NCBI GenBank assembly: GCA_010015655.1
Contig: ML976686.1
Span: 284,190 to 348,189, forward strand
Reading direction: 5' to 3'
Length of the DNA: 64,000 nt
From: Bimuria novae-zelandiae CBS 107.79
Lineage: Eukaryota; Ascomycota; Dothideomycetes; Pleosporales; Didymosphaeriaceae
Positions 1 to 64,000 of this stretch are shown here, in pieces (positions within the stretch are counted from its first letter, which is position 1; each line of letters begins with the position of its first letter). Made by a program: the position numbers and the translations under genes. The notes beneath the pieces are model-generated. The model worked only from the letters and a program-made list of their open reading frames with translations. It was not told where the DNA came from and ran no database searches.

Positions 1-172
1 GAAGCATAGGGTGGTGAATGTCAATCTTTTATACTCGCACGAACCAAATATGATAGCACAATAATCCTCACGAATATAAACATCTACGGTCGACATACAT
101 AATCTTCTCTCACCACACGAGGACATATTTACCCCGCTGCCCTCACATCAACTCGAATTCGCGTCGGTTACC

Positions 173-964
173 ATGGCGTACAACCTCGACGAAATCGACC
201 AGCACATGGCGAACCTGCGCTCTACCCTGCGCTTCTTCAGCGAAGCGCTCGACCGCACCGACCACAACTCACCCGATTGGCTCGCTACCGACCTGGTATC
301 TCTGCGCAACCAGTCGGGTAGACTGCAGGACGGCATGCAGCGGTTCCGAGAGCAGCTCGTGAGCGTGGGTCTCGCGGCGCAGAAAGTAGGCCCACCGCAC
401 CTCCCCCGCTCTTCTTCTCATAAAGAAGGAGTGAGCACATCGTCGGCGCAAACAGCAGCTTACCACCCCCGTCAGACGCCCAAATCACGCAACCGCCTCA
501 GTCTCGAAGGCGCAAACCGCCCCACGCCCTCCTCGACGCCCGCCCCGCCGTCTCCGCAGTCCCGCGCGCAACCCCCGACGCCATCCGCGCCTTCACAAGC
601 CCAAACTCTCGCTCCAGAGCCCCCCTCTAGCCCGCTGCAAAACGAGTACCCCGTCCAGCGCATCGACGTCACAGAAGAAGTCCGCCGCCGCTTACACGAG
701 AGCCGTCTACGGCGACTTATGGATTCACCGAGCACGTCTCAAAAGCGCAAGTTTGACGCTTACGAGGGGGTGGAGAGTGGTGGGGATACCGAGGGTGGTG
801 GGGGTGAGACTGAGCAGGAGGTGTGGACGGTGAGGAAGAGGGCGAGGGCGAGTGGGGCGTTTGAGCCGGTGGGGAGGACGAAGAGGAAGGAGGAGGGGAT
901 TACGGTGGGGTGGGAGGATGTTGGGGTGGAGGAGAGGGGGCGTGCGAAGAGGGTTAGGCGGTGA
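173..964 (+). CDS. Hypothetical basic, Pro/Ser-rich protein (263 aa)
   Basis: Single open frame with an ATG in a fair context. The first 70 residues look helical (Asp/Leu/Arg-rich, repeated Leu and Gln spacing) and could form a short coiled coil. Residues about 75-155 are Pro/Ser/Thr-rich and probably disordered. The C-terminus is very basic, with KRKFD, RKRARA, RTKRKEE and RAKRVRR clusters that look like nuclear localisation signals. I recognise no domain. Coding-strand composition changes from C-rich in the first two thirds to strongly G-rich in the last third, as in neighbouring genes. A nuclear role is inferred from the basic motifs only. An undetected intron cannot be excluded. Confidence 0.6.
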   Translation: MAYNLDEIDQHMANLRSTLRFFSEALDRTDHNSPDWLATDLVSLRNQSGRLQDGMQRFREQLVSVGLAAQKVGPPHLPRSSSHKEGVSTSSAQTAAYHPRQTPKSRNRLSLEGANRPTPSSTPAPPSPQSRAQPPTPSAPSQAQTLAPEPPSSPLQNEYPVQRIDVTEEVRRRLHESRLRRLMDSPSTSQKRKFDAYEGVESGGDTEGGGGETEQEVWTVRKRARASGAFEPVGRTKRKEEGITVGWEDVGVEERGRAKRVRR

Positions 965-1522
965 GTGTGAGGATAGGGATACCTGGCGGGGAGGGGAAGA
1001 TGGTGCGTTGGGAGGGCATGGTTGCGCCTTGAGGTACACCAGCCCAGGGAGCAGTTCCAGAAGAGATGCACGAGAGCTCTCAGCGCTCTTGGAGGGATAT
1101 TGGCACTTGTATTGGATCGTTACCAAACGTGCGAGCTTTTGCGCAGTTTGGAGATTCTGAGGAGCGAGATGCCGAGTCGCCATGCGCTTTCAAGCTGCCA
1201 TTGGATATTAGCAGCAAGAGCCTCCAAACGCACAATATATATATTACACATCGTATCCTGCGCCGAAATGAACGCACGTATCTACGCTCCACATCTACAT
1301 CCACTTCGTTCCCGTCACTCGCAGCGTGACGTTCAAGAAAACACCACTTCAAGCAATGCGCAACGCTACCTCCTTCACACAGCAACGATATAACGAGAAC
1401 ACACTAGTCACTATAAAACAAACAAGAAGATACCTTCACAACTCAATCCACATTTCAACATCGAACTACTTTTACCTTCTGCTCGCAAGGTGATATTATA
1501 CAGAACGCAGCAGCGAGGTGGT

Positions 1523-2431
1523 TCAGGCTAACCGCGCATGCCTCGGCCACAACCCATGCTCCCTCCAGAACCCCCTCGAATCCAATTTCCTCCCCAAGCT
1601 ATCCATCTCCCTCGGCAGCGCCCTAACATCCTCTTCATCCATCAATTCACCAACCCACTGCGCAAACTTTTGCCTTGTCTCCTGCACCTCCGCGTCTTCC
1701 TCTTCGGTCTCCTCCGCCAAAGCACTAAAACTCATAATCAAATCCCACCAATCATACACCCTTAGATCCGCCACTATCCACCTCTTCCCTTCCCCACCTC
1801 TCCCATGCACCGCAACAATCGCCCTCGCAACATCCTCCCCATGCACGAAATGCACAGCCCCGCGCTTCCTCACATCTTCTTTGCTCTGGCCTAAGCGAGG
1901 TAGCCAGGTAGAGGGGACGCGCGTGCCGCCGTACAAGCCTGAGAGATTGAGCACGGTGCCTTTGAGGGCGAGGAGTTCGTCTTCGGCGATGGCGCGGGGG
2001 TCGGAAGTGTCGTAGGGAGAGGTGTCAGACGAATAGGAATTGGGAAGTTGGTTGAAGATTCCGGTGTGGCCGAGTTGGATGAAGTGGTTGTGGGGGCCGT
2101 GGACGGCGCGGTAGAGGCCTACGAGGGTTTTTGAGGGGCCGGCACCTGAGAGGGGGAATGTTATGAGGATGGTGGCGGCGCGGGGGAGGTGCTTGTAAGG
2201 TTCTGCAGAACCCGCCGAGGGAATGAATTTGAAGGGGATGGTGTTGTCTCGCCCGGTCGTTGTGGTTGCCGCATATGTGATTTTCTCTTTTTCGAGGAGG
2301 GGGATCAAGAAGGTGGAGGTCCAGCCGGCGCCGAGGATGAGGAGGTCCACGTCTTTGGGCTGTTCGCGGAGCATGGTGGTTGGTTGATCTGGAGAGGGAG
2401 GCGAAGATGGACTGGGGTTGGATGTGCTCAT
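1523..2431 (-). CDS. NAD(P)-binding Rossmann-fold protein, epimerase/YeeZ-like (302 aa)
   Basis: Intronless frame. After a Ser/Pro-rich leader of about 25 residues comes VDLLILGAGWTSTFLIPLL, a beta-alpha-beta Rossmann start with a G-x-G-x2-x3 type dinucleotide loop. Later motifs fit extended short-chain dehydrogenase/epimerase-like proteins: a central FIQLGHTGIF strand, an NLSGLYGG segment and a VHGEDVARAIVAV segment that resembles the late conserved helix of this superfamily. There is no clear YxxxK catalytic pair, so it may be an atypical or non-catalytic member. The start could also be the internal Met at residue 20 (TTMLREQ). The substrate is unknown. The gene ends about 560 bp from the convergent 173..964 gene. 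Confidence 0.8.
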   Translation of the reverse strand: MSTSNPSPSSPPSPDQPTTMLREQPKDVDLLILGAGWTSTFLIPLLEKEKITYAATTTTGRDNTIPFKFIPSAGSAEPYKHLPRAATILITFPLSGAGPSKTLVGLYRAVHGPHNHFIQLGHTGIFNQLPNSYSSDTSPYDTSDPRAIAEDELLALKGTVLNLSGLYGGTRVPSTWLPRLGQSKEDVRKRGAVHFVHGEDVARAIVAVHGRGGEGKRWIVADLRVYDWWDLIMSFSALAEETEEEDAEVQETRQKFAQWVGELMDEEDVRALPREMDSLGRKLDSRGFWREHGLWPRHARLA

Positions 2432-2714
2432 CGGAGAATTCGGTTGATTGATCGATTCAGATGGAGGATGAAGATGTGATATTCAATGTATGACCTGGTA
2501 GGTAGTCGTGTCGTCACACTAAGCGACTAATTAATTAACACACACTTTCCTATGCGGACTTAGTCCCCGCACCTCAGCCGCGCGGCTAACAAGCGCGCCA
2601 GTGGTCTTTGCATCATGAACATTTCCCATTTACATCCAATCCCCCCATTCGACCGCCGCCTTTGCACCACGCAATCAAACACACACCAGCGCAACATCCT
2701 CAACTCACCTCATC

Positions 2715-3311
2715 ATGGCCACACCCACCCCAAACCCCACCCCCACCGCAATCCTCACCCCCGACCAACGCCTTGCCCTTGAACAACGCGCGCGCTACGC
2801 CTCCCTCACCCGGACGCTCGCCATCGGCGGTCTCATCGCGTGTCCCACGCTCGCCCTGCTCCCCCCGCGAAAACTCGACCTCTACACCCTCAGCCTGGCC
2901 ATCGGCTTCTACCTCTCCGCCGACCACCTCACGCAATCTTCCTACAACCGCCCTGTTATATCCTACCTCATCCCGTCATCCCCCTTCCCCACCGATCTGC
3001 CGACGGACAAGGCGAGGGAGGTCAGCCGCGTATTAAGGGAGAAGGAGGCTGTAGAGCGCGCGCGGAGGGAAGGCGTTAGTGAGCTGGGTGGGGAGAAGGA
3101 GGGGAGGAAGAATAACGGTGTGTTAACGAGGATATGGATGGGAGAGGAGGAGGAGGGGTGGAAGGAGAAAAGGATGGAGGAAGAGAGGAGAGCAAGGGAG
3201 GAGGGGAAGGGGTATGGAGAGATGATTTTGGAGCAGATTTGGGAGGTGTGGAATTGGGGGGATAAGAAGGAGCAGAAGGGGAAGCGGGAGGGGGAGGGGA
3301 AGAAGGAGTAG
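2715..3311 (+). CDS. Small two-TM membrane protein with charged C-terminal tail (198 aa)
   Basis: Residues about 33-50 (LAIGGLIACPTLALLPP) and 54-72 (LDLYTLSLAIGFYLSADHL) are hydrophobic and probably span a membrane. The C-terminal half is Glu/Lys/Arg-rich and probably helical, ending with EMILEQIWEVWNWG and a Lys/Glu tail. The layout is like small fungal proteins often labelled 'rhomboid family membrane protein', but no GxSx or catalytic His motif of a rhomboid protease is present, so no protease function is claimed. It is divergent from the Rossmann-fold gene, with about 280 bp between starts. The coding strand turns G-rich in the last third. Confidence 0.7.
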   Translation: MATPTPNPTPTAILTPDQRLALEQRARYASLTRTLAIGGLIACPTLALLPPRKLDLYTLSLAIGFYLSADHLTQSSYNRPVISYLIPSSPFPTDLPTDKAREVSRVLREKEAVERARREGVSELGGEKEGRKNNGVLTRIWMGEEEEGWKEKRMEEERRAREEGKGYGEMILEQIWEVWNWGDKKEQKGKREGEGKKE

Positions 3312-3987
3312 GCCTACCTGCTGGGATGAGCGTATGGATGGGGGTGCGTGTGTATGATATTTGTACATGTATGCTGGGGAGGGACGAGGGACGAGGGTAG
3401 GCGTCGATCGCGGCTATGGCGTCTGTGTGCTGCACGAGCGGAGCAAACTCTTGCTTCTGAGAAAATGCGCAGTACCGTGTTTGGCAGGATGCGCCTGAGG
3501 GAGAAGGCACCTGAAAATGGTATGATTTCTTTGAATACGTGATTTAGGGGTTTCACGTCGTGTGCAGCTTGTTTTGTGTAATGTATACATTGTCGATCTG
3601 GGTGCTTGATGCTAGAATCCCAGGGCAGATTGAAAGTGCGTAATATCTTGTGAGGGCGCTGATACTGTGCGATGCACATGTCTTTGCGCATTGACGGTCG
3701 TGGACGCGGACGCGCACTGACCACGTCGAGGATGAAGGAGATGAGAAGAGTGCTTGCAGTAGGCATCGAGGGTCAAGGAGTCTGATATGATTTACGCTCA
3801 ACAAGAGGAACTCAGCGCAAGAGGGGATATCATCTTTGCATTGCGGCACGCTTGGAGCCCAAGCTATCGTAATACAGCACACTACTATCCAAAGCTCATG
3901 TTATTATTCCACAATAGCACCGCCAGCCATCAACTCCTTTCCTACACGCTCCGAGGGGAGAAAGCAACGTATCAAGCACGCTCTAGC

Positions 3988-5825
3988 TCAGCACAGCCAG
4001 AACCAGAACTTCTCGATGAAGTTGCGGGGGATCTGCTCGGGCCAGACCTCTGCGTCGAGCGCTGCGATTGCGTTAGCTTTGTATTCCGGTGCAGATAGCG
4101 ATAAAACTTACCAGCCTTGCCACTCCAGATGTCCGCGCTCGCCGGCTTGACCAGCGGCTGGCGCTTGAGCACCTTCCAGAAAATGTACAGCAAGAAGAAT
4201 ATCAGCACCGTCACGTATGCGGTGAAGAAATCTGTCAGCTGGTCGGGGCCCCATCCACCCTTGGTCTCTGTAAACGGCTTGAATCCGTTGAAGAGGATGA
4301 CGAGCACGAAGAAGAAGAAGGTAACCCACGCCGTGTACGGCTGGAACGGCGACCTGAAGACCAGCGTGTTGCGGTCGACGCCTTGGGCCTTGAGCGCCTT
4401 GTGGAATCCAATGTACCCCAGGCAGATGCTGCACCAGGTGAAGCACTGGGCGATGGTGACGAGGTTCTGGAACCACAGGAAGACTTCGTTGGCGCTGGTG
4501 CCCAGGGACATGAAGGTGAGCAGGGAGAAGACGGCTGTGATGCCAACGCACCAGTAGGGCACGCCGTTCTTGGAGCACTTAAGGAGGAACTTGGGGGCCT
4601 GGCCGTTCTGCGCGACGCCGAAGAGGTAGCGCGAGCCCGTGTACAAGAAAGCGTTTCCGGAAGAGGTGGCGGATGTTAGGATGACGGCGTTGACGATGTG
4701 CGGGAGCACGGGAATGCCGGCGTTCTTGCACGCGATGACCCAGGGCGACTTCTGCGCGCCAGAGAGGTTGTCGGCGGTAAGCTGCGGGTCGCTGGAGCTG
4801 ATGCACACACCGATGACGAAGGAGCCGAGGACGTAGAAGAAGAGGATGCGCCAGAAGACGCGGCGGATAGCCTTCGGGATGTTCTTGCGCGGGTTGGTAG
4901 CTTCGCCGGCGGCGACAGCCACCATTTCCACACCACCGTAGGAGAAGGCGGCGTTTACGAGCGTGGACCACAGACCAGAGAAGCGTCCGGTGTTGCCCGT
5001 GCCGATGTATTCCTTCATGGCGCCTTCTTTCCAGTAACGGAAGCCACGACGGTCCTTGTCGGGAGCGCCTCCGAGCCAGATGACGACACCGGCGAGCAGG
5101 AGACCGAGGATGGTGATGATCTTGATGGACGCAAAGCAGAACTCGGCCTCGCCGTATATGGACACGGCGAAGATGTTCAGGCAGACAATGATGACAATGA
5201 TGATCGCAATCCACACGCCCTGGTTGATTGATTGGTCGGTATCCCAGAAACTGATGACAACGGCGGCGGCAGAGATTTCTGCGCAAAGCGTGATGGCGCA
5301 TTGGTACCCTGGAGTGCTGTTTTAGCAAGAGTGGAAGAGGTCTACAAGATGACTTACAGTTGTTCCATCCAACAGCAAAACCAAGAGCGGGGTCGGCGTA
5401 ACGCGCGCAGTACTGAGGAATAGCACCAGGAAGCGGAAGCCAGGTAGACATCTCACCGAGACTCTGCATCATACCGTAGACAGCAGCACCAGTGATCGAG
5501 TAGCCGAGGAGGACAGAGACGGGACCGGCATGGGCGAAGGCAGTGCCGATACCGAGGAAGAGACCAGTTCCAATGGTTCCACCGAGAGCAATGAACTGGA
5601 TGTGTCGAGACTTGAGACTGCGACCTGTCAGTACGAGATTGCCGGAAATCTTGGACATACTCACCCTCGCTCGACGTATCCATATTGCTCAGCGGTCGCG
5701 ATATCACCGTAGATGTCAGCAGCCTCACCGACAGCAGCACCTCTTTGCGCAACGATTTCCTTGACACCATGGTCGCTGTCGCTCCCATGCTGAACGGTGT
5801 AGGGGTCCTTCTCAATATCCGCCAT
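3988..5825 (-). CDS. Amino-acid permease, yeast-type AAT family (563 aa, 4 exons)
   Basis: Plasma-membrane amino-acid/proton symporter of the fungal AAT (YAT) branch of the APC superfamily. Exons on the minus strand: 5665-5825, 5358-5617, 4112-5308, 3988-4061, total 1,692 nt in frame. Introns are 47, 49 and 50 bp. Splice sites were chosen because they restore family motifs: RGLKSRHIQFIALGGTIGTG (cytosolic loop and TM1), LPLPGAIPQYCARY, and GWNNWYQCAITLCAEISAAA (TM3). About 12 hydrophobic segments are visible. The C-terminal tail after the last TM ends with EKFWFWLC, typical of the family. Length matches the usual 530-590 residues. Substrate range cannot be assigned. The 2.4-kb upstream stretch has no gene and may hold its promoter. 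Confidence 0.93.
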
Positions 5826-8261
5826 TTGTGCGTATTCTGAACCTGCGCAGTCTCGAGATCAGGCGTGTGCAAAGGTGAAAGTGAAAAGTCCCAAAGGACT
5901 GCGGGTACAAGAATACCACGAACGACTGAATTAGGCGAGAGGCCTAATAAGAATTAATGAGGGACAATACCTCGGACGCTCTGGCTCGGATGGGAGCACA
6001 GCTTGTGCTTTTAATACTCGCACACCCAACTGTAGCACCCTAGCATAGGGTCCCTTTGTCCCATATGCCCAGCAGAACGGGCGCTTGGTCACCCTAAGCC
6101 TTCGAAGATTGCGGCTTGGCCTCGCGGACTTGGCCTGCCGGGGTCTTGCGACCATTTCGTGCGGTCTGGATTATTGGCGTATCTGCAATGGCGGCAAATC
6201 ACCCTGATGTGGGCAGGCCAGCTCCTCAGCTATTGCCGGCGAGCGATTGCCTAAAGTCTGCATACACCGGCAAGGACTGATAATGGCAACCAATCCGGAA
6301 GGAGAAGGATCAGAAGGCGCAACCGACCCCAGGCGCACTACAGGCGTCTTACCATTACCCAACATGCACTCGTGGGGTACCCTTGTACACCTGCATCGCC
6401 TTGCGCGAGTGAAACTACCTCGCTCTTGGATTATGAGCTCTCAGCTACTCTTCTTCCATCGACATATGGACGCCGATTTTTTTTTCATTCTCCCACGACA
6501 ATTTCCAGGTGAATAGGGCACAGACACTGTCTTATCGCCTGCGGTGCGATTTGGCTTCTCGCTCAAGCCTCGACGAGATAGCAACGGGCCACTGGGCACT
6601 TTCTGGGCGGGTGGACGCGCGGAGGATAAATTGGCGGGCGGCGCAGCTGCCATCTCGTTGGTGGAATCCTCGGACCTTTGGACGAAAGAGGCATCCTTCT
6701 AGAACGCTTCCCCGAAGCCCTCGACACCAAACAAAGGACCCTACATCACGACTTTCTGTCACAACCGGACATTTGGAACTGGCGTGCAGACATTACGAGC
6801 GCGCCTTGAGATAGGCATTGCTCCAGCGAGTTGCGCGCGGATAAACACCTTTTGTACAGCGCGGCTGCGCACCTCGGGAGGCGCTGGTATCTGAGGATCT
6901 GGGGTTTTTAATTTTGTGCCACTCGAGGTTCACAGCCGGCACGCCCGCTGGACCAAGGTTGCCCTGGTCGACCCGCGCGCTGACCGGCCCACCTCCACCA
7001 TTCTCGTGTCGGGATACCCACCTGCCAATCTGGGGTTCTCGCGAGGTAATACGAAGGATATCAAGACAATCACGCTCATCTTATGATCTCACGCCATTCT
7101 GCTCATCTATTCGCTCTCCAGGAAATGGTCTCCTCTTAGTGTTGGTTCGATGGGTGTGGTAGGCTACGAGAGGCTTCGATCGCCGCTCGCGTGGGTTGTC
7201 ACTCGCAGTTGACAGCCTCGCACTCGTACATTTCTGTGGCGCTTGCGCCAGCCAATGCACAGGGCGTAGGGTGTGCAGCCGAGGGAGCGGAAGGCCCGAA
7301 CGAAAGACGTTTCGAAACCCTGGATGAATCCACAGCGGCGGAAGGTCTCGCAAGAGTGCTGAGCACAACGTTGCACAAGTTCTGTATTCGAAGGACGAGA
7401 CTTCTTCAAGACAACATTTGAAGGAGAGGATCATTCACGAGTCTTGACGTGCTCTACTCAGCAATCTCGAACACAGGATTACTGCGTTGGAAGTCGTTCC
7501 AGCTTATGCCGCTTCAAACCTCATCGCCCGATGTAAAGCGTGCCGGGCCAGCTCACGCCGTGAGTGGTTGTTCGCTCACTGCTGCGACTCCGTTCCAGAG
7601 GCTGGAGATCGCCCGCCAGGACGACCCCCGTAAGGCAGGAAACACTCCATCGCTTGAGTCCTCAAGCATCCATTGGCGGCTGCGCGACTTACACTCCTAG
7701 CCTGTTCAGGACTGCGACACTGGCGTGTGCCTTTTGGGAGGCCTTGCCGTTCACATGGCTGACATGCGACCCTGTCGAGCTGTAGAAACCGAGGTGTTGG
7801 ATTGCGGAAGCTCCGGCAGAGGCTCTCTGGATATTGCGGCTACTGAGGATCTGGAAATGTGGCACACTGCATTTGTTGCAGTGGATGTAATTTTTCATTT
7901 ACACTGGAGACATGAAGATTAAGGATCGAAGATGCATCATCGACCTTCAGTCTTCAAGGTTGTTGTGGCAGCTCACACAGCGCAAGACCAGCAGACGACT
8001 GGCACGACTGAGCGTAACTGCTGACCTCAGTGCCTGTTCGAGACTGTACATTGCCATCAGAGTATATCGAGGTCCTGCCACACAGGCGCCGTATCTCAAC
8101 GCCTCCCAAGCGCATACGACAGATTATCGGAAGCTACCACACCACATCACATGAGAGTCACCCAATATCCTCAACAATTGTCGCACCCCCACGCCTCGTT
8201 CTCACCGAACGAAGTCTTGAACTACGCCGCAGCCTATCTCACCACTTGGTCGCCTTCTTTT
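5826..8261. other. Gene-free GC-normal stretch between permease and RIP island
   Basis: Base composition is like the gene regions and open frames are short (under 120 codons) on both strands, with none resembling a known protein. It probably includes the permease promoter. The transition to AT-rich sequence is abrupt at 8,262, the proposed left end of the hAT-like element. I see no repeat or RNA gene in it. Confidence 0.5.
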
Positions 8262-8629
8262 TAGGGATGTGCCATTACGGTAGTTTTCTGAAGTTACGCG
8301 TATTTAAAGTAACTTGTAATATATAGTAACTTGTTATGTCTAGTAATATTCTTAGTATAGTAAATTAAGCTACTTGGTAAATTTTTTAGAAACTTTCTTA
8401 GAGTCTTCAGTATATAACGTACCTCACGGACGAGCTGGACCCACAGACGTGCTGGACACTTTATTAAGACCTTCATAAAATTTATACTTTTTACGATAGT
8501 ACAGGACAAACGCGAATGATTATTAAAAATTATAATAAGCTAAGTCAAGTTCCATGATCCCATGAATCGAGTTCCTCCAACGACAGATTCTTGCGACAAG
8601 TTACTTATAGGTGCGTAAGTTATACCTAG

Positions 8630-9079
8630 TGTTATAAGGCTCTCACACCTTAGTCCGGTCTGGGTTAGGGCGGTAAGGTATCGTGGTGCTTCACAGATTA
8701 TTTAGTAGTATAAGTTAATGCGACACTTAGCGTGGCTAGATAATCTAATCTTATAATAAAGTAAGATAACTATTAGTCTATATAGGAGAACGTACTCGCA
8801 CAGAAGATATGTAAGTTAACTACAAGGAGAGAAACAACATAGGAGAATTATCACACTATATACTAGTCTGTTTCCTCCTTGTAGTCCCGCCAAGACTCCG
8901 TAGTCCCAGGGACTCTAGTAGTCCTATGGGACTTCCTTTTATGCGGGACTTTAATACGTAACTACTAATATAAGCTACCCCGCGCCTTTTTGTATTTTGT
9001 TATTTTTACTATCTTGTTAATAATTACTTTCTTAGCGTAATTACCTAGCTTCCTTCTTTTAGTTCTTGTAGTCGTAACA
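8630..9079 (-). repeat. Gypsy-1 3' LTR (450 bp)
   Basis: Matches 15244-15693 along its full length with mainly C/T and G/A differences. Starts TGTTATAAGG and ends GTCGTAACA. Near its middle it carries several short inverted AGTCCC/GGGACT arms that could form hairpins. Confidence 0.93.
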
Positions 9080-9228
9080 CTATCCTCCCTTTTAAGGTTA
9101 TTATCCTAATATCTTACTTTACTATGCTATGCCATTAGCGCGTAGGTGCTAATTATTATAAAGGTGCGTCCCCCCTGCGTCTTAAGGTAGGCCGCAGCCT
9201 CTCCTTAATTCCCCTTGCCTTACTAACT

Positions 9229-9804
9229 ATGCTAAGAACCCCTTGTTCGTCCCTTGCGACCTGTCGTGCCCGTGCGTAAAAGGTAGAAGCTTAGGGCCTA
9301 GAGATAGCGTCTAGTTATAAGCGTTATTAGAAGAAGAAGTTATAGTATTTTATTAACGCTGCTTTTAGGCAGTGTGCGGGCTATCTCGCAGCCCATGCCA
9401 AATATAGTCTATAGATTCCTAAGAAGGATTAGGAGCGCGTTTAGAAAGAGAAGCGCGAAAAGCGCCTTAAGCTTCTTCGTGCGAAGGAGCTAGCTGCTTG
9501 CTTAGAGCGTGAATTAGCGGAGGTAGAGGAGAAAGAGCGCAAGTATGCTTAATATAACCTACGCATAGCTAATGCGATTAAGGCGTTAAAGTAGCTAGAG
9601 GAGGATTTAAAGGGTATAGCTAGCATTTGTAAACCATCGCCACACGTACCTCTAGGGGCTAACTTAGGCTAGTTACAGGCTAACTTATTTATTTCTTTTA
9701 ACCCTTTCGCGTCTTTTAACCTCTCTAAGTTCCTTGCTAATCCGGTCGCGGCGCCTCTGGATGTTCCTCGTGGAACTTCTCCAGCGCTGTCCTACAGTTC
9801 GTGA
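9229..9804 (+). pseudogene. Antisense ORF of Gypsy-1: decayed Zn2Cys6-like plus coiled-coil protein (192 codons)
   Basis: On the strand opposite gag-pol, a frame from ATG 9229 to TGA 9804 is interrupted by ten stops, eight TAG and two TAA, none TGA, as expected if former CAG, CAA or TGG codons were mutated. Codons 30-59 (9316-9405) read Y-x2-Y-x6-Y-x8-C-x2-Y-x6-Y, the exact spacing of the Cys ligands in the Gypsy-3 counterpart; every Tyr is TAT, one G-to-A step from TGT. A Glu/Lys/Leu-rich coiled coil follows (EKREKRLKLLRAKELAACLE and beyond), then a hydrophobic C-terminal part that shares ANLG-x2-QAN with the Gypsy-3 ORF. The last codons overlap the chromodomain-end region. ATG is 150 bp from the 3' LTR, which could supply an antisense promoter. 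Confidence 0.75.
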
Positions 9805-12800
9805 GGTTTTATACTAGTTCCTATGTGTTATGGTCCTCTGGCCATCCTTCCCACTTCACTAGATACTTGTACTGACGCCCGATTTCTTGTAGGTTCCTAA
9901 TGGCTTCGACCTCGTACTCCTTGTCCTCGAGTTCGAGTTGTGTTTCTAGTTTGGCATTTGGTGGTGCTAGTTCTAACAATAACTTATAGAAGACTAGGTA
10001 GATTCGTGTATCTATAGGTAACTATAGTTTAAAATTAACTAGTCCTCTAACCTCTTAAATTTTAAATAGTCCTTTTTAAAGGTTATCTAGTTTTTTACTT
10101 AGCCTTATTATCTTAAGATTTTTTCGCGAGAGGAGGACTCTATCCCTCTCCTTAAAAGTTAGTCTTATAATTCTTTTTTTATTTACCTATCGCGCTATTT
10201 ATTTATTACGCCGCGTAATATTCTCGTGCAGTGTCCTATGCAGGTTCTATATAAGTTTGGCTTTATTAGCTGCGTTCTTCGCAATACTCTGGATGTCCAA
10301 TGGATCCCGGTAAGTCGTCGGCTCACATCCATGGTTGGCATAATATGGCAAGTACCCCGTAGTCGCCGATCTTGCGCTATTATATGCCAGCTAGGCTGTT
10401 GGCAACAGCTCGACCTAATTATCTTAAAGCTTATTTATATATATCTGGAGATATTATTCTAACGTTTAGTTTATTTGCTTAGTTTAGTTATCTATTTTAG
10501 GATAGAAGCTCGTCGTGAGCTTATACTTAATTCCTAATTTAGCTATAAACGTGGTCTAGTATAATAATGTAAATATCTTAGCCCTATCTATAATAAACTC
10601 GTTAGGTCGTCTAACCTATAATATTAGTTCTTGTTCTACTACGTAGGCTAGTTCTTCTACTAATATAGCTTCCCTAATTAGCACAAATCTTAACTCTTTA
10701 GTAAGTTAATAGATTATAACTAAAATTAAGTTATAGGGATCCTTGTTCCCTAGTGCTAGTAATGCCAGTAACTTTACGATAAAGTCCATAGTTACGCTTA
10801 ACTATAGTCTTAGAGGCGGCTTTAGTAACTATAAGAGGCTATAGGGCTTATATCTCTTAAGCTTATTCTTATAACAGGCTAAATAGTTGCCTAAAACCTT
10901 CTATACCGCCTAGCGTAGCCTAGGGATAGTATATTTATTCGCAATTTAACGCGTTGTTTTAGCGATCCCTAAGTATCCCTAATCCCTATTCTTATATAGT
11001 TTTTTAATTAGCAGCGGAGCCATCTACTCGCTAATCTAGATATAGTTTTAATAGTCCCGTGCTATTAATTTCGTAGCTTAGTAGAAATCGTACGCTTAGT
11101 AATCCTTATTCGTGAGCCTACTATAATCCTATATCCTGTCTATAACTAGCCTGTAATAGGCAAGATCCGCGCGCTGTACTTCCAGTGCTGGCGCGAGCTA
11201 TATCTTATTATAGCGAAGGATTCCGTCCTTCGCGTAGGTTAGGATTACGATATAATTACTACTATTATCTTCTTCTATAAGGTCTAACTATCTACTAAGT
11301 GCATCTGCCATAGTGTTTGCGTTTCCTAGCAGATGCGTGATGCGGAAGTTAAATTCTACTATCTATTTAGACTATCTAGCCTGTCGCCGATTAAGCTTCT
11401 TAGTCGTTGTAAAGCGGGTTAGATTAAGGTAATTAGAAAATGCCTCTATCTAATACTTAGCTCCCTTAAGCTGTGCTTCCTATTATTTAAAGTAGTTAAT
11501 AATAGCAAGTAATTTTTTATTATAGATTTTATAGTTAAGCTCCGCTCCTAAGAGCTTTCTTACATAATAGAAGACGGGTCTCCACTTCTAGTCATTACAT
11601 TCTTGTAGTGGTACGGCCCCCAACGCATAGTCCAATACGTTTGTATAGATGCGGTGTTATCGCTCCGGGTCGTATATCTATAGTAGGGGTGCTATTAGGA
11701 ATAGGCGCTTTAGTTATTTAAAAGCTTCCTTCTCTATTTCCTGTAGAGGACGCCATTTCCCTATCTTTATAAGTTCTCTTAGTAGAGTGGTGACCTTTAA
11801 GTAGTTCCTAATAAATTTGCGATAGAAGTTAGTAAAGCCTAAGAAAGATTAGATATCCTTTACTAATTCTAGTAGTAACTATTCTTCTATTGTCGCGATC
11901 TTCTTTAGGTCCATTTTAACACTTTCTCGGGATATTACAAATCCTAAATATTCCGTCTCAGTAACATGAAACTCGCATTTCTTAGGGTGTAGGAGCAATC
12001 GATACTTCTATAACTTTTATAGTACTTTCCGCACATGCTCCTTGTGTTCTTCTAGGGTCCCATGTAAATATATTAGGATGTCGTCAAGGTACGCCATGTA
12101 AAATACGTCTAAGTATTTATGTAGTACTTAATTTATTAACTCCTAAAAGGTTGCTAGTGCGTTAGTTAGCCCTATAGGTATAACTATATACTTAAAAAGG
12201 CCGTATCGCGTGCGGAAAGCCATTTTCCACTTATGCCCTTTTATAATTTAAATTCTATAGAATCTATCCTAGACATTAAATTTCGTGAAGTATTTAGCTC
12301 CTCGGAGTCTATCTATAAGCTCTATTATTAGTAGTAATAAGTAGCGATTCTTAATTGTCACGGCGTTTAGCTATTTATAATCTACATAGAGTCGCAGCCT
12401 GCCGTCCTTCTTGTAAATAAAGAGTATAGGGAAGGCCGTAGGGCTCTAACTAGGCTGCTATTTCTTAGAGCGCAGGTTTTTCTAGATAAGCTCCTTTAAC
12501 TCTTTTTCTTATTTATATATAAGGGGCCTTAGGCGCTCTAGCCGTAGCTTAGCTCCTTCTATTAATAGTATCTTATAATCCTATTCTTTATGTTTAGGTA
12601 GGATAGTCTTGTCGTGTTCCTTAAATAGGTCTGCGAATTTCTTGTATTCTTCTAGTAGACTAGGATTATTTAGGACTATTTTAGTCTCCTAGACCTATAT
12701 ATAGTGCACCTGTCCTAGGTATTACTTTAAGATCCTGTCTATTTTACATACTAATATTTCTTATATCTTAGATAGTCGGCTCTCCTTCCTTGCCTAAGGT

Positions 12801-15222
12801 TTTCGTGGAGTTTCCCTTCTACTAGGACTCTCCTAAGCCATCACTAGTGGCCTTCGGGGAAGGATTATTTATTTAATCTAGTTTATCTATAGATTATGTT
12901 ACTCTAGCTATTTATATCCTACGATAGCTTTAATGTCTCCCATCTCTGTAATAGTAAAAACATGTTAGCTCTCTAGGCCTGCTATGTTAACTTATACTAG
13001 CGCTGTCTCGAGGCGTAGCTAACTATTACTATATCCTTATAATTAGGTCCTGTCCGCAAGTCCTATTTGCAATAGTATCTTTTTGTTACGATATAGTATA
13101 TCGTATTTCTTGACCACTTGTAGGGCAATCAGACACGCGTCTACCCCTAGGTTAATTAGTACTATAACACAATGTATATACACCGTAATGTCTTTAATTA
13201 AGCGCTTCTCGACTCTGCGAGTGTCTACTTAATAAGCTATAATAATCGCACTATTACTAGTGTAGCTCGTTGCCTAGTAATAATTTAGTTTTTTAAGTCT
13301 TCGGACTTGTTTTAGACCCCCCATAAGGCCTCTACCTCTTAGATCTAACCTTTAAGTCGTGCTAGCTTCGAGACTTCCTTAATTTAGTACTACTTATATT
13401 ACTATTAATATAGTGCATAGGTTTCTTTAATCCTATTAGATTCGTATACTCCCGGTATCTCATGTTGCGGGCAGTTTAGAGTAAGGCACTCGTTCTGGGC
13501 TAATGCGTTATACCCTGGGTAGCTATCTAAAGAAGCTGCTTCTTCCTGCAGGTTTAGGTGTACGAAGCACTATAGGTTACATTACTCTTACCTAATTAAT
13601 AAGTAGTCTACGTCTCTTCCTAGCTACGTGCTCCCTATTATCGTGCTAGTATCGCGGGGGTCTAAGCCCTAAGGGAACTAGCCTATTTTAAACTTTTATT
13701 ACCTGTGTACCTCGCAAGTAATATTAAAATATTAATACTAACTATTCTATTTATAGTGCTTAGCCTAATAGGCTAAAAAGTGCTTGTAGTAATTATTAGG
13801 CACGCTACACTAGCTCTGCTTTAGCCTATAGTGTTCTAAACCTCCTAAAAAATAGGAGGCCCTAACTCTAGCCTTAGAGTGTTGTTGGCATCCTTTGCGC
13901 GTGCATTGCCACTACTTGGCGTATTTATATTGTTCCTGTATCGTGATCTGGCGTAGGTATTGCTTTAGGCGCCCTTGTAGTTTTTCTACTAACTAGTAGG
14001 CGTCCTATGCGTGTGCCCCTTAGACGATTACTTTTGCCTTACACTAAGACGATTAATGTAGCGCACTGCTGCACATCCAGTAGGTGTTGTTAGCTAGTCT
14101 TTAGAAGATCTAGTACTTAGGAAGGGTCTTTCGTTCCTCTTCCTCTTTTATTGGCTCTAGGATCTCCTGCGTAAGATCCACTTCGTCGGCTTCTGCCAGC
14201 GTGAGGGTGGCCATGGCCACTTGTAGGAGGTTGGTTATATTAACCTTAGTTTCCTGACCGTCGTAGTCTTTAGCGAAGTAGCCTTATTTACTATATTAGA
14301 GGTAGGCTTTATCTTTAAACCTCTATTCTCGTTCTTTCTACAAAATGCTATTCTTGCCCTAGTAACTCTTCTTTAGTTTATACAGCTGTTTTCTCTTGCC
14401 GTTTTTCTTTTTGTACCATCGGGCTTTATTAGTTATAATAATATCTCTGTCCTGGTCTCTTCCTGCAGGCCTGGATCAATTTTCTTTTCTAGTAAGTAGT
14501 CTAGTACCGTGCTATTTCTCTAGCTTGCGTTCGTACAGGCGATTATCTACTTTAATTATATTATTAATAAGTTCTTCTAGGTCGTTTGCTTTTCCTTAGT
14601 GGACTAATTCGTCTTTGACTAATTCTTTTAGTCTATTATAGTAGGCAATTATGAGTGGGGCTTCCCCCTATCTATTAAGTTCTGCCACAATCTGTTTAAA
14701 CTCTAGTGTATAGAGTACCGCCGATTTCTCCTAACGTAGGCGCTGGAGGCGTAGTTTGGCTTAATATCCTTTATTAATAGTGCTAAATATTCCTTTTATG
14801 GCCTTGCGGAAGGACTCCTAGTCCTTAAACGCGTCTTTAGTAGCGTCTAAATTATAATCCTCTACTTTGCTATTCTTGAGGAAGTTATTAATTATTAGTC
14901 TAGCCTACGTAGCTGCCTTATCTTATATATTTATGTAAGTAACTAGGATCTTGTCTTATTCCGTATTAAACTTTCCTGGGTTGTAGTAGATGAATAGTTC
15001 TATCTAGGTTAGGAACGTTCCTGGGTGGTCCTTTCTGGAATAGGGTTTAGGCTTTAGGACCTTTAGTTAATACTTTGCATTTTCCTATTAGCTTATCTTC
15101 TCGCTTATCTAGTTAATAATTTCTTGTAGCTAGGCTATCTAAGCCGCTTGTTTAACAACTATCTCTCTTAGGGTCTTTTCCTTAGGTGCCAGAGCTACAG
15201 TGGTCGAACTAGGTCCTGCCAT
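9800..15222 (-). pseudogene. Gypsy-1 gag-pol remnant with chromodomain
   Basis: Gag begins MAGPSSTTVALAPKEKTLRE at 15222. Reverse transcriptase lies at about 11,960-12,430: KKDGRLRLYVDY, then [20 protein letters not shown] and the catalytic YLDD at 12080-12091. RNase H follows (about 11,430-11,800), then a degenerate integrase (about 10,300-11,250). The chromodomain (about 9,827-9,925) reads YEVEAIRNLQEIGRQYKYLV and KWEGWPEDHN. Stops are TAG/TAA at expected Gln or Trp positions, for example W in the KFNVWD-like motif. The RT active-site Asp pair is intact, but the frame is not translatable. Confidence 0.9.
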
Positions 15223-15243
15223 TATACCGTAGGGTAGTTAAAG

Positions 15244-15693
15244 TGTTATAAGGCTCTTACACCTTAGTCTAGTCTAGGTTAGGGCGGTAAGGTATCGTGG
15301 TGCTTTATAGATTATTTAGTAGTATAAGTTAATACGACACTTAGCGCGGCTAGATAATCTAATCTTATAATAAAGTAAAATAACTATTAGTCTATATAGG
15401 AGAACGTACTCGCACAGAAGATATATAAGTTAACTACAAGGAGAGAAACAACATAGGAGAATTATCATACTATATACTAGTCTGTTTCCTCCTTGTAGTC
15501 CCGCCAAGACTCCGTAGTCCCAGGGACTCTAGTAGTCCCATGGGACTTCCTTTTATGCGGGACTTTATTACGTGACTGCTAACATAAGCTGCCCCGCGCC
15601 TCTTTATATTTTGTTATTTCTGCTATCCCGTTAACAATTACTTCCTTGGCGTAATTACCTGGCTTCCTTCTTTTGGTCCTTGTAGTCGTAACA
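15244..15693 (-). repeat. Gypsy-1 5' LTR (450 bp)
   Basis: Same length and ends as 8630-9079. It precedes the gag start codon at 15222 on the minus strand, so it is the 5' LTR. The very short distance between LTR and gag Met (21 bp) means the primer-binding site must overlap the start region; I could not match it to a tRNA. Confidence 0.93.
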
Positions 15694-16059
15694 CCTAGCC
15701 TTACTATAGTATTAATAGTACTACTAGATAAATTTGCCTTTATTAGTACGTACTTTTTTTTCTTTTTTATATTACTACGCACCTTAAACTTTGTTAGATT
15801 AGCTAATTGTTATTATTCAGGATCCAACATGAGGATAGCGAACCATTTTGTACTTAGTTATGACGCGTACTCGTGAGCGCACTCTTGTTCTCGCCAAACT
15901 ACGGCGTCGGCGCTTAGGGAGTTACGTGACTGGTCACCAAAGAGCGACCTTAGACTAGTATATAGAAACGTGGAGTAGGGACCTCTGTACTTATGTTTAG
16001 TTATACTAATTAATTTTTATTATAAATAGTTTACTAGCTTTCTTTTCTCTTTAGTTTTA

Positions 16060-16640
16060 GCGTATATTACGTTTTAACTTATAGTAGTCTTTATTAATTT
16101 AGATAGGTTCTTCTAATAGTACCTTTATAGCGTTAATTTTTACGCTACTACGTAGTAGTTCTTTTTACACTAACCTCTTGAGTTCCTTATAGTATATTAT
16201 TATAAAGCTAATATTATTTTAAAGGACTTAGTTTACGTACTTACGAAATTTAGCGTTATATTTTACTATAAAATAGGTTTATTAGATACTCTGTATAGCT
16301 TGTTTAGTAATAACTACTTTATTAGTAATTTTAAAGTATTACTTAACCTTCTCATAAAAGTTATTATAGTCATTAATATTTTTATTAATTATATCTCTAG
16401 TACTATTATCTCTAGCTAGGTAATTATTAAGATATAGTTTAATCTACTTAAAAGCGTGTTCTTTTATATAAGTAAAGGTAAATATAGTTTTATTATCCTC
16501 TTCCTATTATTTCTTTATTCTATAAAAGTATAGATCAAGTTATAAGATCTATAGTTCTAAATTCTTATAATTACTATAAAAGAAGTTAAATTTACTATAG
16601 TAGCTTCTTTTATCTTTTATAGTAATTATATTTTTCTTCA
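16060..16640 (-). pseudogene. Gag relic related to Gypsy-3
   Basis: Minus-strand translation, with stops tolerated, gives a gag-like stretch: KYNAKFRKYVN, KELLRSSVKINAIKVLLEEP and INKDYY. This matches in order and spacing the Gypsy-3 gag motifs KYAAKFRKYAV, EELLRSSVKIETLEELYKET and INREWF. Stops are TAG/TAA. No pol or LTR partner was identified around it, so it is a fragment of an older relative inside the hAT-like region. Confidence 0.7.
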
Positions 16641-16699
16641 AAATATCTATAGCGTTAGAAAGGATTTTATATTTACTTATATTAAAGATGTTTAAAATA

Positions 16700-17758
16700 T
16701 TAAGCCCTTTAAGGTAGCTAGTCTTAAAAGAGACTAGAGTTAGTTCTTAAGTAAAAGTAATATTAAGATAAGTAAGAGGTATTAATAGCTTCTGCGTATT
16801 AATAGATTTATTAATATTAAAAAAATATATAATTATAAATAAATTAACTAGGGCCTAAGCATAATCTAAATAATAGATTAAATATAAAGTTAAATATAAG
16901 TATAGAGGAGCTATACTTAGCGTTCCTATATACATAACTAATCCTATAATATCCCATAGTTCTATATTATCCTAAACGTGATACATGTAGAATTCTATAG
17001 TATAGTTACGTAATCCTAATATCCTATAATCTTGGCGTATGGGACATCGTGAGACATTACATAGTCCTTAATAGGGTAGTAGCGCTACCTTTTATTATAA
17101 AGTGCTTAATATCGTTCTATTAAATCTTATATAACGATAGCACGTGATAGGGAAAGGAACACATGGCTACTCGCTTATAAAAGCTAGGATTAACACTAGT
17201 TCTAATACTACTTATATATATATTATACTATACAAGAATACACTAACTTTAGTATTCTTATGCATACCTTTTAGTACAAGTAGGGAAGTCACATAGTATT
17301 GACTTAGTAAGCAGAGCGCTTACCCTATTACACCTAGGATCCTAATATAAACTAAGTTTATTTATTATTTAGCTATTCTTAAAAAGTATAATAACCTAAT
17401 TATAAGGTAGACTTTTTTACACTAGATAGAGAGGTAGTACTTGCCTAAAAAAATAATAAATGGCAAGATTACCTAGCCTATTATATTAATATCTTAAATA
17501 AATAAAGTATACTTTAATTGCTCTATTATATGCTCTTTAGCTATCCTTAATAATTAAAGCTGATAGTAACTATTCTAGTTAATATTATACCTACTAATAA
17601 GCTAGATTTACTAAAGTTATAAGTATTCTTATCTAAAATACTATACTTAGTATTAATATTCTTTACAGGCCAGAACTAGCCCTCTATAGCCCTAAGATCC
17701 TTATAACAGACCCTTTTATAATTATGCTTTTAATTAAACTTAATTTTAAGTAGGCTGG
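16700..17758. other. Unassigned AT-rich repeat sequence
   Basis: Strongly AT-rich, no recognisable protein on either strand. A stretch near 17,296-17,345 resembles a tRNA D-arm region (TGACTTAGTAAGCAGAGCGC) followed by GGATCCTAAT, possibly a decayed tRNA-derived element. Otherwise nothing assignable. Confidence 0.4.
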
Positions 17759-17760
17759 TA

Positions 17761-18169
17761 AATGGATTGGATCGCAGGGGCCACAGTTAGGTCTAACTAA
17801 GCAGAACCCCAAAATTCTAAATTTTAAACTCTTTATTAACTTAATAAATATAAGACCTATTCTTATGCAATTTTAATATTAAGTGTATATATATAAGTTA
17901 TATAACTCTTAAAAAAAGCCTATATTTTATATTTATATTAGAAAGAAATTATCCTTTAAGTAATATTTTATGTTATTTTTTACGATGCACGACTTAATAT
18001 ACTATATAATTTTTTAAACATTAAATATATTACTACTAATGTATATATACGCCTTATATTAAATTTACACAAGTATAGCTCCTCTATTTATGAAGTTATA
18101 AGGAGTTTAAAGTTTAGAATTTTTGTGTTCTACTTAGACCCAACTGTGGCCCTTGCGATCCAAACCATT
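17761..18169. mobile_element. MITE-like element, 409 bp, about 70-bp TIRs, TA duplication
   Basis: The left arm starts AATGGATTGGATCGCAGGGG and its reverse complement closes the element (about 18,100-18,169), with scattered transitions. TA flanks both sides (17759-17760 and 18170-18171), as for Tc1/mariner-type insertion. The interior is AT-rich and non-coding. A non-autonomous element is the natural reading. Confidence 0.82.
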
Positions 18170-18252
18170 TATAAAGCCTAATTTTAAGCTCTAACTAATG
18201 CTTAATAAAATTCATAGCCTAGTTTTAACTAATAAAAATATAGTACTACTTA

Positions 18253-18495
18253 GGCTAGTAAATAGGTTAGGTTCTATTATATAAGAACCTAATCCTAACC
18301 TAACTTTAACCTAACTTTTTAGCACTAGTGTAGGTTAGGATTAAGTTAAAGTTAGGTTAGGATTAAGTTAAAGTTAGGTTAGGATTAAGTTAAAGTTAGG
18401 TTAGGATCAGGTTATATTATATAAAAACTTAACCTTAACTTAACCTTAACCTAATCCTAACCTAAGCTTAGTAATCCTTAACCTATTTACTAGCC
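18253..18495. mobile_element. Palindromic MITE-like element, 243 bp, TA duplication
   Basis: The ends GGCTAGTAAATAGGTTA and its complement are flanked by TA (18251-18252, 18496-18497). The interior is an imperfect palindrome made of CCTAACCTTAA/TTAAGGTTAGG-like blocks, and the right arm contains three perfect 22-bp tandem units. A long hairpin can be drawn across most of the element. Confidence 0.75.
18335..18400. repeat. Three tandem 22-bp units
   Basis: Units TTAGGATTAAGTTAAAGTTA plus GG repeat perfectly at 18335, 18357 and 18379, and a fourth partial unit follows. They lie inside the palindromic MITE-like element. They resemble degenerate telomere-type TTAGG strings but lie internally and are transposon-borne. 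Confidence 0.9.
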
Positions 18496-18954
18496 TAGTA
18501 TTACTTAGCTTATAAAAATTAACAATATCTTTTATAATAATAAGTTAGGGCGGAAATTCTTGTGCGTCGAAGTTAAAAATATTCTAAATAATTATTTTTT
18601 CTATTATTTTTTATAGCTTTATTATATTAACTATATAATTATATAAAAAAGTAACTCTAGCGCGTCGTGTGCCTAGCATACTTTAAGAAATATTATAAAG
18701 TATAGTAGTGCATTATAGTATTAAATTTATATTTAATTTAAGAGCATAGAGTACGCGCTATATTTAGCCTTCTTTTAAGTCTAGTAAAGTATTCTATTAT
18801 TAAAATATTGCGATTTGTTATAGGTAATAGTACGTTTTAGTGGGGTCTTGGAAAGTATCCAGCTCGCCTAGGTGTCTAGCTCGCTTATGAAGTACGTTAA
18901 GTTACGAAAAATTATAGTAACTTGTAACATTACGGCCCATCTCTACTTCCTTTA

Positions 18955-19003
18955 CCGTGTCCGTGCGCGTAACGATCGGATTCGCGTAACGATTGCCAAA
19001 CAC
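18955..19003 (+). repeat. Left TIR of pogo-like element (49 bp)
   Basis: Matches the reverse complement of 33633-33681 at 45 of 49 positions; all four differences are transitions. Confidence 0.92.
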
Positions 19004-19399
19004 CAAACCATCTAAACTTTTCACACGCGATAAATCTATCAATATAGACCTAATTTAAGCTACAATAGATAAAATCAAATTAATTAAACTAGGAAAACTG
19101 TTGATAGGGCTCTTACAGCTAGCTATACATGAGGTGAGCATAGTATGGCAAGGTAGGAGGTTTTTACGGTGTGTACAGCGTACGAAGTAATAGGGAGGGC
19201 AACTAGTTCGTGTAATTGCTCTATCTCTTTATTGTACGAACGAAGGTGGCGATATTTCAGGAGGCGAGCTACGCACGGACATTACATAAGACAACCACGT
19301 GATTACGTGTTGGGCCTTATAGAATACCCTTCGCCGTATCGCCCCTGCGTACGGACAAAAACACTTTATATACACTAAAAGTGGCGCACAGACATGGCG

Positions 19400-20190
19400 T
19401 TAATTAAAAATACTTTATTATAAAATTATAGATAGGTTTAATTATCGCGAACTACTAAGAGAATTAATTAATAAAAGCTTAACTTATAGTAAGAGCAGGA
19501 GTTAATATACTATTTTAAAAAACTTATAAAGAAACATATATCTCTTAATAGAGAAATAATACGGAACTTTGTCTCTTTAATAGTAAAGGAGCTAGTTATC
19601 AAAAGCTAGGTTACGCGCTTTATTAACTAATATAGTATTTATTTTATTTTATAATACGTAGTTAGGATAGATTATAATCGCTATAAAGCTAATTTAGTAA
19701 ATAAATATTACTACTTTCTTAACTTTCTATATAGCAGGATTAATTAATATTATATAAATCCTTAGTATATTTATAATATAGACAAAAAAGGCTGCCTAAT
19801 TAGTATTATTAATAAATTGAAGAGAATATTTAGTAGATAAATATTTAAGAAGATAAACAATAATATTAGGCTTACCTAGCTTAAGTAGGTGTTTAATTAC
19901 TGTATATAAAAAAGACTTAATAATTATATTAACTTTTAATTATGAATAATTACAAATTCTATATTATAGTAGATTTTATTAACTACTATAATTAAAATAA
20001 AATCCTACTTACTATCTTACCTCTTTATTTAACTTATATAATTTAGCTACTTAATATTATACTATTTAAGTCTTTCTTAATAGCCTACTTAGTAAAGCTA
20101 TTATAATACCTTTATAGAAGCTAAGGCCTAGCTTTTATTACTAAAGGCAATTTCTTCTCCTTATTCTAGAATATATAAAAGGCCTCCTTA
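19400..20190 (+). pseudogene. Pogo-like transposase remnant, N-terminal and DDE part
   Basis: Recognisable with stops tolerated: YNIDKKGCLIS near 19,780, which corresponds to NMDEKG with the first catalytic Asp, and further on LLTILPLYLTYIIQLLNIILFKS, related to the FPPH..LQPLDVVMFK block, then FITKGNFFSLF just before the Gypsy-2 insertion. The same protein in a fresher state is seen at 63,287-64,000. Stops are TAG/TAA. Confidence 0.8.
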
Positions 20191-20405
20191 TGTAATAGGC
20201 TAGATGCCTTGTTGTACTATTCCTCGGTGAAACCCTCGGTGAAACTCTTAGTGCTCCTTTAGACTGAGTGGGGCCTTAGAAATCTCTCGAATCTTCTTAA
20301 TAATAACAGCGCACATATAAGTTTGGCCTTACTTATAAATAGTTTACTCCTTATTAAATATAATCTTATTACTAGGCATTAGTAACCTTTGCGCAGCCCC
20401 TTATA
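20191..20405 (+). repeat. Gypsy-2 5' LTR (215 bp)
   Basis: Begins TGTAATAGGC and ends CCCCTTATA, against CCCCTTACA in the 3' copy, so the terminal CA has become TA by transition. Confidence 0.92.
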
Positions 20406-20589
20406 TTTTATATTTAATTACCCTTAAGTAGCTAGTGTAGCCGTCCCCTAGTGCTCCACTAATAGACTAATTACAAGACCTGCTTCTAAGCAGTAAGCAG
20501 TAACAAACTAAGCTATATAGTTAATCCCTAGCTACCCTAATAGAACGACTTGCAAGACCTGCTTCTAAGTAGTAAGCACTACTATAATA

Positions 20590-20760
20590 AGCAACGCTAG
20601 TGCAAGGACCTCTAATAGTTAAACGCCTGCCTAAGCACCACGATAAGCGACGCTAGTGTAGGGACCTTTAATAATTAAACGCCTGCCTGAGCACCACGAC
20701 AACGAGCAACGCCAGTATAGGGACCTTTAACAGTTGAACGCCTGCCCGAGCACTACGACG
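20590..20760 (+). repeat. Three 56-59 bp tandem repeats in the Gypsy-2 leader
   Basis: Units start at 20590, 20646 and 20705. Each contains a CGCTAGTG- or CGCCAGTA-like stretch, then GGACC, then CGCCTGCC and GAGCAC or AAGCAC. A second duplicated block, GACCTGCTTCTAAG, occurs at about 20,478 and 20,553. They are non-coding and upstream of gag. Confidence 0.8.
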
Positions 20761-20899
20761 AACGCAGTAAGATAGAGACTAGTACTTACTATAGAGCTTT
20801 AAACGCTTAATAAGATAATAAAGGATAATCTTAGCAAATAATACTAACACTACTAAACTCGAGTATTAAAGCAATAATACAGTAGATAATAGTATAGAT

Positions 20900-23896
20900 A
20901 GGCAAACTTATAGCGCGAATAGCAAGAATCAAAAGTACTAATGTCCTAGCACCTACTGCGACTACTGCTGGTATAATACCTGCGACACCTGCAGCACCTA
21001 CAACACCTGCGACACCTGCGGCAGCGTACGAACCGAAAGGACTTAAGGACCCTGAGGCATTTAATAGAACTCGAAGCTAGTATTTACCATAGAAATACTA
21101 GATTAAAGCAAAGCTAAGGTCTAAGACTTGACGATTCTATATAGACCGACTCGCGATCGACTACACTTTTAGTCGTATAATAGGCAATGCCAGAGCACGT
21201 ATCTTCCCATAGGTATCTATTTACGCCGTAACTAGCACGCTTAATTAGTTCTTTTAGTATCTTAATAAAGCGTTTAAGGACGCGCACATGGCTAAGACTA
21301 TAAAGAGCAAGCTTTAGAACATATAGTAGAAAACACACAACGTACGCGACTTTATTCAGGACTTTAACAAGAAAGCTCTAATAGCTAGCCTATTTAACTA
21401 TACTATCCTAAAGAGCATGTTCCTACACGCTCTTAATCACGAGTTACGGACCGCCCTTGCAGGCACTATCTTTCCTAAGAGCACTATAATTAAGGAGATA
21501 CACTTACACATTACTGCTATATTAGATAATCTATAGCGGTTAAAGCTAAGCAGCAAGAAGAGAGACGCACTACTATAGAATACTACCTTAAGTAATATTT
21601 CTGCTAATCTGATAGACTAGGAACTAAGTAGAATATAGATGCAACGAGCGAAATAGGTCCCTTAAAAGGAGATTAATTAATAACGCGATAATAGATTATG
21701 TTTATAATACGAAAAGAAAGGCTACTAAATTAAGTCTTATACTCTAAAAGCTGCTTAGAATCCTAAGCGACAGCTAACTTAAGCCGCGAAAGTAAAAACT
21801 AAATTAAAAGTAAAAGATAATAATAACGCGATAGTAGTAAATAATAATAAGTTAGAAAAAGAGTAGCTCCTAGTTAAAGTCGCGATCAGGAGCCTTCACG
21901 AGTAAGTAAGAACACAAGAACAGAATAGGATAAGTTTAAAAAGAAAAACATGCTAGCACCCCCGCTTATAGTACATGTACTAGTTAATTAAACTAATTAC
22001 ACCGTAGCACTAATTAACTCTAGATACCTCTCTTACGCCCTTATAACCTATTCCTTTGTAAGACGAGCCAAACTCGAACGCATAGCGATTCCACGAAAGC
22101 CTATTATAGGGGTAAATAATTAAGTTAGCTAGGTTAACGAAGTTGCAAAGTTTACGTTTAATATAAATAGCTACACTAAGACTAGATTTGCGTATATCAC
22201 GCTAAATAATACTAAAGAGGACATTATCCTAGGACGTCTATAGATAAATTAGAACCAAGTTACTATTACTCCTGTAAAGAAGTCAATATACCTGCGCGCT
22301 CTAGGTATTAGAATCTATAGTTAAGAAGGTAAGGCCCACCCACTAGAGATTTAAGAGGTTAGCGCCACAGAATTCTAGCGATTAATAAAAATGGCTTAGA
22401 GCAAAAACAAGAATCTAGGGGGAGCCATAAAGATATTCGCCGCCTCGCTAGTAGATATTAATAAGGCCTTAGCGCCTAAGCCAAAGATCGACGTCCTGTC
22501 TTTAGTTCCTAAGCACTAGAGGAAGCATATAACGCTCTTTAATCCTAAGGAAGCGAGCAAATTACCGCCGTATTAATCTAGAATTAACTACGCAATTAAG
22601 CTAGAAGAGAAGAAAGGGAAGAAGCCTAAAGCCCCTTAGGGACCTTTATATAACATGTTAAAAGGAGAGCTTCTAGTGCTACGGAAGGAACTTATATCTC
22701 TACTTAATAAAGGTTTTATATAAGTAAGTAATTCACCTGCTGCGTCGCTAATCCTATTTACAAAGAAGCCAGGAGGTGGACTGCAACTATGTGTTAACTA
22801 TAAAGCACTAAACGCCTTAACAAAGAAGGACTAGTATCCCCTACTACTTATCTACGAGACTTTAAATAATATTACAAAGGCGAGGTAGTTTATAAAACTA
22901 GACGTTATTATAGCCTTCCACAAGATCCGAATCTAAGAAGGGGACGAGTGGCTTATAGCTTTCTAAACACGTTTTAGATTATTTAAATAGCTTATTACAC
23001 TATTTGGACTAGCGAATGCCCCTAGCACATTCTAACGGTATATTAACTAGATACTCCGCGAATATTTAGATAATTTCTACATAGCGTATCTTAATAATAT
23101 CCTTATCTACATAAATAGTTCTCTCTAAAAATATCGCGAGCAAGTTAACAAAGTGCTTATATAGCTAAAAGAAGCTAGGTTATATCTTAATATTAAGAAG
23201 TGCAAGTTTAAGGTTAAGATTATAAAGTATCTTAGCTTTATTATTAAAGCTAGGAAGGGCACACGCATAGATCTAAAAAAGGTTAAAGCTATTAAGGATT
23301 AGGAGGCGCTAAAGACTGTTAAGGGCGTACAAAGCTTTCTAGGCTTTACCAATTTCTACTAACGATTTATCCAAAATTTTGGCCAAATTGCCGCTCCCCT
23401 TACAAGACTCACAGGCAACGTTACCTTTAGATAGATAGTAGAGGAACAGAAGGCCTTCGATACACTTAAGAAAGTCTTTATATCCAAACTAGTGTTGGCC
23501 TAGTTCTAAGTAGACCGCGATACAGTTATAAAATACGACTTATCTAGTTATGTCACTACCAGAGTACTATCTTAATATAATAAGAACGGAATCCTACGTC
23601 CCTATGCCTACTTCATAAGAAAGAACACGCTTGCTAAATGCAACTATAAAATCTATAATAAAGAACTACTAGTAGTTATTAGAGGACTTAAAGAATAGGA
23701 TGCTAAACTTTAATTAGTAGAAAAGTTTAAGGTGGTTACTAACCACAAGAACTTAGAGTACTTTATAAAGCCGCGAATATTAAATAAGAGACAGGTTCGC
23801 TGGTCGCTTATCCTAGGCAGATATAATATGGAGATCCTCTATAGGCCAGGCAAGCAAAATATCCGAGCAGACGCATTATCCCGGCGAGAGCAGAAT
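20900..23896 (+). pseudogene. Gypsy-2 gag-PR-RT-RNase H remnant
   Basis: Gag-like motif AYEPKGLKDPEAFNR near 21,030. RT lies at about 22,650-23,140: [20 protein letters not shown], then LITLFGLANAPSTF and YLNN at 23087-23098, where the catalytic YLDD is expected (GAT-to-AAT twice). RNase H follows at about 23,400-23,800, ending in PGKQNIRADALSRREQ. The Gypsy-3 insertion follows directly. Stops are TAG/TAA. Confidence 0.88.
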
Positions 23897-24354
23897 TGTT
23901 AGGATCTGAACATGTATGGGACGCGGAGGACCAACGGGCCCTTAGCGGGGGTGACACTTGGTAGGGTTGCGCAACCGAGATCACGTGATGTACTATCCAG
24001 CCAAGACATACTATCCAGCCAAGATCATGGACGGTATACCATCCATGGATGACACGACCATCCACCAGAAAGATAGGATGGCAGAAAGATAGATGGACGG
24101 TAACCAATAAACCTCTTGTATATAAACCGACACGAATACCCTTATGGCATTCGTGTTTAATCTTGTTTATCAATCTATCGTTTAGATCTGAGTAAGCAAC
24201 CTTGTTAATTTGATTATACTATACACACCTTTAATACTAACGCCCTAGTGATAAGCGCAAGCTATTACTACAACCTCTTTTATCTTACTAGTATTCCTGC
24301 CTAAGAACCAACCCTAACCCCTTAGGGATTAGCTATCCTTTTAGGGACTTAACA
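23897..24354 (+). repeat. Gypsy-3 5' LTR (458 bp)
   Basis: Begins TGTTAGGATCTG, ends GGGACTTAACA. Contains a CACGTG E-box-like hexamer (ATCACGTGATG) and, further on, TATATAAACC, a possible TATA signal followed by the likely transcription start. Confidence 0.95.
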
Positions 24355-24401
24355 TTTTGAACACCCTTAACATAAATACTAATAGGACCCCTAACTCTTC
24401 C

Positions 24402-27400
24402 ATGGCTTCGGACAACTATATTACCCCTATAAGGGATGGCAAGAACAAGGCGCATAAACCTAACTTGTATAATAGTAATTATACCCTCCTCGATACCTGG
24501 CTCTTACAGCTAGACCTCTACTTCTTCGACTAGAACTAAGACCTTAAAGATAAGAAGAAGGTTATCTTTGCAGCGACTTACATGCGAGGAAGTGCTAAAG
24601 AATAGATCTATCCTTACTTAGTTAAGTACCTAGACATGGATTACGACAACGAGGATAAAGACTATATTAACTGTAACAAAGATGCTATTAACATTATTAA
24701 AGACTACGCTAACTTCAAGAAATGCCTCTAATAGATGTTTAGAATCGCTAATAAAACCGCTATCGCTAAGCAAGCGATCTAGACAATCTAATAGTAATAA
24801 TCTGTAGCCAAGTATGCAGCTAAATTCCGCAAGTACGCCGTGTAACTTAACTAGGAGGATAAATCTCTTAAAACGATGTATAAATAAGGCCTTAAACGCA
24901 ATATGCGCGAAGAACTCCTACGTAGTAGTGTAAAAATAGAGACCTTAGAAGAACTGTACAAAGAGACCATCCACATTAATAGGGAATGGTTTGCATTACA
25001 AGAAGAGCTACGCAAGAACCCGAGGAACGTTAGTTTTAGACGATAGGCACCTATAGTCTACAGAGCGCCGCCGAAAACACCTCGACGCCAGCAACGCAAC
25101 TACTATAGACCCTAACCTATAAAAGATATCTAGTTTAATAACCTAAAAAAGGGAACAGGAAAGGCTATAGGCTTCCAAAAGCCTAACTAACGTATCTTAG
25201 ATAGAACCTAACAACAGGGGACCAAGACGCGTAAATGCTTTACATGTGGCAAACTGGGCCACATCGCCAGGAACTATAGATCTAAGAACAAAGTTATTAA
25301 ACAGTTAAACGTACTTATCGTCAATAACATAGAAGTAACCAACGAAGAATGGCAAGTAATACCCTCTATTAAGCAATCTAACATCCTAGACAAGGACTTA
25401 GAGCGATTAGACTTGCCTAACTCGCGACTCTACGAGGATGCATACAAAGGTTTAGATAAGAAAGAGATAGAGCTAATGCCTTAATCTCCTACACCTTACC
25501 CTAGCTAGAACAAACCTGTTACTAGTAAGACAACGAATGTTTTCGACTTCTTAGAAAAACACCAACCTCGAGAAGGAGACTTTAGGTTTACAGCGATAGA
25601 ACAACAAGACTATGTAGAAGCATTTTTTCATGCTTACTAACCCGACCTGGTTAGTAAAGTAGTAAGAGAAATGGCAGATTACCGCTACGCCCACAAAGAC
25701 CCTAAGAAGAAATACCTAAACAAAAGACCGAACTACAAACCATAGTACGACCTAGACCACCGTAACCCTACGCATAAGACTATACGATGGACCCTTTGCG
25801 GAGAAGATTAATATACTATTTATTACTAAGCTAAGGAATATAGCTACTTTCCCCGAACGTACTAATAATGCAGATAGGAGTGGTTTAACTGCCCTATTAC
25901 CTATTATAACGTTTACCTCTAGGATAAACGTAAAAAGCGATACTTTCCACACCTTAACTAAGCGCTAAACTAAGTAATGTCGCTACTAGTTAATAGAAAA
26001 TACGCATCCGACAAATGGCAAACATGCTTACACCCTAATTATAAGGAACATAAAGAGAAAAAAGGAAAGCATAGGTTTAATCGCATACTAAAAGGGACCA
26101 CGACCCTTAGGATTAAAACAGTAACGAAGGAAGAGGACGGTGAAGCTCTCCTAGAAAAGGGCTAGTAGTAGCCTTAGGAGAAGAAGAAGGAAGGACACCT
26201 TAATCCCGCAAAGCCACCTATAGAAAAGATGTCTTTTTTAGACCTAGGCTTAGGAGGGAAGACGCCTTTAGAGAACTAAATGCTATAAATAGTTAGGCAT
26301 TAATCAAGCTACTAGTATAGCTTAAAGAAACATGAATAAAAGCCATGCTAGACTTAGGAGCACAGGAAAGCTATGTGTTAAGAAAAGCACTTAATAGAGC
26401 AGGACTCTATAAGCGCAAGAAGGCTATACCCTATGCTATCCATGTCGCGAATAGATAACTGATGCCCGGCAAAGCAACGATTAAATATAAGGTCGAAACT
26501 ACCCTCACGATCTATAGACACCAGGAATTGATTACCCTTGACATTATTAAGGAAGCTAATTACGACGTAATTTTAAGATTACCCTAGTTAAGGAAGCATA
26601 ATCCTATAATTAATTAGGAGAGAAAAAAGCTATCCTTTAAGCGCTATAACTATGCATTACAAGCAAAGCCTACGCATTAATAGAGTATAATAGTAGATAA
26701 GAGAGCTATTAATACTATAGTCTCGCGACGGATAGTTGAAAAACGGAAGAAACCCTTGGCAGACGCTGGCAGGAACCACCAGGTTATAGAGCGCAAGAAG
26801 ATGGAGGAAAGCATAAACCATGAAATTTCGGAGTGCTATTAAGCATGGAATTATATATTTACTGAGAGAGAGGGAAAAGCAAACCTTTTAGAACATTAGC
26901 CCTGGGATCTAGCGATAGACCTAGTAGAAGGGAAAACGCCACCCTTTGGACTACTATATGGCAAGACTAGAAAAGAACTCTAGCAAGAAAAGAAATTCAT
27001 CGAGACGAATCTCGCGAAAGGATATATACAACTATCGACGTTACTAGCAGCCAGCCCTTTTATGTTTATTATAAAGAAAGACGGCACACTACGACTATGT
27101 ATTGACTATTAAAAGATTAACGACATGACGATTAAAAATTAATACCTACTACTAAATATCTTAGAATTAAGAGACTAACTCTCAAGAGCTAAACGCTTTA
27201 CACTAATAGACTTACGAGATAGATACTACCTTATACAAATTAAGGAAGGTAACGAGTAGAAGATAGCGTTTAGGTCACGCTATAAACTATTCGAATATAT
27301 AGTTATGCCTTTTAGACTCACTAACGCACCGGCAAACTTCTAAGCACTAGTTAACTACGTACTCTATAACTACCTAGATATATTTGTTATCGCATATATA

Positions 27401-29570
27401 GACGATATACTTATTTACTCTAAAAACGATTTAGATCATGTTCCGCATATACAGACGGTGTTAACAGCACTAGACAAGGCATATCTTAGGATTAAACTAA
27501 AGAAGTGCAAGTGGCACGTAACACGACTTAAATTCCTAAGACACGTTATTAGTATAGAAGGAATCGAAGTCGCACCTAATAAGATTAAATGCATTAAGAA
27601 CTAGCTAATACTAAAAATAGCGAAAAATATCTAAGAATTCTTAGGATTCTATAGATTTAATTAATAATTTATTAAGGATTACGCAAAGATCACGATACCA
27701 CTTATAAACTTTATAAGAAAAGATATACTATTCGCATAAACTACAGAGTGTAGAATGTCGTTCTAACTCTTAAAAACCGCATGCATTATGCCACCAGTAC
27801 TCATCTACTTTAGGGATGGAAAACCACTACAAATCGAAATAGACGTAAGCGACCTCGTAATAGGCGCCTACGCGAAATAAGAAAAAGATAGTAAATGGTA
27901 CCCTATTGCATATTACTTATGTAAGTTTACCGACACGGAAGCACGATATAACGTACACGATAAGGAACTATACGTAATTGTTAAAACACTAAAACACTAG
28001 AGAATCTACGCTCTTAGCTACTTTACACTTAAGATCTTCACGGACTATAAGAACCTTACACGCTTCACGACCACAAAAGAACTTACGCTAAGACAGGCAA
28101 GATAGTTAGAAACGCTTAGATAATATAAATTTAAGATTATATATACACCCGGCAAAGAAAACGGACGAGCAGACGCACTTAGCTAATAATATAATCTTAT
28201 AAGGGATAAAGTTAAAACCTACTCTATAATACTAAAATAAAATCCTAATAGTTCCTTAGAACCCACGGCGGAACTTAATTAACTCCTTATACTTACACGA
28301 GAAGTACCCAAGAAACAACAGACAGAGGTTATACGATAATACTACGACAACCCTGTATACAGACACCCTGGAATTAAAAAGATAGTGGAACTAATTCAGA
28401 GGAACTACAGCTTTAAAGGAATTAAGGAAGTAGTAGTAACCTATATACGCAAATATGTAGAATGCTAACGTAATAAACACGCAACACATCTTAAGTACGG
28501 AGAAATATAAGCTATCCAGATACCTACAGCACCTTAGGAAGACATCGCAATGGACTTTGTCACAGGATTGCCAAAGTCGAAAGATCCCACAAACAGAGTA
28601 AGTTACGACGTAATACTGGTAATCGTATGCAGATTTACTAAATACGTGAAATTACTATCGTGCAAAAAGGCAATAACAGCAATAGAACTAGCGTTCCTTA
28701 TCCTAGATTGACTTATACGACATTATGGCATCCCTAAGATAATTATCAGCGACAGAGACAAACTCTTTACTTTAAACTACTAGACAACACTCACGGCACT
28801 TATTAGAACAAAACGAAAACTATTAACAAGCCTACCACCCACAGACGGATGGACAAACAGAACGTACAAATTAAACAATGGAAACGTACCTACGCATCTA
28901 CTATAACAACCAGAAGAATAACTAGATTTCCCTATTACCAATAGCACAATTAGCATATAACAACAAGATATTAGTAGCAACTAGATATACACCGTTCTAT
29001 GCGAACCACGGAAGACATCTATATCTCTTTAATTAGACATTTCCTACTACTATTAGAACGGAAGAAGCCATCAACACGGCTATAAAAATAAAAGAAATAC
29101 ATCAACAACTCTAAGAGAACCTTGAGAAAGCTTAACAGCAAAGCATTTCCTATATAAACTAAAAAAGAAAAACGGCACCTTAGCTAAAAAAGGGGGATAA
29201 AGTATATCTACTTACGAAAAATCTTTGAACCTAGAAGAAAAAGCACAAGAAACTAGATTATGTTAAGGTTAGACTATTTTTTATTTCTAAACAAGTATCA
29301 CCGGTCAACTACTAATTAGAATTACCACCAGACGCTAAAATACACCTAGTATTCTATATAGACTGATTGGAACCAGCAGACTCTGAAATACTAGTTAAAA
29401 CCACCTTCTATTACCAACCAGAGGAGGAAACCGAATTCGAAGTTAAAAAGATACTACGACACATAGATTAGCCACAAACCTACTTAATTAAGTGGAAAGG
29501 ATATCTACACTTAGAAGACATATAGGAACTAGAAGTAAACCTTAACAACTATTATTAAATGTTAGCACAA
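24402..29570 (+). pseudogene. Gypsy-3 gag-pol remnant with chromodomain
   Basis: Gag starts MASDNYITPIRDGKNKAHKP at 24402. The zinc knuckle at 25236-25277 reads CFTCGKLGHIARNY, where the last Cys of CX2CX4HX4C is Tyr. RT (about 27,060-27,430) includes [12 protein letters not shown] and YIDD at 27395-27406, so the active-site Asp pair is intact. RNase H is at about 27,740-28,190, ending with PGKENGRADALS. Integrase (about 28,330-29,150) shows MDFVTGLPKSKD and HYGIPKIIISDRD, with a frameshift near 28,790. The chromodomain at about 29,430-29,560 reads EFEVKKILRHID and YLIKWKGYLHLED. Stops are TAG/TAA. Confidence 0.92.
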
Positions 29571-30054
29571 TACCATCGTTAGACCACGAGAAGGAACCCG
29601 GAACGATTAAAGGAGAACCAGATAGGAACTCGTTAAGAAGAAGATCTATTAGTAGATTAGGAAGGAGATTGTTGGCCTGTGACCAGCCTAGATTAGCAAG
29701 GAAATTGTCTTGGAACGGAGCGTCCGCACTTGAGCTCTCCGTCTCTTACACCTTATCTTAGGCATCTAGTAATTTCTTATCCTAACGCGCGAATAGCCTC
29801 TTACAACTCTTAATCTCTAATAACTCACGCTTATGCTAAGTAAGTTCTTATTAACTGCGTAACGTCTCTTCCTTAGCGCGAGCTAACTCTAGTTGCTTTT
29901 TACGCTCTTTATCCTTTACCTTCTCCCACTCCTCTTTAGGAACAAACAGCTCACACTCGCTCCTTGCAGCGATACAACTAGCATAACGACCAGACGCAGT
30001 ATCCACGAAACAACAAATGTTTAGCTTTTCGCAGCGGGTGCAGCGGAAAGACAT
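29542..30054 (-). pseudogene. Antisense ORF of Gypsy-3: Zn2Cys6-like plus coiled-coil protein (171 codons)
   Basis: On the strand opposite gag-pol, ATG 30054 opens a frame intact for 67 codons, then reading on through six TAA/TAG codons to TAA at 29542. Residues 5-34 give C-x2-C-x6-C-x8-Y-x2-C-x6-C (CTRCEKLNICC, then GRYASC and ARSEC), which is the fungal Zn2Cys6 spacing with the fourth ligand mutated Cys-to-Tyr. Then come LFVPKEEWEKVKDKERKKQ, a long charged coiled coil and a C-terminus with LANLGWSQANNLL. Every segment has a counterpart in the Gypsy-1 antisense ORF. The ATG is about 237 bp inside the 3' LTR. Function is unknown; a DNA-binding or dimerising role is inferred from the motif pattern only. 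Confidence 0.78.
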
Positions 30055-30290
30055 CTCCTTACTACCCCCTTTAACACGACAAATGCGATCACGCCGCTCT
30101 TAGGTCAAAGTCTTCTTACAAGGCGCGCGCGCTTTACGGGGCTTAGGATCCTTAGGCATGATCAGGAAGGCACTAAGACCAGAACGCGAAAACAGCGACT
30201 TACGCGAGTATTTATATGCGACGACTGTATCTACAGCCAGGAGGCGCGGAACGAGGATACCAAGGACGCTATCTGGAAGAGGGGAGGTAA

Positions 30291-30748
30291 TATTAGGATC
30301 TGAACATGTATAGGACGCGGAGGACTAACGGGCCCTTAGCGGGGGTGATACTTGGTGGGGTTGCGCAACCGAGATCACGTGATGTACCATCCAGCCAAGA
30401 TATACTATCTAGCCAAGATCATGGACGGTATACCATCCATGGATGACACGACCATCCACCAGAAAGATAGGATGGCAGAAAGATAGGTAGACGGTAACTA
30501 ATAAACCTCTTGTATATAAACCAACACGAATACCCTTATGGCATTCGTGTTCAATCTTGTTTATCAATCTATCGTTTGGATCTGAGTAAGCAATCTTGTT
30601 AATTTGATTGTGCCGTACACACCTTTAATACCAACGCCCCAGTAACAAGCGCAAGCTATTACTACAACCTCTCTTGTCCTACCAGTATTCCTGCCCGAGA
30701 ACCAACCCTAACCCCTTAGGGATTAGCTATCCTTTTGGGGACTTAACA
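30291..30748 (+). repeat. Gypsy-3 3' LTR (458 bp)
   Basis: Begins TATTAGGATCTG where the 5' copy has TGTT (G-to-A). Ends in the same CTTAACA. Mostly transitions separate the two copies. Confidence 0.95.
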
Positions 30749-30753
30749 AGAAT

Positions 30754-32520
30754 CTACCCGCAGACACTAGCGATAACTAACTATAGAGAAGACTTATACA
30801 AGTCTTAAAGCCCACTACATCGTACTATAAGGAATTAGACAATACTAATAAAGAGACAGGTATTATAGTAATATCTGTAAAAGTTCGTGCTCTACCCGCC
30901 GCAATTTAAGGAAATACTTAAGAAGACACACGAGATCAAGATACTATTAAAAACCTCTAAGTTAAGTTAATTAAGAAAGACCTAGTTTATTAAGAAGCAC
31001 GCCAAGCTATAAAAAGTAGATAATGGAAATTCCCTATTACACTCTAGATTAAATACTTAATTATAGAATATAAGGTTAAGGACTAAATGCTCTACTTCCG
31101 AGGACGAAAATAGGTACTAAACCACAAACCCCTACGAACGTCTATTATTGAGCAGATACACTGTTCTGTGGCTACTAGGCACCCTGGCAGAGAGATTACA
31201 TACAAGATAATTGCAAGAGACTTCTTTTGGCCAGGAATGTCTAACGATATTCGACGATATATACGGAACTGCGATACATGCGGAAGAATAAAACCGTAGA
31301 GAGATGGTCTGCAAGGCTTTTTAAAACCCCTGCTAGTGCCCGAACAAATCTGGAAGGAGATCTCGATGGACTTTATTAAGGGCTTGCCAGAGAGCAACGG
31401 CAACACAAACCTTATAGTTGTTATTAACCGCCTAAGTAAAGACGTTGTGTTTATGCTACTAGTAAACCTAGAAACATAGATAGTAGTGCAAGCGTTTATT
31501 ACGTATGTTATTACCTACTATTAGATTCCTAATGTAATTACGTTAGATTAAGGCAGCTAATTTGTTAGCGTGTTCTAGACAAGACTCTGCGAGATTCTTT
31601 AGATCAAGCGGCGATTATCCACAGCATTCCATGCTTAAACTAATAGAGCAACAGAGCGCATGAACAGCACATAGGAGACATACATGAAAGCCTTTGTTAG
31701 CTGGGCTCAAAATGACTGGGCACCTCTCTGCCCGCTAGCACAAATTGTAATTAAAGGACGAGACGCAACAACGACAAGGATGTCTCCTTTTTTCCTTTAG
31801 CATGGGTATAATATTAACCTACTACAGCTAGAGATACCTGCGGGCGCCAATCGCAGAAAGTACACTACACATAAGAGGTCTGACCGCGAGAAAGCCGAGT
31901 CTATTGTCACTAAACTACGCTACCTTGTAGAACTTGCGCAAGCATCTATGGCACAGGAACAGCAAGAGCAGGAACGTTAAGCCAATGGGCATCGCCAAGA
32001 AGCGCCACACCTCCGCGTCGGCGACAAAGTATAGCTGAAATTAGACAAGCAGTTTGCTACAGGCCGAAAATTAAAGAAGCTAGACTAGAGGAGCGCGAAG
32101 TACATAGTTATTAAAATAATAAATACGCACATAGTTTAACTAAATACACCTTTAGGCCCTTATAATATTTTCTATGTTAACTAACTCTGACTAGCAGCAT
32201 TAGACCCCTTACTAAGCTAAATAAAGGACGACGACTAGCTACTACTAATTTAGGTAGATACTAATAGCGCAGATATGTAGGAAGTAGAAGATATATTAGT
32301 AAAAGTATGCCAACAACGCGGACGGAGATAGAAGTAGTAGTATAAAGTAAAATAGAAAGGCTACTACCTACTAACTATAGAGCTAGCTAAAAACCTCTAA
32401 AATACTAAAGCGAAGATTCGATAGGAGCAATTTATAAAGCTATATTAAGACCCTAATACACGACTTCTTCCTATAGGGTTTCGGCGTGGATTTAATAACC
32501 TTTATCCGGACGCCATGAGA
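30754..32520 (+). pseudogene. Gypsy-2 integrase remnant with degenerate chromodomain
   Basis: The zinc-binding HHCC region of integrase reads EQIHCSVATRHPGREITYK, then FFWPGMSNDIRRYI and CDTCGRIK (31,150-31,290). The core contains WKEISMDFIKGLPES and AFHAQTNRATERMN (about 31,350-31,670). A GPYNIFYVNQL block and VEDILVKVCQQRGRR ahead of KQKGYYLLTIELA suggest a worn chromodomain (about 32,285-32,400). Stops are TAG/TAA. Confidence 0.85.
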
Positions 32521-32534
32521 GAGGAGGGGGGTAA

Positions 32535-32749
32535 TATAATAGGCTAGATGCCTTATTATACTATTCCTTAGTAAAACCCTTAGTGAAACTCTTAGTGCTC
32601 CTTTAGACTAAGTAGGGCCTTAGAAATCTCTTGAATCTTCTTGACAATAACAGCGCACATATAAGTTTGGCCTTACTTGTAGATAGTTTGCTCCTCATCG
32701 AATACAATCCTGTTACCAGGCATCGGCAACCTTTGCGCAGCCCCTTACA
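32535..32749 (+). repeat. Gypsy-2 3' LTR (215 bp)
   Basis: Same length as the 5' LTR. Begins TATAATAGGC where the 5' copy has TGTAATAGGC (G-to-A) and ends CTTACA. Confidence 0.92.
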
Positions 32750-32754
32750 CCTTA

Positions 32755-33540
32755 AAGAATTAACTATTCTTAGATCTTTTAGAGTAATAGGTATATTATT
32801 ACCTAATCTTAATTCTATCCTTAATAGGTTTGCTTATAATTAAGAACTAGGCGATAGCTTTTTATTAGGGCTTAATAATTATAATAAAAAAAATAAGCTT
32901 ATATACTCTGCGGTTAAGGATTAAGGTAGTAGAAATATATTAAAGCTTTATTAGTTATTTTACTACTTTTTTATATAAAATAAGCTACTCTACTATAATA
33001 GTAATAGGGTAAGGCGAGCGCTATTTATTAAGTAAAAGCGTAAGAAGAAAAGTAAAGTCTTAAATTTTTAAAAGTATTAGAAGTATTATAGTAGAGGAGT
33101 TTTTTAATTACTAAGAAAGGTAAGGGAAGCACGTATACGTTAATTTATCTAAAAATAAAAAGATAAGTAGTAGTAGCTTTAAAAAGTAAAAATAGTAGAG
33201 CTAAAAAAGGTAGCTAAGTTATATAAGAAAAAGATCTAGCAGGAAAAGCATACTACGTAAGAGACAGCTAAAGAGGTAAAAAAGAAGAAGTGAGCTAAAA
33301 AGACAGCTTAGCGCGCTGCCTAAAAGTCTGCCTATAATACTAAAAAAGCTCTATAACTATCCTAAAAGGGTAAGAGAAAGGCCTATCAGCCATCTTTATA
33401 AAATAAAATCGTTAGAAACGTGTTATTAACACTATAAATATTAGGGAGGCCTTAGAGGATGTATCTACTGCCCTAACTAAATCTATACATAGTTACCGTA
33501 ATATTAAGCTTTTAGATAGATTTAAATAGTGTAAATTAAT
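32755..33540 (+). pseudogene. Pogo-like transposase remnant, C-terminal part after Gypsy-2
   Basis: Directly after the Gypsy-2 target duplication the frame resumes with ILRSFRVIGILLPNLNSILN, matching the pogo-family block ILKAFEATGIWPxNPxVIL that normally follows the pre-insertion motif. A Lys/Arg-rich tail with many KKRR-type clusters follows (about 33,170-33,420), as in fungal pogo-like transposase C-termini. This continuity proves that Gypsy-2 interrupted one element. Confidence 0.8.
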
Positions 33541-33632
33541 TATAGCTATTAATTTATTACTTTACTAAAAAAATTTATAATATTATTATTTATAAGTAGT
33601 TCTATAGCTTTAATTGTAGTAGAGCTACTATA

Positions 33633-33681
33633 GTGTTTGGCGATCGTTACGCAAATCCGATTGTTACGCGCACGAACACGG
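33633..33681 (-). repeat. Right TIR of pogo-like element (49 bp)
   Basis: Inverse of 18955-19003. It marks the abrupt return from AT-rich to GC-normal DNA. Confidence 0.92.
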
Positions 33682-33683
33682 TA

Positions 33684-34775
33684 CCATAGCACGCGACCCA
33701 GTTCCTCGGCGCTAGCGCGTTCTTAGTGTTATCACATAGCGGTTCGCCGCCACAGCAATCTTTTGCGCCCCTAACGCTAATACGGCCGTACGATCTGATC
33801 GCTCATGGCACACCGCACGCATCGAGCGCGGCCGTTTCACGGACCCAGTATGTTTTATCTGTGACGTGCTGTTTTGAAAATGTCCGTCTTGGTGTCGCGT
33901 GGGGATTTACTCTGTTGAGAAACAACTTCGACGCGAGTGTGGTTCCGCGAGAGAATAGGGGAAGTACTCGGTGATTTGTGGGCGTTGGAGGGCTGCTAAG
34001 CTGTGGGAGGTATCGCACGAGTGTTACAAACTCGAATAGGAGCGATAAGCTCGCGCGGTCGAGGCTTGGTCCTGGGCATGATCGACTGGAAAAGATGACA
34101 TGTCGACAACACTATTCGGATTCCTACCTCTAAAATCCAGTGCAATGATATGCGCCGTTGTTCGGAATTCGCGCAGAATTGCAATGTGTGACGGTTCAGT
34201 ATAGAAGCTTGGGCCACCCGCGTACGTGCGGCACGTGCACGTGATACACAGTATATAGCTCCTGTAGAGTAGCTACTCAATCAACAACGATTGCCTCAAC
34301 ACTCTTTTTTCGACGTCACACAATGTTTGAACGGTGCTGCTCCCGCAAAGCGCCAGGAACGGTAGATCTTGTCGCAGCCATGTCTTAGTTCCGACTTCGA
34401 ACACCTCATTGACATCGCAGCCATCACAGACGGGTCCCAAAGACATTCAAAAAACCTTTTTACGTAACGATCCGCTCTGCCACGTGCGGGACTTCCAGCT
34501 GCGCAGTGTGGAGACGCCGTCCGCGCCGTCGAGATTACGGTCCACTTCGCTTTCATAATGTCGGTATACATTCCTCACCCTCCTGTCGTATATCAAGACC
34601 GACGGAGGCTTCCTTGGTGCAATGGGCAGTTTGTTCATGAGCGGATATAAGTCATTTCGATCTACGGGGTGAAAAGTTGATGCGTGGGACGTGCATACAC
34701 GTTCGAGACGCACCCGTGGGTTTGAGGTGGACGCGATAGCCACCCATTTCATCCTCCCGGTTCGGATCGATCTTT
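33684..34775. other. Gene-poor GC-normal stretch right of the RIP island
   Basis: Composition returns to genic values at 33,682. I see only short frames without recognisable domains. Together with 5,826-8,261 it would have formed one continuous intergenic region before the transposon insertions. Confidence 0.5.
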
Positions 34776-35029
34776 TCAATAATATTGATAACACCTAGAT
34801 GCCCATCCCGGATCCAGATACACCTTCTTCTCGAAGACCATCACATGAAACAGCGGCCGATCCGTCCGCTTAATCAGTTCCACGTCCCACTTCTCAGATT
34901 GCCTCCTCAACCATCCGAGCAAGTGCTCAAAGCCTTGCTGCTGTGACGTCCACTCGTACACTATCTTCCGCACGTTTTTTTGCTCCTGCGATGTGTTGAG
35001 CCATGCAGTTAGATTCGCAGGGGGGTGGT

Positions 35030-35082
<53 letters not shown>

Positions 35083-35494
35083 CGCAGGGAGGCTTCGCGG
35101 TGGGGTACGCCGGCTTCTGGACGCGCTAATATGGTGATGCTAGAAGTGTGAAGGTAGAAGAGGGATAGGAAGGGGTCGGAGCGGGCGAAGAGGGAGGAAA
35201 GGACGGGGCGCGTGAACTGTGACCATACGATCATGTCAACATCAAAACACCACCGTGGCTCCGGTTCTTTCATCACTAACGCTATATGTGGGGAGAGGAG
35301 GTTCGTACCTTGAGATTCCATACCTCCTCCAGCGTCTCAGGCACAGCGTATTGCATATCAGACTCCCCGTGCACGTCGCGACAGGAGTATAGGACTCTGG
35401 TGTAGGTTTTGGGGGGAGTGGTGGAGGGATTGGGAGGGAGGAGATAGTCGTAGATGCGTAGGCGGAGCTCGACGGGGAGGGAGAGGAGACTCAT
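34776..35494 (-). CDS. F-box-like protein with homopolymer-encoded polyproline (222 aa, 2 exons)
   Basis: Proposed exons 35309-35494 and 34776-35258, intron 50 bp (donor GTACGA; acceptor CCGGAG is weak but the only one keeping frame). The N-terminus LSLPVELRLRIYDYLLP is typical of fungal F-box-like proteins that start with the F-box helix; an F-box would recruit substrates to SCF ubiquitin ligases. The middle includes about 20 consecutive prolines coded largely by a 53-nt C run. The C-terminal part (WLRRQSEKWDVELIKRTDRP, LFHVMVFEKKVYLDPGW) has no known domain. Past the end another frame stays open (IIEKIDPNREDEMGGYRVHL), so the real 3' end may involve a further exon or a length error in the homopolymer. 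Confidence 0.6.
35030..35082. repeat. 53-nt G homopolymer (C on the coding strand)
   Basis: Uninterrupted G run from 35030 to 35082, within the second exon of the F-box-like gene, preceded by GGGGGTGGT. Such a run is unstable in replication and prone to sequencing length error. Confidence 0.95.
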
Positions 35495-36791
35495 GGCGCT
35501 GGTGGATGTCCTGAGTGGCAGCTATAGTGATTCTATGGCGCACTCACTAGAGCGCGAGAGATTGAAGGTTATAGAAGGAGTGATGTTTGACTTTGGAGTG
35601 TGGAGGAGGCGTAGAGCCAGGTAGAAGCGTCAACTGGTGTATAAGCCCCGCGTCACGTGCAGTCACGTGCCGTGCTTACCTCCAGGGCTTACCGCAATTG
35701 GGTGCTCCCAAATATCCAGATAAATGCCGTCCGAGTGTTCTTGACGATTACGACTGAGAGTCCATGGAGAAGCAGTATTATTACCGGGAACGCATATCTT
35801 AACATCCGTCTCGTCCCTTTTTTCAAAGACACAATGAAAGAGCGTTCTTCGGGACATGGGGTTGGCACTGCGTCGCGGTCAATTTCCTGGCATTTGGTGG
35901 ACGGATTGAGTCTCATGAGGTGGTCGCGAAGGATGTTGGTTGTGGATCCCGCGGAGAGGCCTGCGATAAAGGAAGTCTAGTTTCAGGATTTGGAGCATGC
36001 CGTCACCGAGGAAAGGGTGGGGTAAAGTACGTGTATGGCTTTCGCACGCGGAGACTCTGGGAAATTTGGCTGGGGCGGTGTCCCTCCTAGATTCGCTTGC
36101 GTTTCATTGATTGGGATGGATGCAAGCTGGAAGTTACGTGTGAACGCGTGTGCAGGTGCGGTATAAGAGCTAGTTGAGCGGGTTTGTGTTAGTGGAATAG
36201 ACTATCCGGGTGATTTCTGTTGGTCTTACTACACTGCTAATTATAAGCATGCTATGGTATCCACTCGACGCTTTGGATTAGAGATTGTGGGTGCCGTAGT
36301 GTTCGGGGCCGAGTTTATGCTGTATATTATCGCACGCACACCATCCTGATGGCTTGATCCGCAAAAGGACCCTCGGGAAGAATGTTGTCTCACTCGGTCG
36401 CAAAATACCCGAAATACCTGTGGTGCATGTCCATAAAAATTGGAAGTTGTGATGATGCCCTCACCTAGGAAGTCAAGGTCGTGGGGGAGCAATTACAATG
36501 TATTTCACCTTTTTATGACACTTTTACTGAGACATTGCGGATGCATATGCTTAGGGAAGGGGTAGCGCTGGAAAGATTTAAGAGATTTGCGGAAAAGGGA
36601 ATTAGAATATCAACATAAATCAGATGGAAAGCGGCAAGATTACAGGGAAAGCGAGTATCAGAGTCCAAGTGCGATTTTCCGACCCCGCGTCACGTGCAGT
36701 TCCCGCCGCCCGTGCCTGGGCGACCACGCGATCGCGCGTCCAAGTTCAAGCTTGAACTTTCCCACTGCACCGCACCAACACCCACACCACC
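35495..36791. other. Intergenic stretch with a possible decayed kinase tail
   Basis: No convincing gene. A plus-strand frame ending near 35,980 closes with SRRMLVVDPAERPAIKEV and a TAG, similar to the end of a protein-kinase domain (subdomain XI), but nothing upstream looks like a kinase. The rest contains short frames only and probably the FAM32A promoter. Confidence 0.4.
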
Positions 36792-37193
36792 ATGCCGTCG
36801 TCAGACTACACCGCTGCCGCCGGCGGCGCCCTCAAACTCAAGGGCGGCAGCGTCGACAAAAAGAAGAAGAAAAAGAAGCCTAAGCCCACGGCTGAGTCTT
36901 CTTCCACCACCGCCGCCGCAGCTTCCAACCCCGCCGCGCGCTCTTCGAAATCGCCCTCACACACACCCCGAAGATCAGTATCGCCGGACGCAGCGGAAAG
37001 GGTAATTAAGGATGCTGGCGGGAGAAAGAAGACTGAGGCGGAGAAAAGACACGAGGAGATGCGCAGGAAGAGGCTGGAGGATCGGCTGAAGAAGGAGGGG
37101 GTGAAGACGCATAAGGAGAAGGTGGAGGAGTTGAATAAGTACTTGAGTGGGTTGAGTGAGCATCATGATATGCCTAAGATTGGGCCGGGCTAA
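36792..37193 (+). CDS. FAM32A/DUF1754 family protein (133 aa)
   Basis: Intronless small nuclear protein family; human FAM32A is a spliceosome-associated factor acting at 3' splice-site/exon ligation, so a splicing link is possible. Seen here: GGALKLKGGSVDKKKKKKK near residue 10, the family's LKLKG plus poly-Lys start; a disordered Ala/Ser/Pro middle; then KKTEAEKRHEEMRRKRLEDR and KTHKEKVEELNKYLSGLSEH, HDMPKIGPG at the end. This matches the family's C-terminal KTHKxxVExFNxxLxxLxEHxDIPKVGPG pattern. Length fits. The start is the first ATG after an AC-rich leader. Confidence 0.92.
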   Translation: MPSSDYTAAAGGALKLKGGSVDKKKKKKKPKPTAESSSTTAAAASNPAARSSKSPSHTPRRSVSPDAAERVIKDAGGRKKTEAEKRHEEMRRKRLEDRLKKEGVKTHKEKVEELNKYLSGLSEHHDMPKIGPG

Positions 37194-37459
37194 GGTGGAT
37201 GTGGGATGCACGATGGGGTGGGTGTGGAGAGGGAGCGGCGCGGAATGGTGTGGAGGAAGGAAGACGCGGGCACCGTGTTGGTTGCTATGGAGGAATACAC
37301 GGTGGAAACTACAACATTGTTTCTGGGTTCCCGGGGGATATTGGCCTTGGGGATGTTCTTCGCTGGCTCGCACACGGCGTCGCAAGGATACTGGAGCATA
37401 GCGACGGCTTGGCGTTCGTCTGCATCATCATTGGAAATTCGACATCAATTTTAAAGGTA

Positions 37460-38244
37460 TCAGAAATCACAAGACTCTGCCAACAACTGCGCCAGTTCCT
37501 CCAATGCCGCCTGGTCCTCCGAGGTGAACCCGTTCAGTTCCGCACAATCAATATCAATAATTGCGACCACCTGTTTTCTGTCAGCTTCTCTCTGATTCAG
37601 CCAGTTCGGCTCTTGCAAAAACTTTTCACGCCCGATCACGACTCACCTTCCCATCCTTCACAATTGGGACGACAATTTCACTTTTACTCGCACCATCGCA
37701 CGCAATGTGCCCTGGGAACTTCTCCACGTCCTCAACCAGTTGTGTGACTTTGGTGTCTGCAGCCTTACCGCATACTCCCCGACCATAAGCGATGCTCTGA
37801 CATGCGACCTGCCCTTGGAATGGACCGAGAATGAGTTGCCGCGGGTTCGATGGGTTGGTGAAGTAGAAGCCGGACCAGTTCACTGCGTTGGAGGGAGCGG
37901 GAAGGGAGTGATACGCGTGCCAGAGGAGCGCTGCTGTGTTGGAGAAGTTGCTGTTAAACCGGAGTTAGTAAGGTTTATTGCAGATACATGCGCAATGGGT
38001 GAGCTCGGGAGGGATTGCCATACCAGACCTAGTGATGCATGAGTATATAGACACCAGTAGTAAATGAGTGCAATGGGATACGTACCCAATTTCTCTGCCC
38101 ATCAAAAAGCGTTCTTGCCTGCTCGAGTACTTGTGCATACACTTCTTTCGTGCTCATGCCCGCCGCGAAGCGCGAGGAGTCTGCGTGCACCTGCTGCCAG
38201 CATCAATTCTGTCCTCTCGGTACACATCCCCCATGACGTACCAT
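37460..38244 (-). CDS. Free methionine-R-sulfoxide reductase, GAF-type (fRMsr)
   Basis: Reduces free Met-R-sulfoxide; cytosolic antioxidant enzyme. Exons read as 38242-38244 (ATG only), 38086-38190, 37647-37950, 37460-37570. Motifs: VHADSSRFAAGMSTKEVYAQ, GQRNW, LLWHAYHSLPAPSNAVNWSG, LGPFQGQVACQSIAYGRGVCG, FPGHIACDGASKSEIVVPIV and IIDIDCAELNGF, that is, a whole small GAF domain with the three conserved Cys. The first intron (51 bp) follows the start codon directly. The second (38085 down to 37951) has a perfect branch-like TTACTAAC and CAG acceptor, but the phases do not agree: exon 2 ends at phase 0 whereas exon 3 needs two more bases. Either a base is missing or the donor is unusual. Confidence 0.85.
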
Positions 38245-38645
38245 GACTGACTATTCACCCTACCAGAGCAGCTACTCAGGGTATTAAATCGCACGTCTGG
38301 AAAGTGCAACGTGCAGAAAGTATTCCAAGCTAACGATGGCGCAATCGCTACGACAATGGAGCTAATTGGCTAAGATGCTGGTCGCATTCGCTAGGGGCGA
38401 ACACTTTGTGTAGACGTACATCGCACATCAAGCGGGTAGTCGGGCTTTGGAAAGCCCTTCTAGGGCTGACTTGGCTCATGCAAAATAGTTTGGAGCATTA
38501 TGTGTACGATATACATTGCGTTCAGGCGAGCTGGGCGATGCTGGCACGGCGGATACCTGAGACATTAACCACATTTAACAGCTTCATAAATCACATCCCA
38601 TCCCAACAACGCAGTAGTCAATTTAGAATTCCATTACCATCAGAA
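38245..38645. other. Intergenic, no gene seen
   Basis: About 400 bp between the fRMsr start and the 3' end of the acidic-repeat gene, holding no recognisable feature. Confidence 0.5.
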
Positions 38646-41449
38646 TCACAAACCAGCTATAAAGCCCAAAAAACCACCAAACGGCCTAAAGTCCCCATCC
38701 CCAGAACGCCTCCCACTCCGCCACTTCTCAAGCATCTCGTCAACGTACTTCACCGGATCAGCCTCAGCCGGCGGCTTCGCTGCCATCTTTCGGCGCTCAC
38801 CGGCTTCCTGGAGTTGCTTCTCGCGAGTGGCGGTCGCGGTGCGCGCTGCTTCGGCGGCGGCGGAGGAGGCGGCTTTTTTGCGCTGGGAGGCTTCGAAGGA
38901 GCGGACTAAGAGCGCTTCTTGGTATTCGTAGGAGTGGAGGGCGGGTTTTGGGGCGGGTTTTGGAGGAGTGAGGGGAGCGGGNNNNNNNNNNNNNNNNNNN
39001 NNNNNNNNNNNNNNNNNNNNNNNNNNNNNNNNNNNNNNNNNNNNNNNNNNNNNNNNNNNNNNNNNNNNNNNNNNNNNNNGTCTGAGGACGAGACGCCGAA
39101 GAGTTCTTCGTCTGAATATAGCCCCGTGTTAGGAGTCTCCTCAGCAGAGTGGGGAGGTCTAGGTCTCCGGATGATGCGCTGGATAGGTCCTCGTCCAAAT
39201 GCATATCCGTGTCTTGAGTCTCTTCAGAGGAGGGAGGAGGGAGGTCTTCGGCCGGACTCTCGACGCGTTTTTCGTCTGGGTTTGACTCTGCTGTTGGAGC
39301 CTCCTCGTCGGAGATGGCTTTGAGATGTTGTTGGGACCCTTTGGGGTCCCCGGCTTTGTTTCCAGCGGAGACTTCGGCTTCGTCGGGCGTCTCGCTGGCG
39401 GGCTCGTCGTCGGCGTACGATGCTTCCATTGCAGCAGTGCATTCGTCGACCAGGTCATCCAGGTCTTCGGAGTTATCTTCATCGTCTTCGAAGACAACAA
39501 GAGTATCCTCAGGAGCAAGCTCGGAAGTAAAGGCAGCTTGCTCTACGGTCTCGGCCGGAGGGGGTTCCATTTCCTCCTCACTCTTCTTCGGAAGAGCATT
39601 CATCTTCCTCGTCGACGATATTATCCGGGCCTTCGGAGGTATCTTGATCGTCGTTGAATGCTGCAGCCCATTCGTCGATGTCATCGTCATCGTCGAATGT
39701 TGCTGCCGGTTCAGCAGCCACGATGTCGACCAGATTCTCCGGGTCTTCGGAGTTATCCTAATCGTCTTCGAACGTTGCAGCCCATTCGTCGATGTTTTCG
39801 TCGTCGAGGACAGCAAGAGTATCCTCAGGAGCAGTCTCTAAAGTACGAGCAGCTTGGTCTGAGGTCTCGGCCGAAGGGAGGGCCATGTCCTCCTCATCTT
39901 CATCGGAAGAGCCTTCATCTCCCTCATCGATCATATCCTCCAGCTCTTCGGAGTTATCTTCATCAGCGGGGACCTCATCTCCCTCGTTGGGTGTCTCGCT
40001 GGCGGGAGCGTCCGCAAATTCTACTTCCATTGCATCAGCGCATTCGTTGACCAGATCGTCCAGGTCTTCGGGTTCATCTTCATTAGAGGGGACCTCATCT
40101 CCCTCGTCGAAAGCGGGCTCGTCGGCATTAAAAACAGTCAAAGCATCGTCAAAATCAAGCCCAGCTTCCTCCAGAGTCTCCACAGACGGAAGCACAGTCT
40201 CCTCTTGCTCCATCGACCTTTGCTTCTTCGAAGCTTTTCTTTTGTTGTCTTTAACGACCGCCGGTTCCAGCTCACCAACCGCCTTACGCTTCCTCGAAGG
40301 CGCTGCCTCTGCAGCCTCCTCGCCATTGTTCCTTGCGCTACACTCCATCCTCTTCGCATTTTCCTCGTCTTTCTTCTTCTGAGCCGCATCCTTCTTGCGC
40401 TTCATCACGACTGCAGAACCATTCCTTATATTCTCCGCCCATTGTGCTTCAATGGCACGGCCATCATGCTCCCAATCTAGCCCCTCAGCCTTTTTGACTT
40501 CAACAAATTTCCGCTCCAGGTACGCTTCCATGAAGCTGGAAAAATATTGTATGACCCAGTTCACGTCGGTAACGGCGGCATCGTTGCTAGGCCAGAAGAG
40601 CCGGCAGTATTCTTTCTGCTACTTGTAAGACTCATTGCGCATGGCGACAAGCCATGCGTTTGCCTCTTGGGCATTGTGGCATGCTCCTGTGAAGACCTTT
40701 TTGAGGTGCCTGATGCACTCTTGAAGATGGCACGGTCGTGAGGGCGGAGAAGGGGTTTTTGGAGGCGGAGTAGGGGTCCGCGGAAAAGGAGTCGCCGGTT
40801 TGACTTGGACTTCTTCTTGAACCAGGGCAGGGGGTAAGGGAGCCAGGTTGACGATTTGGGCCTCAAAATCGCCATCTTCCATGACGACAGCTCTTTGGCT
40901 GTTACACGCCTGGGTTACCGCGCGGCGTGCTTCTTGATGGACATAATCGCCCCGGAGCTGAAATGGCGGCCTAGGCGCGCGTGCCGGTTGCGGAATCTGA
41001 AGAGCTCCTTGCGGCACGAAGCCGCTTCCAGCTTGGATACCTTGGGTAGGATATCCGCTCATAGGGCCAGTTTGGGCTTGAGGGAAATACCGCATTGGCG
41101 CTGGCATACCGTACGTCGGTACCGCACTCTGCATCAACATTATTCCTTCAGGAACGAAAGCGCCAGTAAACCACGTTCCGGGCCGAAATCCCTGACGATA
41201 CTCCTCGGTGCCAACATAACACCCGTCGAAGAAGTCTCCGGGATTTGGCACCGGTCCGCCATCTTCCATCTCTACGATTTGCAAGGAGATATCTGTGGGC
41301 AAGTTTTCCCTTTTCACGGTGCGGGAATGCGCTTTAACGTGCTGCGAGGTGATGGGGAAGTTAACGTGACACTGGGGAGGTTTATTGCGGGGAGAAATCA
41401 TAATGGTACCGCTGCGGTAGGTTGGGATGGGGCGGCTGGTGGAAGACAT
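38646..41449 (-). pseudogene. Disrupted gene for an acidic internal-repeat protein
   Basis: One minus-strand frame runs from Met at 41449 to 39758 but for single in-frame TAG codons at 40619-40621 (SYK-stop-QKEYCRLFWPSN) and 39758-39760 (FEDD-stop-DNSEDPENLVD). Coding character continues past both. A frame change near 39,590 and 98 N's at 38982-39079 follow; the C-terminal frame ends in KYVDEMLEKWRSGRR and stops at 38646. The N-terminal third is Pro/Gly/Gln-rich (MEDGGPVPNPGDFFDGCYVG), the middle has basic KRKAV and KKQRS clusters, then about three Glu/Asp-rich modules with repeated PEDTL, DLDDLV-ECxxAME and PASETP motifs. No known domain. It may be a pseudogene or a real gene damaged by assembly error next to the gap. 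Confidence 0.6.
38982..39079. other. Assembly gap (98 N)
   Basis: Run of N inside the acidic-repeat gene, where repeated modules probably hindered assembly. Confidence 1.
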
Positions 41450-41859
41450 TTCGAGGTGATAGTGGTGGAGGCGGAATGTGGTGGTTCTGGTGGCGAGTTT
41501 GGCCTCTGATATTGAGGTGAAAGAGTTTGGCGTTGCGGTGTGTATGAAGCTGGATCTTATTTAGGGGCGGTAGGAAGGTTTCCCTCTTAAAGGCAATGTC
41601 TTAAATCCAGAAGAGTAGTATGAGTATGTAGCTGTGAGCTTTGACTTCGTCGGTGAGGTGTTGTGGGTTGTGGTGGACTTTAAAAGCGGTATGAGTCTCC
41701 GAACACGTCGATAAGAAATGTAGTGAAGCTTGGATGGAAAGGAGGAAGGCAGAGCGTAAGCGGGGGACAGATTTATAGAGAAAAGGCAATTTGATAGTAG
41801 CACTCGACCAGATTCACGAAAGCCGTTGGGAGTCGACGTTCCACCGGTATGACACAAAA

Positions 41860-42180
41860 TCGCTCTCAACGGTTGCAAAGAATTCATTTTTTTCCCTCTG
41901 GTGCCTTGGTGACTCCGGCTGTTCTGACAGTGCGCACCAATGAATCATCGTTCATGTGCAAGAACGCCCTTTAGGACACTGATACATCGCTTTCGCAAGG
42001 GCTATGGTGGGTTATCGGCTAGATTTTTTCATCGTGCGCAACACTGAACCAAGTTTGAAGTGTGCACACGCCGTTAAGGACATTGGTATTTCGCTCCCAA
42101 CGGCTATCGTGGGTCTAAGCCTCGGTGTTTCCAAGGCACACTCCAGGCTGCACCTTCACGTGCGCATACGCCGGTAAGAA
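41860..42180. repeat. Diverged tandem repeat, about 100-110 bp period
   Basis: Three related blocks: ATCGCTCTCAACGGTTG (about 41,860), ATCGCTTTCGCAAGGGCTAT (about 41,985) and TTTCGCTCCCAACGGCTATC (about 42,090), with matching flanks such as GTGCACACGCCGTTAAGGAC and GTGCGCATACGCCGGTAAGA. Non-coding in every frame. Confidence 0.55.
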
Positions 42181-42423
42181 TAACGCTACGCGTCGTCTAT
42201 AGGGCATTTCGACTATGCTCTCATGGTACAGTCACTTTCCTACCATAGAAACGGCCGTCTGGACTCATCAACCTGTGTTTCCACCACAAGCATTACTTCC
42301 CGAAAAAATCCAAGTGTCGCCTCGGCACAGCACATTGATATCTCCATGAAGAACACACCCGTGCAACGTACCCACCCATCTCAATAGTTTCCCTTCTTAT
42401 CTTAATGAATCACATTTTATGCC

Positions 42424-42730
42424 TACCGCGCGCACCTTCACGCACCCGCGAGTTACCCTCGCCACAATACCCCTTGTAGATACAACAGACTCTACAACTA
42501 TTAAAAAAAACCCGACTCGCTTAATAATGTGGAGGTGGTAGGGAGGTATAGAAGCTCCGCACGCACCTTCACGCACACGCGAGTTACTCCTCGCCGCACA
42601 ATACCACTCCCAATTTTCCCAAAGACTTCTCTGGCTCCGTTCGAATAAAACATGCTCCACGTATATCAAGAAAATTTGACTCACTTGAAAATGTGGACGT
42701 GGTAGCAAGGTATGGAAGATGTTAGTGCGG
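42424..42730. repeat. Two diverged direct copies, about 130-165 bp each
   Basis: Both copies start with GCACCTTCACGCAC followed by CGCGAGTTAC, then CTCGCC and ACAATACC, and end with AATGTGGA-GTGGTAG-AGGTAT-GAAG. Copy A lies at about 42,428-42,553, copy B at about 42,560-42,718, with an insertion in the middle of B. Confidence 0.65.
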
Positions 42731-44402
42731 TTTGGTCCCAACAGAATGGTACGACCGTTATGCGCCGCACGTGGCAGAAAACGGTGAACGCGCGCGCAAG
42801 TTTGGTACGGGGATCCACTAGCCCAACGGCTGGGAATAGCGTTATCGCTCCCGACATCGGCAGAAAGGCGTGGAATTTTGGACTGTGTGCGGAAGCGGAG
42901 TTGAGCATCAATACTTCCACGCACAACAAAAGCAATAGGGTAAATTAGCTTGGTACATTCAAAAAGCCTGCAAAAAGCACCAGCCATCTTCAACGGCGAG
43001 AAGTACACGGCTAGACTTTCTTCAAGACATGAAGTTATCCACTCAATAGGGTGATATGTCACGGTTTGGAGTCTCCCTTTCCCCACTTGCAGTGGCGCCT
43101 CACCTGTGTTGAGATGCGACTACCCATCCTACACTAGCGCTGTTTACAGCCACTCATGTATACCTACTGTTCGTAGCTTCACCCAATACAACAACAAGTA
43201 TAATTCTCAATTTCTTCCTTATGCGTATGGATCACTAGCTCTCACATGATATCACAGTGCGCAACGCTACCCTAAGGTACTATCGCGCCCACGCTGCAAA
43301 ATTCCTTTTTAAGCGACACTACTCAAGCAGAAGCCGCCGAATCAAGAAAACGATAGTAGCGAGTTGATCTCAATCCAAGGGGTCCAGCGTGCGCCCATTG
43401 CTGGGGCGTTACACATCACTGTTTATGGTATATTGTAACATTCGCGTCTTGCTACTCTGTTATATGAAAATTTAATTGGTTAGCAATTTTTCTACATGCT
43501 CGTCTATGGGAGGACTCTCTATACAGGGTGTTGTTTCAAGAGGGATGACGCTGTTGTTTCCCCCGGATTCCCTAGGGGATACTTCGGCGTATAAAGCGTT
43601 ATCTCACCACGCCTACGCACAAGATGTTTGTAGTTACTTGCACTTCCCCATACATTTAGAAACAACCCTCCCGTATCACAGGAAAGGTAATAACGAGTTC
43701 GTCGACCCGTACTTGAAAGCGCTACAGGAATACACTCTGCCTCTTTCACTTCATGCTTCTACCATAACAACGCTAGCGTAAGGCTTGCTGCTCTCCAGAA
43801 CATGTTGGATCACTGCTAGATTGTTTATCGAAGTGCGAAGAACTTGCGCATCCGCATAAACACACTGTTTCGCTTTCTATTTATACGCGCCACTAAGTAC
43901 CACAGAGTTAACTATGCCACTCTCTTACATCCGTAACACTGCGACCTCGCCCGTTTAGTATATTACTCAACTATAACGCTTGTATCACTTTAGTATGAAT
44001 ATCATGTTGAAAGCCTCGTTGCCCTATAATACAAAGTAACGAAAGGTGGAAGGGGGACTTGTTTCTGCGCGAAGAACGCTGTCATGATATTGTAAGCAGC
44101 CTAGAGTTATGTCACATGACGGCACTAGCCTCATGAGTTAGCTCGCCTAATCTTTATGGGCCTCTAATTACCGGAGACACAAGTGGACGATAATATACAC
44201 ATATACACAGAAGATACTCTTTCTACAGATACTACCCACCTGTTTACAGATATTCATGTCAAAGAGACCTCAAGATCGTACACGCCCACCTAGAAACAAA
44301 GAAAAAGCGAAGCTCTGAAGCTTTGGTATGTCCATCCCCCCTCATCTCACCCATTCCCCTCATCACACCTTTTCAAACCCCGTATTACCCCTCCTTCACC
44401 AT
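42731..44402. other. Gene-free stretch
   Basis: The longest frame is about 100 codons, with no recognisable domain and normal composition for intergenic DNA. Includes the probable 3' region of the Asn-rich gene. Nothing else seen. Confidence 0.5.
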
Positions 44403-45844
44403 CTACGCCCTCCACCTCCTAGTAACAACCCCCCTCCTCACCTTCTTCGCCCCCGCAAACCCCAGCGCACTATTAAACAAATCCGCCGTACTCTGATCCC
44501 TCGTCCCCGCCTGCTCAACCAACGCCTTCGCACTCTTGCAGCTCGAAATCGCGGCATCGTTCGCCTTGCACACATTGGTCAGCTGGTTGCACAGCGCATT
44601 GGTGATGATGTTGGGGTTGAGCGCCTCGCCCTGGCCGCCGCGCGCAAGCGTGTCGGTGATCTGGAAGGTGAATTCGTCGGCGGGGCGCCCGTTTTGGCCG
44701 CCGGCGAAGAAGATGGTCGGCGTGCAGAGGCCGAAGTCTTCGTCGCCGGTGAGGACGGAACCTGCGGCGGCGCCGGCGTTTCCGGCGTTGTTTCCAGCAT
44801 TTCCGGCGTTGTTTCCAGCATTGTTGTTTCCAGCATTTCCGGCGTTGTTTCCAGCATTTCCGGCGTTGTTTCCAGCATTTCCGGCGTTGTTTCCAGCATT
44901 GTTGTTTCCAGCGTTGTTTCCGGCATTGTTGTTTCCGGCAGCAGCGCCAGTGTTGTTGGCGGCGTTTCCGGCGTTGTTGTTCTCAGCGTTGTTGTTAGCA
45001 TTGCCAGCGTTGTTGTTCCCAGCATTGTTGTTTCCAGCGTTGTTGTTTCCAGCGTTGCAAGCGGCTGCTGAGTTATCGGCGGCCTTGTCGTTGCCAGCAT
45101 TCGCGTTTCCAGCGTCCGCATTGCCGCCAGCTTGGTTGTTGCCAGCGTCTGCGTTGCCGGCCTGGTCTTGGTTCGCATTGCCTTGATCAGCATTGCCCTG
45201 GTTGGCATTGCCTTGATTCGCGTTGCCTTGCCCAGCACCCTGAGCAGCACCAGCACCCGCAGCCGCAGCCCCATTCGCAGCCTGAGCCTGGACCAGATCC
45301 CCAAACCCAGCCTCACTCAGCAGATCAAACACGCTCTTCCCATCAGCAGCAAGCGGGCTCGCAGCAGTCTGCGCGCTCAAAGCAGCCACGCCCCCGTTGA
45401 CATCAACATCAGGATCGATGAGCGGCGTGATACCGCGTAGCTCCGGGGTAGCCGGCAGCGAAGCATCACCGCAGACGTTCTGCACGTTCCCGTTGGCGAA
45501 GGGGTTTGTGTTTTTCTCAGCCGTGACCATGCCGATGGCTGCGGCGATGGCATCGGCGCCACCACCGAGCTCGGTGACGATCTTGTCGGCGGTAGCGAGC
45601 TGTTCGGTTGTTAGATCAAGTTCCAAGGTTCCTTCCAAGAGAGGATGGTGGAAGGAGGACATACCTTAGCGCAAGAGTTCGCCGCGCCCAAGAGGTCGCT
45701 GATGGCACCGCCAGCAATAGTAGCAGCAGCGCCGGGACTACCGCCCTGGACTGCAGAGATGGCCGCGATAGGGACCTGTTCCTGACCAAAACGGGCCTCG
45801 ACATATGCCACCACGGCTGCGATAAGAACGACTTTGGAAACCAT
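44403..45844 (-). CDS. Secreted Asn/Gly/Ala-repeat protein (458 aa, 2 exons)
   Basis: Exons 45665-45844 and 44403-45599, intron 65 bp at phase 0. MVSKVVLIAAVVAYVEA looks like a cleaved signal peptide, followed by RFGQEQVPIAAISAVQGGSP. A conserved-looking N-terminal domain (about residues 20-190) contains Cys at NSCAK and VCGD. The middle (about residues 205-365) is made of short units built from GNAGNN, GNNNA and GNANQ. The C-terminal domain contains FGLCTPTIFFAGGQNGRPAD, LCNQLTNVCKA and SSCKSAKALVEQ, so it keeps paired Cys, and ends in a basic tail. Neighbouring fungi have proteins of this general form with vague names; cell-wall or surface location is inferred from the signal and repeats. 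Confidence 0.85.
44770..45245 (-). repeat. Coding minisatellite, 9-18 bp units (GNN/AGN codons)
   Basis: Plus strand shows many copies of GCGTTGTTTCCAGCATTTCC-like units, densest at 44,780-45,060, then a second unit type, GCGTTGCCTTGATTCG-like, near 45,170-45,235. Units keep the reading frame. Confidence 0.9.
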
Positions 45845-46937
45845 CTTTCTTGATTGTCAAACAATACAAAGATATAAGTTAAGTTGCGAAAAAGAGAGAC
45901 TAGCTCGTAAAGATGAAAATACGGGCCACCGGGGCAGAATGAATGAAGGGGTAAAGAAAGAAGGACGGAACGAAGAAAAGACTGGTGTTGCAACTGGAGA
46001 AGCTGTGAGGCTGAGAAGTAGATACCTTAGTTGCGTGGCCTACACGCCGCCTTTATACCTGCAGGCGACGAACAGGCGTGCTGAACACCTACCACATACC
46101 CCATCCTGCGTGACGACACGGATAAATTGCATCGTCTCGAGTGTGCGTCCGCATGCGCCGTGCAAGAGCAGTGTTCCCCCGTCCAGCCGCGGCCCAGCAC
46201 TCTGCGCAGTGTGGAAATAGGCCCAGGAACCCCCGCTGGCACACGTATATGCGATATAGGGCATGGTGGGACGTATGATTTGCCGTTTGCGACTTCGCGT
46301 AGCCTTAGTGCCCGCTGCTAAGAGTTTGGAGGGGGTTCGGTAGAACGGGAGGTGTGAAGTGTTGAGCTGGCCCCCGCGACACTCCGGGTCGCAGTACTGT
46401 CTCACATGACACCGCTACACTTATAGCCGCCATGACACTGCACGTCAACGTTTACAAACTCAATGCGTTTGAGAGACCGTGCACCACTCAGAACATTCAA
46501 CGCCAGCCCGACAACTTCCAGAATTCCGACTCATTCGACGAAGAACAAAACATCATGCATTCAGACGTAAACGAACAAATTGAGGGTTTGACAACAATGC
46601 AGACTGGTATTGCGCAAGTAAAAGTGGGAAAATGCTAGGAACAGGCTATGGAGCCCGATTAATGCTAAGAGAGTTTAGGGGTTGTTCTATGATGCTTCCA
46701 GAAACGCGGTATGCAGTCGGAACAAGATTAAGTCCGTCGCAGGTTGGATCGTTTGAGCGTCGACTGGGCAACGATTGTCGTCTTGGACTCAGTGTGCGAC
46801 CGCCAACATGCAGTGACTGTGAACTAGCCGCCAGTGCAAGGTGATTACCGTGAATTCGACCCCGCATGTGACACCGATGTTGGACGCTCGCACGCCTGCC
46901 ATGTCTCGGACCCAAAATTCCCACACCACTGAATTCA
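45845..46937. other. Intergenic, no gene seen
   Basis: Holds the probable promoter of the Asn-rich secreted protein and the 3' region of the COX24 gene. No supported feature. Confidence 0.5.
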
Positions 46938-48099
46938 TCATGTCTTGCCCAGCTTCCGTCGCTCCAGCCTCGTCCTCTTCATCAACTTCTTGTACTTGTG
47001 TTTTTTCATTTTAAGTTTCCTTTGCCTCTTGACGCTGATTGCGAACATGTCTCGACCGCTGTTGTTCGCATGCTGCCGTTGATTCATACGGTCAAGGAAC
47101 GGCTGGCGCACCTCAAACTGATCCAGCTCTTGTCCGTTCTCGGCGGCGGGCGCCGCAATTTCAACCATGGGTGCGGTAGTAGCTGAATAGGTGCGCTTGC
47201 CCGAGGCATCTGTAGACTCTGTCACGACTACAGCCGTGGACCAAGCGCGCTTCTTGATCTGCGAAGGTGTGGCAGCGACGTCCACCACTGTGTTGTTGGC
47301 TGGCTGTGTTTCGGCTACTTGGCCCAAAGCGACAGGAGGCGGCGGTGGCCTGAATGGAACGAATCTGGCCATGAGCTGCTCCAATGTGATCTGCGGAGGC
47401 TCATCAGAATTCAGCGGTGCACTGTCGGCAGGCGCCTGCTTCTCCTGGACCGCCAATGCTGCTTCCAAGCTCTCGATGCCGCTCGAAAGCGTTTGAATGT
47501 TTTCAATGGTCGTTTTCCTGGTGTAGGGAGACCGCGGTGTGAAGATGGATTCGAAGGAAGAGGTAGTTGATACGGGAGGTATAACCTGATCCAGCGATAT
47601 GGGGCGATGAAGCGAGAAGAAGGATGAGATCTTCACTTCTGCACATCATGTTAGCTATTGCACCAGTCTACCACATAGCTGTTGGCTGCATACCAGGCTT
47701 CTGTAGATAGTCGGTGGGTGGCACATGAGGGACATTCAGCGTCGGGGCCGCGGGCGTTGTCCTCTTCCTCCCAGCCCTGCCGTTCGCCTTCCTTGCAGGA
47801 GCTTTCCCAGCACTTGCGGATGCCTGCTGGGTAGAGTTCGACCCGTTCGTGTTGGAGCCACCCGAAGGTGTCGAGCCATTCGCGTTGGAGTTATCTGGAG
47901 GTATCGAGGCCTTGGAGGACGATAAGCGCCGCTGGTGGCTCGGCCGGGCAAAGGACATCGGGGCCGCGGCGATGGTTGCTGGGCGCGCGAAGGCGCACAC
48001 CGAGGGCGGCGGGAGGGTGCTGGGAGAGCGGGCGACTCTCCCGGCGGCGGAGGAGAACATGGCCGGCAGATGGAGCGAGATGGCGTTGATGGTGTTCAA
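46938..48099 (-). CDS. COX24: Mitochondrial small-ribosomal-subunit protein mS38 / COX24-like (368 aa, 2 exons)
   Basis: Exons 47694-48099 and 46938-47638, intron 55 bp, phase 1 (CCTG to AAGTG, giving PEVKISSFF). The C-terminal 30 residues, SVKRQRKLKMKKHKYKKLMK then RTRLERRKLGK, are the DUF1713/COX24 signature of mitoribosomal protein mS38, needed for translation and COX1 mRNA handling in yeast. The N-terminus is rich in Ser/Ala/Arg without acidic residues, a mitochondrial presequence; the alternative Met at 48060 (MFSSAAGRVARSPS) makes an even better one. The long middle part is disordered and species-specific. The family's basic C-terminus is the only conserved part. Confidence 0.9.
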
Positions 48100-50424
48100 G
48101 TCCGCCTGTTGTTCGGCGCAAGGCGATGATCCTGCGAGTCACACACAATGCGTCGGCCCGATGTTGTTCCTTCCTAGTCACACGAGCCGCATCACGAGGT
48201 GCCGGAAGCATGTTGCCGATGTGCCTGAGGCATACACAGATAACGAGCAACGGCCTTCTGAACGTAGTAATTCGTACGCAAGAAGCGATGCTCAGGATAC
48301 GTTGAAAGGCAAGCGATTATCTGATGGGTTTCCTGAGGGCAAATGCGACGTTCATGTACCTATGGTATGGTTTCTCGATGTATGCAATCCGTGGTTCTGC
48401 CTAGGCACAGAACATCTATGCAGGCGGATAGCGGGCACCTATCAAAGAAACAGCTGGAGCTCTGGAGGCCGAGGCCGAGGCCGAGCTGGAAGCCGGAGTG
48501 AACAAGCGGAGAAACATCAAGCAGGATGAAAACCTTCCGATATTGCCCCGAAAAGACACATTCTCATACCCCATGCACCTCCGTATCGCAACCAGATAAC
48601 AATGCAGCACTCTACCTCCACCCGCCCCAACCTGTCTCACTCAATCCAGAACCTCGCATCAACGTAATACTGCACGTACAGGGTCCCAGCAGCCACCCGG
48701 GCGGTGCACCTTACCCTTGGGTCCGATACCTGCAAATCCACCTCTGTTATACATGTACCATGTATACGGGGGATATAACGGGCAAGCGTTGAACGGCTAT
48801 CACTTGATTTATGCAGCGCCGTTGAGAATATCGAAGTTTATCGACTAGCATCAAAGTAGCCTCCTACCGTGCCGCGATTAGAAAATCGTACCCTGGAGGG
48901 GTTCATAGAGGCAAATGGCTCCGCAGCCTCCGCTTACGTATAGTGCTCAATGTATGCGAATCCGTGATTCCGCGTAGAACAGCATTGACATGTATTGTGG
49001 GTAGACCTTTTATAACCAGCACCCACAGCATTCATTATTTAAAAATATCCTCCTCCATGACGCAAGACGCACACCTTGAAACATCCCCTCATTTCACCCG
49101 CCACCTATAAAAATAATCAACCCCGTAGATTAAGCGGACATGAATGCACATGCACATGTGTGTACCCGGATCCTTATCAGGAAAGTACCTTCGTTCAAGC
49201 CCCCTCCCACCGCGCCGACCACCCACCCACACCCACGCTCTCCTCATGCACAACCGTTAAACACCCCTACGTACTCGTACACGCCGTATCACCGCTCACC
49301 TCATAACACTCTATCCCATCCATAGTACTCGTGGTTTCCCCCGTAGCTTCCCCGCCCGAGTCCGCCTCGATCCCCAACGCCACTCCCGCCGCCGTCCATT
49401 AACCCACTACAAGCGGCATCCTTCCCGCGCGCACGCGTCGCGCGCGTCGATCACGCTACTTGTAAGTTCTAGCACGAGGCAGGCGAAAGTTTATGCATGA
49501 CTATAGGAGGGGATGGGTTTCCGCGCAGTTCCGCGAGGAGGTTCGGAAACGGGGACGGCAGAACTGCGGTTCCAGTCCGAACGGGCGGGGTCTGCGTCTA
49601 CCGGGAGGGATAGGCAAGGTAAGGCAAGGCAAGGCAGGTATATAGGACGCATGTGAGGAGGGGTGTACTCTATGCCAGAATATATGTGCAGGAAAGTTGC
49701 AGTCGAATATAGCTCTCGGCCGAGGACTCTCTGTGTAGTGCAACCCGAGTAAACGATGTAATATATATGCACTGCAGCGTACCACGTGTGCAGAGACGCG
49801 CCTCCCAAATGCCTCAAAAGAACAATACTATAGCGGAGAGAAAATGAGGTGCTACAAGGCCTTACGCCCCACCCAAACAGTGCTTGGCTTACAAAAGACA
49901 ACGCTTTGAACGAACACAATCTCTTTTTACCTTCAGGTTCCTACTTGCTGTCCGTCTGCCTGCTCACTGCACCGCGTGCACCCACCTCATCCTTCCCCCA
50001 CACACTCCCAAAACTTTGAAATTATAGAGGAACATGGTACCGGCTCTTGCACGGGTTCAAGTGGAACCGCCACATCAAACTTAGAGCCTAAAACAAACAT
50101 TGATAATCTTCGAACAGAAAGCTGGGATATCGAGGGTATGTAACAACAGCTGGCGCGTGGAGGGATCGCTGCAAATGTGTGCGTCTGCCTAGGTGCGCGA
50201 GGTTCATTCTTCGCCGTGGCTCGAATGCAGTCAGTGCATGACCATTTACATGCCGGTTCGGGTGCGGGTCCAATAGAGGCGAAAGGTAGGGTTGGAGTAG
50301 TACAGGGCGGTCCACGTCTTAGGTGTTCCAGTTTCCGTGCGATGTATCCAGTTGGGCAGAACCAAGACGAAGTTCTGGTCCCAAAAGGAGGGTGGCGATG
50401 ATGGTGTCGATAGTAAAAGGAGGC
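48100..50424. other. Intergenic, no gene seen
   Basis: Frames of up to about 140 codons without domains, on both strands. A short direct repeat of AAGGC/AGGCA units lies at 49,612-49,640. Nothing else supportable. Confidence 0.5.
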
Positions 50425-51684
50425 TTACAAGATGAGAGCGTTCAGGTTGCGCTGGACGATCATGTCCTGTACCGACTGCATGGTGATTTTGAGCAGATTC
50501 GTGTCCGTCGCGTTGGTGTAGTGAACGTAGACTTCCTTCTTCGGTTGCCGAACCAGGTTTCGGAACTTGTTCGCGAAGAACTCTTGCCCTGCTTCGATGT
50601 CGGTGGGCTTGCCGGTGTAGTCTGGGAAGACCTTATTAATCGGGCTCATGCCGCCGGCGATCTTTTCGCGGAAAAGATCGATTTTGTTCAAGAATAGAAT
50701 CAGGGCCGATTTCTCGAAATACTTGGAATTGGATATCGATTCGAAAAGCATAAGGGCTTCGTGCATTTGGTTCTGAGGGTGGTCAGTGTTTGCATATTTC
50801 CTACAAGGAAAGCGCGACTTACGCCATTTCGGTCTTCGACCAGTACATGGTCGTAACCACTGATTGCAACGAGGAAAAGTACGACTTGGACGTTGTCGAA
50901 AACGTGGATCCACTTCTTCCGCTCGGATCGCTGTCCGCCCACATCGAACATACGGTAGGTGAGGTTCCCCAACTCGAATATAGTTTCAGTGATGCCGGTC
51001 GTTCGTAATCGCGTGCGAAGAATGTCTTGGTCTGTGGGTAGATAATCTTTCGCGAAAAGCCGTTCTACGTCTGCGAAGAAGCTACGACAGGTTAGATATG
51101 ATGCAGCATGAAGATTTGGACAGTACATACTAGCTCAGGTTGTCGTGCAGCGCATACTGGTTGCCCTTCAGTATGGCCAGCTGCACGCCCTTGTCTGCCC
51201 ACAGGCTGTTGAAAGCGGATAAGCACTCCTGGGGCATACCGTCCTCGATGCCAATTTCGGGGTCCGCAGCGATGAGCTCGGCGTAACGCTGTCGCAGTCA
51301 GTATAAGGCTGCGGTGGTGGTGCGGTCGACTATACCAGGTTGTCGTCATCTTCAAAATCGGTCTCCTGCTCCTGCATGGCAGCGAAGATGGTCTGGAAGG
51401 CGGACACCAGGTTGTTGAAGATAATGGCCCGCCATTGCTTGCGTTCAGTCTTGTTGAAGCCGCCCGCATTGATGATCCGCATCTGCTTCAGCACGGTGGA
51501 CTTGCCGCTTTCACCAGCACCTGCATCCTTGTTCAGCAGCGTTCACCTATTGTTCGCAGAGATGCGTACCCAGCAGCAGCAGCTTCACCTCGCGCTGCTG
51601 CTTCTTCTTGTCATTTCGGATGATCTTCTCGATCTCCTCATTGCGCCGGCTCTCAGGGTCGACTGGTTTCTTGCCGAAGCACAT
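50425..51684 (-). CDS. Heterotrimeric G-protein alpha subunit, fungal group II (354 aa, 5 exons)
   Basis: GTPase coupling 7-TM receptors to cAMP/MAPK signalling at the plasma membrane. Exons 51570-51684, 51336-51520, 51131-51288, 50823-51081, 50425-50772; introns 49, 47, 49, 50 bp; total 1,065 nt. Motifs in order: MCFGKK start, P-loop GAGESGKST spanning intron 1, the RTTGI switch I, DVGGQRSERKKW switch II, LFLNKIDLF (NKxD) and YTNATDT in the guanine-contact TCAT position. The MCFG start and the NAT variant are as in fungal group II alphas (GNA-2 type). No GxxxS/T myristoylation start is present, since residue 2 is Cys; palmitoylation is possible. Size is normal. Confidence 0.96.
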
Positions 51685-54600
51685 TATTCCCGGGGCCATT
51701 CACGAGCTCGCGGAGCAGTTTTCGAGGCGCGGCGGAGGGCGGTCGACGGTCGACGGTTACGGCGGGGGCGTTTATAGGTGGGCTCCAGACACGCGACGGC
51801 ACGACGCTCGTGGCTATTTACAGGTCAGGCATGCATTGATATAACGGCAAGCGTATATGCCATGAAGGGCAGCGGCGGCCCCGGGTGGAGGTGCGTGGGC
51901 GAGCAGCGGCGACGGGTCACTTACAGCAAATTCTACAGCTAGCAAATGATTGTTGGTGGTGGGCGAGGAGTGGCGGCGTGCGACTGCGAAAGCACTTGTA
52001 GTTGGGACGCCGACGATCTCAGGAAAAGGGAGCCTTTGCCGAGCATGTGGTGGTCGGGATGGGCTGGCTACTTCCTTGACGGGGCGGGCCACTCGGCGCG
52101 ATGCCGCACTGAACAGGACAGGAGCCAGGAGTGGGGAATGCGAGGAATGATATGACAAGTGACGAGCTCCTGGCGGGACAGCAGGCGACGGTGTTGACGC
52201 AGCCCCAAGTAGCAGCTTACAGAGGTTTTCAGCAGCGGAGGGTGCGCGATGGGAGGGTGTGTTGCAGGCAGGCGCATTGGCTTTGGCTGGACTGCAGGTG
52301 CTGGAATCTGGAAAACACCACGACAAGCGTGACGGGCAACAATGCCCTGCACGCCGCAACGGTAGTCTAGCAAGGGTGCCTGGGAGAGTCGGGAGCGGCA
52401 GCAAGGCCAGGACAAAAGACAGCAACGTGCATTCCCGCTTTGGGCGCAAACGACTCCACAGTTGTGGTTCGCATGTGCCTTTCATTCGCCCCTTTGCAAA
52501 AGGAACTGCATGGCGCCGTACAGTAGGGCCCGAAAGCACCGAAGCAGATCCAGCTGCGTTTCAATTGCACATCCGGCCCGCCCTCCAGCACGCTGTGTTA
52601 ATACACCGCTGCGCTAGCTGTACGAGGTCAGCTCGCGGTGCACTATAAGATGCGACACCTACACCACCACGGCCCCCAACTGTTCCCAAGACTGACTATC
52701 TCCTCAGCACGGCGACCTGAGGCCGTTTGTATCGGAGCTAAACGGCGTAGGAATGGTCGCTTCTTCCCGTTTGACCATGGATTGAACGAATCCGCTAGCG
52801 CACAACCCTGTCTGAACTGAACTCTCCTGGCGATCGACTTCGCGCGAGCTGACTTTTGCTTCTTTTGCTCTGCACAGCCGGCTGACTCTGCACCTTGCTG
52901 CAGACGCTGCGCAGGACCACTTAGATAAAGCACCGGTACATTGCCCTGGTCCTGCTCTCCTCCTAGCCACCCCGGCCAGCGCCACTGCACAACGAGCAGG
53001 ATAGTTCATCGAACTACTTGACTCTCGCCCTGAAGGATGCATAGAGCTTCACCGACCGTTTCGGCACCTCGAAACACGCATGCCCCTTCATCAACTTCTA
53101 GCTCTCCAACGTCACTCACTAACATGAACCCCACAATACACGTTGCGCATGCTTGTTGCACGCGTCGGTGCCATTGCAACCGGCGGCATTCGACGATACG
53201 AACTTCTACCATGGGGTTTCCATCCACGCCTACTGGTAACATGGTCGTCTTTAGGATCCTGCGACCAGCGTCGGAAAAAACTCACTAATCATCTTTGGCT
53301 GCGGATGCGTCCCAAATGGATTGTGATTCAAGGGTCAATGGCGAATCACCACTCTCTGACCAATTGGATTCGGACCCGGGTGCCTGGTTTGAGATGGATG
53401 CTGCATATGCCGATCCGTCGTCGTTAGTCACTCGTACTCGTATTTTCACATCAGACCTGCTGCCATTCCAATACCTCTTGCAGCGTTCGCATTATTGCAT
53501 GTTCTCGAGAGGATAAAGATCCCGCCTTTTTTTGTTCTGCTCAGCATTTGGAAGCATTGCCATTTGAGGAATGATTGTCCGCGAAAATAAGCTTTTATCT
53601 TCATCGTCTTTTATACCTCGCGCGTCATCGGTCTGATGTCTTCTGCGGTAAACTGCGGTTCTTATTTCATTTCCTCACAGGATATCTCTTCCCTGTTACT
53701 CCTTTTTGGCCACTGTAGCTATTTGTCTAGTATGTCTAGGTGGTCCATTACTCTCCCTGCCTGTCCAGTCGGTCACGCGAAATCTCCTCTATCTAAGTCC
53801 TCCATCATGGGAGACATCGAGCAAACAAGTCTACCTCACTATTGTGCTTCTGTCTACCAATCCGTTCCTTTTGCGACTTCAACTCCTTATCCCGCTCCAC
53901 TTCGGTCCCCACCTCGATGGATTGTACCACCACATATCTTTGAGTGTTAGAATACACTCCATACTTTCGAGGGCCGAGAGCAGGTTTATATTCAAGATGT
54001 TAGCTCCAAGATACTGAACTTGAGAGCAGGATCAAGGCGCAGTTATTATATCGCTGGAGAGGTATCTCAACATGCTGCCTTCGATATCTACCCAAGTACA
54101 GTTTGCAGATGCCAGGACCGCAGGCACACGCATTGCCATCACCTGGCTCTTGGACTGCCAGATGTAAATAGCTCCCGTCCGAATTCGGCACTTATAACGC
54201 GACTACTGTAGAACCTCACTTCAAGAGGACCCCTCGAGCTCGAACGGCTGTCTTGACGGGGCTTCTAGTCTTCTGCTTGGAACGTACCTCTGTTATATGG
54301 CCCTGCGTCTTCAGGGCCAGATAACAACAAGCTCCGCGTACCCTCGAGTAAGATCGCGAATAGCCAGCGAGGCATCACAGATCTTCCGCTGGTCACCAAG
54401 TAGAGACCCGACTGTTCGCTGCATCCTCTGCCCTCCGTTACCCCAGCGCCGCTCTGACAGAGTTTTTTCTCTTTGCTGTTGTGGGTCGCTCCTTCTTCGT
54501 CGGTTTCGGCCTGTGCCATCAACGTGCTGGCGTTTTCTACGACCCTCCGCCACAACACCTCACATCACCTTACCCACCTCATCCACTTCACGCGAACCAA

Positions 54601-54784
54601 GTCGCACGCGTAAGTACCCCTACTCTGCATTTTCTCCCTTCCCCTACATTGCCTCGCGAGAAAGCAAGGCGGTTTGTCCTTTAGCGAGGCCACTGGGTGA
54701 TGTCGGTCGTGCCTGCCGAGACTCTTTCTCTTTCTTCATAGCGCACGTCCGAACAACACTAGCGTAACTTTACCAGACCTCGCG
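51685..54784. other. Long divergent intergenic region (3.1 kb)
   Basis: Lies between the divergent G-alpha and coiled-coil genes. Many frames of 60-240 codons exist on both strands because of the GC content, none with a recognisable domain or start context I trust. It probably contains both promoters. No repeat seen. Confidence 0.5.
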
Positions 54785-57017
54785 ATGGCGCCTGGTCAGC
54801 CGTATCACGGTCCCATCAACATGAGCGAATCGCGCTTCGCGGCTCCGCACACCCGAAGGCAGGCGAAATCCCTCTCGGCTTCCAACCCTGACATCAAGTC
54901 GCAGAAGGACGCTGAGCGCACCATTGCGACCCGAGAGCAGATCGACGCCGCTGCCGCTAAAGCAGCAGAGCGCGCGCAGAGCGACGGTCTCGAGCTTGCC
55001 CAGGCTCAGACCATGGCGATTCAGGAGGAGGTCGCGCAGCACACCAGCGAAGTGGAGCGCACAATATCCAAAATGAATTCCACTATCCGCCAGGTGAGTC
55101 ACAGCGTAAGAAAAACCCACCCTCGCACCGACGCCATAGAGCCCCTCCGAGGGTTTACAGTCGTTGTTCAGCATCCCTTATTACCCTCAAGCTATCCTAT
55201 TATTGCCACTGTAGCCCTCTGGCTCGCTGTTTTATTACTTCCGCAGCATAACGGTTAATGTGAGCACAGAACCTCGTCTTGATCCGAGAGGCGATCGAGA
55301 AGGAGTGCCCCGAGACAGCCGCAGCATCTCTCCAGATTGTCGATACCCTCTGGAACGATCTGGAGAAACTTTTCGCAGCTGCACGCGATGCTAAAGAGGC
55401 AACTCCGCGCTTCCTCAAGAAGCAAAAGCAAAACATCGGCCTCATCGTTGCCACCAAGGTTCTGGAAGTCCATGAAGACGTTCAGCAGGAGATGAACTGT
55501 AAGGACAAGAAATTCAACCTTATGCAAGAGCAAGTTCTTGGATGGCAACAAGCTATCCACAATGTCAAAGCCAACTTCGACAACAAGAACGCCGACTTGC
55601 AGGAACGTCTGGGGCGGGTCCAGCTTGAACATGGCCTGTTAAAGGACGAGCTTGATAATGCTAAGAATCAGCTCGCGACGGCTCTGACCGCTGAGAAGCA
55701 TGCTACTAAAGTGGCAGAGGAGCTGCAGAAGCAGATGGAGTCGTTGGTACGTATGGTGTCCGAGATGTGAGTCGAGTAAGTGCTGATGTTCGTTTGCGCA
55801 GAATCAGTCGAAGGCGGGTATTGTCACCGACAACGACAACCTGCGGACCACTATCAAGAACCTTGAGACCAAGCTCAAGGCTGTCGAGGAGAAAGCCACG
55901 GAGTACTACGAGAAGGAGATGCGAAGCATGACAGAGAAGCTGCAGAAGGAGCAGCAGAAAGCTACGGCTCTGGACACTGATCTGAAAGTGCTTCGCCAGA
56001 CTGAGGAGGCGACTCGTAAGGAGTCAGAGAAGGTGAAGTCCGAGTACAAGTTGCTTTCTGAGAAGTACAAGAACCAAGGCGGGGTGTATGCAAAGGTGAC
56101 GGAGGTACATATCTACCCGACATGCGCGTCATCAAATCATACCGCTGAAATAGCGATACAGGATCTCAAGGTTCAAGCCAAAAAAGTGGCTACACTCGAA
56201 GGCGACATGCGTAAGCTGCAGGAGAAGGTGGTCGAGCTCGAGAAGGAGCACGACCGTGTTACTTTTCTCAAGAACAGCCTGCAGAAGCAGCATGATGCAC
56301 TCAAGACTGAGTTAGGTGCGTATTCTAAACTCCGATTATTTCATGTATCTAATGGTTATCGCGTTCTAGATGAGATGAAGAAGAAGGAAGCGCTTGCTAG
56401 GGACGAGACTCAGCAACTCTCTGAGAAGCTTGAGCGGACCAAGAAGGAGAACGATGAGCTCGAGACCGAGAACAACGATCTTCGTGCCAAGCAGTTCCAA
56501 CACAACAATGTTATTGCTGCGCTCAAGATAATTGATGCCGAGAATGGTAAGCGATACAACATGGCTCAATGTCGAATGAAATGCTAATCAGACACTCTCG
56601 AACAGCTATGCTCCGCGACACCACGCAGAACCTGAAGAAGACGCCCTCCTCGCCCAACGAACCGACCGATGTGGCAGCTCTCAAGAGCGAGGTGGAAGAA
56701 CTGAAGGAGAAGTTGACAGAGTCGGAGAAGAATCGCGCTGACTGGGAGGATTTCGGCAAGGTAAGTGCTGCCCAACGTTCAAAAGCGCTATTGGCATCTT
56801 GCTAATCTCACCGCAGAAAGCTCATGAAAATGCCGTCGCGGCTCAGAATAAGGCCCGCGAGCTCAAGGGCGCCGGGAAGCAGCTCGCACAAGCCCGTGCG
56901 CAGAACGAGGCCCTCCAGACCCAGATCGAGGTTCTCCGGGCCGCCGGTGGCTCTCATCAGGATGTCAAGTACTGGCGCGACAAGTACAACGAGTTGCTCG
57001 GCGAGATGGAGGGTTGA
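54785..57017 (+). CDS. Long coiled-coil protein (591 aa, 7 exons)
   Basis: Exons 54785-55093, 55270-55746, 55802-56104, 56162-56315, 56370-56546, 56606-56760, 56817-57017, summing to 1,776 nt in frame. Introns have GT/AG ends; intron 1 is 176 bp, the rest 54-59 bp. The product is coiled coil for most of its length after residue 40, with heptads rich in Glu, Lys, Gln and Leu (EKATEYYEKEMRSMTEKLQK, KVVELEKEHDRVTFLKNSLQ), a short break around KTPSSPNEPTD and an end in DVKYWRDKYNELLGEMEG. No motor or other domain is visible. It could be a structural, trafficking or spindle-related scaffold; which one cannot be said. Confidence 0.85.
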
Positions 57018-57979
57018 TCGGACTTGGTGATGGGCGTGCCGCTCGCCGGTATTCTCGCTTTGACGACATGATGGAGTTCGGGCATGCATACTGGCAACCG
57101 AGGCATGCGATGTTTTCTTGACACCGTTCACGAAAAGGGTCCGGGCTACTTAGCGTTGGAGCTGCTATGCTGTAACACCGGCTAGCTTATATCGGGCTTC
57201 ATTTGCTTATATCCAATGAGATTTGAATTTTTCTCTCTCTATCTGCGGCATTTTCACAAGCTGCTTTTGCCCCCTGTGTCACTTTCCGATTGTGTAGTGT
57301 GGGCGAAGTACTGCGTTGGCAGAGGCTCGCTGCGTGTCTTTGTAAACGCCTAACCCGCGCACTGATCGTGATGGCAAAGTGGTGTCCTCGCTCTGGAATA
57401 CACAATCACAGTCCCAGAGTTCACAAAGGAGAACTCCATTCTCAAAATAAACACCGCGATAACTGGCACAAAGAACCTATATTGCCTGCACAGCCTACCC
57501 TAGCCTACAAGATAAGCCTCATCGCTCTAACGTCCCCCCCTACGTGACGGAAAACCCCCAGTGCAGACATGAAAAATCCACAAGAACAACCCATCATTCA
57601 CCCCACGAATTTCCAAAGCCATGTTTAAGCCATAAGCATAGGTCATACGTTCGTCTCCAATTATTGACTTAAAACCCAAAAATACGACACCTTGACCATG
57701 CTGTTAATTATTACTTTTATCCGTTTGCAACATCATCAACTTCTCACCCCTGCTGCACTACAATGGGAGTTATATTACTTCCCTTCGGAGCCTTTGGACT
57801 GTTGTAGCATCAAGATGCAATGTTCTTAAGACATTTTATGCTTTCCAAACTACTGTGGTAAAAATTCTAAAAGTTTCTCCGTGAGAGGAAGCATCATGGC
57901 TTCTTAGCGCGGGATCTGCATAGAGCTTACTCAGTATTTTATTTCTGCTTAGCTACTTAACGCTAAGCGAGCGCACCTA
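57018..57979. other. Intergenic, turning AT-richer toward 57.6 kb
   Basis: No gene seen. Probable 3' end of the coiled-coil gene, then AT-richer DNA up to the first transposon. Confidence 0.5.
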
Positions 57980-59742
57980 GAGGTTGATCAGCCCCAGAGG
58001 TTGATCAGCCCCACCAAATCGATCACCCACCAAAAAGTCGCGATAATCGATCAACGCCATATTATATTTGAAACTGCGTACACATGTCTGTAAAGCTTGG
58101 TGTTGTAGCTGCCCTATTAATAGCTAAGGTAGTATTTAATATAGTGGATCGTGATACAGGAGCTCTATAAGTAGCGGCTTAATTAATCGTAGTCTTAGTA
58201 GCTTTAACGTCTATAAACCTTTAGTTTTAATTAACTTGTATGCGCTTTCTCTTCCGTGTGGAGCTTAGAGTTAATAGTTGATAGTTTAATCGTGATATCT
58301 CTGCCTCCTGTGCCGCTGCGCGAGTATTAGCTATCGCAATAGCCTTGCCTGCTTTTGACAGCAATACGCGGGCAGACCGCGATAGGTTTTCCGACTGCAG
58401 CAAGGCCTGCTGAGCAACATAGATATCCTGGGGTCTCTGCGGCGTGCTATATATTAGATCTATTGGATTTGTTGATTAATTAGGCTGTTCTAGTGTTGCT
58501 GGGCGATTAAGCATTTGCGACGACTGAATTACCTAATCTAGGTTGTATGGTATAAGACCTGCTGCTCGCCATCCTGCCCGTATTACCCTCTCTGATAAGC
58601 CTTCCTCCCGTGCTAGGTAATAATATCTAATAAATTAATTCTTCTTAATTAGTGCAGCGTCGTTGAGGCTTAATAGATTATGTATCTAATTCTGATACTT
58701 TGACTTAATAACAGAGAATCTAGAGAGGTTAAGAGGCTGTAGGAGGTGTGTTAAATGTAGAGGTAGAAATAGAAGCTCTATCCTATTAATCTTGCAGAGC
58801 CACATAAACTTAATATTAACATGGCTTAAGTGTCTATTAAGTAGGAGAAGTTAATATCGTTAAGTATTAGGCGCTGTCTCTAGGATATAGATGCGCTATA
58901 GCCACTTAGCACCTATATCTTTTAATATCTATCTATACTTAGAGGTTGTATATAGCTAATTAGGTACTAATTCTACTAGGAACCATGTTATTTATAGGCT
59001 TTAACCTTTGAAGATAACAGCGCAGCGCAGTTTCCGCCCTATTGCAGAGACACAGTCGATTATCGAGGCCCACTCGCGATTCTCTGGAGACCTCATGTAA
59101 GCCTTCTTCTTATTGCTCGATGCGAGCACCCTAGAGTTGGCACATACACCTAGGGCTGTTCTAGTCTTATCTATATTCTATATATCCTTAACTCGTATAT
59201 TAAGGCGTGTTCGAACAGACTTAAATAGCTTAAAAAACACGCGTATTTATTTAGGAGTAGCAGCCTTAGCGCGCGAAGCCTCGAGCTTTCTACTAATAAT
59301 TAAATTAACGCGTGGGTTTCGTGCGATAAAGCCCTGTATTCATCGCTTGCTAAGAGGCTGGGTATCGCTATTAAGGCGTAAAATTTAGATTGCTATTTCT
59401 TGAGTGCGCGCGTGCGATGGGGGATATCCTTTCGTATCCTAATTAATAATCTAGTCTATAAGGAAGTTCTCTTAATTAGGTGATAATTGCTATTAATGCT
59501 GGTGAGCAGCGTGGTTTGGCGCGCCTCTATTAACGCGTGTGGATAGTGTAGATTGCGCGATATTGTAGGCTCGCGCAGCTGCGCGCTGGCTAGAAAAAAC
59601 ACTAGAATTAAGATCTGTAATAGTAGCTTGTATAGCTACTTCGCGATCGCCCATATTGATCAAGTGTTGTTGATAGAAAAGGTGGTGTTGAGTGGGTGAT
59701 CGATTTGGCGGGGCTGATCAACCTCTGGGGCTGATCAACCTC
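57980..59742 (-). mobile_element. Fot/pogo-like transposon, 1,763 bp, TA duplication
   Basis: Ends are inverted copies starting GAGGTTGATCAGCCCC, and in each end the unit AGAGGTTGATCAGCCCC occurs twice in tandem, followed by CCAAATCGATCACCCAC. TA flanks both ends (57978-57979, 59743-59744). Size fits a Fot1/pogo element. Confidence 0.88.
58380..59560 (-). pseudogene. Fot/pogo-like transposase remnant
   Basis: Minus strand, stops tolerated: NREWASIIDCVSAIGRKLRC AVIFKG at about 59,000-59,080, then ITWFLVELV, ILKDIGAKWL, SHVNIKFMWLCKINRIELLF and LPLHLTHLLQPLNLSRFSV. These correspond in order to the DDE_1 blocks REWxT..AIxAxGxxxPPxxIFKG, GHxSHxxxxFxxxCxxNxIxLLxLPPHxSHxxQPLD. The Asp of the GHGSH and LQPLD blocks is lost or Asn (QPLN). 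Stops are TAG/TAA. Confidence 0.8.
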
Positions 59743-59979
59743 TATCGGTGCTTTGCAAAAGACCGTCCCGACCCACTCTGGGCGCTTGTTAGGTAATCGC
59801 TTCCCCACTTTCATTGTCGCTCATACAAAATTATATGAGAGACGATGTAATTAAGGAAATTACACTAACTTTTCTTATTACTAAAGTTCTGTATGGTATA
59901 CTAATTAATCCCGGGAGGCCTATAGGCTTTAGACTATAGGCGTTAATAGTACAGGCGATTATTAAGCGTATAAAGGTAG

Positions 59980-60920
59980 GGTAAAAAAACTACGAGATTT
60001 ATAGATCTCTCGGAGTTAACACTAAAACTGTGTAGAAATACCAACTTAATCTAGAAGCGTTTAGTTAGCCATACCCTCTGCGATGTGTTAAAATTAGTCG
60101 GCTACTATTGCTGCGTTAATGCTATAAAGACGCCCTGTTAGAGTTCCTACGGGGTAAACCTACGGCATATCTCGATGAGATGCAGGCCTTCTTGTGCGAC
60201 GACTTTAACTTACAGGTGTTGGCAGCCACTATTACGAGATTTCTTACTAGCATAAGGTGGAGTTAAAAAGCTGCGTTAAAAGCTACTAGGGAGCGCTATA
60301 AAGGCCTCCGTTAGGTGTTTCGTGTACGCTGCTAATAAATATATAAACTAGAGCAGGTTGTTTGCCTCGACGAGAGCGCCTGTAATAAGAGAACCAGCGA
60401 TAAAAAGTATACCTAGTTACCTGTAAACACGCTAGCAGACGTATAATACTTAGTATAACGTACGGAGAGGTAGAGCTTGCTCCTTGCTATAGATATAGAT
60501 AGTTACGTTAATTATGTCCTATACTAAGGAGTAATTACCGTAGATTTAATAGAGGAGTTTCTAGCGAATAAAGTACTCCCTTATTATAATTCTTAGCTAG
60601 GTAAATAATTAGTAATAGTCCTTAATAATGCCTCTATCTATAGGTTAGAAAAGATTATCTTATTATGCGCGGAGGCGGGCGTTGTACTCGAATATTTACT
60701 ACTATACTTGCCGGATTTTAACCCGATTGAGCAGACCTTTAAGGCGTTAAAAAACTAGATAAAAAAGCACTACGAACGCGCTTATACGTATAAGGATTTT
60801 GCCTACTTCTTAGAGGAGGTAGTATAGAATATATACTATAATTAGGCGGAATCCGCGCAAGGATTTTTTAAGTTCTATAAGTAGGTGCCGTAGGTACTAA
60901 ATAAGGCATAACACTAAAGA
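59980..60920 (+). pseudogene. Tc1-like DDE transposase remnant
   Basis: Stops tolerated, the frame shows LLEFLRGKPTAYLDEMQAFL, VCLDESACNKR (first catalytic Asp at 60369-60371), VIVLNNASIYRLEKI (Asn at 60624-60626 where the second catalytic Asp is expected) and LPDFNPIEQTFKALKN (Glu at 60729-60731). The spacing from second to third residue is 34, that is DD34E as in Tc1. Stops are TAG/TAA. It is inactivated both by stops and by Asp-to-Asn at the second site. Confidence 0.88.
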
Positions 60921-60999
60921 ATTAGTGTCTATAATAATATCGCGGAGGTCGCTAAAAGTTGCCTGCTATTATCTAAAACTTTAGCTTTAATAGCTAAAG

Positions 61000-62965
61000 A
61001 AGGTGTAACTAATGTCGCTAAATTAATTAATATTATCTGTTTTACGATATTTATTGTGGGTAAAGAGTTATAAAGGGAAAGATATTATTAGCGTAGACAA
61101 AGTATAGTGTTTTTAGTAGGTCTTAGCGCCTCTATAAGTAACTTTATTACTAGATAGGCGCGCGTACGCGTGGACTTAGTTAAATTTTAATTAGAAAATA
61201 GCCTATGCGTAGTGTATAGAACCTCTCTGCTAACGTTGCTAGCTCTTTACACTAAATTATCTCTCTTCCTACGCAACCTCTCACGCTGTTTACGCTCCTA
61301 ATTCTCTTTATATACGTTTATGGCACCCTCCTTATCGCTCTTTATAAGTCTATTATACCTAGATCGCCACCGAATCGCCATCCTGCGGAGGCGGAGGAGT
61401 AATGGCACTAGTAATATAAAATGCTACTTTTACACGGCGTATAGTATCCCCGCGTTAGACGGATCTATTAGTATATTAAGGTTAATTTGCCCCTGTTAAA
61501 TAACGTTATTAAACACCTAATTAACTTTAAGTAGCTCTTTAGCTAGTGCTTAGTCTCTTTACTAGTTAAAGAAGTGCTAAGTTTAATAGGTAAGCTCTAC
61601 TATGTTTCTATAAGTTAAGTCTTGCTATGCCAACGTTAAAGAGCTTTTTAAGGTCGTAGACGGCGTCTTAACCTATTACTACTAGCTAATAATTTAACTC
61701 TGTGCTAACTGGCTTATAGAGAGAGAGCTAGCGGCGATAACCTTTATAAAGTTATCTATATTAAGCTTGGATCTGGCACCTTTTTTGGCTGATTTCTGCG
61801 ACGCCTTCTCCTTTGTAGACCTCTCTCTGGCCAGCGAAAGACTCAGGCGTATATTATTATGTGGCTTATTGACTATACACCTGCCCTTTATTATATCGCG
61901 CGCCTATGCCGCCACTATAGTGCTACTTATTAGGTAATAGTTCTTAAAATAATTAGGTTGCCTAGGCGTACGTTTAACCTAGCACACGTACGGATAGTTG
62001 CTATAGTAGGTATCCTAGCATCGCCATTAATTACGTATAGTAACTATAGGGCCCTTATTAATAGTAGTATGTGCGAGGACTTTTGGTAGGTTATATAACT
62101 AGCGCTAAGTTATAGTAAGTCGCGGCGGAGAGCTCTAAGAGCTCTGCGAGCTAAATACCCCCTTATTACGCGTTTAATTATTTTAGCTAGTTTCTAGCTC
62201 TAACAGCGTTAAATTAAAGTTAACGTAAGTTATTTTAGTAATAAACTCCTCCTTTAACTCGTACGCGCGCTTAACGACCTGTATAAAGATAATACTATTA
62301 CTACGTTTAAGAGACTACGTAAGTCTCTATCGCTTAGGTATCTATAGTATATATACAATCGCGGTTAAGTTTTTTACCGCAGTTTTAATAGGGGGAGTTA
62401 ACTCTAAGAGGTCTTATATAATATCGTTTATTTACTGCCAGAGCTCTGCGTAGAAGTACGTACGTATTTTTATTTTAGTATTAAAATTAGTCCTAACTTC
62501 CTCCTTGCGTAGGAACGCGCGCTAGTAGTAGGTAATGTATAGCTTAACTTTATATAATTCTAGTAATTTGTTAAATACCCCCTTATTACACGTTTAGCTA
62601 TTATTATTAATCTTTGGCAGCGGCGTTAGCGCGTTAACTTTACTAAAAATTAAAGCCTGCTTATTGTTGTTAAATACCCCCCTATTACGCGAATGCTCTT
62701 TCTCTAGCAACGTAGGCCTTTAAGCTAACTAAGATTCTTTGTCCTTAAGGTAATCGTTAACGTATATATGAAAGTCGTCGTCGTTAACGCCCTCTAGCAG
62801 AGGTTGTTCCTCCTCTATAGGTCCTTCCTCCTCTATGCCGGTAAATTATATGACGGCCAGGGGTGCCCTCGTTAATAGGGCTTTTTTTAGCGCCCTGCGC
62901 TTCCTCGGAGGGTTACGGCTAGCGTTAAACACCTGTTTTGCCTTCCTTTTGCGGGTACTCGGCAT
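61000..62965 (-). pseudogene. Unknown second ORF region of the Tc1-like element
   Basis: On the minus strand, Met at 62965, just inside the right TIR, opens MPSTRKRKAKQVFNASRNPP and RKRRALKKALLTRAPLAVI, then an acidic stretch EEEGPIEEEQPLLEGVNDDD before TAG codons appear. The downstream 1.5 kb has coding-like segments in shifting frames but no domain I recognise. The extra length of this element compared with a normal 1.3-2 kb Tc1 is due to this part. Confidence 0.5.
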
Positions 62966-63156
62966 GATACATTCACTACACGGCAACTAACTGCCTTTAT
63001 ACACCTCGTAGAAAGTTGATTTTCCTGTATTACATCGTCTCTCATATAATTTTAGGTGTAGGGCGATGAAAGCAGGGAAGCGATTACCTAAAAAGCGTGC
63101 AGCCACTCAGAAACTCGCCCCAAGTGGGTCGGGACGGTCTTTTGCAAAGCGTTATA

Positions 63157-64000
63157 ACGTGTCCGTGCACCCAATGCACGGATTCAGCCAATGCACGCCG
63201 AACATCCGACGCGTCAAAACTCCCTACTTTCAACACGCGATAACTCCACCAATATGGATCCAATTTAAGCTGCGATAGATGAGATCGAATCGCGAGAACC
63301 AGGAGAAGATTTTTCATATATAGAAATTGCTACCAGATATAGTGTTAATTGATCTACACTCTCACGAAGGCACTAAGGTGTTACCGCGACGCGTGCAGCT
63401 AACACAATTAATTAGCGAAAGCTTAACCTATAGCAAGAGCAGGAGCTTGTACGATATATTAAAAGGCTCACAGAGAGACATATACCTCCTACTAGAGAGA
63501 TAATACAGAATTTTGCCTCGACGATAGCAAAGGAGCCAGTTAGCGAGAGCTAGGTTACCCGCTTTATTAACTAACACAGCATTTATCTCATCTCGCAATG
63601 GACCGTCGGCATAGACAGCAATCGCCATAAAGCTAATTTAGTGGATAAATATCGCCTCTATTTTAACCTTGTACACAGTAAGATCGATTAATATCGCATA
63701 GATCCTCGTTATATCTACAATATGGATAAAAAAGGTGTCCTAATCGGTATCGTTAGTAGAACAAAGAGGATATTCAGCAGACAAATGTGGGAGAAGAAGG
63801 AGGTTAGGGCATTACTCCAGAATGGCAATCGCGCGTGGATTACGCTCCTAGCATGTATCTGCGCTAATGGATCAGCTTTGCCGCCAAGCCTTATCTATAA
63901 GGCTGCCAACAAGGACATCCAATCAAGCTAGGTGGAGGATATTAAGGCAGGATATTATAAAGTCTTTATTACCTTATCATCCTCTGGCTAGACGAACAAC
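63157..64000 (+). mobile_element. Pogo-like transposon, second copy, cut by window end
   Basis: Starts ACGTGTCCGTGCACCCAATG next to TA, related to the TIR at 18955 but diverged. Internal sequence from about 63,225 matches 19,020-19,930 closely (GCTTAACTATAG-like, then AGCAAGAGCAGGAG and the transposase region). This copy is far less mutated. Confidence 0.85.
63287..64000 (+). pseudogene. Pogo-like transposase, partial, less degraded copy
   Basis: The frame from 63722 reads MDKKGVLIGIVSRTKRIFSR and continues NGNRAWITLLACICANGSAL, PPSLIYKAANKDIQSS, then a TAG that is Trp in relatives (WVEDI), YYKVFITLSSSGW-TN up to the window end. This is the DDE_1 pattern NMDEKG...DGNREWITVI..ICADGxxLPPxxIYK. 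Upstream, LTYSKSRSLYDILKGSQRDI belongs to the HTH part but with stops. The first catalytic Asp is present. Only a few stops, all TAG/TAA type. Confidence 0.85.

What the first reader, a model, noticed from the sequence alone, without database searches (positions are those of the whole stretch)
9229..30054. Homologous antisense Zn2Cys6-like genes in two different chromoviruses
Gypsy-1 (minus orientation) and Gypsy-3 (plus orientation) each hold an ORF on the strand opposite gag-pol, at the same place: between the chromodomain and the 3' LTR, ATG next to that LTR (9229-9804 and 29542-30054). Both show the same layout: C-x2-C-x6-C-x8-C-x2-C-x6-C spacing, an LFVPKEEWE-like linker, a charged coiled coil and an ANLG-x2-QAN C-terminus. 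The spacing is that of the fungal Gal4-type Zn2Cys6 cluster, and the cluster-linker-coiled-coil order mirrors Gal4-type DNA-binding/dimerisation modules. A transposon-coded regulator transcribed from the 3' LTR in antisense is a possible reading; a nucleic-acid chaperone or host-captured fragment are alternatives.
Basis: partly seen in the sequence, partly recalled or inferred. Interest (0 to 1): 0.9.

Follow-up and report, generated by a model that had tools for sequence, protein, structure and literature searches.

The report
Antisense zinc-cluster gene in fungal retrotransposons
Retrotransposons in this fungus carry an extra gene, written backwards between their own genes and their end repeat, that codes for a protein resembling fungal gene switches; different versions of it have been swapped between elements, in one case together with the neighbouring control DNA.

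Summary
Partly confirmed, then extended. Both window copies are broken: the antisense frame has 10 (Gypsy-1) and 7 (Gypsy-3) internal stops and keeps 1 and 5 of 6 cysteines. Relatives show that the gene is real. Of 131 related database proteins held, 122 have the exact 2-6-8-2-6 cysteine spacing. Open copies exist in the same genome. The antisense frame has the lowest pN/pS of six frames in every comparison (0.25-0.41 within lineages). All 84 distinct copies examined lie antisense beside a chromodomain pol end. A TATA box lies 55-73 bases before the ATG (55 of 64 copies, 1.3 expected), inside the 3' LTR rather than in it. AlphaFold gives a small cluster, a long helix and a disordered tail; the cluster superposes on PPR1 and GAL4, but only 3 of 29 proteins scanned pass Pfam's Zn_clus cut-off. 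New: three versions occupy the slot (the third tentative). Types I and II occur on both pol lineages. In one comparison gene and U3 differ wholly while pol and R-U5 stay 87% and 94% identical. Best reading: an element-encoded, dimeric Zn2Cys6-like regulator acting on its own U3. Coding is shown; DNA binding and regulation are inferred. Ten paper searches listed no fungal description.

The parts
8630..15693 (-). Gypsy-1, complete element: 3' LTR 8630-9079, 5' LTR 15244-15693, flanked by 5-base duplications
   Evidence: LTR match, ends and duplications
9229..9804 (+). antisense gene of Gypsy-1 (type I, sublineage B), broken copy
   Evidence: 10 internal stops; homologous to many copies and to database proteins
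9157..9163 (+). TATA box of the antisense gene, 72 bases before the ATG
9767..9916 (-). chromodomain at the end of pol (pol stop codon 9680-9682)
   Evidence: Pfam Chromo 42.2 bits, stop position; coordinates worked out from these
23897..30748 (+). Gypsy-3, complete element: 5' LTR 23897-24354, 3' LTR 30291-30748, flanked by AGAAT
29542..30159 (-). antisense gene of Gypsy-3 (type I, sublineage A), broken copy; family start at 30159, not 30054
   Evidence: 7 internal stops; start shared with relatives
30209..30216 (-). TATA box of the antisense gene, 57 bases before the ATG
29436..29576 (+). chromodomain at the end of pol (pol stop codon 29634-29636)
   Evidence: Pfam Chromo 22.7 bits, just under the cut-off of 25.1, beside SH3_Tf2-1 41.5 bits; stop position; coordinates worked out from these

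Best explanation
Chromoviruses of this fungus, and by homology those of other Pleosporales, carry an antisense accessory gene between pol and the 3' LTR. Shown: it is protein-coding and under purifying selection; most copies have a TATA box and a common start-codon context just inside the 3' LTR; it encodes a basic N-terminal part, a Zn2Cys6-type cysteine cluster, a predicted long helix of 60-66 residues (coiled-coil-like) and a disordered tail. At least two, probably three, divergent versions occupy the slot; types I and II occur on both pol lineages; in one comparison gene and U3 differ wholly while pol and R-U5 are nearly the same. Inferred: the protein enters the nucleus, dimerises through the long helix and binds short GC-rich repeats in the U3 of its own element, and so sets transcription of the genomic RNA and perhaps of itself. 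The exchanged unit would then be a regulator plus its target.
For: Coding: antisense frame lowest pN/pS of six frames in all comparisons, 0.36 between A subgroups, 0.25 in the four least mutated A pairs, 0.41 C1-C2; transversions alone 0.52, 0.37, 0.34. Cysteines: 122 of 131. Promoter: TATA in 55 of 64, 1.3 expected; shared CTRACCATG. Place: 84 of 84 distinct loci beside an opposite-strand chromodomain pol end. Fold: two models with the cluster and long helix at pLDDT mostly above 87; 9 of 11 and 12 of 13 listed matches are Zn2Cys6 DNA-binding domains, e.g. PPR1 1.3 A over 35, GAL4 1.9 A over 34. Zn_clus above cut-off in P0131 (27.5), P0103 and P0124 (22.1; cut-off 21). Exchange. Repeats in U3.
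Confidence: 0.5

Rival explanations
1. Anti-silencing factor: the protein binds element DNA and counters methylation, heterochromatin or silencing, as the VANC proteins of some plant transposons do (recalled).
For: DNA-binding-like fold; heavy RIP-like mutation of the copies shows strong host defence; a promoter of its own would allow expression before the genomic RNA.
Against: No enzymatic or known anti-silencing domain in the Pfam scans; gives no special reason for exchange together with U3.
Confidence: 0.18
2. Integration or chromatin-tethering factor that works with the chromodomain to place new copies.
For: Always next to the chromodomain end in the loci examined (84 of 84); DNA-binding-like fold.
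Against: Coded antisense from what looks like its own promoter rather than with pol; types I and II occur with both pol lineages, against tight co-evolution with integrase.
Confidence: 0.12
3. Nucleic-acid chaperone or RNA-binding protein for genomic RNA or reverse transcription.
For: Small, basic N-terminus and cysteine cluster; element-coded.
Against: Spacing and predicted fold are those of Zn2Cys6 domains and not of a CCHC knuckle; gag of a related copy already shows a CCHC-like motif (L065, by eye).
Confidence: 0.1
4. The antisense RNA rather than the protein matters, and the frame is a by-product.
For: Antisense RNA would pair with the genomic RNA; PMC7264820 discusses this for plants (passages read).
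Against: Codon-level constraint in the antisense frame and conserved cysteines across species.
Confidence: 0.04
5. Chance open frame or an artefact of RIP.
For: Both window copies are full of stops and one keeps a single cysteine.
Against: Transversion-only pN/pS 0.34-0.52, lowest of six frames; 78-85% of the frame lies outside pol; intact relatives in other species.
Confidence: 0.02

Closest known systems
Plant antisense additional ORFs between pol and 3' LTR (aORF-3R): maize Grande gene23, rice RIRE2, Silene Retand with TRP28 (PMC7264820, PMC11963269; passages and one section read)
   Same: Same place and orientation; kept in many copies; suspected DNA-binding, regulatory role; Grande gene23 is reported to have a promoter upstream of the gene.
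   Different: Plants, and for Retand a non-chromovirus lineage; no Zn2Cys6 cluster is described there and no TRP28 match appeared here; exchange together with U3 was not described in the passages read.
HTLV-1 HBZ (from a passage of PMC11963269; details recalled)
   Same: Antisense gene between pol and 3' LTR coding for a nuclear protein with a DNA-binding-like and coiled-coil part.
   Different: HBZ is a bZIP protein made from promoters in the 3' LTR; here the TATA box lies inside the LTR border and the domain is Zn2Cys6-like.
Fungal Zn2Cys6 (Gal4-type) transcription factors, PF00172
   Same: Cysteine spacing, predicted cluster fold, order of cluster, linker and helix for dimers.
   Different: Only about 200 residues and no other domain found; mostly below the Pfam cut-off; helix of 60-66 residues; coded antisense in a retrotransposon.
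Lambdoid phage immunity regions (recalled; analogy only)
   Same: A regulator and its target DNA exchanged together between otherwise similar elements.
   Different: Here binding is not shown, and reverse transcription alone could move gene and U3 together.

Membership tests
Zn2Cys6 binuclear cluster (PF00172) | six cysteines spaced 2-6-(5 to 12)-2-(6 to 8) (range recalled) | tested here: met
   122 of 131 relatives have 2-6-8-2-6; type II 2-6-8-2-7. Window copies keep only 5 and 1.
Zn2Cys6 binuclear cluster (PF00172) | profile score above the curated cut-off | tested here: inconclusive
   3 of 29 proteins scanned pass, 20 of 29 list it at all
Zn2Cys6 binuclear cluster (PF00172) | basic residues between the second and third cysteine | tested here: met
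   K43 and R46 invariant in the 33-row alignment A2; in the more diverse A3 (64 rows) R49 (the same place) is nearly invariant but the lysine is not listed
Zn2Cys6 binuclear cluster (PF00172) | fold of the cluster | tested here: inconclusive
Zn2Cys6 binuclear cluster (PF00172) | binds two zinc ions and DNA | not testable with these tools
   needs protein
[quoted passage not shown]
   84 of 84 distinct loci examined are antisense beside the pol end; relatives in six genera, though their place in an element could not be read. The reverse count (pol ends without the gene) was not made.
Retand/TRP28 antisense protein | TRP28 domain (PF04195) | tested here: not met
   no such match among the proteins scanned with Pfam
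HBZ-like antisense gene | promoter within the 3' LTR and a bZIP domain | tested here: not met
   TATA box lies between LTR and ATG; no bZIP match in the Pfam scans; a further start in the LTR is not excluded
Chromovirus (Ty3/gypsy) | chromodomain after the integrase | tested here: met
   Chromo above cut-off in Gypsy-1; just below it in Gypsy-3, beside SH3_Tf2-1 above its cut-off

The most novel reading that the evidence does not exclude
Fungal chromoviruses carry an exchangeable control module, a DNA-binding antisense regulator plus its matching U3 repeats, swapped as a unit between otherwise near-identical elements. Elements would thus change their regulatory identity, much as lambdoid phages exchange repressor-operator immunity regions.
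Probability: 0.27. Interest if true: 0.9.

Novelty: new variant of a known kind. Interest (0 to 1): 0.74.

Why it matters
It would be an antisense regulator like HBZ or Grande gene23 in fungi, built from the most fungal of DNA-binding domains. It would make an open question, why retroelements keep antisense genes, testable with purified protein and laboratory yeast. It also warns annotators: database proteins named 'Zn(2)-C6 fungal-type domain' or 'GAL4 domain containing' include relatives of this transposon gene and can inflate counts of host transcription factors. The exchange of gene and U3 suggests how LTR elements change their control region while keeping pol.

Tried and rejected
Chance frame or RIP artefact: rejected by six-frame pN/pS, also with transversions alone. 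PDB by sequence profile: no match up to E 1. IMG/VR viral contigs: no relative. Plain Foldseek: weak, no match with E below 0.001; best is Pho7 at E 0.5 and 0.66. NCBIfam: nothing useful. Intron in the 5' part (GTRAGT-like site at -39 to -46 in several lineages, CTRAC before the ATG): the site lies too near the TATA box for one transcript to use both, and codons 1-35 look coding in the C1-C2 and A-B-C comparisons; left unexplained. U3 repeats as proof of binding: rejected as proof (exceptions; motifs chosen after looking; mononucleotide shuffles only). Exchange of gene and U3 as proof of a working link: weakened, since a template switch near the chromodomain plus normal strand transfer gives the same picture. 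Type III (L099, L100, L102) is too mutated for its cysteines to be read, and its link to types I and II is weak (best E 1e-4), so it is tentative. Kept as misses: L078 (no TATA) and L101 (no U3 repeat). Dropped: 20 of 84 distinct loci from the TATA count (too little flank or start not found) and 5 of 36 loci from the U3 table (L002, L094, L095, L103, L110). Alignment A1 used 20 of the 25 proteins; A2 33 rows, A3 64 rows, A4 20 rows. The pN/pS sets are 24 chosen copies and 7 type II copies, not all.

Papers: ten searches (open-licence PMC only); no listed title or abstract start describes such a gene in fungi. Listed papers were not read through. Read: PMC7264820 (passages, section 7), PMC11963269 (passages), PMC9694491 (one passage, a reference on transposons only), PMC3017866 (passages; RIP in Stagonospora nodorum, no antisense gene in them).
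Full report
Setting. The window lies in an unnamed 77.4 Mb assembly, G000 contig 31. Named relatives in the protein database come from Sporormia, Bipolaris, Exserohilum, Pyrenophora, Stemphylium and Alternaria. Pleosporales was looked up for Sporormia fimetaria, Exserohilum turcicum and Stemphylium lycopersici and is recalled for the others. The host is probably a Pleosporales fungus (inference).

The two elements. Gypsy-1 reads minus (LTRs 8630-9079 and 15244-15693); Gypsy-3 reads plus (LTRs 23897-24354 and 30291-30748); both have 5-base duplications. Their LTR pairs differ almost only by transitions: 28 (20 in CpA/TpG context) plus 1 transversion in 450 positions, and 30 (25) plus 0 in 458. 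This fits recent insertion followed by RIP. Chromodomain regions close both pol genes, in Gypsy-3 just under the Pfam cut-off. Pol stop codons are at 9680-9682 and 29634-29636, so pol and the antisense frame overlap tail to tail by 125 and 95 bases; 78-85% of the antisense frame lies outside pol.

The frames in the window. Neither is open. 9229-9804 has 10 internal stops and keeps one of six cysteines. The Gypsy-3 frame has 6 stops from 30054, or 7 from the family start at 30159, and keeps five cysteines.

The family. A search with copy 2 (X at stops) gave 25 proteins; a profile of 20 of them gave 229, of which 120 were listed; a third search, with the C-sublineage protein, gave 4. Of 131 proteins held, 122 have C-x2-C-x6-C-x8-C-x2-C-x6-C, against 0 of 6550 shuffles; two carry two clusters; 96 match a loose MPK-type start upstream of the cluster. 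Open frames were read in L069, L070 and L075.

Selection. 24 chosen copies were compared over the part before the pol overlap. Antisense-frame pN/pS was 0.36 between A subgroups (112 pairs), 0.25 for four pairs of the least mutated A copies, 0.41 for C1-C2 (6 pairs) and 0.62 between the deeply diverged A, B and C (143 pairs, pS near saturation). With transversions alone, which RIP cannot cause, it was 0.52, 0.37, 0.34 and 0.51. It was the lowest of six frames each time. The mirrored frame r2, which shares wobble positions, gave 0.33-0.80; the other four gave 0.87-2.73. The pairs are not independent, and the alignment was guided by the antisense protein, a mild bias. By region constraint is clearest in cluster, linker and coil. 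In the N-terminus it is clear in C1-C2 (0.24/0.76) and A-B-C (0.44/0.76) but, within A, with transversions alone it is not (0.07/0.09). The tail just before the overlap shows little.

Promoter. On the antisense strand a TATA box lies 55-73 bases before the ATG: 42 of 48 A, 10 of 10 B, 3 of 5 C, 0 of 1 outlier; 55 of 64 in all, against 1.3 expected from mononucleotide shuffles. 20 of 84 distinct loci could not be scored. The ATG context CTRACCATG or a RIP-like variant of it is shared. Both lie between the ATG and the 3' LTR. A further start in the LTR is not excluded: GTRAGT-like sites at -39 to -46 remain unexplained.

Context. All 84 distinct loci (100 with duplicates; both window copies among them) have the chromodomain pol end on the opposite strand just downstream, none on the same strand. 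They were fetched because they hold the gene; pol ends without it were not counted.

More than one version. Six loci were taken from the pol-end hit list, none of which is in the capped type I lists. All held an antisense frame in the slot: type I in L103 and L104, type II in L101, and a mutated third kind in L099, L100 and L102. Type II has cysteines 2-6-8-2-7 and a charged, coil-like stretch, and its frame has the lowest pN/pS of six, 0.53, or 0.46 with transversions alone (12 pairs, 7 copies). It sits antisense to pol in 7 of 7 loci read: P1-like pol in L101, L108, L109; P2-like pol in L105, L106, L107, L110.

Exchange. P1 pol ends are 79-84% identical, and P2 pol ends 67-80%, between elements that carry type I and type II, while the antisense proteins share 30-38%. 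Local alignment scores of the antisense proteins are 184-252 within type I across pol lineages, 254-280 within type II across pol lineages, and 61-114 between types. So each type is found with each pol lineage. L105 and L106 (P2, type II) against L051 (P2, type I): 86.8% and 86.5% identical DNA up to just past the chromodomain, then no match across gene, promoter and U3 (except 24 bases around the LTR start in L105), then 93.7% and 94.7% over the last 206 bases of the LTR. That last match begins 27-29 bases after the start of the sense TATATA, near the expected U3/R border. A template switch near the chromodomain, followed by normal strand transfer, would give this picture (inference), so gene and U3 may travel together mechanically. 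They travel together all the same.

U3 repeats. CCATCC or its complement occurs 7 times in U3 of L051 (0 of 1000 mononucleotide shuffles reach the maximum) and 5 times in L055 (1 of 1000); GTCCCA 6 times in L106 (0 of 1000); AGTCCC 6 times in Gypsy-1 (2 of 1000); Gypsy-3 itself is not significant (293 of 1000). In the wider table GTCCCA is repeated in type II elements of both pol lineages (L109 7, L105 6, L106 6, L107 4; L101 0), CCATCC occurs 2-7 times in 10 of 13 A copies and not in 3, AGTCCC 3-6 times in 7 of 8 B copies, and the five C copies have no such repeat. The motifs were chosen after looking, and Gypsy-1 shares the GTCCC core with type II. This is a lead to binding sites, not proof.

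Reading. By place the nearest known things are the plant aORF-3R genes and HBZ (PMC7264820, PMC11963269, passages). I judge the gene real (about 0.97), the domain Zn2Cys6-like (about 0.85) and self-regulation of the element the likeliest use (about 0.5). No fungal description appeared in the listings of ten paper searches.

Noticed in passing
L065 (G000:C3:861469-864918): Element with a large internal deletion: a frame with a CCHC-like motif runs into an integrase-end motif (by eye), the rest of pol is missing, and the antisense frame is nearly open. A non-autonomous derivative that kept gag and the antisense gene.
   Followed up: no
database proteins P0072 and P0090: Relatives with two zinc clusters in tandem, as if the antisense gene had been duplicated and fused.
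   Followed up: partly
database proteins P0037, P0003, P0091: Relatives bear misleading names: 'Chromo domain containing protein', 'TFIIIB Brf1 subunit', 'GAL4 domain containing protein'.
   Followed up: no
L103 about 977-1828 and L048 about 3114-3449: Open frames that look by eye like helix-turn-helix or transposase parts of other transposons, nested at or near these elements.
   Followed up: no
upstream of the antisense ATG, window about 30198-30203, and L061, L069, L071: A splice-donor-like GTRAGT at -39 to -46 and CTRAC just before the ATG recur across lineages (in the window copy as a RIP-like variant), close to the TATA box; function unknown.
   Followed up: partly
window 9229-9804 (sublineage B): The Gypsy-1 version looks mixed: its cluster half resembles sublineage A and its tail, which overlaps pol, resembles sublineage C (by eye in the alignment).
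   Followed up: no
L099, L100, L102: A third, strongly mutated antisense frame in the same slot, with 104 matches in the genome.
   Followed up: partly
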